A stretch of DNA of 45,261 nucleotides, taken from the NCBI RefSeq assembly GCF_003591005.1, contig NZ_QYYD01000033.1, positions 1 to 45,261 on the forward strand, read 5' to 3'. Positions 1 to 45,261 of this stretch are shown here, piece after piece. The position numbers and the translations under genes are program-made. The DNA is from Rhodopseudomonas palustris (GTDB taxonomy: Bacteria; Pseudomonadota; Alphaproteobacteria; Rhizobiales; Xanthobacteraceae). Numbering within the stretch: position 1 is the first letter of the stretch; each line of letters opens with the position of its first letter. The notes beneath the pieces are model-generated. The model saw only the letters and a program-made list of their open reading frames with translations. It was not told the origin of the DNA and did not search any database.

Positions 1-21
1 CCCCCGGGGGGGGGCCCCCCC
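1..21. other. C/G homopolymer palindrome at window edge
   Basis: The window opens with a run of C, then G, then C (about 5, 9 and 7 bases), able to fold on itself. It codes for nothing visible. It may be a natural GC hairpin or a sequencing or assembly artefact; the bases to the left are not available to decide. Confidence 0.4.
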
Positions 22-93
22 GCGAAGAGTTCATCCGCAATGCCCGCGGCTCACCCCACCCCGTCACGCATCCCGCTGCGCGGGCTGCGTGCC

Positions 94-122
94 GACCCTC
101 CCCCTCAAGGGGAGGGTGAGGT
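94..122. repeat. Short GC-rich palindromic repeat (CCCTCCCC family)
   Basis: A CCCTCCCC...GGGGAGGG inverted repeat followed by TGAGG. It is a shortened member of the same family as the copies near 5421, 5495, 7570 and 45183. It lies downstream of glgP. Confidence 0.55.
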
Positions 123-160
123 CTCCTGCGGGGAAAGACTTCCAAACAGAGCGGATACGA

Positions 161-190
161 AAAGCCGAAGCGATCGCTCGCTTCGGCTTT
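161..190 (-). terminator. Rho-independent terminator of glgP
   Basis: A perfect 13-bp inverted repeat (AAAGCCGAAGCGA and its complement) with a 4-base loop lies 23 bases after the glgP stop. Read on the minus strand it ends in four T residues. The stem is strong and the position is right for ending glgP transcription. Confidence 0.8.
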
Positions 191-213
191 GATACTGCCG
201 CATCCCGTTGCTC

Positions 214-2730
214 TCAGCCCTTCGCCTGCCGGGCCTGCCACGGCTGCGCCGCAGGCCTTGTCGGGACGTCCCAGATATCTTCGGCGTATTCGCGGATGGT
301 GCGGTCGGAGGAGAACCAGGCCATGCGGGCGACGTTGAGGATGCCGGCGCGGGTCCAGGCCGAGCCGGCGCGCCAGCGCGCGTCGATGCCGCGCTGGGCT
401 TCGTAGTAGCTGTCGAAATCGGCGCTGACCATGTAGTGGTCGAGGTGCCGCAGCGCGTGCGCCACCGAGGCGAAGCGCGCCGGATCGTCGGGCGAGAACA
501 GGCCGGAATCGATCGACCGGATGGCGCGGTCGAGCAGCGGCGAGCGGCGGATGACGTCGGTGGCGTCGAGCCCCTGCGAGCGGCGCGCCACCACCTCCAG
601 CGCTTCCATGCCGAAGATCGCGATATTTTCTGCGCCGACGTGATCGCGAATCTCGATATTGGCGCCGTCAAGCGTGCCGATCGTCAGCGCGCCGTTCAGC
701 GCCAGCTTCATGTTGCCGGTGCCGGACGCTTCCATGCCGGCGGTCGAGATCTGCTCGGACAGATCGGCGGCCGGAATGATCACTTCGGCGAGGCTGACAT
801 TGTAGTCGGCCAGGAACACGACCTTGAGCTTGTCGCCGATCGACGTGTCGTTGTTGACCACCTCGGCGACGTCGTTGATCAGCTTGATGATCAGCTTGGC
901 GTAGCGATAGCTCGCCGCCGCCTTGCCGGCGAAGATCTTCACGCGCGGCACCCAGTCGGCGCCGGGATTGTCCTTGATGGCGTGATACAGCGCCACGGTC
1001 TCCAACACGTTGAGGAGCTGGCGCTTGTATTCGTGGATGCGCTTGATCTGCACGTCGAACAGCGCGCCCGGATCGACCCGGACGCCGTTGCGCTCGCTGA
1101 TCAGCCGCGCCAGCGCGATCTTGTTGCGATGCTTGACGGTGCGGAACTGCTGCTGGAACGCGGCGTCGCCGGCGAAGGCTTCGAGCCGCTCCAGCCTCGT
1201 CGGATCGTCCAGCACCTCGTCGCCGCAAGCGATGCGCACCAGATCGGTCAGCCCCGGATTGGCCAGCATCAGCCAGCGCCGGAAGGTGATGCCGTTGGTC
1301 TTGTTAGTGATGCGGTCCGGATAGAGATGATTGAGATCGTGAAACACGGTCTCCTTCATCAGGTCGGAATGCATCGCCGAGACGCCGTTGATGCGATGCG
1401 AGCCGATGAAGGCGAGGTGGCCCATGCGGACCCGGCGGCCGGCCTTCTCGTCGATCAGCGACACCGAGGCGCGGAATTCGATGTCGCCCGGGCAGCGCTG
1501 CTCGGCGAGCGCCAGATGCGCCTCGTTGATGCGGTAGACGATGTCCAGATGCCGCGGCAGCGTCCGCTGGAACAGGTCGAGCGGCCAGGTCTCCAGCGCC
1601 TCGGGCAGCAGCGTGTGGTTGGTGTAGCTCAGCGTCGCGCGGGTGATCTCCCAGGCGTCGTCCCAGCGCAGATTGTGGACGTCCACCAGGAGCCGCATCA
1701 GCTCGGTGACCGCCAGGCTCGGATGGGTATCGTTGAGCTGGATCGCCGCCTTCTTGGCGAGGCTGCGGATCTGGCCGTCGGAATCCAGATGCCGCTGGAT
1801 CAGGTCCTGCAACGAGGCGGAAACGAAGAAATACTCCTGGCGCAGCCGCAATTCGCGACCGGCGGCGCTCTCGTCGTTGGGGTAAAGGAATTTGCAGATC
1901 GCTTCGGCGCGCGCCTCGTGGGCGGTGGCGCCGAGGTAGTCGCCGGTGTTGAACACGTCGATCAGCATCGGATCCGGTGCACGGGCCGACCACAGCCGCA
2001 GCGCGTTGACGTGTTGGCCGCGCCAGCCGACGATCGGGGTGTCGTAGGCGATCGCCTGCACGGTCTCCCCCGGGGTCCACACCGTCCGGGTAAAACCCTT
2101 GGCGTCGGTAACCTGCTCGACCTGGCCGCCGAACTTGACCTGATACACCACCTCCGGCCGCTGCAACTCCCACGGGTTGCCGAAGCTCAGCCACTCGTCC
2201 GGGAATTCCTGCTGCCAGCCATGATTGATGATCTGGCGGAACAGGCCGTAATCGTAACGGATGCCGTAGCCGAAGGCCGGGATGTCGAGCGTCGCCATGC
2301 TTTCCATGAAGCAGGCGGCGAGCCGGCCGAGGCCGCCATTGCCGAGCGCCGCGTCGGGCTCGCATTTGCGCAGATCATCCAGGCCGACACCGAGGTCGCC
2401 GAGCGCCGCGGCGAACTGCGGCAGCAGGCCCATATTGTTGAGCGCGTCGGTGAACAGCCGGCCGATCAGGAACTCGAGCGACAGGTAATACACCCGCTTG
2501 CGGCCGGCGTCGTAGCTCTCCTTCTCGGACACCAGCCAGCGGTGGACGATGCGGTCGCGAAGCGCCAGCGCCGAGGCCTTGTACCAATCGTGCTTGGTCG
2601 CCTGCGTCGCCTCCTTGCCGATCGCCAAGGTCAGCTTGGCCAGGATCGCACTCTTGATCTCCGCGAGCGCCAGCTCATCGATCGGCGGCTGCGGCAACTG
2701 AAATTTCTCTGGCGGGGACTGCACGGTCAA
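214..2730 (-). CDS. glgP: Glycogen/alpha-glucan phosphorylase
   Basis: This 838-residue protein is a family GT35 phosphorylase. It releases glucose 1-phosphate from storage glycogen or maltodextrin in the cytoplasm using pyridoxal phosphate. Visible hallmarks are the PLP-lysine region EASGTGNMKLALNGA, GTLDGANIEI, the N-terminal YYLSLEFLIGR segment and QLNDTHPSLAV. Length matches the family (about 800-840). The chosen start is TTG at 2730, because AGGA sits 7 bases upstream; a GTG two codons further in is possible. It is alone here, without glgA, glgB or glgC, and ends in a clear hairpin terminator at 161-190. The identification is secure; substrate preference between glycogen and maltodextrin cannot be read from the sequence. 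Confidence 0.97.
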   Translation of the reverse strand: MTVQSPPEKFQLPQPPIDELALAEIKSAILAKLTLAIGKEATQATKHDWYKASALALRDRIVHRWLVSEKESYDAGRKRVYYLSLEFLIGRLFTDALNNMGLLPQFAAALGDLGVGLDDLRKCEPDAALGNGGLGRLAACFMESMATLDIPAFGYGIRYDYGLFRQIINHGWQQEFPDEWLSFGNPWELQRPEVVYQVKFGGQVEQVTDAKGFTRTVWTPGETVQAIAYDTPIVGWRGQHVNALRLWSARAPDPMLIDVFNTGDYLGATAHEARAEAICKFLYPNDESAAGRELRLRQEYFFVSASLQDLIQRHLDSDGQIRSLAKKAAIQLNDTHPSLAVTELMRLLVDVHNLRWDDAWEITRATLSYTNHTLLPEALETWPLDLFQRTLPRHLDIVYRINEAHLALAEQRCPGDIEFRASVSLIDEKAGRRVRMGHLAFIGSHRINGVSAMHSDLMKETVFHDLNHLYPDRITNKTNGITFRRWLMLANPGLTDLVRIACGDEVLDDPTRLERLEAFAGDAAFQQQFRTVKHRNKIALARLISERNGVRVDPGALFDVQIKRIHEYKRQLLNVLETVALYHAIKDNPGADWVPRVKIFAGKAAASYRYAKLIIKLINDVAEVVNNDTSIGDKLKVVFLADYNVSLAEVIIPAADLSEQISTAGMEASGTGNMKLALNGALTIGTLDGANIEIRDHVGAENIAIFGMEALEVVARRSQGLDATDVIRRSPLLDRAIRSIDSGLFSPDDPARFASVAHALRHLDHYMVSADFDSYYEAQRGIDARWRAGSAWTRAGILNVARMAWFSSDRTIREYAEDIWDVPTRPAAQPWQARQAKG

Positions 2731-3101
2731 GTGACGATCCTACAAGGCTTTACGGTTTCAGAGCATACAAACATTAGCGCTCGATCGAAACCCGTGACGA
2801 GTGCATCGATGCGGCGCGCTGCCTTGGTTTTGTGCACAACACGACGAGTGGGTACGCCGCGTTGCAGCCATGGACCAATTCGATGACCGATTGCATCCGG
2901 AGCATGACGGAAGCCGGATGGCTGGGAGATGAACGGCTTTGCAGACGAGCCCGTGCGCTCCTCAGCATCCGCTGCACCGCGCCAGCAAACTCCAAACCAG
3001 CCAGAACAAATTAAGAACATTTTTACAAGCTACTGAGATATCATTGTGATTCGGTGCGTCGTACACCGAGATATGGAATGGTCTCAGCTGACGAGGGCTA
3101 C
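2731..3101. other. Divergent intergenic region glgP / small hypothetical
   Basis: These 371 bases separate the divergent glgP and the small gene starting at 3102. The right part (about 3009-3050) is AT-rich compared with the surroundings and probably holds a promoter, but I see no convincing -35/-10 pair, operator or RNA gene. Short reading frames here look like chance. Confidence 0.4.
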
Positions 3102-3533
3102 ATGTCGACGATTGCGTTCGATCAGATGGCGCTGACGCGAATCGCGGACTTTTCGCGGTCGCTGTCGCGACTGCATCTGCTCGCACGGCGGCAGTGGATC
3201 GACGACGACCAACTCGACCGCGAATTCAACGCGGTGTGCCGGTCGATCTGGGGCTATTCGCCGGACGACTTGGCCGACGAGATGTTTGCCGCCGATGATC
3301 TGGCCTGGCTCGATACGCTGGACGAATCGAGCGCCAGGATCTTCGCCGCCGAACACGGCTACGATCTGGTCGACGATAGCGGCATGCTGACCGATTGGTG
3401 GGGCTTTTGCTGGATGATCCTGGCCGAAAAGCGCGGCCTGCTCACCCCCGAGAACCGCGCCGCAGCGCGCGCCAAAATCGAGGAAGCGTATCTGGCCGCG
3501 CCAAATGTGATCGGGGTGATCGTGGCGCGGTGA
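3102..3533 (+). CDS. Small acidic hypothetical protein
   Basis: I do not recognise this 143-residue protein. It is acidic and rich in D, E, A and W, with no signal peptide or membrane segment. An aromatic stretch, LTDWWGFCWMILAEKRGLL, lies near residues 104-122. It looks like a soluble cytoplasmic protein. ATG at 3102 is chosen because GAGGG precedes it by 4 bases; the frame stays open upstream to a GTG at 3054. Codon usage (strong G/C at third positions) fits a real gene. It stands alone, divergent from glgP and followed by a palindromic repeat region. Confidence 0.75.
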   Translation: MSTIAFDQMALTRIADFSRSLSRLHLLARRQWIDDDQLDREFNAVCRSIWGYSPDDLADEMFAADDLAWLDTLDESSARIFAAEHGYDLVDDSGMLTDWWGFCWMILAEKRGLLTPENRAAARAKIEEAYLAAPNVIGVIVAR

Positions 3534-3561
3534 AGCCACGAGCTCAGGGGTAGCTTGACAT

Positions 3562-3592
3562 CAGCCCCAGGCACGTCAATCCGGGGCGGGCA
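3562..3592. repeat. Partial copy of the CCCCAGGCACGTCA repeat
   Basis: A short copy of the left arm of the large inverted repeat that follows at 3615: CAGCCCCAGGCACGTCA then CCGGGGCG. It is a truncated unit next to the full element. Confidence 0.5.
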
Positions 3593-3614
3593 GCACTGCT
3601 TCAGAACCTCTTGA

Positions 3615-3772
3615 GCCCCAGGCACGTCATTCCGGGGCGCGCGCAGCGCGAACCCGGAATCCAGATGTTGTTTGACCGACCGGCCTCGCAAGTGGCACGG
3701 CTGTAGTGCCCTGAACGTCGGGATTCCGGGTTCGCTCGCTGCGCGAGCGCCCCGGAATGACGTGCTTGGGGC
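3615..3772. repeat. Long inverted repeat, MITE-like
   Basis: The left arm (3615-3662: GCCCCAGGCACGTCATTCCGG then a GC-rich part and CCCGGAATCC) is the near-complement of the right arm (3721-3772: GGATTCCGGG ... GGAATGACGTGC then TTGGGGC), around a unique core of about 58 bases. No coding content is visible. Such elements are abundant in Bradyrhizobiaceae. It lies between two converging genes and may also serve as a terminator for both. Confidence 0.7.
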
Positions 3773-3783
3773 GATGAAGGCCC

Positions 3784-4590
3784 TTAGTCGATGCTGTGCG
3801 TCGGAGCGCCTGCTGCCGCGCGGCGGCCCGGGACCGGCTTTGCAGGCGCGATCGGCGCGCTGACATCGCGAGCCGACGCGGCATCCTCAACGGGCTGATC
3901 CCCGACCGGAGCAACCTTCATCTCCCCGAGCTTGGCGCGCAGCTGCGAGGTCAGGCCCGGATAATCCGCCACCGGGGTGAAGTCCGGCGTCTGCTCGGCG
4001 CCGAGCCGGATGCCGTTATAGGCGGCGAGGCCGGTCGCGGTGGCGACGATGTCGCCGGGGCGCAGCGAGGTGTCCTGCGACAGGTCGATCTGGGCCAGCC
4101 CGGCCGGGTCACGGCCGTTGCAGGTGCAGTCGGGCTTCAGCGCCTTGCGGTAAGCGTAGGCGTTGTCGCTGTCGGCGTAGCGCTGGCCGCCGGCGGCGGT
4201 CGCGTAGTCGATATTGCTGCCGTAGTAGACCTTGGCGTTGCCGGCCGGGCAGAACATCGTGCACATCTGCGCCGGCGTCATGCCGCCGCGCGTCTGCAGC
4301 GCAAAGTATTTGCCGTCACACGGCCGCACGCAGAACGCCGGCCCGCCGCCGGACGCGACCGGACGCGACGGCGCGGGTGGCGGCGCCTGCTGTTGATTCA
4401 GCCCGAACGGATCGGCGAAGAAATTGGCCTGTGGCGGCGAGGCGCTGCGCTGCTGCGGCCGCTGCGGCGCGCCGCCGCCGAACAGCATTTCGAGAATGTT
4501 CTGGGCCGGCGCGGTTGACGGGATCAGCGCGACGGGGCTCGCGACCGCGAGCGCTGCCGCGAGCAGGGTGAGGCGCCCGAGGCGCGGCAT
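3784..4590 (-). CDS. DUF2865 domain-containing secreted protein
   Basis: This 268-residue protein starts with a signal peptide (MPRLGRLTLLAAALAVASPVAL, cleavage probably near STAPAQ). A Q/P-rich linker follows, then the cysteine-containing DUF2865 domain: CVRPCDGKYFAL, AQMCTMFCPA, VYYGSNID and CTCNGRDP. The tail is Pro/Ala-rich. It should be exported to the periplasm or envelope; biochemical function of the family is unknown. ATG at 4590 is preferred over an in-frame TTG at 4608 because it gives a compact signal peptide. It is transcribed in the same direction as pyrE and lies 117 bases downstream of it, with no clear sign of an operon. Confidence 0.85.
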   Translation of the reverse strand: MPRLGRLTLLAAALAVASPVALIPSTAPAQNILEMLFGGGAPQRPQQRSASPPQANFFADPFGLNQQQAPPPAPSRPVASGGGPAFCVRPCDGKYFALQTRGGMTPAQMCTMFCPAGNAKVYYGSNIDYATAAGGQRYADSDNAYAYRKALKPDCTCNGRDPAGLAQIDLSQDTSLRPGDIVATATGLAAYNGIRLGAEQTPDFTPVADYPGLTSQLRAKLGEMKVAPVGDQPVEDAASARDVSAPIAPAKPVPGRRAAAGAPTHSID

Positions 4591-4707
4591 TCTGAAGACC
4601 TGACGCAACGCTCAATCCACCCGACGCGATCGTGCTGCGGCCGAGCCGCGACATGATCACTTTAGAGCGGGATGGTAAACACCTGGTTTCCGCCCCAGGC
4701 TGGCGGC

Positions 4708-5271
4708 TCAGCTGTTGAGAAACTCGCTGGCCTTGTACAGCGACCGGAATGGCAGGCCGGCTGCGGCGAAGGCTTCGGTGGCGCCTTCCTCGCGGTCCAC
4801 CATGGTCAGCACCAGGATGATCTCGGCGCCGGATTCCTTCACCGCCTCGACTGCCTTGATGGCCGAGCCGCCGGTGGTGGTGACGTCCTCGACGATCACG
4901 CAGCGCTTGCCGGCCAGCGTCTCGCCCTTCACCAGTCCCTCGACCGAGAGGCGGGCGCCGTGCTCCTTCGGCTTCTTGCGCACGAAGAACGCCGCGATCG
5001 GGTGGTTCTTCAGCCAGGACAGCTGCGCGATCGCGCCGGCCAGCGGCACCGCGCCCATTTCCAGCCCGCCGACATAATCGACCTGCTCGTCGCGCAGCGC
5101 CTCATAGGTCAGCTCCGCCAGCAGCGCCGCACCCTCGGGATCCAGCATCGTCGGCTTCAGATTGAAATAGAAGTCGCTCTTGCGGCCCGACGCGAGCGTG
5201 ATCTCGCCGCGGCCGAACGAACGGGCGCGGATGATGTCGGCAAGACGGGCACGGGACGCGGATTTGGACAC
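4708..5271 (-). CDS. pyrE: Orotate phosphoribosyltransferase
   Basis: This 187-residue protein transfers ribose 5-phosphate from PRPP to orotate, giving OMP in pyrimidine synthesis. The PRPP-binding motif is clear: [17 protein letters not shown] near residues 116-132. The flexible-loop lysines are visible in [10 protein letters not shown], and the N-terminal [13 protein letters not shown] is typical of the short PyrE form. Length fits the family (180-220). No other pyr gene adjoins it. Palindromic repeats fill the region upstream, toward the end of polA. Confidence 0.95.
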
Positions 5272-5419
5272 GGGCGGGCTCTCTAGGCTGGCTCTGCGGA
5301 AAACGCCGCAATCTAGCCGCCGCGGCCAGCGGATGCCAGCGGCCCGACCGCAGTATCAACGGCGAAGGGCCTCAGTCACCAGCCATGTCGATCGCAGCAG
5401 CGCCACCGGCACAGCGCGC

Positions 5420-5457
5420 TCCCTCTCCCGCTTGCGGGAGAGGGCTGGGGTGAGGGC
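5420..5457. repeat. GC-rich palindromic repeat (CCCTCTCCCGC family)
   Basis: Stem CCCTCTCCCGC/GCGGGAGAGGG followed by the diagnostic tail CTGGGGTGAGGGC. It is nearly the same as the copy inside polA at 7570-7608. Together with the opposite copy at 5495-5548 it can form a larger fold. Confidence 0.7.
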
Positions 5458-5494
5458 GCCCCAAGCAGTGACTCAGCGACTCGCGGAGCGGAGT

Positions 5495-5548
5495 GCCCTC
5501 ACCAGCCGCGCTTCGCGCGTCGACCTCTCCCGCAGGCGGGAGAGGTGC
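5495..5548. repeat. GC-rich palindromic repeat, opposite orientation
   Basis: The reversed form of the family: GCCCTCACCAGCCG then CGACCTCTCCCGC/GCGGGAGAGG. It lies within 45 bases of the polA stop codon. Confidence 0.65.
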
Positions 5549-5591
5549 ACAGTGCCCGCCGCGGGTCAGCGACCCACAACGATCATCGCGC

Positions 5592-8500
5592 TCAATGCGC
5601 CTCGTCCCAATTATCCGCCGCCCGCGCATCGACCTGCAGCGGCACGTTGAGCAGCACCGCCGGGAACGGCGCGTCCTGCATCACGTGCTGGACCACCGGC
5701 AGCGTCGCGGCCACCTCGTCCTCGGGCACTTCGAAGATCAGTTCGTCGTGCACCTGCAGCAGCATCTGCGCCGACAGCTTCTTCTCGACCAGCGCATCCT
5801 CCATCCGCACCATGGCGCGGCGGATGATGTCGGCGGCGGAGCCTTGCAGCCGCGCGTTGATGGCGGCGCGTTCGTTGAAGGCGCGGATCGACGGGTTCGA
5901 GGCCTTGATGTCCGGGTAGTGGCATTTGCGGCCGAACAGGGTTTCGACATAGCCGTGCGCCCGGCAGAAATCGCGGGTCTCGTCCATATAGGCGCGGATG
6001 CCGGGGAAGCGCTCGAAATAGCGCTTGATGTAGGCGCCGGCTTCCTCGCGCGGGATGCTCAGCTGATTAGCGAGGCCGAATGCCGAGATGCCGTAGATGA
6101 TGCCGAAATTGATCGCCTTGGCGCGGCGGCGGATCTCCGACGGCATGCCTTCGACCGGCACGCCGAACATCTCCGATGCCGTCATTGCGTGAATATCGAT
6201 GCCGTCCTGGAACGCCTTGCGCAGCGCCGGCACGTCGGCGACTTCCGACAAGAGCCGCAGTTCGATCTGCGAGTAGTCGGCCGACACCAGCTTGTGGCCG
6301 GGCGTTGCCACGAAGGCGCGGCGGATTTTTCGCCCGTCCTCGGTGCGCACCGGGATGTTCTGCAAATTCGGTTCGTTCGACGACAGCCGGCCGGTCGTCG
6401 TCGCCGCGAGCGCGTAGGTGGTGTGGACGCGGTGGGTCTGCGGATGCACGTAAGTCGGCAGCGCGTCGGTGTAGGTCGAACGCAGCTTGCTGACCTGCCG
6501 CCACTCCAGAATCTTCTTCGGAAATTCGTGGCCCTGCTCGGCGAGTTCGTCCAGCACCTGCGCCGAGGTCGACCACGCGCCAGTCTTGGTCTTGCTGCCG
6601 CCGGGCAACCCCATCTTGCCGAACAGGATGTCGCCGAGCTGCTTCGGGCTGCCGATGTTGATGTCCTCGCCGGCAAGCTCGCGGATCTCGGCTTCGATGC
6701 GCGCTGCGGTCTGGGCGAAGTCGGCTGACAGCCGCGACAGCACCTGCCGGTCGATCGAGATGCCGCGCCGCTCCATCCGCGCCAGCACGCCGACCAACGG
6801 CCGCTCCAGCGTCTCGTACACCGCCGTCATGCTGCCGGCGACAAGGCGCGGCTTGAGCACGCGCGCCAGCCGCAACGCCACATCGGCGCGCTCGGCCGCA
6901 TAGGCGGTGGCACGGTCGATCGGCACCTGGTCGAAGCCGATCTTGTTCTTGCCGGTGCCGGTGAGTTCGCTCAGCGTATGCAGCGTGTGGCCGAGATTGC
7001 TTTCAGAGAGCGCGTCGAGCGCGTGACTGCCGCGGCCGGCGTCGAGCGCATAGGACATCAGCTGCGGATCGTCGATGTTACGCAAAGTGACGCCGTGCTG
7101 CGCCAGCAGCACTGCGGCGAATTTGATGCCGAAACCGACCTTGGCGACGCCGGCGGATTCCAGGATCGGCTTCAGCGCGTCGAGCGCCTCGCGGGTGCCG
7201 AGCTGATCAGGCACGAGGCCGGCGGCGAACAGGCCGTCGCCGTCACCGCTCTGCTTGTGCGCCAGCGGAATGTAGGCGGCCTGGTTCGCCCCGACTGCAA
7301 GCGCCAGCCCAGTCAGCTCCGCCTGCATCGGATCGATCGAGGTCGCGGCCGCTTCCAGCGCGACCACGCCGGTGGCGTGGATACGAGCGATAAAATCCTG
7401 CAGCTCATCGAGGCTGCGCAGCGTTTGGTAAGCGCTGCGATCGACCGGGACCTTGCGGGCGGCCTCGGCCCGCGCCGCAACCAGCGCCTCGGGCGACAGC
7501 ACCACGCCCGGCCTGCCGTCGCGACCACGCCCGGCGTTCATCGCACCACCTAACCCCGCTTGCGGCGCGCCCCCTCCCCCGCTTGCGGGGGAGGGTTGGG
7601 GTGAGGGCTCTTGCCCCGCAAACAGGTCCCCGCCTACGGCAGCACCCGCACTCTTCGCCAGCGGCGGTACCGCCGACTTCAGCGCCGTCTCCGCCTCCAC
7701 ATCCGACGGATCGATCTGCGCATACTCCGCGACGCGCCGCGTCAGCGTAGTGAATTCCATCGCCTTGAGAAACGCCACCAGCTTGCGCGCATCCGGCTCG
7801 TGTACCGCGAGTTCCGCCAGCGGCACGTCGAGCTTGACCTTGTCGTCGAGCAAAACGAGCTGCCGCGAGATCCGCGCCTTCTCGGCGTTCTCGATCAGCG
7901 CCTCGCGCCGCTTCGGCTGCTTGATCTCGGCGGCGCGTGCCAGCAGCGTATCGAGATCGCCATATTCATTGATGAGTTGCGCGGCCGTCTTGATGCCGAT
8001 GCCCGGCACACCCGGCACGTTGTCGACGCTGTCGCCGGCCAGCGCCTGCACCTCGACCACCTTCTCGGGCGGCACGCCGAATTTCTCGATCACCTCGGGC
8101 ACGCCGATGCGGCGGTCCTTCATGGTGTCGTACATCACCACGCAGTCGGTCACGAGCTGCATCAGGTCCTTGTCGGACGATACGATCGTGGCCGTCGCTC
8201 CGGCCTCGCAGGCCTGGCGCACGTAAGTGGCGATCAGATCGTCGGCCTCGAAGCCGGATTGTTCCAGGCACGGCAGATCGAACGCCCGGACGGCTTCGCG
8301 GATCAGGGAGAATTGCGGAATCAGATCGTCCGGCGCCGGCGGCCGGTGCGCCTTGTAGTCGGGATAGAGCTCGTTGCGGAACGTGACTTCCGACTTGTCG
8401 AAGATGATGGCGAGATGCGTCGGCCGGTTGTCCGGCGGCATGTCGCGCAAGAGCTTCCACAGCATGTTGCAGAAGCCGAGCACGGCGTTGACCTGCAGCC

Positions 8501-8666
8501 CGTCCGACTTGCGGGAGAGCGGGGGCAGCGCATGATAGGCGCGGAAAATGTACGACGAGCCGTCGACCAGGAACACATGGTCGCCCTGGCCGGGCGGCTT
8601 GATGCCGACGGGGGCAGGGGGTGTGACGGCGGGCTGCGCGGGGGCGGACTTCGAGCTTTTCGGCAT
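5592..8666 (-). CDS. polA: DNA polymerase I, proofreading motifs degenerate
   Basis: This 1024-residue family A polymerase fills gaps during repair and removes RNA primers. An N-terminal 5' nuclease domain (VFLVDGSSYIFRAYHALPPLS, about residues 28-320) precedes a low-complexity linker. The 3'-5' exonuclease-like domain spans about 410-610 and the polymerase domain about 640-1024. Polymerase motifs A (SADYSQIELRLL), B (RRRAKAINFGIIYG) and C (LLQVHDELIFEVPED) are intact. In the exonuclease-like domain the usual DTE is E-A-A (E438, A440), the usual N...D is G513/A517, and the usual YxxxD ends in R593. All metal-binding carboxylates aligned to E. coli D355, E357, D424 and D501 are therefore changed, so proofreading is probably absent. 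Residues about 354-366 are encoded by an intergenic-type palindromic repeat. Start ATG 8666 is the natural one. Confidence 0.97.
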   Translation of the reverse strand: MPKSSKSAPAQPAVTPPAPVGIKPPGQGDHVFLVDGSSYIFRAYHALPPLSRKSDGLQVNAVLGFCNMLWKLLRDMPPDNRPTHLAIIFDKSEVTFRNELYPDYKAHRPPAPDDLIPQFSLIREAVRAFDLPCLEQSGFEADDLIATYVRQACEAGATATIVSSDKDLMQLVTDCVVMYDTMKDRRIGVPEVIEKFGVPPEKVVEVQALAGDSVDNVPGVPGIGIKTAAQLINEYGDLDTLLARAAEIKQPKRREALIENAEKARISRQLVLLDDKVKLDVPLAELAVHEPDARKLVAFLKAMEFTTLTRRVAEYAQIDPSDVEAETALKSAVPPLAKSAGAAVGGDLFAGQEPSPQPSPASGGGGAPQAGLGGAMNAGRGRDGRPGVVLSPEALVAARAEAARKVPVDRSAYQTLRSLDELQDFIARIHATGVVALEAAATSIDPMQAELTGLALAVGANQAAYIPLAHKQSGDGDGLFAAGLVPDQLGTREALDALKPILESAGVAKVGFGIKFAAVLLAQHGVTLRNIDDPQLMSYALDAGRGSHALDALSESNLGHTLHTLSELTGTGKNKIGFDQVPIDRATAYAAERADVALRLARVLKPRLVAGSMTAVYETLERPLVGVLARMERRGISIDRQVLSRLSADFAQTAARIEAEIRELAGEDINIGSPKQLGDILFGKMGLPGGSKTKTGAWSTSAQVLDELAEQGHEFPKKILEWRQVSKLRSTYTDALPTYVHPQTHRVHTTYALAATTTGRLSSNEPNLQNIPVRTEDGRKIRRAFVATPGHKLVSADYSQIELRLLSEVADVPALRKAFQDGIDIHAMTASEMFGVPVEGMPSEIRRRAKAINFGIIYGISAFGLANQLSIPREEAGAYIKRYFERFPGIRAYMDETRDFCRAHGYVETLFGRKCHYPDIKASNPSIRAFNERAAINARLQGSAADIIRRAMVRMEDALVEKKLSAQMLLQVHDELIFEVPEDEVAATLPVVQHVMQDAPFPAVLLNVPLQVDARAADNWDEAH
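7570..7608. repeat. Palindromic repeat inserted in the polA coding sequence
   Basis: The stem CCCCTCCCCCGC/GCGGGGGAGGG plus tail TTGGGGTGAGGGC matches the intergenic copy at 5420-5457 at most positions. Here it lies inside polA in frame, and on the coding strand it translates to PSPQPSPASGGGG. It falls in the linker between the 5' nuclease and exonuclease-like domains. Confidence 0.8.
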
Positions 8667-8772
8667 GGCCGCAACTTAAGGGCTTTTGCAGGATTTGGCA
8701 CCCTGCGGGTTACCGACGCATGCGGATTTTCGCCGGTCTCGGACCGCGGGTGCACTTTCGGCCCGATGCGCG

Positions 8773-8778
8773 TATAAT
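8773..8778 (+). promoter_or_regulatory. Possible -10 box of the 8804 gene
   Basis: A perfect TATAAT lies 25 bases upstream of the ATG at 8804. The -35 region at the proper distance is poor, so this is a suggestion only. Confidence 0.35.
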
Positions 8779-8803
8779 GCAGAGGACGATCCCGGAGACG
8801 ACG

Positions 8804-9124
8804 ATGTCTGTCGACAACGAGCCGATCAGTCTAGATGTGCTGGCGAGCCTATGCAGGCAGACCCTGCAGGAGACCCGCGCCACCCGAAAGGAAGTGGCCG
8901 ACGTGCGCACGCTGTCGCTGCAGACGATCGACTATGCGCGTCGGATAGAGCGGCGAGTTGCGGAGCAGCGCGACGATCTGGAACTGATGCTCAAGGCCGA
9001 ACTCGGCGGGGCGCTCGCCAACATGCAGTCGCAGTTGGAAGGCCATCTGCAGCCAATTGAAGATCGCCTCCGCGGCCTCGACGAATTGGAGCGACGGGTC
9101 GACGCGCTCGAACCGAAGCCCTGA
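8804..9124 (+). CDS. Small coiled-coil hypothetical protein
   Basis: This 106-residue protein is of unknown function. It has no signal peptide or membrane segment. From about residue 20 it is charged and helical with heptad-like spacing of L and I (TRATRKEVADVRTLSLQTID, then IERRVAEQRDDLELML), suggesting a coiled coil. The end repeats the style in LRGLDELERRVDALEP. Similar short coiled-coil proteins are common in Bradyrhizobium relatives. ATG at 8804 is chosen because GGAG sits 6 bases upstream and a TATAAT lies at 8773. It is divergent from polA with a short gap. A palindromic repeat separates it from the converging redox gene. Confidence 0.75.
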   Translation: MSVDNEPISLDVLASLCRQTLQETRATRKEVADVRTLSLQTIDYARRIERRVAEQRDDLELMLKAELGGALANMQSQLEGHLQPIEDRLRGLDELERRVDALEPKP

Positions 9125-9187
9125 CCCGGCGATCAGGTTCGCACGATACAAGATGGCCGGGGCGACACCTGGCCATTTGTTTCGTGG

Positions 9188-9303
9188 CGTCATTGCGAGG
9201 AGCGTAGCGACGAAGCAATCCAGCGCCGTGCATGGGGCCGGATTGCTTCGCGGAGCCTGTACCCGGACGGCGCGGAGCGCCGATTCGGGTACTCGCAATG
9301 ACG
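9188..9303. repeat. Interspersed palindrome CGTCATTGCGAGG, long form
   Basis: A 116-bp element with terminal CGTCATTGCGAGGAGCG and its complement CGCAATGACG, and internal inverted segments GAAGCAATCCAG / GGATTGCTTCG. It lies between two converging genes, where it could terminate both. Other copies are at 23771, 24707, 32517 and 42794. Confidence 0.85.
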
Positions 9304-9323
9304 GTGGGGCGAGCGTGGTGGCC

Positions 9324-12152
9324 CTACGCAAACCCGTGCTTCTTCTTGCTCTCCAGTTCCTGCGCCTTGAAGGCGTTAAAGCGCGGCAGGAACTTGTCCC
9401 AGTCGATGATGTGGGCGTCGATTTCCGGGCCGTCGATGCAGGCGTGCTTGCGGACCAATTTGCCGTCGATGGTGACCGGCACCATGCAGGCGCCGCACAT
9501 CCCTGTCGCATCCACCATGATCGAGTTGAGGCTCGCCACGGTCTTGACGCCGTAGGGCTTGGTGAGGTCGCTCACCGCCCGCATCATCAGCGGCGGGCCG
9601 ATCGCGATCACTTCGGCGATGGTGCGGCCGATGCCTTGCTGATTGGCCTTGATCATCTCTTCCAGCGGGCCGGTGACGAAGCCTTTGACGCCGTAGCTGC
9701 CGTCGTTCGTGGTGTAGATCAGCGACAGCTGGTCGCCGAACTCCTGCTTCAGCTTGCCGACGCGCTCGTCGTCGCCCGTCCAGAACAGGAACTCCTGGGC
9801 GCGGAAGCCGGCGATCAGCGTGACGTGATTGCCGAGCCGCAGGTGCTCGCGCATGATCGGATAGACCGGTGGCAGGCCGACGCCGCCGGCGCAGAACACC
9901 ACGGTCTGGTTGCCCTCGTAGCGATGTAGTTCGCTGGCGCGGCCGAGCGGGCCGGCGATGCCGGTGAAGGCGTCGCCGATCGCCATGCGGTTGATCTCGA
10001 GCGACGAGGTGCCCATGCCCTGCACGACGAGATCGATGGTGCCTTTCTCGGCGTCCCAATCGGCCAGCGTCAGCGGGATCAGTTCGCCCTTCTCCCACGG
10101 CAGCACGCGGACGAACTGTCCGGCCTGGGCCGAGCGCGCCACCATCGGCGCCCGCACGGTGAACTCGACGATGCCGCCGGCGAGCGGCACCTTGCCGACG
10201 ATGGTCTGCTCGATCTGGCCGAGCTCGGTGTACTTGGCGGCGCGCTCGACGCGGTCCTTGATCTGCGCCGCCGTGAACGGAATCTCGCCGACGATCTCGC
10301 GTGCCGCCGCCTGGCCGTCGCCGGCGGCGCGGATCGCGGTGGAGCCGCCGCGCGCGGCGTCGCCGCCGGTGTAGACATCCTTGATCGAGGTGCGCTGCGA
10401 GCCTTCCTCGACTTCGATGGTGCCCCATTTGTTGGTCTTCAGCCCCGGCTCGGCGTCCTTCATGATCGGGTTGGCGGTGTTGCCCAGCGCCATGATCACG
10501 AGATCGACCGGCACCCGCTCGATCTGCCCGGTCGGCTTCGGGCTGCGGCGGCCGGATTTGTCCGGTTCGCCGAGTTCGTTGACGTCCAAGAGGGCGTGGG
10601 TGACGAAGTGGGTGTGGTCGTCGCCGATGAATTCGCGCGGCGCGCGTAGCACGGCGAGAGCGATGCCTTCCTCCAGCGCGTGATGCAGCTCCTCGACGCG
10701 GGCCGGCATCTCGCTCTGGGTGCGGCGATACACGATGGTGACATTGCCGCCGAGCCGCTTGGCGGTGCGCGCCGCGTCCATCGCGGTGTTGCCGCCGCCG
10801 ATCACGAAGACGTTCTTGTCTTTGACTTCCGGCAGCGGCGTCTCGTAGCGATCATCAAGCCCGCGCATCAGATTGACGCGGGTCAGGAACTCGTTAGCCG
10901 ACATCACGCCGAGCAGATGCTCGCCGGGCACGTTCATGAACGTGGGAAGGCCGGCGCCGGTGCCGACAAAAATCTTCCAGAAGCCTTCGGCCTTGAGGTC
11001 TTCCAGCGTCGCGGTCTTGCCGACCACAAAGTTCTTCACGAACCGGCCGCCGAGCAGGATGATCTTTTCGACCACGTCGTCGATCAGCGTGTTGGGCAGG
11101 CGGAATTCCGGGATGCCGTAGCGCAGCACGCCGCCGAGGTCGTGAAACGCCTCGAAGATCGTGACCGGGAAGCCTTCGACCGCCAACAAGTAAGCATTGA
11201 TCAGACCCGACGGGCCGGAGCCGACGACCGCGATGGGCGGCTTCACCGCCGCCGCCCACGGCGAGATGCGGCCGGCGAAGCGCTCATTGGCGTTCGGATT
11301 GGTGAGCTTCTGATGCTCGGGCAAGTACCATTCGAGCTGGCCGATCTCGATCGGCCGCTTGGTGTGGGTGCAGACGCCCTGACACTGCAGTTCCTGCGGG
11401 CAGACGCGGCCGGTGACGTTCGGCAGCGGGTTGCAGCTCTCGATCAGCTCCAACGCTTCGCGATGCTTGCCGTTGCCCAATAGGTCCAGCATCTCGGGGA
11501 TGTGGATCTTCACCGGGCAGCCGCCTTTCGGTTCCTTCTTGCCCTGGATCAGCACGCCGAGTTCGCACGGCTTGTCGTCGCACTGCTTGTCGCGCATCAC
11601 CTCGAGCCAGACGAACAGCTCGCACTCGCGCAAGCTGTAGCCGATCGACTGGTACCCGAGGTAGCCCTGGTTGACGAGGTCGAAGTCGACCGCGCGCTGT
11701 TCCGCCGGGCGGATATAGGGCGGGATGAACGCTTCGCCCGGCCAGCCTTCCGACAGGTTCTCGAACATCGGGTAGCGACCGCGCAGGTGCACGTCGATCG
11801 CCTTGATGAACTTGCGCTTGAACTTCAGCGGCAGCGCCCAGATGAAGCGCTGCAGGATGATGCTCATATCATCGCCGCGGGCGAGCAGAGCCCACAGCGT
11901 GGTGGTGAAGGCTTCACCGAGCTCCGGCTGCTGGAATTCCCAGACGATGGCCTGGGTGCCGTCGGCGATGAACATGCTCCGCAGCGACGCCGGGTCGTTG
12001 ACCAGGCGCTTCTGCAGCAGCGCAAGCTGCTTCTGGAACACGCCGACCGCTTCGCTGGCCTGCAGTTCTTCCAGCTCGGTCTGCGAGCTTTCCAGCGCGC
12101 TGCGCGCCTGCTGATAGCGCAGCACGTCGTTGGACACGGAGATGCCGCTCAT
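9324..12152 (-). CDS. NfnAB/SudAB-type fused NAD(P)H:ferredoxin oxidoreductase
   Basis: This 942-residue flavo-iron-sulfur protein fuses two subunits normally separate. Residues 1 to about 195 are an extension I do not recognise. Residues 200-600 resemble GltD/NfnB: a cysteine-rich [4Fe-4S] region (GRVCPQELQCQGVC near 245), an FAD-binding VVGSGPSGLINAYLL near 309 and an NADPH-binding VIGGGNTAMDAART near 452. Residues about 640-925 resemble SudB/NfnA: a ferredoxin-reductase FAD/NAD module (GQFVRVLP, CAGGVGLPP) and a [2Fe-2S] motif MCGAC...HAC near 886-901. The likely role is electron exchange between ferredoxin and NAD(P)H. Its ATG overlaps the stop of the upstream PFOR gene by four bases (ATGA), so the two are translationally coupled. 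Bifurcation, as in NfnAB, is possible but unproven; a simple ferredoxin:NADP reductase is the alternative. Confidence 0.88.
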   Translation of the reverse strand: MSGISVSNDVLRYQQARSALESSQTELEELQASEAVGVFQKQLALLQKRLVNDPASLRSMFIADGTQAIVWEFQQPELGEAFTTTLWALLARGDDMSIILQRFIWALPLKFKRKFIKAIDVHLRGRYPMFENLSEGWPGEAFIPPYIRPAEQRAVDFDLVNQGYLGYQSIGYSLRECELFVWLEVMRDKQCDDKPCELGVLIQGKKEPKGGCPVKIHIPEMLDLLGNGKHREALELIESCNPLPNVTGRVCPQELQCQGVCTHTKRPIEIGQLEWYLPEHQKLTNPNANERFAGRISPWAAAVKPPIAVVGSGPSGLINAYLLAVEGFPVTIFEAFHDLGGVLRYGIPEFRLPNTLIDDVVEKIILLGGRFVKNFVVGKTATLEDLKAEGFWKIFVGTGAGLPTFMNVPGEHLLGVMSANEFLTRVNLMRGLDDRYETPLPEVKDKNVFVIGGGNTAMDAARTAKRLGGNVTIVYRRTQSEMPARVEELHHALEEGIALAVLRAPREFIGDDHTHFVTHALLDVNELGEPDKSGRRSPKPTGQIERVPVDLVIMALGNTANPIMKDAEPGLKTNKWGTIEVEEGSQRTSIKDVYTGGDAARGGSTAIRAAGDGQAAAREIVGEIPFTAAQIKDRVERAAKYTELGQIEQTIVGKVPLAGGIVEFTVRAPMVARSAQAGQFVRVLPWEKGELIPLTLADWDAEKGTIDLVVQGMGTSSLEINRMAIGDAFTGIAGPLGRASELHRYEGNQTVVFCAGGVGLPPVYPIMREHLRLGNHVTLIAGFRAQEFLFWTGDDERVGKLKQEFGDQLSLIYTTNDGSYGVKGFVTGPLEEMIKANQQGIGRTIAEVIAIGPPLMMRAVSDLTKPYGVKTVASLNSIMVDATGMCGACMVPVTIDGKLVRKHACIDGPEIDAHIIDWDKFLPRFNAFKAQELESKKKHGFA

Positions 12153-15100
12153 CGGATGATCTCCGCGTCGCAGTTCGCCGCCGCGCGGCTGAGCTTGGCC
12201 GACAGCTCCGGCGTCACCTTGAGCTTGCCGAACACGCCGGGAATAACGTGCGCGACGTCTTTCGAGGCGCCGCCGACCATGATCTTGGTGAGCTCGAACA
12301 CCTCAGGCACGTCCTGGTAGCAGCTCTTGCAGTTGGTGCATTTGTCCAGATCCGCATCGTCGATGTGGATCGGCTCGCCGCCGTTGCCGTTCGCCGCCTT
12401 GGCGCCGTTGTTCGGCGCTGCCGCCGCCGGAGCCGCCGCAAAGCCGTTCATCAGCGCACCGAAGCCGCCGGCCGCGGGCGCGTTGGACGAGGCCGCCAGC
12501 TCGCTCATGCCGCGCGCGATCTGATCGAGCGAGCTTTCGCGCGCCTTGACCTGCTCCTCGTACTGGTGCTGCAGCGCGCTGAGCTCCGCGCTATGCGCTT
12601 CGTCGAGCGCGCGAACGTCGAAACCGGCCAGCACCTGCAGGGTGCGCCAGTATTTGCGCCGCTCTTCCACCAGTGCCACGACGCTGTCGCCGACCGACAG
12701 CTTGACCAGCTTCTTGTCGCCGTCGGTGGTGGTGATGAACGGCGTCTTGCCGGCACGCGCAGCGGCGTCGAGCGCGACGTACTCGTCGATCGGCAGCGCG
12801 TCCGCGTCCTTCTTCAGCGGCTTGAACTGCTTGCGGAAGCGGACTTCGGTATAGGCGAAGTCAGCCGGCGTCAGCTTGGTCTTGAGCAACTGCGTCGCGC
12901 CGTTCTCGTCGATGTATTCGATCGACTTCGAGGCCCAATCCTGATCCGGCTCCGGGTTGCCGTCGAGCGAGAACGCGCGCTCGGTCTTGCCGACTTTGCG
13001 CGGGTCGTGGACGAACACCGGATTCATCCGGCTCTCGACTGCGAGGCGCGCCTGGCGGCTTGCCGCGGCGTCGCCGATGCCGTGCTCGGCCTGGCATGGC
13101 GTGTAGACGTCGAGTACCGCCGGCGACGAGCTGTGGTTGAGGAACTCCATCACGTTCTTCAGGAAGTGGCCCTGCAGCGCGGTCGCGGTCTGCACCACCA
13201 ACACGCTGGGATGGAACGAGGCGATCAGGCCGAGCTCCTTGCGGGATTCCTGCTTGCCGTGCTGGGCGACGCCGAACCGAGACAGGTCGGAATCCTGGCC
13301 GGTGAGGCTGGCGGTCGAAGTCTGGCCGCCTGTGTTGGAGTAGGCGCCGGTGTTCAGCACCACGACCTTGATCGGCGTCTTGGTGGCGAGCAGCCGCGAC
13401 AGCGCGCCGAAGCCGATGTCGTAGGTGGCGCCGTCGCCGCCCATGCTGAGCACGGTCGGCAGCATCGCCCGTTCTTCCGGCGTGAATTCGCTCCAGCCGA
13501 AATAGCGGAAGTAACCATCATGCTTGGCCGCATTATAAGCGTCGGCAAGCTCCAGCTTCGCCACGCGCAGCGCGCGGAAATCTTCCGTCGCCTTGGCGGT
13601 GAGGCCTTCGAAGATGCCCTTGGCCACCGCGGGCGTGTCCTGGAACAGGCTGTTCACCCACGGGTCGGTGTAGGGGTTGAACGGGAAGGTCGAGGCGTAC
13701 ACGCTCGAACAGCCGGTGGCGTTGGCGATCACCATGCCGGACGGGCCGTTGCCGGTCGGGCCGCTCTCGTAATTGTAGAGCCGCTTCTCCAGCGTCTTCA
13801 GCGCCGCGTCGATCCGCGCGACGCGGGCGGTGTCGGCGGCGACCTCGGCGCGCTTGGCACTGAGCTGATCGATCAGGCTTTCCAGTTCGCGGGTATGGTC
13901 CTTGCGGCGCTTGTCGTGGATCGCGTGGTTGGTCGAAGTGACGAGGCGGATCGCGGTGACTTCGCCACAGCCGCGGCAGGCGCCGTGGCCGCCGGTGGTG
14001 GCGTAGTAATTGGCGCGATCGAGCATCAGGCGCTTGGTCTCACCCTCGGGCTTCGTCGCGCTTTCGGTGAAGCGCGCCGGGGTGTTCGGCGTGCGGCTGA
14101 GAAATTCGAACCGGGCCTGAAGTTGCTCCAGCATCGGCTCGTCCTGCTCGCGATCGACCAGCGCGCCGGGGCCGCAGACGTCGATACATTCGAGACAGCC
14201 CGAACACTTCCACGGATCGACGCTGACTGAGTAGAGGCCGCCGGTGCCTGGCTGACTCTTTTCCATCGCGTCGAAGAACGGCCGGGTGCGAGCCACCGGA
14301 TACACGGACAACACCGCCGACAGCTTACCGAGGTTGCGGTTCAGCGTGGCGTTGTCGAGTTGCAGCGACTCCGCCGCTTGCGCCACGATGTCGGCGAATG
14401 GCTTGTCGTCCTTAGCCGAACGATACACATCGCGGATCGCTTCGGTCAGCGCCGGCACCTTGTCACGCAACGCATCCTGCTGAGCCGGCGCGATGTCCAG
14501 CTGCTTGATCGCGGTCAGCAGCAATTCGTGGATGTCGTGCACCGCGTTCGGGATCGCGGCGTCAGGACAAACCAGCGCGCATTCCATGCAGCCGGTGCAG
14601 AGATCAGCCTTGAACTCCGGCACGTTGCGGCGGAACAGGCCCTTGTCCTTGGCGGCCGCGGAGCCGGCGGGCATGAACATGCCAATGCCCGGCAGCACCG
14701 GCGCATCCGCAATGGTGCCGTCGCGGAACGGGCCGGCCAGCACGTCGTCGTAGTACTCCGGATCGAGGAAGCCCGACGCCTGCGCCGGCGCCGCGGCGCG
14801 GCACATCGAGGCGGAGATCGAGGCATCGCGCCTCGCCCTCGGGGCCGCCTTGATGGCGTCCTCGCTGAATTCCGGCGCGTCGACATCGACCTTGTGGGTG
14901 GCCTCCAGACCCTCGCGGATCACCGCCATGTTGCCTTCGACGATGTCGCCGCCCTTGGCGCCGAACTTCTTACCGATCTGCTGGCGGATCTTGTTGAGCA
15001 TCGCCTCCTGCGAGGCGTCCGCCACCACGCGATCGACGTTGCCGCACACCGCGCCGATGAAGGCGATGCCCATCATGCGGGTCTCGAGTTCGGCGGTCGG

Positions 15101-17137
15101 CGCGTGGCGCTTGGCCACCGCGAAGGCGTCGATGACGTAGAACTTGATGGCCTTGTCGCGGATGGTCTGGCGCGCCTTGGCGGGCAGATCACGCCACACT
15201 TCGAGCGCCGTGAGGTTGGTCTGCAGGATGAAAGTGCCGCCGGCGACCAGGCCGCGCAGCGGATTGGTGTGGACGAACACCTTGTGGTCGGGCGAGATCA
15301 CGATCTCGACGTCTTCCAGCTCGGCGTTGGTGATCTTCACCGGCTCCGGCGACAGCGTGATGTAGTAGTTGGTCGGCGCGCCGCTCTTCTCCGAGCCATA
15401 TTTCGGCGCCGACTTCGAATGCATGTCGAGCGCGCCGGCCAGGATGTCGGTCAGCAACTTGCCCGACGCGATGGTGCCGTAGCCGCCGATCGAGTGGAAG
15501 CGGATGCGGAACGCGGACGGCGGCAGCAGGTTCGGGTTCGGCCCCGTTTCCAGCGCCATGTATTGCGTTTCGGGATACGCCGCCTTCAGCCGGTTCTGGA
15601 GCGCCTCCATGCGCGGCGACGCGTTCTCGGTGAAGAACCTGGTGCCGAGATACACGAACGGCGCAGAGTCGGTCTTCTCCATATTGGCGTAGCAGGCGAT
15701 CAGGTCGCGCGGCTGCAGGTCGTGGCCGCCGAGGCCGAAGATCGCGGTGGTGATCTTCGGCAGCTTGGCCAGCGCCGGAATGCCGGCGTGACGCACGCCG
15801 GCATCGCCGTTCTCGCGCGCCTTGCACAGCGCCTGGGTGACCAGCTGGGTCAGCGCAGTGACGTCCGAGCGCTCCAGCACGGTGACGGCGGTCTTGCCGG
15901 CCAGCGCCGCGACCAGTTCGGCCTCGGGGAAGGGCTGCAGCATCTTGATCGACACCACGCCGACCTTCTTGCCCTGCGAGCGCAGATAAGCCGCGACCGC
16001 CTCGGCGTCATCGGTGACCGAGCCGAGCCCGACCACGACGTGCTCGGCATCGTCGCACATAAAAGTCATCACCGGCTTGTACTCACGCCCGGTCAGCGCC
16101 GCGTACTCCGCCATCGCTTCGGTGACGAAGCGCGGCACCGCATTGACGAAGTGAGTGCGGTGATCGACTGCGCCGGCCTGGAAGTCCGGCTGGTTCTGCA
16201 CGCCGCCGGTGAGGCCCGGATTGTCGATATCGACCAGCGCCGGCACCAGCTGCCGTGTGCCTTTCTCCGGTGCGTTGATCCACTGCCGCTTCCACGGCCC
16301 GCGCAGTTCTTCCGGCGCGTAAGCCAGCGTCTCGGCGACGATGGCCCCGTCGTTGTCGGCCTCGATCGCGTCGGCGTTGTCGTCCAGAAACTTCTTCAGC
16401 GACGCGAGATCGGCCGCGACGAAATCAGTTTCGTGCCGCAGCAGATACTGCTTGAGCTGGAACACGCGGCCCTTGGCTCCGAACAGCATCTCCTGCGCCA
16501 CGGTCGGGCACTTGATGCGGCCGGCCGGATCGCCGAGAAATTCGCGCAGCAGTTCCGGCTCCGGCATCAGCGCTTCGCTGAGCATGTGCGAGGTCGCAAA
16601 GCCGTCCATCGCATTGGCGACCGGGATCAGCGAGGTGGCGGCGACCTTGTAGGAAATTGCCGCGAGATCGGCGGCTTCCTGCGGATTGGAGCCGAACAGA
16701 ATCGTGTAGCCGGACGACAGCAGCGCATAGACGTCGTCGTGGCCGGCCATCACGTTGAGCGAATGCTTCGACACGACGCGCGCGGCGACCTGCAGCACGA
16801 AGCCGCCGACCTTCTTGCCGACAGTGACGTAGTGCGACTCCAAGCCGTACAGAATGCCCTGGCTTGAGGAGGCGTTGGAGATGAACTTAGCCCCGGTCAG
16901 CGCGGCGCCGAGCGCGCCGGACTGCGCCGAGTGCTCGCCTTCCGGCTCGAAGAAGAACGGATGCTTGCCCCAGACGTTGCAGCCGCCGGAGGAGCGGAAC
17001 GCCTCATAGATCTCGGAGATCTCGGTCGAGGGCGTGATCGGATAGCCGATGACGCCGCCGCAGACATGCCCCATCACCTGCGCCACCGCGCCGTTGCCGT
17101 GGATCACTGACGGAATGCCGGGGTATTTTGCGTTCAT
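12149..17137 (-). CDS. nifJ: Giant pyruvate:ferredoxin (flavodoxin) oxidoreductase with C-terminal ferredoxin
   Basis: At 1662 residues this is some 450-500 longer than usual single-chain PFOR. Domain order is the standard one: alpha part (GVIGYPITPSTEISE near residue 30), gamma part (SIGGYGTIASGKLLTDIL near 560), a double [4Fe-4S] part (CTGCMECALVCP near 847, CSGCLECIDVCG near 983) and the thiamine-diphosphate part (GACRGCGEVTA near 1056, GGDGATYDIGFGAL near 1236). Extras are about 130 residues between the two cluster motifs, a charged coiled coil near 1080-1115, and a Pro/Ala/Gly linker leading to a C-terminal ferredoxin (CTNCKSC near 1602, last Cys in NCDAEII). It should interconvert pyruvate + CoA and acetyl-CoA + CO2 with ferredoxin. 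ATG 17137 fits the conserved N-terminus, although the frame is open to 17320. The nifJ name is by family only. Confidence 0.9.
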   Translation of the reverse strand: MNAKYPGIPSVIHGNGAVAQVMGHVCGGVIGYPITPSTEISEIYEAFRSSGGCNVWGKHPFFFEPEGEHSAQSGALGAALTGAKFISNASSSQGILYGLESHYVTVGKKVGGFVLQVAARVVSKHSLNVMAGHDDVYALLSSGYTILFGSNPQEAADLAAISYKVAATSLIPVANAMDGFATSHMLSEALMPEPELLREFLGDPAGRIKCPTVAQEMLFGAKGRVFQLKQYLLRHETDFVAADLASLKKFLDDNADAIEADNDGAIVAETLAYAPEELRGPWKRQWINAPEKGTRQLVPALVDIDNPGLTGGVQNQPDFQAGAVDHRTHFVNAVPRFVTEAMAEYAALTGREYKPVMTFMCDDAEHVVVGLGSVTDDAEAVAAYLRSQGKKVGVVSIKMLQPFPEAELVAALAGKTAVTVLERSDVTALTQLVTQALCKARENGDAGVRHAGIPALAKLPKITTAIFGLGGHDLQPRDLIACYANMEKTDSAPFVYLGTRFFTENASPRMEALQNRLKAAYPETQYMALETGPNPNLLPPSAFRIRFHSIGGYGTIASGKLLTDILAGALDMHSKSAPKYGSEKSGAPTNYYITLSPEPVKITNAELEDVEIVISPDHKVFVHTNPLRGLVAGGTFILQTNLTALEVWRDLPAKARQTIRDKAIKFYVIDAFAVAKRHAPTAELETRMMGIAFIGAVCGNVDRVVADASQEAMLNKIRQQIGKKFGAKGGDIVEGNMAVIREGLEATHKVDVDAPEFSEDAIKAAPRARRDASISASMCRAAAPAQASGFLDPEYYDDVLAGPFRDGTIADAPVLPGIGMFMPAGSAAAKDKGLFRRNVPEFKADLCTGCMECALVCPDAAIPNAVHDIHELLLTAIKQLDIAPAQQDALRDKVPALTEAIRDVYRSAKDDKPFADIVAQAAESLQLDNATLNRNLGKLSAVLSVYPVARTRPFFDAMEKSQPGTGGLYSVSVDPWKCSGCLECIDVCGPGALVDREQDEPMLEQLQARFEFLSRTPNTPARFTESATKPEGETKRLMLDRANYYATTGGHGACRGCGEVTAIRLVTSTNHAIHDKRRKDHTRELESLIDQLSAKRAEVAADTARVARIDAALKTLEKRLYNYESGPTGNGPSGMVIANATGCSSVYASTFPFNPYTDPWVNSLFQDTPAVAKGIFEGLTAKATEDFRALRVAKLELADAYNAAKHDGYFRYFGWSEFTPEERAMLPTVLSMGGDGATYDIGFGALSRLLATKTPIKVVVLNTGAYSNTGGQTSTASLTGQDSDLSRFGVAQHGKQESRKELGLIASFHPSVLVVQTATALQGHFLKNVMEFLNHSSSPAVLDVYTPCQAEHGIGDAAASRQARLAVESRMNPVFVHDPRKVGKTERAFSLDGNPEPDQDWASKSIEYIDENGATQLLKTKLTPADFAYTEVRFRKQFKPLKKDADALPIDEYVALDAAARAGKTPFITTTDGDKKLVKLSVGDSVVALVEERRKYWRTLQVLAGFDVRALDEAHSAELSALQHQYEEQVKARESSLDQIARGMSELAASSNAPAAGGFGALMNGFAAAPAAAAPNNGAKAANGNGGEPIHIDDADLDKCTNCKSCYQDVPEVFELTKIMVGGASKDVAHVIPGVFGKLKVTPELSAKLSRAAANCDAEIIR

Positions 17138-17338
17138 GGGGTCGTTCCATTTTGACTGGCGCAGCGGAGCGTCGCGGCCGTGCCTGAGGAGAAGCGTTTC
17201 CTGGCCGCGGCGGCTGCGCAGCAGCGGACGGCGGGCCTCGTTTTGATCTGCAGAAGCGGCTTTCGGCGGGGGCAAACCTCCGCGGTGGTAAAGCCGTAGC
17301 CTTGTGCGGTGCACTAGCACGGGCTTTGAAAACCCGAT

Positions 17339-17352
17339 TTGACGCGCATCAA
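17339..17352. promoter_or_regulatory. FixK/FNR-type box upstream of the PFOR operon
   Basis: TTGACGCGCATCAA fits the FNR/FixK consensus TTGAY-N4-RTCAA at every constrained position on both strands. It is 202 bases upstream of the PFOR start and 214 bases upstream of the DUF2478 start, so it could serve either gene. It suggests induction under low oxygen. Confidence 0.7.
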
Positions 17353-17481
17353 AAGAAAAGGTTTTGCCGTCGTTTCTGAAATATAATTACAAGATCGGTT
17401 CTGCGACGCACCCGCAGGTCGAATGATGCCCGTCACCACTGCCCGTTGCAGCTAAAGGAGAAATTGCCGCGTCACCGCTCT

Positions 17482-17505
17482 CGTTATATACTTGTCTATA
17501 CGACG
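17482..17505. promoter_or_regulatory. Candidate Mo-box (ModE site) upstream of DUF2478 gene
   Basis: CGTTATATAC, four bases, then CTATACGACG form an imperfect palindrome (CGT-nn-TATA in each arm) like known ModE sites. The left nine bases, CGTTATATA, are identical to the left arm of the mop/modE site at 22908. It lies 60 bases upstream of the DUF2478 start. Confidence 0.55.
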
Positions 17506-17565
17506 TGTGCTGACGCTGTTGGCATCAGGATGCCCGGGAGCGCTCACGCGACCGGTGGAGGACCG

Positions 17566-18150
17566 ATGACCCTCGATTCCCATACTTTCGATTCGCAATG
17601 CGATCTGGCCGCGCTGGTCTATGAGCCGGGCGAAGATCCCGACGCGCTGCTGCAGGGGTTCGCGGACGACCTCAGCGCCAGCGGCGATCGTGTCGTTGGG
17701 CTGGTGCAGTTCGGCGATCGGCTGGCTGGCGCAACGAGGTCAGGGGCGACGCTGTTGCACAGCGGCGAGCGAGTGCCTCTGTACCAGAACCTTGGTGCAC
17801 ACGCCGCCGGATGCCGGCTCGATCCCGGCCAATTGCTCGCCGCCGGCGACCGCATCGGTTCGGCGATGGACGACGGCGCCGATCTCGTCATCATCAATCG
17901 CTTCGGTCAGCAGGAATGCGAAGGCCGCGGCCTGCTGCATCTGATCGTCCGCGCCATCAGTGCCGACATCCCGGTGGTGATCGCGGTGCCGGCCAAACGC
18001 TTCGACGCCTGGATCCGTTTCGCCGAGGGTATGAGTGTCCGGCTGCGCTGCGATCGCGGCGCGTTGGACGCGTGGTGGGCGAGTCTGTCCGCGCGCGGCC
18101 GGTCCAGTGCGGCGCGGCCGCATACGACGCTTTGCGAAGCGTTCAAGTAA
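17566..18150 (+). CDS. DUF2478 family protein (molybdenum-linked)
   Basis: This 194-residue protein belongs to DUF2478, a family with no established activity that often lies beside molybdate-transport genes. Visible family features are the N-terminal strand LAALVYEP, the core LVIINRFGQQECEGRGLL and the tail in which a W closes the domain (DAWWASL). No signal peptide is seen, so it should be cytoplasmic. ATG 17566 is chosen for the TGGAGGA ribosome site 3 bases upstream; an in-frame ATG at 17446 would place the candidate Mo-box inside the coding region. A paralogue is at 26796. It converges with the pentaheme cytochrome gene. A regulatory or molybdate-handling role is inference. Confidence 0.85.
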   Translation: MTLDSHTFDSQCDLAALVYEPGEDPDALLQGFADDLSASGDRVVGLVQFGDRLAGATRSGATLLHSGERVPLYQNLGAHAAGCRLDPGQLLAAGDRIGSAMDDGADLVIINRFGQQECEGRGLLHLIVRAISADIPVVIAVPAKRFDAWIRFAEGMSVRLRCDRGALDAWWASLSARGRSSAARPHTTLCEAFK

Positions 18151-18180
18151 TCGCCATTCAGCCGGCCTCGCAATGCGACG

Positions 18181-19332
18181 TCAGCGGCTCGCCGGTGCAG
18201 CGTCGCGCGCGTGGTTCTGCAGATAGGCCTGCAGCAGCGCGACCTCCTCGCCGGTCAGCGCGGTGAAGCGCTTCATCGCGTTGACGTGGCCGATCCACTG
18301 ATTGGCGGTGGCCGTCGTCGGCTGCCGCAGCGCGTGACACATCGTGCAGTTATCATCGTTGATGCGGGCGCCGATCTGCCATAGCGGATCAAGCTCCGAC
18401 ACGAAGCCGCCGGCCGGCACCCACACGTGCAGTCGCATTCGGGTCCAGGCGAGATCCGTGTCGGGATCGGTGACGGTCTCCAGCGGCATCAGCTTCTCGA
18501 TCGCCGCGGCGTCGAGCGTTGCCACCAGTACCCGCTGCCCGACGCGCTGATACATCATCTCCGGCGAGCCCTCGCGCTGCCAGCCCTCGAGTTCCACGCC
18601 GAGCACATCGCCGTCGACGCTGCGCAAAGCAACTGCGGCGGCTGGCGCGATCTCGCCGGCGGCGTTGCTCTCATTAGGTGCCAGCCGGAACGGCGTGCGG
18701 GCGATGGCGTAGAGCGTCGCACCGGGGGTCGGCGCCAGCGTTTTCGCGGCCGCGGCGAGCTGCGCAAACGCAGCACGATGGCCTGCGGTGATATCGGGCA
18801 AGCGGTGGGCGACGCCCTTGTGGCAATCGATGCAGGTCTTGCCGGCCTTCATGGCGGCCGCCATCGCGCTCGCCGCCTTGGCGCTCTGCTTGTGAAAATC
18901 CATCGCGGCGAACGAATGACAGTTACGGCACTCGCGGCTGTCGTTCGCACGCATGCGGTCCCATTCATGACGGGCGAGTTCGTGGCGCTTGGCTTCGAAC
19001 TTCTCCGGTGTGTCGATGCTTCCCGCCATCCAATGCAACAGTTCCTTGCTGGCGGTCACCTTGCGGATCAGCATGTGTCCCCAGTCGCGCGGCACGTGAC
19101 AGTCAGAGCAGACCGCGCGTACGCCGCTGCGATTGCTGTAATGCGCCGACGTCTTGTACTCCTGATACACGTTGTCCCGCATCGCGTGACAGGAGGTGCA
19201 GAACGCCAGACTGTTGGTCGCCTCCATTGCGGTATTGAAGCCGCCCCACGCGATCGCGCCGCCGGCCGCGGCCAGCAGCAATACGAAGGCCAGCGGCCAG
19301 CGCCGGCCGAATCCGGTCATCGGAGCCGTCAT
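18181..19332 (-). CDS. Pentaheme NapC/NirT-type cytochrome c, TorC-like
   Basis: This 383-residue protein has one N-terminal membrane anchor (PLAFVLLLAAAGGAIAWGGF) and a periplasmic part with five CxxCH heme sites: CTSCH, CSDCH, CRNCH, CIDCH and, near the C-terminus, CTMCH. Four N-terminal hemes define the NapC/NirT quinol dehydrogenase family; the fifth heme and the length match the TorC subtype (about 390). It should take electrons from menaquinol or ubiquinol and pass them to a periplasmic reductase. No torA-like reductase gene is next to it. Instead it lies 87 bases downstream of a cytochrome c peroxidase gene on the same strand, suggesting a joint transcript. ATG 19332 is used; a second ATG four codons in is possible. 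Confidence 0.88.
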   Translation of the reverse strand: MTAPMTGFGRRWPLAFVLLLAAAGGAIAWGGFNTAMEATNSLAFCTSCHAMRDNVYQEYKTSAHYSNRSGVRAVCSDCHVPRDWGHMLIRKVTASKELLHWMAGSIDTPEKFEAKRHELARHEWDRMRANDSRECRNCHSFAAMDFHKQSAKAASAMAAAMKAGKTCIDCHKGVAHRLPDITAGHRAAFAQLAAAAKTLAPTPGATLYAIARTPFRLAPNESNAAGEIAPAAAVALRSVDGDVLGVELEGWQREGSPEMMYQRVGQRVLVATLDAAAIEKLMPLETVTDPDTDLAWTRMRLHVWVPAGGFVSELDPLWQIGARINDDNCTMCHALRQPTTATANQWIGHVNAMKRFTALTGEEVALLQAYLQNHARDAAPASR

Positions 19333-19419
19333 CGAACGATCGATCCGTGGGTGAGAAGAGGGGAGGAGCAGAGATCGCTGTCGATCTCCGCTCCTGAAGG
19401 TCGAGGCGCCGCGGCGGGA

Positions 19420-20418
19420 TTAGTCGAACGGCTTCGGCGGCGTGGTCTTGTCGGTCGAAGGCGGCAGGATCGGCAGTTTGAGATCGGGCTGATCGCCGGT
19501 CAGCGTCTTGAGGAAGGCGACGATCTTGGTGTTCTCCTCGGGCGTGAACGTCTTGCCGAGCTGAATCCGGCCCATCGTGTCGACCGCCTGCGACAGCGTC
19601 TGCGCCGCGCCGTCGTGGAAGTACGGATAGGTCAGTTCGACGTTGCGCAGCGTCGGCACCTTGAAGTTGAAGCGATCGGCTTCCTCCTTAGTGACGGCGT
19701 AGCGGCCTTCCGCCGGGTTGTCGGTCTTGTACGGCTCGACCACGCCCATCTTCTGGAAGGTGTTGCCGCCGACCGCGGAGCCGTTGTGACAGGCGGTGCA
19801 GCCGGAGTCCTTGAACAACTCGTAGCCGGCGAGTTCGGTCGGCGTCAGCGCTTTCTTGTCGCCCTTCAGCCATTTATCGAACCGTGAGTTCGGCGTGACC
19901 AGCGTCTCCTCGAACGCCGCGATGGCGCGCGTCACTTCGTCGATGTCGACCGTGCTGGTCTTGCCGAACACCGATTGGAATTCGCCGACGTAGCCCGGAA
20001 TCGATTTCAGCAAGTCGACCGCGAGCTCGTGCGTGAACGCCATCTCGCCGGGATTGGCGATCGGTCCGCCGGCCTGGTCCTTCAGCGTGAGCGCGCGGCC
20101 GTCCCAGAATTGCGCGACGTTGAGGCTGGCATTCAGCACGGTCGGCGCGTTGATCGGCCCCTTCTGCCAATTGTGCCCGATCGAGGTCCTGAGGTTGTCG
20201 GTGCCGCCCATCGACAGGTTGTGACACGAGTTGCAGGAGATAAAGCCCGACTTCGACAGCCGTGGATCGAAGAACAGCTTCTTGCCGAGTTCGACCAGCT
20301 TGGCGTCCTTCACCACGGCCGGCTTGATCGGCGAGATCGGCTCGTCGGCCGCGCGGGCGGGAAGCGACAACGACAGCGAGACGGCCGTCGCCAGCAGCAG
20401 CACATTCGCGTACTTCAT
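19420..20418 (-). CDS. ccp: Diheme cytochrome c peroxidase
   Basis: This 332-residue periplasmic protein reduces H2O2 to water with electrons from c-type cytochromes. It starts with a signal peptide (MKYANVLLLATAVSLSLSLPARA) and has the two heme motifs of the CcpA/MauG superfamily: CNSCH near residue 61 and CTACH near 205. The family segments GTDNLRTSIG, NAPTVLNA and FFHDG-like YPYFHDGAAQTL are present. Length fits bacterial peroxidases. A G-rich ribosome site precedes ATG 20418. The NapC/TorC-like gene follows on the same strand, and an FNR/FixK-type box lies about 105 bases upstream, fitting expression at low oxygen. MauG-like maturation activity is less likely given the length and neighbours. 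Confidence 0.93.
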   Translation of the reverse strand: MKYANVLLLATAVSLSLSLPARAADEPISPIKPAVVKDAKLVELGKKLFFDPRLSKSGFISCNSCHNLSMGGTDNLRTSIGHNWQKGPINAPTVLNASLNVAQFWDGRALTLKDQAGGPIANPGEMAFTHELAVDLLKSIPGYVGEFQSVFGKTSTVDIDEVTRAIAAFEETLVTPNSRFDKWLKGDKKALTPTELAGYELFKDSGCTACHNGSAVGGNTFQKMGVVEPYKTDNPAEGRYAVTKEEADRFNFKVPTLRNVELTYPYFHDGAAQTLSQAVDTMGRIQLGKTFTPEENTKIVAFLKTLTGDQPDLKLPILPPSTDKTTPPKPFD

Positions 20419-20518
20419 GATTCAACCCCCAGACTGATGAGCATCGAAGGGGGCCCAGGGCCGTTCCGCGACGATGCAGAAGCGGGATTAAAGTAGTTCT
20501 TATTCGCAATCGCCGACC

Positions 20519-20532
20519 TTGATCAGGCTCAA
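20519..20532 (-). promoter_or_regulatory. FNR/FixK-type box upstream of ccp
   Basis: On the minus strand this reads TTGAGCCTGATCAA: both TTGA and TCAA half-sites at correct spacing, with one off-consensus base at position 5. A class II promoter would start near 20484 and give a leader of about 66 bases to the ccp start. Confidence 0.55.
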
Positions 20533-20706
20533 ACCGGATGCCGCAACAGAGCGCTTCGAACTGGCGACAAGTCGTTGTCGTCGCTCGCAATCCCGGGACA
20601 CGCAAAGGGCCGGCGCGTGGTCTACGACGAAAGTCCGGGCGGCTTCGATGGCGAAGGAAAAGGCGACCCAGCGCGTGCAGCCCGGATCGCCTTGCGTATC
20701 GCGTTC

Positions 20707-21189
20707 TCAATCTTCCAACAGGCTGCGCAGCATCCAGGCTGTTTTCTCATGAACGTCGAGCCGCTGCGTCAGCAGGTCGGCGGTCGGCTGATCGTTAGCC
20801 GCATCGGTAAGGGGAAACAGCTCTCGCGCCGTCCGCGCGGTCGCTTCCTGCGCGGCTACCAGATGGCGCACCATGTCCATGGCTCTCGGAACGCCGGCGA
20901 CTTCTTCGATCGAGGCCAGCGAGACGAACTCCTTGTAGGTGCCGGGTGCCGGAAACCCGAGCGCGCGAATCCGCTCGGCAATCTGGTCCAACGCCGTCCA
21001 CTGCTCGGTGTATTGAGCCATGAACATCGCGTGCAGCGTGTTGAACATCGGGCCGGTGACGTTCCAATGGAAATTGTGCGTCATCAGGTACAGCGTGTAA
21101 GAATCAGCCAGCAGTCGCGATAGCCCTTCGGCAATTTTGGAGCGCTGTTCCTCTGGTATCCCAATGTTGATTTGCGGATGCTTCTTCAT
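20707..21189 (-). CDS. dps: Dps/ferritin-like DNA-protection protein
   Basis: This 160-residue protein belongs to the Dps family, which forms 12-subunit shells that oxidise and store iron using H2O2 and protect DNA. The ferroxidase signature is clear: THNFHWNVTGPMFNTLHAMF then YTEQWTALDQIAERIRALG. The C-terminal VHEKTAWMLRSLL is also typical. Length matches. AGGA lies 6 bases before ATG 21189. It is upstream of and co-directional with the cytochrome c peroxidase gene (289 bases apart), so the two may serve the same peroxide defence without being one transcript. Bacterioferritin is excluded by length and motif. Confidence 0.92.
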   Translation of the reverse strand: MKKHPQINIGIPEEQRSKIAEGLSRLLADSYTLYLMTHNFHWNVTGPMFNTLHAMFMAQYTEQWTALDQIAERIRALGFPAPGTYKEFVSLASIEEVAGVPRAMDMVRHLVAAQEATARTARELFPLTDAANDQPTADLLTQRLDVHEKTAWMLRSLLED

Positions 21190-21358
21190 TCCGTGTCCTC
21201 ATCAAGTTTCACGCAGACGGCCACCGCGGCAGGCGAGGCTGTGCTGATCCGGCTGCGCACGATCCTCTGAATCCCGACCTATCGCCGGCCAATGAGCTCG
21301 CCCGCTTCGACCAAAGATGCAGGCTGATCACTATCTATGGTAACTAACTACCCTGTCA

Positions 21359-21372
21359 TTGTTGCGCGTCAA
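21359..21372. promoter_or_regulatory. FixK-like box between dps and outer-membrane gene
   Basis: TTGTTGCGCGTCAA differs at one base from the PFOR box read on the minus strand (TTGATGCGCGTCAA). It lies 111 bases upstream of the outer-membrane protein start and 170 bases upstream of dps. The rest of the 293-base gap (21190-21482) holds an AT-rich stretch but no gene. Confidence 0.45.
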
Positions 21373-21482
21373 ATTCTCAGCTTCGGCAACTTATTGATCT
21401 TATAAAACAAAATCTTTGACCGGCCACTGCTACCAGTTGCAATTAGTTCCCGGAATTACTTGCGTTGAATTTCGGGGGTGAC

Positions 21483-22481
21483 ATGTTGTTGCATTGGGTT
21501 GGCGCACATCGCGATCGTTCAAGAGTTCGATTGGGGTCTGCATTCGGTGGGTTGATGTTGGGGTTGTTTCTGCCGGCGATCGCGCAGGCCGGTGATGCGC
21601 CGTCCTGGCTGGCGGGCGCCGGCGCAGTTCCCAGCGCATCGGCGTTGCCAGGAGCCAAGTCTCGGGCTGCGCTCGAGGTTGTGGCCGAAGACGACCGGGT
21701 TGATACCGAGCACATCTTCGGCTTCAGCATGGGCTCGGATATCGGCAAGAAAGGCGAGATCGAGCTCGAGATCGAGAATGTCGGCCGCTTCAACAAGCGC
21801 GCCGGTTCGTACACGGGCGTCGGCGTGCTGTCGCAGGTCAAGTTCGTGCTGACCGACAATTTCCGCGTGGCGCCGGGCGTCAGCTTCGCGTCCACCCAGG
21901 TCGGCGGGGTGCCCGGCATGATCGACAATCGCCGCACCGCGCTCGCCGGCGCGTCGCTGGAATTCCGCTACAAGCTGCTCGACCGCGACGTGATGCCATT
22001 CGGCCTGACGCTGCACGCCGCGCCGGGGTGGAACAGGTTCGATGAAGTGACGGGCTTCGACATCCAGACCTATGGCAGCGAATTCGCCGCGCTGATGGAC
22101 AAGGAGCTGATCCGCGACACGTTGTTCGCAACCGTCAACGTCTGGTATGCGGGCGGCGCGTCGCGCGAACTCACCAACGAGTGGAGCCGCGATTCCGAAT
22201 TGTCGGTCAACGGCGCACTGTCTTACAAGGTCGGGCCGGATCTGCTCGTCGGCGTCGAAGCCCGCTACCTTCGGGCCTATGACGGCCTCGGGCTCGATCG
22301 CTTCCTCGGCGATGCGGTGTATCTCGGTCCGACCTTCTCGATGCACCTCGCCCACAATGTCGGGCTGTCGGGCACCTGGAGCACGCAGGTGGCGGGCCAC
22401 GCCGCCCACGACCACCAGCACCTCGACCTCGACAATTTCGAGCGCCACCAGGCGATGCTGCGGTTCAACTATCTGTTCTGA
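21483..22481 (+). CDS. Predicted outer-membrane beta-barrel protein
   Basis: I cannot name this 332-residue protein. It begins with a basic segment and a hydrophobic signal peptide (FGGLMLGLFLPAIAQAG). The rest alternates polar and hydrophobic residues with many short amphipathic strands and ends in F (FNYLF), the classic C-terminal signature of outer-membrane barrels. Segments such as VRFNKRAGSYTGVG-type strands and LEFRYKLLDRDVMPFGLTL fit transmembrane beta-hairpins. ATG 21483 is chosen for its GGGGGTG ribosome site; an ATG at 21465 would precede that site. It converges with mop, with two strong hairpins between them. A link with redox or metal uptake is only suggested by neighbours. Confidence 0.8.
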   Translation: MLLHWVGAHRDRSRVRLGSAFGGLMLGLFLPAIAQAGDAPSWLAGAGAVPSASALPGAKSRAALEVVAEDDRVDTEHIFGFSMGSDIGKKGEIELEIENVGRFNKRAGSYTGVGVLSQVKFVLTDNFRVAPGVSFASTQVGGVPGMIDNRRTALAGASLEFRYKLLDRDVMPFGLTLHAAPGWNRFDEVTGFDIQTYGSEFAALMDKELIRDTLFATVNVWYAGGASRELTNEWSRDSELSVNGALSYKVGPDLLVGVEARYLRAYDGLGLDRFLGDAVYLGPTFSMHLAHNVGLSGTWSTQVAGHAAHDHQHLDLDNFERHQAMLRFNYLF

Positions 22482-22532
22482 AAATCTGGAACGGACCTCG
22501 CGCCGCTCAACCGCGCGATCATCTCTCGCGTC

Positions 22533-22556
22533 ATGGCCGGGCGTCGTCCCGGCCAT
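22533..22556. terminator. Bidirectional hairpin, repeat-type
   Basis: ATGGCCGGGCG / CGTCCCGGCCAT forms a strong GC-rich stem. It lies between the converging outer-membrane gene and mop, so it probably stops transcription or stabilises 3' ends on both sides. The sequence is of a repeat type common in Bradyrhizobiaceae. Confidence 0.6.
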
Positions 22557-22585
22557 TCCGCGTTGCTGGCGAGGCGAGCCTGAAG

Positions 22586-22615
22586 GTGATGCCCGGACAC
22601 GGGTCCGGGCATCAC
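22586..22615. terminator. Second bidirectional hairpin
   Basis: A perfect 12-bp inverted repeat, GTGATGCCCGGA and its complement, with a 6-base loop. With the hairpin 30 bases earlier it forms a double terminator-like structure just after the mop gene. Confidence 0.65.
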
Positions 22616-22653
22616 GAGGGGCAGGCGCCAAAGCGGCGGCTCCGCCGGTCAGC

Positions 22654-22866
22654 TTAGTCGCCAATCGCGACCAGGACGTCCGAGGCCTTGATGACGGCCG
22701 TTGCGGCCTGGCCGGCGGCGAGCTTCAGTTCGTCGACCGCCTCGTTGGTGATCGCGGCGGTCACGATCGCGCCGCCGCCGATGTCGATGCGGACGTGCGA
22801 CGTCGTCGCGCCCTTCTGGATGTCGATGATGGTGCCCTTGAGCTGATTACGGGCGCTGATCTTCAT
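22654..22866 (-). CDS. mop: Molbindin (single Mop domain)
   Basis: This 70-residue protein is one Mop (TOBE-like) domain. Such molbindins assemble into hexamers that bind molybdate or tungstate in the cytoplasm. The start MKISARNQLKGTI and VRIDIGGG, AITNEAVDELKL and AVIKASDVLVA are diagnostic. ATG 22866 has AGGAG 8 bases upstream; the frame continues open far upstream but that part is antisense to modE. The gene is divergent from modE with only 60 bases between, sharing the candidate Mo-box at 22908-22932. It probably buffers intracellular molybdate. Confidence 0.92.
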   Translation of the reverse strand: MKISARNQLKGTIIDIQKGATTSHVRIDIGGGAIVTAAITNEAVDELKLAAGQAATAVIKASDVLVAIGD

Positions 22867-22907
22867 AGCCGAATCTCCTGGTTGCGAACGCGCCCGATCG
22901 GGGCTAG

Positions 22908-22932
22908 CGTTATATAGGTCAGCTATATGACC
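22908..22932. promoter_or_regulatory. Mo-box (ModE site) between mop and modE
   Basis: CGTTATATAG, five bases, CTATATGACC: an inverted repeat with 8 of 10 positions paired, very close to known ModE operators. It overlaps the first in-frame ATG of modE (22927). It probably controls mop and the modE-modABC direction together. Confidence 0.75.
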
Positions 22933-23757
22933 GAAGCGAACCGGAGACGAGCCCTTCTTATGTCGATGCCGATCGAGGCGACGATTACACTTAAGGCCAA
23001 GGACGTATCCGGCGTCGGGCGGGAACGTATCCGTCTGCTGCAGGCGGTCGCGCGCGAGGGCAGCATCACGGCCGGCGCCAAGGCGGCGGGGCTGAGCTAC
23101 AAGGCCGCCTGGGACGCTCTCGACGCAATGACCAACATGTTCGGCCGTCCGTTGCTTGAGACCCGCACCGGCGGCAAGGCCGGCGGCGGGGCGGCGCTGA
23201 CCCCGACCGGCGTGCGGGTGATCGAGGCGTTCGGCCGGCTCGAGGCCGAAATGGCGCGGGTGTTTCGCAGCCTCGAGCCGGATCTCGCCGGCACCGGCAT
23301 CTCCCCGATCAATCTCGTCTCCGGATTCTTCATGAAGACCAGCGCCCGCAACGCCCTCCGCGGCACGATCACGGATATCAAGTCGGACACGTTGAGCGCC
23401 GAAGTCGCGGTCGCGGTGTCGGCCGACACCACGATCTACGCGCTGCTCACCAGCGAAAGCGTTCGCAGCCTCGGCCTCGTCGTCGGCCGCGAGGCGATCG
23501 TGCTGATCAAGGCGCCGTTCGTGCTGATCTCGCCCGGCGCCGAAGCGCCGCTGGTGTCGGCGCGCAACTGCGTCCGCGGCACGGTGCGACGCGCCGATAT
23601 CTCCGCCGTCAATGCCGAGATCGTGCTCGACATCGGCGACGACAAGACACTCTCCGCCTCGATCACTGCACGCAGCGCCATCGACATGAAACTGTCGCCG
23701 GGCGACCCCGCCTGCGCACTGTTCGACGCCGCGCATGTCATTCTGGCGATCGATTGA
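22927..23757 (+). CDS. modE: Molybdate-responsive regulator ModE with tandem Mop domains
   Basis: This protein (276 residues, or 265 from ATG 22960) has a LysR-type winged helix at about residues 30-110 (EGSITAGAKAAGLSYKAAWDAL, TPTGVRVIEAF). Two Mop domains follow, beginning KTSARNALRGTI and VSARNCVRGTV. ModE binds molybdate through the Mop pair and then represses molybdate uptake genes. The start is uncertain: ATG 22927 lies inside the Mo-box, so ATG 22960 (MSMPIEAT) or 22966 may be the real one, although GGAG at 22942 is rather far from it. A GGKAGGGAALT loop follows the helix-turn-helix. Identification is firm. Confidence 0.93.
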   Translation: MTEANRRRALLMSMPIEATITLKAKDVSGVGRERIRLLQAVAREGSITAGAKAAGLSYKAAWDALDAMTNMFGRPLLETRTGGKAGGGAALTPTGVRVIEAFGRLEAEMARVFRSLEPDLAGTGISPINLVSGFFMKTSARNALRGTITDIKSDTLSAEVAVAVSADTTIYALLTSESVRSLGLVVGREAIVLIKAPFVLISPGAEAPLVSARNCVRGTVRRADISAVNAEIVLDIGDDKTLSASITARSAIDMKLSPGDPACALFDAAHVILAID

Positions 23758-23770
23758 TCACATGCATCCG

Positions 23771-23886
23771 CGTCATTGCGAGGAGCGAAGCGACGAAGCA
23801 ATCCAGCTCAGTGCACGGCGCTGGATTGCTTCGTGGAGCCTGTACTCGGACGGCGCGAAGCGCCGATCCGGGTGCTCGCAATGACG
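23771..23886. repeat. Interspersed palindrome CGTCATTGCGAGG, long form, between modE and modA
   Basis: A 116-bp copy with ends CGTCATTGCGAGGAGCG and CGCAATGACG, closely matching the copy at 9188. It lies inside the apparent mod operon. Confidence 0.85.
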
Positions 23887-23921
23887 CTGAGAGTTTTCCG
23901 ACAACTAACAGGAGCCATGCC

Positions 23922-24686
23922 TTGAAGCACGTCCTCAAACTCGCGCTGTTCGGCGCCTTCACCGCCGCGCTGTCCGCCAGCTCCGCGTTCGCCGGCTCCG
24001 CCAATGTCGCGGTGGCGGCGAATTTCACCGAGCCGGTGAAGGAGATCGCGGCGGCGTTCAAATCCAGAACCGGCCACGAGCTGGTGCTGTCGTTCGGCTC
24101 GTCCGGACAATTCTACACCCAGATCACCCAGGATGCGCCGTTCGAAGTGTTTCTGTCGGCCGACTCGGCGCGGCCGAAAAAGCTTGCCGATGACGGGCTC
24201 GGCATGAAGGACAGCGTGTTCACCTACGCGATCGGCAAGCTGGTGCTGTGGAGCAAGTCGCCGGGCGTGGTGAAGGGCGAGGAGACGCTGAAGGACGCCA
24301 GGTTCGCCAAGGTGTCGATCTGCAACCCGGTCGCCGCACCCTACGGTGCCGCCGCGGTCGAGACCATGCAGGCGCTGAAGGTCGATGCCGAGCTGAAGCC
24401 GAAGCTGGTCGAGGGCGCTAACATCACCCAGGCCTATCAGTTCGTGCAAACCGGCAATGCCGAAGTCGGCTTCGTGGCGCTGTCGCAAGTGATCAACGAC
24501 AAGGACGGCTCGCGCTGGCTGGTGCCGCAGAACCTGTACAAGCCGATCACCCAGGATGCCGTGCTGCTGAAGAAAGGCGAAGCCAATGCCGCCGCCAGGG
24601 CCTTCGTCGACTTCCTCAAGAGCCAGGAGTCGCGCGCCATCATCGAGAAGTACGGCTACGAAGTCCCGCCCGGCAAGGCGAGCTGA
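23922..24686 (+). CDS. modA: Molybdate-binding periplasmic protein
   Basis: This 254-residue protein captures molybdate in the periplasm for ModBC. It has a signal peptide (LKHVLKLALFGAFTAALSASSAFA) and ModA signatures: VAVAANFTEPVKEIAAAF, FGSSGQFYTQI, APFEVFLSADSARP. Start is TTG 23922: AGGAG at 23910-23914 is 7 bases upstream and the signal peptide begins right there. A tiny frame ATG-CCT-TGA (23917-23925) overlaps that TTG, so re-initiation may set the level of synthesis. Palindromic repeats flank the gene on both sides. It is followed by modB. Confidence 0.93.
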   Translation: MKHVLKLALFGAFTAALSASSAFAGSANVAVAANFTEPVKEIAAAFKSRTGHELVLSFGSSGQFYTQITQDAPFEVFLSADSARPKKLADDGLGMKDSVFTYAIGKLVLWSKSPGVVKGEETLKDARFAKVSICNPVAAPYGAAAVETMQALKVDAELKPKLVEGANITQAYQFVQTGNAEVGFVALSQVINDKDGSRWLVPQNLYKPITQDAVLLKKGEANAAARAFVDFLKSQESRAIIEKYGYEVPPGKAS

Positions 24687-24706
24687 CGCGCACCATGAAC
24701 TCTCCC

Positions 24707-24788
24707 CGTCATTGCGAGGAGCGAAGCGACGAAGCAATCCAGCGCAGTGCACTGCACTCTGGATTGCTTCGCTTCGCTCGCAATGACG
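24707..24788. repeat. Interspersed palindrome CGTCATTGCGAGG, short form, between modA and modB
   Basis: An 82-bp copy with the same ends but without the middle part of the long form; it can fold into one long stem (GAAGCAATCCAG / TGGATTGCTTCG). It sits between the genes for the abundant binding protein and the membrane permease. Confidence 0.85.
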
Positions 24789-24832
24789 GGGGTAGGCCAT
24801 TTGTCGTCATGAATATTGTGTGAAGCGCACGT

Positions 24833-25519
24833 ATGCATAGTCTCCCTCCCGACATCTGGCAGCCGGTCTGGCTCACGATCGAGCTGGCGGTGATCACCAC
24901 GGTGATTCTGCTGATCGTCGGCACGCCGATCGCGTGGTGGCTGGCGCGGTCGAAGGCGGCCTGGAAGGAAGGCGTCGCTGCGATCGTGGCGATGCCGCTG
25001 GTGCTGCCGCCGACGGTGCTGGGCTTTTATCTCCTGGTGCTGATGGGACCGGACGGGCCGGGCGGTGCGCTGGCGTCGCTGTGGGGCGGGCGAACGCTGG
25101 CGTTTTCCTTCGGCGGCCTGGTGTTCGGCTCGGTGATCTATTCGATGCCGTTCGTGGTGCAGCCGATCCGCAACGCCTTCGATGCGATCGGCGACCGGCC
25201 GCTGGAAGTCGCCGCGACGCTGCGCGCTTCGCCGCTGAAGGCTTTCTGGACCGTGGCGGTGCCGCTGGCGCGGCCGGGGTTTTTGGCCGGCGCGGTGCTC
25301 GGCTTCGCCCACACCGTCGGCGAGTTCGGCATCGTGCTGATGATCGGCGGCAATATTCCGGGACGCACCAAGGTGCTGTCGGTGGCGATCTACGACTATG
25401 TCGAAACCTCGCAATGGCGCGAGGCCAATATCCTGGCCGGCGGCATGGCGGCGTTCGCCTTCGTGGTGATCCTCACCATGATGATGCTGGAAAAGCGCAC
25501 CGCGCGGATCCGCCAATGA
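24833..25519 (+). CDS. modB: Molybdate ABC transporter permease
   Basis: This 228-residue integral membrane protein is the channel of the molybdate importer. About five hydrophobic segments are visible, for example [20 protein letters not shown] and [21 protein letters not shown]. The ABC permease coupling motif (EAA-like) is [24 protein letters not shown] near residues 124-147. The C-terminal half ([20 protein letters not shown]) is typical of ModB. Its stop overlaps the modC start by four bases. ATG 24833 has only a weak ribosome site, perhaps because the gene is read after modA. Confidence 0.95.
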
Positions 25520-26649
25520 GGGCGACCGCACCGCGCAGCATTCGGGGCGAATTCCGCGGCCGGCTCGGCGGCTTCGCGCTCGATGCATCGTTCAGCGTGC
25601 CGGCGGCCGGCATCACCGGCCTGTTCGGTCCGTCCGGCTGCGGCAAGTCTACGGTGCTGCGCTGTCTCGCCGGATTGCAGCACCTGCCCGGCAGCCTGTG
25701 CGAGGTCGACGGCGACGTCTGGCAGGACGCCACCACGTTTTTGAAGCCGCATCAGCGGCCGATCGGCTACGTGTTTCAGGAAGCCAGCCTGTTTCAGCAT
25801 CTCGATGTGAACGCCAATCTGCTGTACGGCGCCCCGAAGCGCGGAGCGGGCCCGCTGCCCGGCGACATCGCGTTCGACGAAGTGATCGAACTGCTCGGTC
25901 TCGCCCGGCTGCTGCCGCGCGCGCCGCGCAATCTGTCGGGCGGCGAGCGCCAGCGCGTCGCCATCGGCCGCGCGCTGCTGTCACAGCCGAAATTGTTGCT
26001 GATGGACGAGCCGCTGTCGGCGCTCGACCGGCTCACCAAGGACGAGATCCTGCCGTTCCTGGAGCGGCTACACGCCCGTCTGGCGCTGCCGGTGATCTAT
26101 GTCAGTCACGACATCGCCGAAATCGAAAGGCTGGCCGACCATCTGATCCTGATGCGGAGCGGCCGGGTCATTGGGGTCGGGCCGCTGACCGAACTGCAGA
26201 GCAATCCGGCGCTGCCGCTGGCGACCGCGCGCGATGCCGCCGTGAACGTCGAGGCGATCGCCGAAGCTTACGATCCGACGTACGGCCTGCTGACGCTGCG
26301 GCTCGATGGCGGCCGGCTGCTGGTGCCGTCCAGCCCGATGACGGCCGGCGAGCGGCGGCGGATTCGGATCGCGGCCGGCGACGTCAGCCTGTCACGCGCG
26401 GCGCCGCGCGACACCTCGATCCTCAACACGCTGTCGGTCCGCATCGTCTCGAACTCGCCGGTCGGGCCTAACGAAGTGCTGGTTGTGCTGGCTCTTGGAC
26501 CGGATGGCAGCGGCGTACGGTTGCTGGCGCGGGTGACGCGGCGCTCCTGGGATCAACTGCAACTCGCAGAGGGCCTCGATGTGTTCGCGCAGGTCAAGGG
26601 CGTCGCGCTGGCGCCGGAGCGCAATAATAACAGCGAACCGTCGAAATAA
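25516..26649 (+). CDS. modC: Molybdate ABC transporter ATP-binding protein
   Basis: This 377-residue ATPase powers molybdate import. Walker A is GPSGCGKST near residue 36, the signature is [16 protein letters not shown] near 142, and Walker B is [13 protein letters not shown] near 162. The C-terminal TOBE/Mop-like part (about 290-370) is the usual molybdate-sensing domain of ModC. The start ATG overlaps the modB stop (ATGA), which fixes it and indicates translational coupling. A second DUF2478 gene follows 146 bases later. Confidence 0.95.
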
Positions 26650-26729
26650 CAGGGAGCGCAGCGCGCTGCCGCCACGGCACGCCCTTCGCATAGCGTCCTG
26701 CAGCGCGACAATGAGCTGTCCGGTCAACT

Positions 26730-26748
26730 ACACGATTACCAATCGTGT
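26730..26748. promoter_or_regulatory. Perfect palindrome upstream of second DUF2478 gene
   Basis: ACACGATTACCAATCGTGT has perfect 8-base arms around a 3-base centre and lies 47 bases before the ATG at 26796. It looks like a dimeric repressor operator. It does not resemble the Mo-boxes or the FixK boxes in this window; the binding protein is unknown. Confidence 0.5.
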
Positions 26749-26795
26749 CGGGACTGCGACGTCGTGCGTCCGGGCGTGTTGAAGGAGATGAGACA

Positions 26796-27377
26796 ATGTC
26801 GTTGCAAAGCAGTCAATCGATGGCCATCGCGGCGGTGCGCGGCGGGCCCGGCACGCCGGCCGCCGATGTGCTCACCGCCTTCGCGCTGCGCCGCAAGGCC
26901 GAGGGCGTCGCCGTGGTCGGCGTCATCGTGCCGCCGGAGGACACCGGCCGTGGTCACGGTGGAGGAGGCCATGGTGAGGGTGGTCACGAAGGCTGCGAGT
27001 GCCGCAGCGAACTGATCGACGTTGCCACGGGCGACCGCTACGCGATGCACCAGGATCTCGGCTCGGGATCGCAAGCCTGCAATCTCAACTCGTCGTCGCT
27101 GGCACTCGCGGCCGGCGCGGTCGAGCGCGCACTCGCCGGCAAGCCGGAGCTGGTGGTGCTCAGCCGGTTCGGCGGCCAGGAAGCGCAGCGCGGCGGCCTG
27201 ATGTCGGCATTTCAGGCCGCGGTGGCGGCCGGGGTGCCGGTCGCCTGCGTGGTGACGCCGAAGGCAGAAGCCGTCTGGGAGGATTTCGCCGGCGGCCTGT
27301 CGGTGTCCCTGCCGCCGGACGCGGAGGCGCTGGAGACGTGGTGGCAGGGTCAGGCCCGCGGCCGGAATGCAGCGTAA
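26796..27377 (+). CDS. DUF2478 family protein with His/Gly-rich insert
   Basis: This 193-residue protein shares the DUF2478 core with the gene at 17566: LVVLSRFGGQEAQRGGLM, the switch to VPVACVVTP and a final LETWW. Unlike the paralogue it carries a His/Gly-rich insert near residues 50-68 (GRGHGGGGHGEGGHEGCEC), which could bind a metal ion. AAGGAG lies 8 bases before ATG 26796. It follows modC on the same strand, but an independent promoter is likely because a perfect palindrome lies upstream. Its 3' end overlaps the end of the converging protease-like gene by 28 bases. Function is unknown; a molybdenum or metal role is inferred from position. Confidence 0.85.
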   Translation: MSLQSSQSMAIAAVRGGPGTPAADVLTAFALRRKAEGVAVVGVIVPPEDTGRGHGGGGHGEGGHEGCECRSELIDVATGDRYAMHQDLGSGSQACNLNSSSLALAAGAVERALAGKPELVVLSRFGGQEAQRGGLMSAFQAAVAAGVPVACVVTPKAEAVWEDFAGGLSVSLPPDAEALETWWQGQARGRNAA

Positions 27378-28309
27378 TCTGCCCATCGGAAGCTTGTCTG
27401 CGGCCGATGCCACAGACCGGCCGGCGCAGCCGCACCGTCCTGAAGCACTCCGAGGCGCGCCGCCGCGGCTTCGATGTTGGCACGGCCGATCCAGGCGCGC
27501 TGGCATTCGGAGGTGCGGGGGGCCATGCGCGGCGTGGCGCTGGTCAGCATCGCCTCGCCGACTGCGCCCGGATCGGGGTTCGAGCCATGCTGGGTTTGCG
27601 CCCCGAGCAGCAAGCCCGCAACGCCGGCGACCAGAGCGGCAGCGTAATTTGCGCCGCGTCGCTCCCCCCTCCCCCCCTCCAGCTCCGCGCCCCGAACCGC
27701 GGTGCTCGGCACCGCGATGCCGAGCTCACGCAAGCTGGGATCGCCGCCCCCGATCAGCCGGCCGCGGCGATCGATCGCGCCGACGGGCAGCAGCCGCGTG
27801 GCGCCGCTCCGGCGCAACAGGCTGCCGCAACCATCCCGGCCGCCTCCGGCTACGATCAGCACGTTGCGCTCATTGCAACGCTGCACCGCTTCGATCAGTT
27901 CGGCGATGGGCTGCCGACCTTCGAGCAGGCCGCCACTGACATGGATGACATGCGCGTCGTGATCCAGCGCCATCCCGATCGCGTGGGCCAAATCCGACTG
28001 CCTCGCGCCGAGCCGGTCGCCGCGAAAGATCGGCGCGATCAGCCCGCGGCACAGCGGCGCCACACCTTCGACAGAGCTACAGGGCTGGCCGAAGATGAGA
28101 CTGGCGATATGTGTTCCCTGCGCGGCTGCCGGACCGTCTCCGCCCTGCGCCGAGGCGGGGGTATCGAGTGGCACCAGCCGCGCACCGCGGAAGCAATCGT
28201 GCGTCCTGTCGACCGGCCCGTCCAAAATAGCGATACGAATTCGCGAGTCGCCGCCACCCAATGCAAACAGAATTTCCTGCTGGAATTCTGGTCCCATTAC
28301 CCCTACCAT
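27350..28309 (-). CDS. Cyanobactin-protease-like subtilase (S8) with degenerate active site
   Basis: This 319-residue protein resembles the subtilase domain of PatA/PatG-type cyanobactin maturation proteases: IAILDGPVDRTHDCF near residue 26, QGTHIASLIFGQP near 64, GVAPLCRGLIAPIF and LLPVGAIDRRGRLI. The Asp (D30) and His (H67) of the triad are present. The Ser motif GTSxA is replaced by GANYA (N221), and the oxyanion Asn position (GN-D-G) is R158. By family knowledge it should be inactive as a protease. No signal peptide is seen. It is divergent from the SARP/TPR regulator gene. Poly-C tracts at 27664-27679 lie just before the lost Ser, but the frame downstream still matches the family, so a frameshift does not explain the change. 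Confidence 0.8.
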   Translation of the reverse strand: MVGVMGPEFQQEILFALGGGDSRIRIAILDGPVDRTHDCFRGARLVPLDTPASAQGGDGPAAAQGTHIASLIFGQPCSSVEGVAPLCRGLIAPIFRGDRLGARQSDLAHAIGMALDHDAHVIHVSGGLLEGRQPIAELIEAVQRCNERNVLIVAGGGRDGCGSLLRRSGATRLLPVGAIDRRGRLIGGGDPSLRELGIAVPSTAVRGAELEGGRGERRGANYAAALVAGVAGLLLGAQTQHGSNPDPGAVGEAMLTSATPRMAPRTSECQRAWIGRANIEAAAARLGVLQDGAAAPAGLWHRPQTSFRWADYAAFRPRA

Positions 28310-28490
28310 TTCACCAACCCGCCTGCTCTTCGCCGCAAGTCATCATGCGAACTACTCGTATGTGCGGCCTGGGGCCTCGTCCCGATGACCGGCGGCTTCC
28401 GAGCTCTCCAGCAAATTTCATCGTGCGGAAAAGCACGGGTGCATTTTCCTTATCGCGACCCCTCTCGTCTGCTTATCGTCGGACTGCCTC

Positions 28491-28518
28491 GCGTGAAAAT
28501 CGCGTGATACTGGCGTGA
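28491..28518 (+). promoter_or_regulatory. Three GCGTGA direct repeats with 11-bp period (SARP-type operator)
   Basis: GCGTGA occurs at 28491, 28502 and 28513, exactly one helical turn apart. SARP and other OmpR-type regulators bind short direct repeats with 11-bp period placed just upstream of the -10 box. A TATTCT at 28526-28531 lies 7 bases after the last repeat. The gene downstream encodes a SARP-like protein, so autoregulation is likely. Confidence 0.65.
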
Positions 28519-28525
28519 AAAATGC

Positions 28526-28531
28526 TATTCT
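28526..28531 (+). promoter_or_regulatory. Probable -10 box of the SARP/TPR gene
   Basis: TATTCT positioned right behind the 11-bp repeats. It would place the transcript start near 28538 and favours the ATG at 28557 over the GTG at 28545 as start codon. Confidence 0.5.
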
Positions 28532-28556
28532 GAGTTGAGTTCGGGTGACGGAAAGC

Positions 28557-30308
28557 ATGACGGGAGAGTCTGCGCGCCTCAAACTGACCTTGTTGGGGCG
28601 GTTCACGCTGGTTCGGGGCAGCGAGCGCATCGAGATTTCCAGCAAGAAGGGGGCGGCGGTCATCGCCATGCTGGCGATGTCGCGCAACGGGGAGCGAACT
28701 CGCGGCTGGCTGCAGGATCGGCTGTGGGGCAGCCGGCGCCATGTCGAGGCCGCTGGCAGCTTGCGTCGCGAACTCTCCAATCTGCGAAAGCTCCTGAACG
28801 GCAGTGACGTCGAATTGCTGGTCAGCGAGCGCGATCGCGTTCGCCTGCGGCTCGATCGGATTCACGTCGACGCGCTCGACGACAACATCGATCCGCGTTT
28901 GGCCGGCGAATTCCTCGAAGGCCTGGATATTCCTGGCGAGGCCGGCTTCCGTGACTGGCTACGCGAGCAGCGCGCTACGTTGCTACGTGCGCCGAGCGCC
29001 GCGCCAGGCATCAGGCTGCCCAACGCACTGCCGAGATCCATCCTTGATACCAGCCAGCCGCCGATCGGATTCACGGGCAACCAGGCGATCGCGGTGCTGC
29101 CCTTCATCAATGTGACTGGCGATGAGGCGCTGGACTATCTGGCCGAAGGCATCAGCGAGGAACTAATCGTTGGACTGTCGAGGGTGCGGTGGTTGCCGGT
29201 GATCGCGCGCAGTTCGAGCTTCTCGTTTGCGGACACGATCGACCGCAAGCTGATCGGTCAGCGGCTCGGCGCGTATTATCTGATCGAGGGCCATTTGTAC
29301 CGTACCTACGAGTCGTTCGGGGTTTCGGCCAGCCTGTCGGAGTCCACCACCGGCTATGCGATCTGGTCGCGGCGGTTCACGCTGCAATCACCGGCGCTGC
29401 GCGACGAGCTCGAGCAGTTCGTCAACGAGCTGGTGGCGCAGCTCGAGAGCCGGATCGAACATGCCGAACAGATTCGCATTCGCAACAAGCGTCACGACCC
29501 GCTCGGCGTCAGCGACCTGATCTGGCGCGGTCGCTGGCATCTCAATCGCCTGACCCGGGCCGATTCCGAGATGGCCCAGAAGCTGTTCGCCGAAGCGCTG
29601 GCGCTCGATCCGACTTCGCCGGAAGCGTTGATCCAGACCACCTCGGCGCTGGCGTGGTCGATCTGGGCCGGACGGCAGTCGCAGGATGAGGTGCTGCGCA
29701 TGCGCAGGCTGGCGCAGCAGGCTACCCTCGCCGACCCGGAAGACGGGCGCGGCTTCATGCTGGCCGGTATCGCCGAGATGTGGCTACGTCATCACGACGA
29801 GGCCAAGGCGTTGCTGCAGCACGCAATTTCGCTGAACCCGAGCCTGGCATTGGCGCATGCGCAGCTCGGCGGCTGCTACAATCTGGCCGGCGAGCCCTCC
29901 AGGGCGATCGACCATCTCAAGGCGTCGCTGCGGCTCAGCTCCAACGATCCCAACATCTTCTATGCGCTCGGCGAACTAGCACTTGCCCACACGATGCTCG
30001 GGCACTGGGCCGAGGCGATCGAGCACGCGTCGCTGGCACTGACACGCCGGCCGGCCTACTGGTACGCGCACGTGCTCAAGATCAATGCCCTGGTTCGCAG
30101 CGGCAACCCGGCCGCCGCGGCGGCCGCCGCCGATGAGCTGGTCGCGGCCAAGCCGAACTTCTCCCGGCGCTATCTCGACTGGCTGCCGTTCGTCGACCGC
30201 AGTTGGGTCGACCATCTGGTCGACGGCCTCGAACGCGTTCCCGGTCGCGCCCCGGGCTGGCTCGACCGCGACATGCCGGACGAACCGGAACCATCCCGGC
30301 CGAGGTGA
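28557..30308 (+). CDS. SARP-like winged-helix regulator with TolB-like and TPR domains
   Basis: This 583-residue protein begins with an OmpR/SARP-type winged helix (LKLTLLGRFTLVRGSERIEI, LRRELSNLRKLL, to about residue 105). A middle domain (AVLPFINVTGDEALDYLAEGISEELIVGLSRV, near 175-300) is the module often found in proteobacterial adenylate-cyclase-like and CadC-like regulators. TPR repeats fill about 320-560 (for example AQLGGCYNLAGEPSRAIDHL, ALGELALAHTMLGHWAEAIE). No membrane segment is seen, so it is a cytoplasmic transcription factor sensing an unknown partner through TPRs. ATG 28557 is preferred because of the inferred promoter; GTG 28545 would add four residues. The adjacent divergent subtilase-like gene is the natural candidate target or partner. 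Confidence 0.85.
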   Translation: MTGESARLKLTLLGRFTLVRGSERIEISSKKGAAVIAMLAMSRNGERTRGWLQDRLWGSRRHVEAAGSLRRELSNLRKLLNGSDVELLVSERDRVRLRLDRIHVDALDDNIDPRLAGEFLEGLDIPGEAGFRDWLREQRATLLRAPSAAPGIRLPNALPRSILDTSQPPIGFTGNQAIAVLPFINVTGDEALDYLAEGISEELIVGLSRVRWLPVIARSSSFSFADTIDRKLIGQRLGAYYLIEGHLYRTYESFGVSASLSESTTGYAIWSRRFTLQSPALRDELEQFVNELVAQLESRIEHAEQIRIRNKRHDPLGVSDLIWRGRWHLNRLTRADSEMAQKLFAEALALDPTSPEALIQTTSALAWSIWAGRQSQDEVLRMRRLAQQATLADPEDGRGFMLAGIAEMWLRHHDEAKALLQHAISLNPSLALAHAQLGGCYNLAGEPSRAIDHLKASLRLSSNDPNIFYALGELALAHTMLGHWAEAIEHASLALTRRPAYWYAHVLKINALVRSGNPAAAAAAADELVAAKPNFSRRYLDWLPFVDRSWVDHLVDGLERVPGRAPGWLDRDMPDEPEPSRPR

Positions 30309-30334
30309 AACCGCGCGCGACGTCTTTCCGCCAT

Positions 30335-30385
30335 CCAGGCGTTTGCCATTACGGGTTCGCGCTGCGCGTGCCCCGGAATAACGGA
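30335..30385. repeat. Partial copy of the CCGGGTTCGC repeat
   Basis: CATTACGGGTTCGCGCTGCG followed by CGTGCCCCGGAATAACG is a degenerate copy of the right arm of the inverted repeat at 3721-3772. It lies between converging genes. Confidence 0.5.
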
Positions 30386-30445
30386 GCGTGGAGCATATGC
30401 CACAGCGCACCGTCGTCGATCCGATCCACCGATCCGACCTGTCTG

Positions 30446-31219
30446 TCAGATCGCCTGGGCGACCTGCTCCAGGCCCATGGCGCGGGCGAGTTTGCGGACT
30501 TCCTGCTTCTGGTCTTCGCGCATCTGGAACAGCAGCGGCATCGCCGCGTATTTCAGCTGCTGCACCTCGGAGCTATCCGGATCGATCGGCGGCGGACCGT
30601 TCTCGGCGACGTAGCGGGAAGCCTGCAGCTTGCGGCCGATGGCGCGCAGCGCCTGCTCGACCGACGGCCAATAATATTCCTGCGACGACGACAGGTTCAG
30701 CCGGCCCTTCAGCTGCGAAATCTGCGCGTCGCTGAGCAGCGCCGGCGGCTTCGGTTTGGCGGGTTTCGGCTTCTGCACCGGCGCGGTGGCGATCACCGGG
30801 GGCAGCTTGGTGGCGGGCTCGGCGGCCTTGGCGCGGGGCTCGGGCATCGGGATCGCCGCACCGGCGTCGTCGGTTGCAGCATAAGCGAGCTGAATTGGCT
30901 TGGTCGGCACCTCGACCGGCTCGTCCGCGCTGGCCTGTGTCGGGGCGTCCGGCGCCGGAGCGGCTTCGTCGGTCGCGTTGGTGTCGGCCGCGGAACCGGT
31001 CGTATCGTCCTCGGCGGCGGCAGCCAGCAGCTTGTCGGTCTTGGCTTCGCGGTTCGACACCGGAATCAGGGTCGCGGTGTCCGCCAGGGACACACCGGCA
31101 GGCGGCACGCTTTCGCGTGTCAGGATCGTCGCGGCCGCGGTGCCGGCGATCAGCATGCATAACATGGCCAGAAGGGTCGCTGCTTTGGTCAAGATGGTCT
31201 CCGTCGCGAGCGGCCGCAT
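30446..31219 (-). CDS. Membrane-anchored Ala/Pro-rich hypothetical protein
   Basis: This 257-residue protein has an N-terminal hydrophobic segment (ILTKAATLLAMLCMLIAGTAAATIL) that is a signal anchor or signal peptide. A long low-complexity Ala/Pro/Asp/Thr region follows to about residue 160 (KPKPAKPKPPALLSDAQ). A folded C-terminal part of about 90 residues (LKGRLNLSSSQEYYWPSVEQALRAIGRKL, LLFQMREDQKQEVRKLARAMGL) ends the protein. The C-terminal part recurs in alphaproteobacterial exported proteins with no assigned function. ATG 31219 is preferred; an ATG at 31258 would add 13 residues. It probably acts in the periplasm. Confidence 0.75.
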   Translation of the reverse strand: MRPLATETILTKAATLLAMLCMLIAGTAAATILTRESVPPAGVSLADTATLIPVSNREAKTDKLLAAAAEDDTTGSAADTNATDEAAPAPDAPTQASADEPVEVPTKPIQLAYAATDDAGAAIPMPEPRAKAAEPATKLPPVIATAPVQKPKPAKPKPPALLSDAQISQLKGRLNLSSSQEYYWPSVEQALRAIGRKLQASRYVAENGPPPIDPDSSEVQQLKYAAMPLLFQMREDQKQEVRKLARAMGLEQVAQAI

Positions 31220-31330
31220 GTCTCGCTCATAAATGCAGAAGAAATATGGCCCCGGCACTTGGGATGGTGCCGAGGGGAAACGGTCGGGCGCCCGGCTGGG
31301 CGCGGGGTGCTCGAGGCGCTGCGTCGTTCG

Positions 31331-31570
31331 TCAGGCCGCGACGCTCAGCTCATAGGCATCCTGGATGTCGGAGACGATCTCCGAGGCTTCCCACAGCGCG
31401 TCCGGCGCCACCGACTGGATGGTGATGGTCCAGTTGCCGCCCCTGCGGGTGCGCGGGGTGGCGACGATCTCGAACCGCACGTCGCGGCACAGCGGATGAC
31501 GATTCAGCGCCCGCGCCACGCGGTGCCTGATCTCGTCGAGCGAAGCGGGGGTCTTGTCCGAAAGCAGCAT
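31331..31570 (-). CDS. Small conserved-looking hypothetical protein
   Basis: This protein has 79 residues from ATG 31570; a TTG at 31630 would add 20. It starts MLLSDKTPASLDEIRHRVA and contains RHPLCRDVRFEIVATPRT and WTITIQSVAPDALWEASEIV. An alternating beta-alpha pattern suggests a small soluble domain. I do not recognise the family. It lies upstream of the anchored hypothetical gene and downstream of the thioesterase gene, all leftward, with gaps of about 110-130 bases. Confidence 0.65.
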   Translation of the reverse strand: MLLSDKTPASLDEIRHRVARALNRHPLCRDVRFEIVATPRTRRGGNWTITIQSVAPDALWEASEIVSDIQDAYELSVAA

Positions 31571-31698
31571 GGCGGCGTCCACTTGATCGGGTGGTGCCGG
31601 CGCGGCTGCTTCTTGAGGAGGCCGCCGCAACGCGGCAGGCCCATAGTTGGCGCCAGGATGGTTAATACGCGCTTAAGCATGTCGCCGCGCCGCTGCGC

Positions 31699-32472
31699 TC
31701 AGCGCTGCTCGATCACCAGGTTCTGGATCGCCCGGCCGAAGTAACCGTGCTGGTCGGCGAGTCGCGATGCCGCGGTGCCGGCGCCGTCGGGTCCCAGCCA
31801 CATCTCCGAGTTGAGCAGGATCCAGTCGCCGACCGGCTGGCGCGCCAGAAAGACGTTGAGGTCGGCGTTGAGGAAGGTCCATTGCCGGAAGTCGAGCACC
31901 GACGAGGTCGCGTTGCTGAAGTCCGACGCGATCACCGCGCGCATCAGCTGCGAGGTCGGTTGGCCCTCGATCAGCGGCCGGTCGGCCCGATACCAGGTGG
32001 CGCCGGGCCCGATCGAGCCGAAGCCGTTCTTCACCTTGCGCAGCGACATGCAGCCGACAAACGGGTTGCGGGTATAGCCGACGTCGAGCGGCGGGCAGGC
32101 ATCGGGCAGCGGCACGTCGAGCGCCGGATGCTCGACGTGATCGGGAAGGCGCGGGGAGGCGTTGCGCACCTTCAGCACGGTGCCGTTCACCACCACCACG
32201 CCGTTCGATTTCAGCCGCACGCCGCAGAGTTGGATCTTACGCCCCTCGCGGAGCACCTCGGTCTCGTAGGTCAGCGGGCCGACCGGGACTGGCCGCAGCA
32301 GATCGACCGTCACCCGTACCACATGCATCGGTGAGGGCGTCGGCATCTGCTCGGCGAGATGCGCCACGAGGGCAGAGGGCGGCGATCCATGCTGCATCGT
32401 CGGATCCCACGGCCCCGCCGCGTAGCCGCTGGTCTCGATTGCATTGCCGTCGATACGGAAGATCGCGTCCAT
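31699..32472 (-). CDS. Acyl-CoA thioesterase (TesB-like double hotdog)
   Basis: This 257-residue protein looks like a tandem-hotdog thioesterase of the TesB-like type, which hydrolyses acyl-CoA to acid and CoA. Supporting segments are GPWDPTMQHGSPPSALVAHL, MHVVRVTVDLLRPVPVGPL, VTVLREGRKIQL-type EVLREGRKIQLCGVRL and, in the second half, FLNADLNVFLARQPVGDWILLNSEMWLGPDGAGTA in pieces. Length fits the family. ATG 32472 gives the compact start MDAIFRIDG; upstream in-frame codons run into a palindromic repeat and are probably not translated. The physiological substrate is unknown. Confidence 0.82.
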   Translation of the reverse strand: MDAIFRIDGNAIETSGYAAGPWDPTMQHGSPPSALVAHLAEQMPTPSPMHVVRVTVDLLRPVPVGPLTYETEVLREGRKIQLCGVRLKSNGVVVVNGTVLKVRNASPRLPDHVEHPALDVPLPDACPPLDVGYTRNPFVGCMSLRKVKNGFGSIGPGATWYRADRPLIEGQPTSQLMRAVIASDFSNATSSVLDFRQWTFLNADLNVFLARQPVGDWILLNSEMWLGPDGAGTAASRLADQHGYFGRAIQNLVIEQR

Positions 32473-32516
32473 GGTTTTATCCGGGAGCATCAAGCAAGAG
32501 ATCGAAGCACTCACCC

Positions 32517-32598
32517 CGTCATTGCGAGCGAAGCGAAGCAATCCAGCGCCGCAGTGTGTGGCTTGGATTGCTTCGTCGCTTCGCTCCTCGCAATGACG
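32517..32598. repeat. Interspersed palindrome CGTCATTGCGAG, short form
   Basis: An 82-bp copy with the same termini and stem as the one at 24707. It separates the nitronate monooxygenase gene from the thioesterase gene, which run in the same direction. Confidence 0.85.
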
Positions 32599-32619
32599 GA
32601 GAGGCGGAAGAGTAGCGAA

Positions 32620-33591
32620 CTACGCCAGCGGCGGGTCGATGGCGGCGTCGTATTCGTGCTTGAAGCGGGCGACGAGTTCGGACACCGGGGTGATGCCGGT
32701 GATGCTGCCGATGCCCTGGCCGGCGCCCCAGATTTCCTTCCAGGCCTTGGGCTTCGCGCGCTCGCCGGAGTCGTCGGTGCCGAAATTCATCTTCGACGGA
32801 TCGGACTGTTCGAGATTGTCCGGGTCCATGCCGGCCGCGAGGATCGACGGCTTCAGATAGTTGCCGTGCACGCCCGTGAACAAATTGGAGTACACGATGT
32901 CGTCGGCGCCGGAGGTGGTGATCATCTCCTTGTAGCGCGGCACTGCATTGGCCTCGGTGGTGGCGATGAAGGCCGAGCCGATATAGGCGAAGTCCGCGCC
33001 GAGCACGCGGGCGGCGCGGATCGCCCGGCCGTTGCCGATGGCGCCCGACAGCGCGATCGGGCCGTCGTACCAGGACCGTGTTTCGGTGACGAAGGCGAAA
33101 GGCGACTGCATGCCGGCATGGCCGCCGGCACCGGCCGCCACCAGGATCAGGCCGTCGGCGCCCTTTTCGATCGCCTTGTGGGCGAAGCGCTGGTTAATGA
33201 CGTCGTGGAACACGATGCCGCCCCAGTTGTGCGCGGCCTGGTTCAGCTCCTCGCGGGCGCCGAGCGAGGTGATCAGCATCGGCACCTTGTGCTTTTCGCA
33301 CAGCGCCAGATCGGCATCGAGCCGGTTGTTGGATTTGTGCACGATCTGGTTGACGGCGAACGGCGCCGAGGGGCGGTCCGGATGCGCCTTGTCGTGGGCG
33401 GCGAGCTCTTCCTTGATGCGATGCAGCCATTCGTCGAGCAGCGCCGCCGGGCGGGCATTGAGCGACGGGAACGAGCCGACCACGCCGGCCTTGCATTGCG
33501 CGATCACCAGATCGGGCGTCGAAATGATGAACAGCGGCGAGCCGATCACCGGGATCGACAGGCGGCCCTTGAACAACGCAGGCATCGGCAT
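32620..33591 (-). CDS. Nitronate monooxygenase / 2-nitropropane dioxygenase family
   Basis: This 323-residue FMN-dependent TIM-barrel protein belongs to the nitronate monooxygenase family, which oxidises alkyl nitronates such as propionate 3-nitronate. Visible features are the start LSIPVIGSPLFIISTPDLV, ADGLILVAAGAGGHAG with the conserved GAGGHAG, and IALSGAIGNGRAIRAARVLGADFAYIGSAFIAT. The catalytic-base region includes H in AGGHAG. A GAGGAG ribosome site lies 9 bases before ATG 33591. Some members act on other substrates (for example as enoyl-type reductases), so substrate is not certain. It is preceded by an exported hypothetical gene on the same strand. Confidence 0.88.
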   Translation of the reverse strand: MPMPALFKGRLSIPVIGSPLFIISTPDLVIAQCKAGVVGSFPSLNARPAALLDEWLHRIKEELAAHDKAHPDRPSAPFAVNQIVHKSNNRLDADLALCEKHKVPMLITSLGAREELNQAAHNWGGIVFHDVINQRFAHKAIEKGADGLILVAAGAGGHAGMQSPFAFVTETRSWYDGPIALSGAIGNGRAIRAARVLGADFAYIGSAFIATTEANAVPRYKEMITTSGADDIVYSNLFTGVHGNYLKPSILAAGMDPDNLEQSDPSKMNFGTDDSGERAKPKAWKEIWGAGQGIGSITGITPVSELVARFKHEYDAAIDPPLA

Positions 33592-33723
33592 CCGGGAAGT
33601 CTCCTCTTGTTGTGTTTGGCGGTGCAACCGCGGCGACACAAAAGCAAGGGAGGAACACGCTCGCAAGACGGATTTTGCTGAAATTGTAGCCGCTCGACGC
33701 AAGTGCGAAAACGCGGCGCCCGC

Positions 33724-34344
33724 CTATTGGCACCAAGCCCGTGTGACGAAATTTTCGGTGCGGCAATCGCCTGGCTCGCGGCGGCGGCCGGGAATCAGCA
33801 GCTTCGCGGAGCACTTCTCGGTGGCATCGACCGCCAGGCTGCGGCCCTGCTGATAGCCTTTGGTCCGGCACAGCATGGTCGCTGCCGCGGCGCAGTCGGC
33901 CGCGCTGGACGCGGTGCTGGGGCAGACCTGGCGCCCGTCGATCATCGCCGGGATGATCGGCGAGGCTGACGGGGCCGGCGCAGTCGGGGCCGGCTGCGCA
34001 GGGAGGGCTGGCGCTGGGGGCGCGGGTTGAGCGGCGGGCGCGGGCGGTGCCGCCACCGTAGCCGGCGCATCGGGCTTGCTGTTCGGCCGAACAAAGCTCG
34101 GCAGCAGCGCGCCGGGGTCTTTCAGCAGCGAACCGGAGTCTTTCAGCAGCTTGCCGAGCTCATTCACCAGTCCCGGGTTTTCACGCGACTGCGGCGCTTC
34201 GGGCGGAGATGGCGGCGGACCGATCGCGGGTGGTGACGGCTGCGCCGACGCAGGAGTCGGCCCGCCAGCGCTCGCCAGCATCAGCGCAGCCAGAACGGCG
34301 CCGCGAACACGGACAAGCGAGCGACACGATACTGATTGCAGCAT
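33724..34344 (-). CDS. Exported Pro/Ala-rich hypothetical protein with Cys-rich end
   Basis: This 206-residue protein starts with a signal peptide (VRGAVLAALMLASAGGPTPASAQ). A Pro/Ala/Ser-rich stretch to about residue 130 is interrupted by a short repeat (LLKDSGSLLKDPGALLPSF). The last 75 residues contain five cysteines (VCPSTASSAADC, LCRTKGYQQGRSL, EKCSAKL, DCRTENF, WCQ) likely to form disulfides. The C-terminal pattern is common in Bradyrhizobiaceae exported proteins of unknown role. It lies 132 bases upstream of the nitronate monooxygenase gene. Confidence 0.75.
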   Translation of the reverse strand: MLQSVSCRSLVRVRGAVLAALMLASAGGPTPASAQPSPPAIGPPPSPPEAPQSRENPGLVNELGKLLKDSGSLLKDPGALLPSFVRPNSKPDAPATVAAPPAPAAQPAPPAPALPAQPAPTAPAPSASPIIPAMIDGRQVCPSTASSAADCAAAATMLCRTKGYQQGRSLAVDATEKCSAKLLIPGRRREPGDCRTENFVTRAWCQ

Positions 34345-34776
34345 TCCCGCAGCATACGCGGATGCGTTGACAGGGTGAAGGCAATCGCGTCGTCGCGCGA
34401 GGAAAACCTCTGGTCGGCGTCCGCATCACGCATCGCCATCCCCTTGGCGAATCGACCGGGCATCGCACGCGTGTAACCGCTCGCGATTCGTACCTCGCGG
34501 CGTAAAGCGAGTGTGCCATGGGGGCTGGCCTGCCCGTGGTTTGATCACTTGGCGCGTCGCTACAGGGAAGCCGCTGGTCGGCCCGGCCCTCATGATCGGC
34601 GTCACAACGGCCAGCCCCGTCAACAGCTTGCACCCGAATGCCGCACCCCGCCGCGGGCGGCACGCTGCGCCGATGACGCTGGCGCCTTATCCGGCAACCG
34701 CTGGGGAATCTTCGCGCAAACTGGTTAGCTAGTTAACTGGTAGGCTCCTTGCAGTTCAGTCCTAGGAGCATGTCGA
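34345..34776. other. Upstream region of the ABC/acyl-CoA operon
   Basis: These 432 bases separate the divergent exported-protein gene and the transporter operon. Apart from the repeated AACTGGT motif at 34719-34741 I see no structured RNA, repeat family or convincing gene. Reading frames here have an amino-acid content typical of shadow frames. Confidence 0.5.
34719..34741 (+). promoter_or_regulatory. Candidate operator of the transporter operon
   Basis: AACTGGT occurs twice, 16 bases apart, and the segment between contains CTAGTTAACTGG, which is one base from a perfect palindrome. It lies 36 bases before the first start codon, an AT-rich patch in GC-rich DNA. The operon's own GntR protein is the obvious candidate to bind it. 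Confidence 0.45.
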
Positions 34777-35838
34777 ATGTCGGTGTTTGCTCGAACTGCC
34801 TGGTTGGCTCTTGCTGCGATGCTGCTGGCGCAGCCGGCCGCGGCCCAGACCAAGATCCGCTATCTGCTCACTTCGCCAAGTCCCGGCGTCGCCGAGGCGC
34901 CGCATTCCTCGGTGCCGGAGGCGCTGGGGTTCTGGAAGGACGCCGGGCTCGATGTGACGGTGACGCCGTTCAACGGCTCGACCGGCGCCACCCAGGTGGT
35001 GATCTCCGGCTCGGCCGAATTCACCATGGCAAGCCCGGAAGCGCTGCTGGTCGGGCGGCAAGGCGGCGCCGATATCAAGGCGGTCTACAATCACGCGCGC
35101 GAGGCGATCTACACCATCGCGGTGGTGAAGCAGAGCCCGGTACAGAACCTCGCCGATCTCAAGGGCAAGACCATCGGTGTCGTCAGCCTGTCGAGCGGCG
35201 CCACCGCGGTCGCCAAGGCGATGTTGCGCGGCATCGGCCTCGATCCCGAGAAGGACGTCAAATGGCTGCCGATCGGGCTTGGGCCACAATCCGCCGCGGC
35301 GCTGAAGGCCAATCAGGTCGACGCCATCGCGATGTGGGACTGGGCCTACGCCATCCTGGAAAACTCCGGCTTCCAGTTCCGCCATTTCGAGACCGAAGGC
35401 ACCTCGAAGCTGCTGAGTATCATGCTGATCGGCAACGGCGCGTTCATCAAGGACAAACCCGACGCCGTCGTCGGTTTCGCCGAAGGCATCGCCAAGAGCG
35501 TCGTATTCACGCTGGCCAATCCCGAAGCGGCGGTGCGGCTGCATTGGGCGCGCTATCCGGCCTCCAAGCCCGCCAACATCCCCGAAGACCAGGCCCTGCG
35601 CGAAGCGGTGCACGTGCTGGAATCGCGCATCGCCAAGTACAAGCTCGACGGCCGCGCCGATCCCCGGTTCGGCGCCTTCACGGCGGACGAATGGAAATCG
35701 ACGCAGGCATTCTTCTTCGATGTCGGCATGATCAACGCCAAACCCGACGTCAGCGAATACTACACCAACGCGTTCGTCGACCGCATCGATCACTTCGACA
35801 AGGCGGCGATCGCCCGCAAGGCCGAGGCCTATCGGTGA
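34777..35838 (+). CDS. ABC transporter substrate-binding protein (NitT/TauT/SsuA type)
   Basis: This 353-residue periplasmic protein has a signal peptide (TAWLALAAMLLAQPAAAQ). Its fold is of the SsuA/TauA/NMT1 class: IRYLLTSPSPGVAEAPHSS, ALGFWKDAGLDVTVTPFNG, LKGKTIGVVSLSSGAT and QSAAALKANQVDAIAMWDWAY in pieces. Members bind sulfonates, nitrate, thiamine precursors or aromatic and aliphatic acids. Here the neighbours (crotonase, acyl-CoA synthetase) favour an organic acid. AGGAG lies 8 bases before ATG 34777. The stop overlaps the ATPase gene start (GTGA). Confidence 0.9.
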   Translation: MSVFARTAWLALAAMLLAQPAAAQTKIRYLLTSPSPGVAEAPHSSVPEALGFWKDAGLDVTVTPFNGSTGATQVVISGSAEFTMASPEALLVGRQGGADIKAVYNHAREAIYTIAVVKQSPVQNLADLKGKTIGVVSLSSGATAVAKAMLRGIGLDPEKDVKWLPIGLGPQSAAALKANQVDAIAMWDWAYAILENSGFQFRHFETEGTSKLLSIMLIGNGAFIKDKPDAVVGFAEGIAKSVVFTLANPEAAVRLHWARYPASKPANIPEDQALREAVHVLESRIAKYKLDGRADPRFGAFTADEWKSTQAFFFDVGMINAKPDVSEYYTNAFVDRIDHFDKAAIARKAEAYR

Positions 35839-36617
35839 CGGCGTCGCCGTCACCGCTGATCGACGTCTGCGACGTCAAGAAGGAGTTCCGCTCGCGCTCC
35901 GGCACCTCGCTGGTCGCGCTGGCGGACACCTCGCTCGGCGTCGCCGCCAATCAGTTCATTTGCATCGTCGGCCCATCGGGCTGCGGCAAGAGCACGCTGC
36001 TGCGGATGATCGCCGGGCTGGAGACCGCATCCGCGGGCGCGATCCGGATCGACGGCGCGTCCGTCAACGGACCGCGGCGCGATATCGGGCTGGTGTTTCA
36101 AAGCCCGGTGATGCTGCCGTGGCGGACTATCCTGCAGAATGTCACGGTGCCGGCTGAAGTGATGAAGCTCGACGCCGCCACCACCAAGCGCCGCGCCGGC
36201 GAACTGCTCGAACTGGTCGGCCTCGGTGGCTTCGGCGACCGCTATCCGGATGAGCTGTCCGGCGGCATGCGGCAGCGTGCGGCGATCGCCCGGGCGCTGA
36301 TGCACGACCCCCGCATCCTGTTGATGGACGAGCCGTTCGGGGCGCTCGACGCGCTGACCCGCGAGGCGATGAATCTCGAATTGCTGCGGATCTGGGAAGC
36401 CAGCCGCAAGACCGTGGTGCTGGTCACGCATTCGATCGAGGAAGCGCTGCTCTTGTCCGACAAGGTCGCGGTGTTCGCGCCGCGGCCGGGCTTCGTGCGT
36501 GAAGTGATCGACGTGCCGATCGCGCGGCCGCGCTCGGCCGCGACCCGCTCCGACCCGACCTTCGTGGCGCTGGCCGAGCGGCTGCGCGGTCACTTCACGG
36601 CCGTGCCGGCCGCCTGA
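35835..36617 (+). CDS. ABC transporter ATP-binding protein (NitT/TauT type)
   Basis: This 260-residue ATPase energises the importer. Walker A is [18 protein letters not shown] near residue 46, the signature is LSGGMRQRAAIARALM near 140, and Walker B is ILLMDEPFGALDAL near 160. FQSPVMLPWRTILQNV and THSIEEALLLSDKV are typical of the nitrate/sulfonate/taurine subfamily. The start is GTG 35835, fixed by its four-base overlap with the preceding stop codon. The permease gene follows 19 bases later. Confidence 0.94.
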   Translation: MTASPSPLIDVCDVKKEFRSRSGTSLVALADTSLGVAANQFICIVGPSGCGKSTLLRMIAGLETASAGAIRIDGASVNGPRRDIGLVFQSPVMLPWRTILQNVTVPAEVMKLDAATTKRRAGELLELVGLGGFGDRYPDELSGGMRQRAAIARALMHDPRILLMDEPFGALDALTREAMNLELLRIWEASRKTVVLVTHSIEEALLLSDKVAVFAPRPGFVREVIDVPIARPRSAATRSDPTFVALAERLRGHFTAVPAA

Positions 36618-36636
36618 TCCAGATGAGGAGCGCGCC

Positions 36637-37428
36637 ATGAACCGCCGTTTGGCCGGCATCCTGGAACGTCAGGGCCTTCCGCTGCTGGCGGGAGCCATCA
36701 TCGTGCTGATCTGGGAGTACGTCCCGGCCGCGATGGGGGTGTCCAAGCTGCTGCTGCCGACACCCAGCGAGATTCTGCGCTCGCTGTGGATGCTGCAAAC
36801 CCGCGGCCTGCTGATCGAGAATTTCCTAATCACGCTGTTCGAAGCGCTCGGTGGCTTCGTGGTCGGCTCGATCAGCGCGATCTTCTTCGCCTTTCTGGTC
36901 ACCCGCTCGGTGATCATCGAGCGCGCGCTGATGCCGTATCTGGTCGGCCTGCAGGCGTTGCCGAAGGTCGCGGTGGCGCCGCTGATCGTGGTGTGGATCG
37001 GCATCGGCATCGAATCCAAGGTGCTGATCGCCGCGGTGATCTCGTTCTTCCCAGTGCTGATCAACGCCATCGTCGGCTTCTCGACGGTCGAAGCCGACAA
37101 GCTCGATCTGATGCGCTCGCTGGTGGCGTCGCGCTGGCAGCAGTTTCGCATGGTGGTATTTCCCAACTCACTGCCGTTCATCTTCGCCGGCCTCAATGTC
37201 GGCATCGTGCTCAGCATCACCGGCGCGCTGGTGGGCGAGTTCATCGGCGCCGATCGCGGCCTCGGCAATCTGCTGCTGCAGCTCAACTACAACATGGACA
37301 TCGCCGGGATGTTCGCGGTGCTGCTGATCCTCGCCTTCGTCGGCATCATTCTCTACGCGCTGATCCGCTATTTGCACCTGCGCCTGGTGTTCTGGGCCAA
37401 GCCCGACATCCGATCCGGCTCCAACTGA
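36637..37428 (+). CDS. ABC transporter permease (NitT/TauT type)
   Basis: This 263-residue membrane protein has about six hydrophobic segments, such as LPLLAGAIIVLIWEYVP, GGFVVGSISAIFFAFLV and MFAVLLILAFVGIILYALI. The coupling loop is recognisable near residues 155-180 (MRSLVASRWQQFRMVVFPNSLP). Residues GALVGEFIGADRGLGNLL are typical of the sulfonate/nitrate-type permeases. ATG 36637 follows a GAGGAG ribosome site. It completes the importer. Confidence 0.93.
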   Translation: MNRRLAGILERQGLPLLAGAIIVLIWEYVPAAMGVSKLLLPTPSEILRSLWMLQTRGLLIENFLITLFEALGGFVVGSISAIFFAFLVTRSVIIERALMPYLVGLQALPKVAVAPLIVVWIGIGIESKVLIAAVISFFPVLINAIVGFSTVEADKLDLMRSLVASRWQQFRMVVFPNSLPFIFAGLNVGIVLSITGALVGEFIGADRGLGNLLLQLNYNMDIAGMFAVLLILAFVGIILYALIRYLHLRLVFWAKPDIRSGSN

Positions 37429-37453
37429 CAACATCACCAACAAGGACCCGACT

Positions 37454-38239
37454 GTGACAAACTCCCTCGTGCGACTCGACATGCAAGGTGCCGTCTCGAT
37501 CCTGACGCTCGACAATCCGCCGGTGAATGCGGCCTCGACCAAGCTGATGAACGCGCTGCACGCGCGGCTCGACGAGATCGAGCAGGACAAGGAAACCCGC
37601 TGTGTCATCCTCACCGGCGCCGGCAACCGGGCGTTCTGCGCTGGCGGTGATCTGCGCGAAGAGGCCGATTTCGGCACGCCGGAAGGCTCGCGAGCGTTTC
37701 AGGCACTCGGTCGCAAGACGCTCAATCGCCTCGAAAACTTCACGGTCCCGATCATCGCGGCGATCCACGGCTATTGTATCGGCGGCGGCACCGCGATCGG
37801 CTGGGCCTGCGATTTGCGAATTGCCGCCGACGACACCGTGTTCCGGGCTGCGGACGCGTATATCGGCATGGTGCCGAGTTGGGGCATGGGACTGACGCGG
37901 CTGCCGCGCTACGTCGGACGCAACCGCGCACTCGACATCCTGCTGCTCGGCTACGACTTCGACGCCAAGACCGCGTACGATTTCGGCCTGGTCACCAAGG
38001 TGGTGCCGCGCGCCGATCTGGAGAAGGAAGCGATGATCGCGGCGCAGCGCGTCGCCACCGCGTCGCCGTTCGCGATCCGCGCCACGCGCGAGGCGATCGC
38101 CTTCAATTCCCGCGAAAGCTGGAGCGACATGGTCGATTTCGAAGTCGAGATCTGCGACCGGGTGTTCGCACATCCGGACGCGCATGAGGGGCCGAAAGCC
38201 TTCGTCGAAAAGCGGAAGCCGAACTTCGGAGCGCGCTGA
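37454..38239 (+). CDS. Crotonase-fold enoyl-CoA hydratase/isomerase family protein
   Basis: This 261-residue protein has the crotonase fold. The oxyanion-hole regions NRAFCAGGDLRE (near residue 57) and HGYCIGGGTAIGWACDLRIA (near 104) are intact, so it should bind an acyl-CoA. The two glutamates of classical hydratases (E144 and E164 of the rat enzyme) align with A (GGG-T-A) and D (AADAY), so plain hydration is doubtful; isomerase, lyase or hydrolase chemistry is possible. Start GTG 37454 has AAGGA 7 bases upstream. The stop and the next start overlap (TGATG). It is in the same operon as the importer and the acyl-CoA synthetase. Confidence 0.88.
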   Translation: MTNSLVRLDMQGAVSILTLDNPPVNAASTKLMNALHARLDEIEQDKETRCVILTGAGNRAFCAGGDLREEADFGTPEGSRAFQALGRKTLNRLENFTVPIIAAIHGYCIGGGTAIGWACDLRIAADDTVFRAADAYIGMVPSWGMGLTRLPRYVGRNRALDILLLGYDFDAKTAYDFGLVTKVVPRADLEKEAMIAAQRVATASPFAIRATREAIAFNSRESWSDMVDFEVEICDRVFAHPDAHEGPKAFVEKRKPNFGAR

Positions 38240-40374
38240 TGGGCATCCGGAGTCTGCTGGCGCCGGCGTCGATCGCCATCGTGGGCGCCTCCGAGAAAGT
38301 CGGGCCGGGCTACAACGCCTTCAAGGCGCTGGACTTCGTCGGCTACGCGGGGGATGTGCATCTGGTCAATCCGCGCGCGCCGACGCTGTTCGGCCGCACC
38401 ACCTATCCGTCGCTCGCCGAGATCCCCGGCGCTGTCGACGCGGTGTTCGTCGCGGTTCAGGCCGAGGCGGTGATCGACGTCGCGCGGCAGGCTGCGAACA
38501 AACAGGCGGGCGCGCTCGCCATTCTGTCGAGCGGCTTCGGCGAGAGCCGCGACGGCGCGGCGGCGCAGCGCGCGCTGGTCGACGTCGCCGAGGCGCATGA
38601 TCTTGCGGTGTGCGGGCCAAACTGCCTGGGGCTGCTAAGCTTTACCAGCCGCAGCGCGCTGTTCGGGACGTCGCTGCCCGATCACGTGCAGCGCGGCGGC
38701 GTCGCGGCGATCGTGCAGAGCGGGTCGATCGGCATCGCGCTGTTAAATTCGGCGCGCGGCCTCGGCTTCAGCCACATCATCACCACCGGCAACGAGGCTG
38801 TGACCACCGCGGCCGACTACATCGAGGCGGTGGTCGACGATCCAGACGTCACCACAATCCTGGTGTTTGCCGAGCAGATCAAACGGCCGGCGGCGTTCAT
38901 GGCCGCGGTGCGCCGGGCGCGCGCGGCCGACAAGCCGGTGATCGTGCTCAAGAGCGGCCGCTCGACCTTCGGCAAGGCCGCGGTGCTGGCGCATACCGGC
39001 GCGATCGCCGGCAGCGACGAGGCCTGCGACGCGGCGCTGCGCGCGGCCGGCGCCATCCAGATGCGTTCGCTCGACGAACTGATCGAGACGACGCTGCTGG
39101 CATCCAAAATGCGGGTGCGGCCCACCGGGCGGCAGCTCGGCGGCCTCTCGGTATCAGGCGGCGAGATCGCACTGGTGCACGACGCCGCAGAAGACCTCGA
39201 CATCGGCTTCGCCGCGCTCGGCCCGGCCGCCGAGACGATCGCCGCGGTGCTGCCGGCGTTCTCCCATGTCTCCAACCCGCTCGATCTGACCTGGGCCGGG
39301 ATCTACGACCCCAAGGTCGCGATGACGTGTGCGGAAGCGATCGCCGCGCAGCCGGATGTCGGCGCGCTGGTGCTGTTTCAGGACGCGCCCGGCGGGCTCG
39401 GCGCGCAGCAGGCCGGGCGCTATGCCACGCTGCTGGAGTCGATCGCCACGGGTGCCGCGGCGGCGGGCACGCCATTCGTCGCGCTGTCGAATGTCTCCGA
39501 TCAGCCGCACCCGACGCTGCAGGCAATGGCCGACAAGCTGCAGGTGCCATATTTGCGCGGCACCGGCACCGGGCTGTCCGCCATCTCGCGCTATCTGCAA
39601 TGGGCGACGACGCCGCTGCCGGCGCCCGCCGCGGCGGTCGCCGCCGAGGCCAGGCCGGCGCGCGCCGCGCTGGCGGCGGTGCCGCCCGATCGGCTCGCCG
39701 CCGAGCACGAAGCGCGCGAGGTGCTGGCCAGCTACGGCGTCCGCGGCCCGCGCGACTGGCTCGCGGCGACGGCCGACGAGGCGCTGCGTGCGGCCGCCGA
39801 AATCAGCTACCCGGTGGTGCTGAAGGGGCTGGTCAGCAATGTGCTGCACAAGTCCGACGCCGGGCTGGTCAAGGTCGGGCTCCGCTCCGACGCTGACCTG
39901 CGGCGCGCGCTCGACGCCATGCAGATTGCGCTGGCGGCGTTTCCGGCCGCGGACGTGCTCGGCTTTCTGGTGCAGCAGCAGGTCGCCTCGGTCGGCGAGA
40001 TCTTTGTCGGCGCCCGGATCGATCCGGAATTCGGGCCGCTGGTGGTGGTCGGGGCCGGCGGCGTGCAGGTCGAGCTCTACAAGGACGTTGCCATCCGCGC
40101 CGCGCCGATCGACGAGGCCGCTGCATTCGAAGCCATCGCCGCCACCAAGGTGGCCAAGCTGCTCGGCGGCTTCCGCGGCGCTCCGCAAGCAGACATTGCG
40201 GCGGTGGCCCGCGCAGTCAGCGCGCTGTCCCGCTTCATCGTCGACTTCAATGACGAGATCGCGGAGGTCGAGATCAACCCGCTCGCCGTGCTAGAGGAGG
40301 GTAGCGGCTGCATTGCGCTCGATTGCGTATTGGTCACGCGTGATCGCAGCCTCCCGGGCAAGACGCAGACATGA
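38239..40374 (+). CDS. ADP-forming acyl-CoA synthetase, fused alpha-beta type
   Basis: This 711-residue protein belongs to the NDP-forming acyl-CoA synthetase family, which makes acyl-CoA from acid, CoA and ATP through a phosphohistidine. The CoA-binding domain starts LLAPASIAIVGASEKVGPGY; the succinyl-CoA-ligase-like domain holds CGPNCLGLL and the His segment VLAHTGAIAGSDEAC near residue 250. The C-terminal ATP-grasp part begins near 480 (YPVVLKGLVSNVLHKSDAGLVKVGL, EVEINPLAVL). Family members include feruloyl-CoA and pimeloyl-CoA synthetases as well as acetate-forming enzymes. With the crotonase gene it suggests activation and further conversion of an imported acid. The start overlaps the crotonase stop by one base. 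Confidence 0.9.
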   Translation: MGIRSLLAPASIAIVGASEKVGPGYNAFKALDFVGYAGDVHLVNPRAPTLFGRTTYPSLAEIPGAVDAVFVAVQAEAVIDVARQAANKQAGALAILSSGFGESRDGAAAQRALVDVAEAHDLAVCGPNCLGLLSFTSRSALFGTSLPDHVQRGGVAAIVQSGSIGIALLNSARGLGFSHIITTGNEAVTTAADYIEAVVDDPDVTTILVFAEQIKRPAAFMAAVRRARAADKPVIVLKSGRSTFGKAAVLAHTGAIAGSDEACDAALRAAGAIQMRSLDELIETTLLASKMRVRPTGRQLGGLSVSGGEIALVHDAAEDLDIGFAALGPAAETIAAVLPAFSHVSNPLDLTWAGIYDPKVAMTCAEAIAAQPDVGALVLFQDAPGGLGAQQAGRYATLLESIATGAAAAGTPFVALSNVSDQPHPTLQAMADKLQVPYLRGTGTGLSAISRYLQWATTPLPAPAAAVAAEARPARAALAAVPPDRLAAEHEAREVLASYGVRGPRDWLAATADEALRAAAEISYPVVLKGLVSNVLHKSDAGLVKVGLRSDADLRRALDAMQIALAAFPAADVLGFLVQQQVASVGEIFVGARIDPEFGPLVVVGAGGVQVELYKDVAIRAAPIDEAAAFEAIAATKVAKLLGGFRGAPQADIAAVARAVSALSRFIVDFNDEIAEVEINPLAVLEEGSGCIALDCVLVTRDRSLPGKTQT

Positions 40375-41096
40375 TTTCGACCTTCACGAACGACAACGGC
40401 CGGGCCGTTCTGATCTATCGCGAGATCAAACGCCGGATCACCGAACTGGTGTACCAGCCCGGCGACAAGCTCTCCGAAGTGCGGATCGCCAGCGAACTCG
40501 GCTGCGGCCGCTCCCCGGTCCGCACCGCCTTTGCGCGGCTGCAGAGCGAAGGCTGGATCGAGATCTCGCCGCAGAGCGGCACCTTCGTCCGCGGCCTCTC
40601 CGACGTCGAAATCACCGAGATCCTCGAAGCGCGGATGCTGCTGGAGGCGCATCTCGCCGGGCGCGCGGCGACGCGGATGGAAGAGGCGACGATCGCGCGT
40701 TTCCGCAAGGCGTTCGCGGCGCTCGGCAAGCGGGTGTCGTCCGACCGCATGGACGAATATCTCGAGCTCGATCTACAGTTTCATCTGGCGATCTATCAGG
40801 CGGCCGCCAACAAGGTGCTGGCCGAGGTGCTGCTCAATCTGGTCGACAAGGTCCGCTGGATCCGGGTCGCCAGCAAGGGCTCACCCACCCGCATCAGCAG
40901 CGCCGTTGAGGAAATCGGCCGCGTGCTCGATGCGCTGGAGGCGCGCGACGAACGCGCCGCCGCGGCGGCGATGCGCGGGCATATCGAAAACACCATGCAC
41001 TTCCGCCATCTCGGCGGGCCGGCCGAAACGGCCGCGAAAACCGCACCGCGCGCTTTAAAGAATCCGTCCGAGCAGAGCTCTCGCAAAGCCCGCTGA
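40371..41096 (+). CDS. GntR-family regulator, FCD type
   Basis: This 241-residue transcription factor has an N-terminal winged helix (YREIKRRITELVYQPGDKL, VRIASELGCGRSPVRTAFARL) and a C-terminal all-helical FCD domain (about residues 85-215; LEARMLLEAHLAGRAA, LDLQFHLAIYQAA). FCD regulators usually sense a carboxylic acid or its CoA ester. Conserved metal/ligand residues are suggested by D in YLELDLQFH and H in MRGHIENTMHF. The ATG overlaps the synthetase stop (ATGA), so it is the last gene of the operon and probably its local regulator. It converges with the membrane-protein gene 8 bases away. Confidence 0.92.
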   Translation: MISTFTNDNGRAVLIYREIKRRITELVYQPGDKLSEVRIASELGCGRSPVRTAFARLQSEGWIEISPQSGTFVRGLSDVEITEILEARMLLEAHLAGRAATRMEEATIARFRKAFAALGKRVSSDRMDEYLELDLQFHLAIYQAAANKVLAEVLLNLVDKVRWIRVASKGSPTRISSAVEEIGRVLDALEARDERAAAAAMRGHIENTMHFRHLGGPAETAAKTAPRALKNPSEQSSRKAR

Positions 41097-41104
41097 GGCG
41101 CGGT

Positions 41105-41686
41105 CTACACCAGCCGGGCGGCAATCACGAAGCCGGCGACCAGCAGCACGGCGGCGAGCGACACCCACATCGTCAGGCGCTTCTCGATCTGCTCGCGGAT
41201 CACGTCGCCCCAGCGGTTGAGCACGACCGCGACGATGAAGAACCGGCCGCCGCGGGCGATGATCGAGAACAGGATGAACGACCAGATATCGTAGCCGGCG
41301 AAGCCGGAGGTGATCGTCACCAGCTTGTAGGGGATCGGGGTAAGACCCTTGAGCAGGATGATCCAGGCGCCCCATTCGGCGTAGCCGGCGCGGAACGCCT
41401 CGACCTTGTCGCCATAGCCATAGAGCTGGATCAGCCAGTGGCCAACCGAATCGTACAGCACGGCGCCGATCAGATAGCCGACCACGCCGCCGGCGACCGA
41501 GGTGACGGTGCACAGCGCGGCGTAGAACCACGCCCGCTCCGGCCGCGCCAGCGACATCGGGATCAGCATCACGTCCGGCGGGATCGGAAAGAACGAGCTC
41601 TCCGCGAAGGAGACCATTCCGAGGATCCACAGCGCGTAGGGCTTATGGGCGGCGTCGATGCACCAGTCGTAGATTCGTCTCAGCAT
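41105..41686 (-). CDS. DedA/YqaA-type membrane protein (VTT domain)
   Basis: This 193-residue inner-membrane protein is of the DedA/YqaA family (SNARE-associated/VTT domain), whose members are linked to lipid flipping and membrane homeostasis. Hydrophobic segments include ALWILGMVSFAESSFFPIPPDVMLI, AGGVVGYLIGAVLYDSVG, IWSFILFSIIARGGRFFIVAVVL in pieces and VSLAAVLLVAGFVIAARLV. The family signature is FPIPPD plus the re-entrant KGLTPIPYKLVTITSG. ATG 41686 is natural. It stands between the GntR gene and the hisE-like gene. Confidence 0.88.
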   Translation of the reverse strand: MLRRIYDWCIDAAHKPYALWILGMVSFAESSFFPIPPDVMLIPMSLARPERAWFYAALCTVTSVAGGVVGYLIGAVLYDSVGHWLIQLYGYGDKVEAFRAGYAEWGAWIILLKGLTPIPYKLVTITSGFAGYDIWSFILFSIIARGGRFFIVAVVLNRWGDVIREQIEKRLTMWVSLAAVLLVAGFVIAARLV

Positions 41687-41758
41687 GGGCGGGGATCAAC
41701 CATCCCGGCGGCGCTTTGTCCATGCCGCAAATGTGACGACCGGCCGCAAAGCCGCGGC

Positions 41759-42172
41759 TTAGCGCCGCTTTCGCGCCGCGCGGGCCGCGTCCAGCTCGGC
41801 GATCGGTCGCCGCAACCCATTAGGAGGTGATTTGGGGAGATGCGGGCCGGTCTTGACCCGTGCCTTCGGGAGCTTCTCGGCGATCCCCAGCAGCGTCTCG
41901 CGACGGGCCATCTCCTGCCAGACGTCTTCAGGCCGGACGCCGGCCGAAGCCCACAACACCGTGAGATTGTAGATCAGGTCGGCGCTTTCCCGAATCACGG
42001 CGTCGCGGTCGCCATTGACGGCGTCGATGACCACCTCGATCGCCTCTTCGGCGAGCTTCTTGGCCATCTTGCCGGAGCCGTCACGGAACAGCTTCGCGGT
42101 CCGGGACGTCGCCGGATCGAGATCCCGCGCGGAAAGCACGGCCTGGTAGAGCCTGTCGACCGAATCGTTCAT
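41759..42172 (-). CDS. hisE: Phosphoribosyl-ATP pyrophosphatase (HisE-like)
   Basis: This 137-residue protein matches HisE, which hydrolyses phosphoribosyl-ATP to phosphoribosyl-AMP in histidine synthesis. The MazG-like core is visible: DGSGKMAKKLAEEAIEVVIDA, ESADLIYNLTVLWASAGV with the metal-binding E-E-x-x-E and E-x-x-D pattern. The C-terminal extension (about 35 residues, Arg/Pro-rich) is longer than in minimal HisE. No other his gene adjoins, so the genome may contain a second copy in the main his cluster; another nucleotide-cleaning role is then possible. Confidence 0.85.
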   Translation of the reverse strand: MNDSVDRLYQAVLSARDLDPATSRTAKLFRDGSGKMAKKLAEEAIEVVIDAVNGDRDAVIRESADLIYNLTVLWASAGVRPEDVWQEMARRETLLGIAEKLPKARVKTGPHLPKSPPNGLRRPIAELDAARAARKRR

Positions 42173-42288
42173 CCGGGCAGCTTAGCGCAACTAAATGGCA
42201 GTGATGTTAACACAGCACAACATCGCAAAGTGGCCTCCGCGATGTTTCAGCGCGCCTGGTTTTGCCGAAGTGATCAGTTCTGATCGTA

Positions 42289-42657
42289 TCAATACGGATC
42301 GTAATAGCCGTATCCCGGATAGCCGCCATAGGCCGGGCCACCGTAATAGCCGTAGCCGGGCCCGTAGTATCCCGGGCCGTAATAGTCACGGCGGGCCTGG
42401 CTGGCGGCGATCGCCCCGACGGTTCCGATAATGCCGGCGAACGCGGCCGCCGCCGCGGCATTGCCGCCGCCGCCGCGACGCACATAGCGCTTCTTGCGGG
42501 CGCTGAAATCAGTGACGTCGTGCTGCGACATGGATTTTTCGGACTTCGGCGCGGCGACCGCCGCGGTCGGCTGCACGCCGGCCAGCCCGATCGCCGCCAC
42601 CGTCGCGATCGCCATGGCGCGCACGCCGATCGATCGCCCATTGCTACGCTTCACCAT
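42289..42657 (-). CDS. Exported Gly/Tyr-rich hypothetical protein
   Basis: This 122-residue protein has a signal peptide (VRAMAIATVAAIGLAGVQPTAAVAA), a basic middle (ARKKRYVRRGGGG), one hydrophobic Ala/Gly segment (AAAAAFAGIIGTVGAIAA) and a C-terminal tail of Gly, Tyr and Pro (YYGPGYYGPGYGYYGG and on). The tail resembles Gly/Tyr-rich envelope proteins common in Bradyrhizobium relatives. GGAGG lies 6 bases before ATG 42657. Function is unknown; surface or periplasmic location is inferred. Confidence 0.75.
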   Translation of the reverse strand: MVKRSNGRSIGVRAMAIATVAAIGLAGVQPTAAVAAPKSEKSMSQHDVTDFSARKKRYVRRGGGGNAAAAAAFAGIIGTVGAIAASQARRDYYGPGYYGPGYGYYGGPAYGGYPGYGYYDPY

Positions 42658-42793
42658 CGGAAACCTCCGCCTCATATGGCCGCACCGCGGCCGCTGCAGG
42701 AACAACCCCAACGGGGCAGCGAAGGTTCCGCTGAGGAAACTCAACAGCACGTGTGATCGGTATCACGTATTCGGCAGAAGCAAACGCACCCCC

Positions 42794-42909
42794 GGTCATT
42801 GCGAGCCACCGGGTCCGGCCTTTGGCCGGCCCGATGACAAGCTCCCCGAAGCAATCCACCGCCGTGCACCGGGCTGGATCGCTTCGTCGCCGCGCTCCTC
42901 GCAATGACG
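42794..42909. repeat. Interspersed palindrome CGTCATTGCGAG, long variant
   Basis: A copy with ends GGTCATTGCGAGCC and CTCGCAATGACGG. Its middle differs from the copies at 9188 and 23771 (GGTCCGGCC/GGCCGGCCC hairpin). It lies just after ligC and before the Gly/Tyr-rich gene. Confidence 0.8.
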
Positions 42910-42929
42910 GGGAGAGGTCGGTTGGTCAA

Positions 42930-43889
42930 TCAGCCCTCGGCGAGCTGCCGGTCCAGGTCGTGCAGCACCTGGTAGCAGGGCAGCACCTGGGCGACTGACG
43001 AGTTCGGCTCGCGGCCTTCGCGGATCGCGGCGAAGAATTCGCGGTCCTGCAACTCGATGCCGTTCATCGAGACATCGACCTTGGAGACGTCGATCTTCTC
43101 TTCCTTGCCGTTCACCAGATCGTCGTAGCGGGCGATGTAGGTGCCGTTGTCGCAGATGTAGCGGAAGAAGGTGCCGAGCGGGCCGTCATTGTTGAACGAC
43201 AGCGACAGCGTGCAGATCGCGCCGTTTTCGGCCTTGAGCTGGATCGACATGTCCATGGCGATGCCGAGATCGGGATGGATCGGCCCCTGCACGGCGTTGG
43301 CCTTCACGATCGGCGAGCCCGCCTGATAGGCGAACAGGTCGACGGTGTGGGCGGCGTGATGCCACAACAGATGATCGGTCCAGCTGCGCGGCTGGCCGAG
43401 CGCGTTCATGTTGGTGCGGCGGAAGAAGTAGGTCTGCACATCCATCTGCTGGATGTTCAGTTCGCCGGCCTTGATCTTGTTGTGCACGTATTGATGGCTG
43501 GGATTGAAGCGGCGGGTGTGGCCGGCCATGGCCACGAGGCCGGTCTTCTTCTGCAGATCGACCACCGCCTGCGCGTCCTTCAGCGAATCCGCCAGCGGGA
43601 TCTCGATCTGGACGTGCTTGCCGGCATTGAGGCAGGCGATACCCTGCTCGGCGTGCATCTGGGTCGGCGTGCAGAGAATGACCGCGTCGACCTCCTTGAT
43701 CGCCAGCGCGTCGGCGAGCTCGGTCGAGACGTGACCGATGCCGTATTTCTTGGCGACTTCCTGGGTCGGCTCCAGCCGGCGGCCGATCAGCGACACCACC
43801 TCGACGCCGTCGATGTTCTTGATGCCGTCGAGATGCTTGATGCCGAACGCGCCCGCTCCCGCGAGCGCGACCTTGATCGATTTTGCCAT
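42930..43889 (-). CDS. ligC: 4-carboxy-2-hydroxymuconate-6-semialdehyde dehydrogenase
   Basis: This 319-residue NADP-dependent oxidoreductase of the Gfo/Idh/MocA family should oxidise the hemiacetal of the ring-cleavage product to 2-pyrone-4,6-dicarboxylate. The Rossmann motif is VALAGAGAFGIKHLDGI at the N-terminus; ILCTPTQMHAEQGIACLNAGKHVQIEIPL in pieces and GHTRRFNPSHQYVH are typical of LigC. Length (about 315 in the known enzyme) fits. It starts one base after the ligB stop, in an operon ligA-ligB-ligC, which confirms the assignment. Confidence 0.93.
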   Translation of the reverse strand: MAKSIKVALAGAGAFGIKHLDGIKNIDGVEVVSLIGRRLEPTQEVAKKYGIGHVSTELADALAIKEVDAVILCTPTQMHAEQGIACLNAGKHVQIEIPLADSLKDAQAVVDLQKKTGLVAMAGHTRRFNPSHQYVHNKIKAGELNIQQMDVQTYFFRRTNMNALGQPRSWTDHLLWHHAAHTVDLFAYQAGSPIVKANAVQGPIHPDLGIAMDMSIQLKAENGAICTLSLSFNNDGPLGTFFRYICDNGTYIARYDDLVNGKEEKIDVSKVDVSMNGIELQDREFFAAIREGREPNSSVAQVLPCYQVLHDLDRQLAEG

Positions 43890-43890
43890 A

Positions 43891-45134
<1,244 letters not shown>

Positions 45135-45182
45135 GGCGGAGTCTCCTCTAGGACTTGTTAGTTACGAAACGGGCGGCGGCCG

Positions 45183-45225
45183 CTCCCTCTCCCCGCGTGC
45201 GGGGAGAGGGGTGGGGTGAGGGGGC
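45183..45225. repeat. GC-rich palindromic repeat (CCCTCTCCCC family)
   Basis: Stem CCCTCTCCCCGC/GCGGGGAGAGGG followed by TGGGGTGAGGG, the same family as at 5420 and inside polA. It lies upstream of ligA at the right window edge; the last 36 bases show nothing else. Confidence 0.7.
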
Positions 45226-45261
45226 GTCTCCGCACAGCCGCCGCCCCACGCCCGCGACCCG

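Follow-up and report, generated by a model that had tools for sequence, protein, structure and literature searches.

A giant PFOR-type protein ending in a ferredoxin domain and a fused Nfn protein form a fixed gene pair in Rhodopseudomonas palustris and other bacteria

Background

Ordinary pyruvate:ferredoxin oxidoreductases (PFORs) and Nfn enzymes operate with free ferredoxin, and in some bacteria PFORs can also serve nitrogen fixation. A different arrangement is known from PNO of Euglena and Cryptosporidium, which passes electrons from pyruvate to NADP without free ferredoxin, in one chain that ends in a flavin-containing module resembling P450 reductase. The solved structures closest to the proteins described here are those of NifJ-type PFORs from Moorella (6cin) and Desulfovibrio africanus (1b0p/7plm), and those of NfnAB (5jca, 4ylf).

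The fused variant of Nfn has already been catalogued. Excerpts of the survey by Liang et al. (2019, PMC6405883) define a "Pattern C" in Actinobacteria and Proteobacteria, with about 200 extra residues and the A part located C-terminally, and call these homologues uncharacterised. The legend of Figure 2 in the same article lists a PFOR among the nfn neighbours in some microbe, and the excerpts mention neither an obligate giant PFOR partner nor a tethered ferredoxin for Pattern C. The Rnf complex is another ferredoxin:NAD+ oxidoreductase, whose RnfB subunit has a flexibly tethered ferredoxin-like domain according to excerpts of a review (PMC12174285), in which PFORs encoded in rnf operons do not appear. 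Word searches of the open-licence literature likewise returned nothing on a pair of giant PFOR and fused Nfn or on PFORs in rnf operons. Here we analyze such a pair, found in a stretch of 45,261 bases from R. palustris (hereafter, the window), and compare it with its relatives in other bacteria.

Results

A conserved unit of two overlapping genes

The window has a G+C content of 0.66 and belongs to a genome of 5.62 Mb. It encodes a PFOR-type protein of 1662 residues and a partner of 942 residues, whose genes overlap by four bases (Table 1), precisely as the preliminary description of this DNA had stated. The same overlap is possible in 55 of the 67 loci with both genes intact, a set restricted to loci in which each gene is represented by one uninterrupted match and from which cut-off or frame-broken copies (e.g. 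L046, L071 and L094) were left out. The pair is flanked in the window by polA and a DUF2478 gene, and a survey of the neighbours of fused Nfn/PFOR loci revealed no third gene common to more than 12 of 81 loci; the conserved unit therefore consists of two genes. At E<=0.001, the genome contains no second match to the PFOR.

Table 1. Features of the gene pair, with positions in the window
Feature	Positions	Strand	Basis
Giant PFOR gene (clade A), 1662 aa from ATG	12149..17137	-	ORF and Pfam
Fused Nfn gene (NfnB-like, then NfnA-like), 942 aa, NF009415/PRK12779	9324..12152	-	ORF and profiles
ATGA stop/start overlap of the two genes, 4 bases	12149..12152	-	ORF coordinates
[4Fe-4S] motif 1 of PFOR (C847-C857)	14567..14599	-	4 Cys in 68/68
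Helical insert between the [4Fe-4S] motifs (~866-950)	14288..14542	-	alignment; AlphaFold2: four helices, block pLDDT 85-94
[4Fe-4S] motif 2 of PFOR (C978-C988)	14174..14206	-	4 Cys in 68/68
Helical hairpin in the thiamine domain (1058-1124; helices 1058-1098/1103-1124)	13766..13966	-	alignment; AlphaFold2
46-residue helix exiting the PFOR core (1506-1551)	12485..12622	-	AlphaFold2
Disordered linker (1552-1588)	12374..12484	-	AlphaFold2 pLDDT <50
Tethered one-cluster ferredoxin domain (1589-1662; Cys 1600, 1603, 1606, 1656)	12152..12373	-	Fer4_15; folded in AlphaFold2
Helical N-terminal domain of fused Nfn (1-190)	11583..12152	-	structure model
Distal-cluster motif R-D188-K-Q-C191-x4-C196 of fused Nfn	11565..11594	-	comparison with six NfnB-type proteins
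NfnB/GltD-like part (~209-625)	10278..11528	-	Pfam, profile and structure-sequence matches
NfnA/SudB-like part (~649-942; D881, C886, C889, C905)	9327..10208	-	same kinds of match and conservation
Palindrome TTGATGCGCGTCAA ahead of the PFOR gene, shared with a divergent gene	17339..17352	-	sequence search

The giant PFOR and its three additions

The larger protein exhibits Pfam matches to POR_N, PFOR_II, POR, Fer4-type, TPP_enzyme_C and, at the C-terminus, Fer4_15 (residues 1596-1662). The POR_N, PFOR_II, POR, dicluster Fe-S and thiamine domains in a single chain place it in the PFOR/2-oxoacid:acceptor oxidoreductase superfamily, to which alone we assign it, as its score against the pyruvate:ferredoxin oxidoreductase equivalog TIGR02176 (402 bits) is below the cut-off of 911. 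The GDG motif is present in the alignment, and all 12 core Fe-S cysteines are conserved (68/68); their allocation to three [4Fe-4S] clusters is one that we assume from the D. africanus enzyme. T35 and R120 align with the Thr and Arg of solved PFORs, which we take to be residues with a role in pyruvate binding. The protein was also considered as a PNO and rejected as such, since neither a flavodoxin nor a P450-reductase domain is among its Pfam matches.

In contrast to the NifJ-type structures, the protein carries an insert, a hairpin and a tail of helix, linker and ferredoxin, whose lengths were taken from one alignment with four split two-subunit PFORs and three ordinary NifJ proteins as references. 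The two [4Fe-4S] motifs are spaced by 120 residues, as against about 130 in the preliminary description, compared with 69 in the split PFORs and 43-45 in NifJ. The spacing of the two cysteines in the thiamine domain is 85, as opposed to 28 and 24, respectively, and an AlphaFold2 model of residues 830-1662 folds the additional segment into a helical hairpin, in agreement with the coiled coil proposed earlier. The tail, counted from residue 1512, has 151 residues, compared with 6-15 in the split PFORs and 0-17 in NifJ; the solved chains align only up to residue 1505-1507 (676-678 of the model), and the C-terminal ferredoxin on a flexible linker, also anticipated in that description, is recovered both by the Fer4_15 match and by the model. 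All four cysteines of the ferredoxin domain are conserved (68/68). Conservation along the protein is 0.81-0.85 in the core and 0.73 in the ferredoxin domain, and falls to its lowest value, 0.49, in the linker, which is expected for a tether and is no proof of tethering.

The fused Nfn partner

The 942-residue protein combines Fer4_20, Pyr_redox_2 and DHODB_Fe-S_bind matches and is a member of the family NF009415/PRK12779 (1992 bits versus a cut-off of 1519, residues 5-942 aligned with 7-944 of 944), to which Pattern C corresponds. Its NfnB-like part matches 5jca_L with 344 bits and its NfnA-like part 5jca_S with 235 bits, confirming the GltD/NfnB-like and SudB/NfnA-like halves recognized earlier, and both domains are present with their flavin and nucleotide sites. 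It differs from NfnAB in being one chain arranged B-A, with roughly 190 additional residues at the N-terminus, an aspartate (D188) in place of a ligand cysteine and an insertion of 12 residues. The extra N-terminus, described earlier as unrecognised, indeed has no Pfam match and no PDB sequence match, but almost the whole of it lies within the family profile.

The substitution affects the distal cluster of the NfnB part. D188 is found in 68 of 68 fused Nfn proteins, whereas a cysteine occupies this position in all six ordinary NfnB-type comparators from the same bacterial order; the motif of the comparators is R-C-x2-C-x4-C-x3-C, and the 12-residue insertion of the fused protein lies ahead of C212. 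The ligand positions of the second cluster (C212, C251, C257 and E274) and those on the NfnA side (D881, C886, C889 and C905) are invariant (68/68 each). In solved Nfn structures the distal cluster is, as we take it, the site that meets ferredoxin, and the aspartate therefore occupies the expected docking site of a tethered ferredoxin; we infer that D188 may itself be a cluster ligand. Classification of the partner as a classical bifurcating NfnAB was rejected on account of this replacement, in favour of Pattern C.

Co-occurrence and adjacency of the two genes

An even sample of 398 Pseudomonadota genomes contains nine with the PFOR (E<=1e-150); the identical nine have the fused Nfn (E<=1e-250), neither gene occurring alone. 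In 101 relatives, the fused Nfn exceeds the cut-off in 21 genomes and the PFOR is present in the same 21, a 22nd PFOR match (in genome G074) being a distant protein of the clade B described below, and in the order to which Actinotalea lenta belongs, represented by 149 genomes, both genes are present in the identical 14, again neither alone. Taken together, the three samples comprise 43 distinct genomes with both genes and none with only one, at the thresholds used; carriers known before sampling were G492 and G494 in the actinobacterial sample and G000 in those of 398 and 101. A single genus accounts for eight of the nine carriers in the first sample, and the genus of the window itself for 16 of the 21 positive relatives, hence the number of independent events is smaller than the genome counts.

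The two genes lie side by side in 9/9 carriers of the 398-genome sample and in 13/14 of the actinobacterial one, where the remaining pair is split between contigs. In a survey of named carriers, limited to the best 80 of 309 relatives and including Rhodopseudomonas, Propionivibrio, Accumulibacter, Rhodoplanes and Actinotalea, the PFOR match ends directly upstream of the fused Nfn in 77 loci, and all 77 of these matches reach at least residue 1657 and so include the last cysteine of the ferredoxin domain. The three exceptions (L082, L083 and L093) are all from Thiosymbion, whose genomes carry a PFOR of 65-66% identity elsewhere; the operon arrangement is therefore not essential. Evolutionary distances of the two proteins are correlated (r 0.94, 0 of 2000 permutations), a value confounded by their shared descent. 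The data support the view of PFOR and fused Nfn as a fixed pair, with near-absolute pairing and with the extensions kept, the two points that the preliminary description had proposed to check.

A sister clade of tethered PFORs in rnf operons

The PFOR of G074, with 1651 residues and all three additions, shows 36-41% identity and belongs to a sister clade (B) of the PFORs paired with fused Nfn (clade A). Its gene separates rnfB from rnfC, with rnfD and rnfG coming next, and no fused Nfn above the cut-off was found in the genome. Searching 250 genomes of another order revealed 13 with such a clade B protein, inspected in flanks of 1.5 kb, and in 13/13 the gene is flanked by RnfB and RnfC. Together with G074 and a Rhodocyclaceae MAG (L051), this gives 15 of 15 Pseudomonadota clade B loci between rnfB and rnfC. 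The search for fused Nfn was extended to whole genomes in G074 and in G366 and G459, which are two of the 13, and at the thresholds used it is missing in all three. In L051 both modules occur in series: clade A PFOR, fused Nfn, rnfB, clade B PFOR, rnfC. Another search for clade B matched 39 genomes, with neighbourhoods inspected for two full-length and four partial proteins. On plasmids of Gemmatirosa (Gemmatimonadota) and Persicobacter (Bacteroidota) the PFOR stands beside rnfC, rnfD and rnfG; in Gemmatirosa rnfB is ahead of it, and in Persicobacter the sole RnfB match is incomplete and lies downstream, where the stretch ends. Clade B is about 40% identical to clade A, and all 19 aligned clade B proteins keep the ferredoxin tail.

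A tree of 45 sequences, built with most of the added regions left out, unites A and B in one clade (support 1.0) apart from the split PFORs, with support of 0.954 for clade A and 0.978 for clade B. The window protein was rejected as an rnf-linked clade B member, given its neighbours polA and the DUF2478 gene and its position in clade A; the rnf operon is the partner of clade B, not of the window PFOR. The common clade with the same additions most simply suggests that the tether arose once, before the partners diverged.

Extended PFORs that regularly lack the partner gene had been named in the preliminary description as evidence against electron handover within the pair, and taken literally, clade B provides them. 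But they sit in rnf operons, and because these encode another ferredoxin:NAD oxidoreductase, clade B widens the idea rather than killing it. The earlier interpretation has thus been strengthened in part and widened, and is partly supported.

An untethered paralogue and an upstream palindrome

One genome (G024) holds, in addition to the usual pair (L155), a second clade A PFOR of 1551 residues (L154), which is 66% identical to the window PFOR over residues 1-1549 and ends ahead of the linker; it is the only clade A copy encountered that lacks the ferredoxin tail. No match to fused Nfn, RnfB or RnfC was obtained on its 11-kb contig, and an ORF of 64 residues matching Fer4 and Fer4_7 begins 48 bases after its stop codon. 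In this single case, loss of the tether is accompanied by a separate neighbouring ferredoxin. With clade A beside Nfn, clade B beside Rnf and the untethered copy beside neither, the tether, as judged from gene content, accompanies a fixed ferredoxin:NAD(P) partner.

The palindrome upstream of the PFOR gene is presumably of the FNR/FixK type. It recurs in 18 of 20 full-length loci of relatives and in 19 of 65 loci of the named survey; over 108 loci, duplicates included, 37 occurrences were observed as opposed to 0.56 expected from shuffles, and most loci outside Rhodopseudomonas are without it. The site would fit low-oxygen expression of the PFOR gene.

Discussion

The best reading of these observations, and one that we consider rather probable, is that the ferredoxin tethered to the PFOR hands electrons directly to the fused Nfn, so that the two proteins would form a two-component pyruvate:NAD(P) oxidoreductase. 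In this scheme, thiamine and three [4Fe-4S] clusters of the PFOR core would carry electrons to or from pyruvate, CoA and CO2; the one-cluster ferredoxin, on its helix and disordered linker of about 37 residues, would move back and forth to connect this core with the distal cluster of Nfn, from which electrons could proceed to the second [4Fe-4S] cluster, the flavins and NAD(P)H, perhaps in a bifurcating manner. The direct transfer between the two proteins, its route through the cofactors and its direction are all inferred. As to direction, we favour a pyruvate synthase in purple bacteria during anaerobic growth on acetate, and the reverse in fermenting members. A passage of a review gives acetate to pyruvate as possible by this PFOR reaction in nine organisms listed as "R."; the PFOR meant there is probably that of the window. 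As proposed, the pair would resemble PNO in its way of working, but with a ferredoxin as the tether and a separate Nfn as the reductase.

The ferredoxin might feed the fused Nfn while bifurcation has been lost, leaving a plain ferredoxin:NADP+ reductase, a bacterial counterpart of the eukaryotic PNO fusion. We regard this as possible, if somewhat doubtful: the invariant aspartate in place of a distal-cluster cysteine and the 12-residue insertion suggest an electron entry unlike that of ordinary Nfn, whereas the full conservation of the second-cluster and NfnA-side ligands and the retention of both nucleotide domains would be superfluous in a simple reductase. A looser connection, in which the two are separate, co-expressed enzymes linked via soluble ferredoxin and the tail serves e.g. 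to guard against oxygen or to hold subunits together, appears unlikely. It would accommodate the free ferredoxin of ordinary PFOR and Nfn, the unlinked genes of Thiosymbion and the separate ferredoxin ORF beside the untethered copy in G024; yet the tail is present in every PFOR match adjacent to Nfn, with its four cluster cysteines invariant, it persists in all aligned clade B proteins despite drift of the linker, and both clades lead to a ferredoxin:NAD(P) oxidoreductase. Finally, the tail could supply electrons to another acceptor, e.g. nitrogenase or the soluble ferredoxin pool, with Nfn merely recharging or draining that pool. Purple or denitrifying bacteria account for many clade A hosts in the named survey (the best 80 of 309 relatives), and the role of other PFORs in nitrogen fixation would be in keeping with this idea, but no third gene recurs at the loci beyond the 12 of 81 noted above and the actinobacterial carriers and clade B aerobes would hardly share such an acceptor, which makes it very improbable.

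Extending direct handover from the pair to all tethered proteins, we tentatively suggest, as a plausible generalization, that giant PFORs with a tethered ferredoxin may constitute a family that plugs into a ferredoxin:NAD(P) oxidoreductase, fused Nfn in clade A and Rnf in clade B, never freeing the ferredoxin.

Conclusion

The fused Nfn family itself (PRK12779, Pattern C) is already known. As far as seen in the literature searched, the obligate pairing with a giant PFOR and the aspartate in the distal motif are new, and so is the tethered ferredoxin common to two clades that differ in their ferredoxin:NAD(P) partner. Functionally uncharacterised enzymes thereby gain a specific partner and a probable substrate, pyruvate. 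The carriers matter for photosynthetic growth on acetate, for phosphorus removal from wastewater and for fermentation. If handover by the tether is true, it would represent a second route, beside the eukaryotic PNO fusion, of tying pyruvate directly to NAD(P)H: clade A with fused Nfn would act as a transhydrogenase coupled to pyruvate or as a pyruvate synthase driven by NADPH, and clade B with Rnf as a pyruvate-driven ion pump or a pyruvate synthase driven by an ion gradient. Facultative and aerobic bacteria could then run low-potential pyruvate chemistry without an exposed pool of ferredoxin.

Relatives of the PFOR and its partner

Both modules occur in a single stretch of a Rhodocyclaceae MAG (L051), which carries the clade A PFOR, the fused Nfn, rnfB, the clade B PFOR and rnfC. 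The closest relatives without any of the three additions are two-subunit split PFORs of about 680-713 and 543-550 aa, found in other Pseudomonadota (L192-L195). At the locus L154 the PFOR has lost its tethered ferredoxin, and it is immediately followed by a stand-alone ferredoxin ORF of 64 aa. On a plasmid of Phenylobacterium zucineum (L245), an ordinary nifJ is flanked by genes for an NAD(P)-binding protein and a dihydroorotate-dehydrogenase-like protein, which is perhaps a further PFOR/NAD(P) pairing.

Several window genes outside the PFOR pair are listed in the table, together with features of the related loci; among them is a 711-aa protein, which we take to be of the ADP-forming acyl-CoA synthetase type.

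Features of the window (bare coordinates) and of related loci
Feature	Position	Strand	Remarks
DUF2478 gene	17446-18150	+	divergent, adjoins PFOR gene; both share the FNR/FixK-type box region
NapC/NirT cytochrome c, MauG/CCP-type dihaem protein and ferritin-like genes	18181-21189	-	consecutive
Second TTGA-N6-TCAA match	20519-20532		within the preceding row of genes
NMT1-type binding protein	34777-35838		precedes 711-aa protein gene
Permease	36637-37428		precedes 711-aa protein gene
711-aa protein	38239-40374	+	CoA-binding, Succ_CoA_lig and ATP-grasp domains
GntR/FCD regulator			after 711-aa protein gene
Stand-alone ferredoxin	L154:4964-5158	-
Both modules	L051:1-13729
PFOR-like protein	L156:4270-8871

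A PFOR-like protein next to Rnf

A Thiosymbion genome (G102, locus L156) encodes a PFOR-like protein of 1533 aa with 28% identity to the window PFOR, and two more Thiosymbion genomes have similar matches. Its gene lies inside an rnf cluster, with RnfB upstream and RnfC downstream. The protein possesses the insert and the hairpin, and in sequence comparison with PFORs it lacks the ferredoxin tail, the GDG motif and the thiamine-domain Cys. Judging from these features, it is likely to be an inactive PFOR that has been retained next to Rnf.
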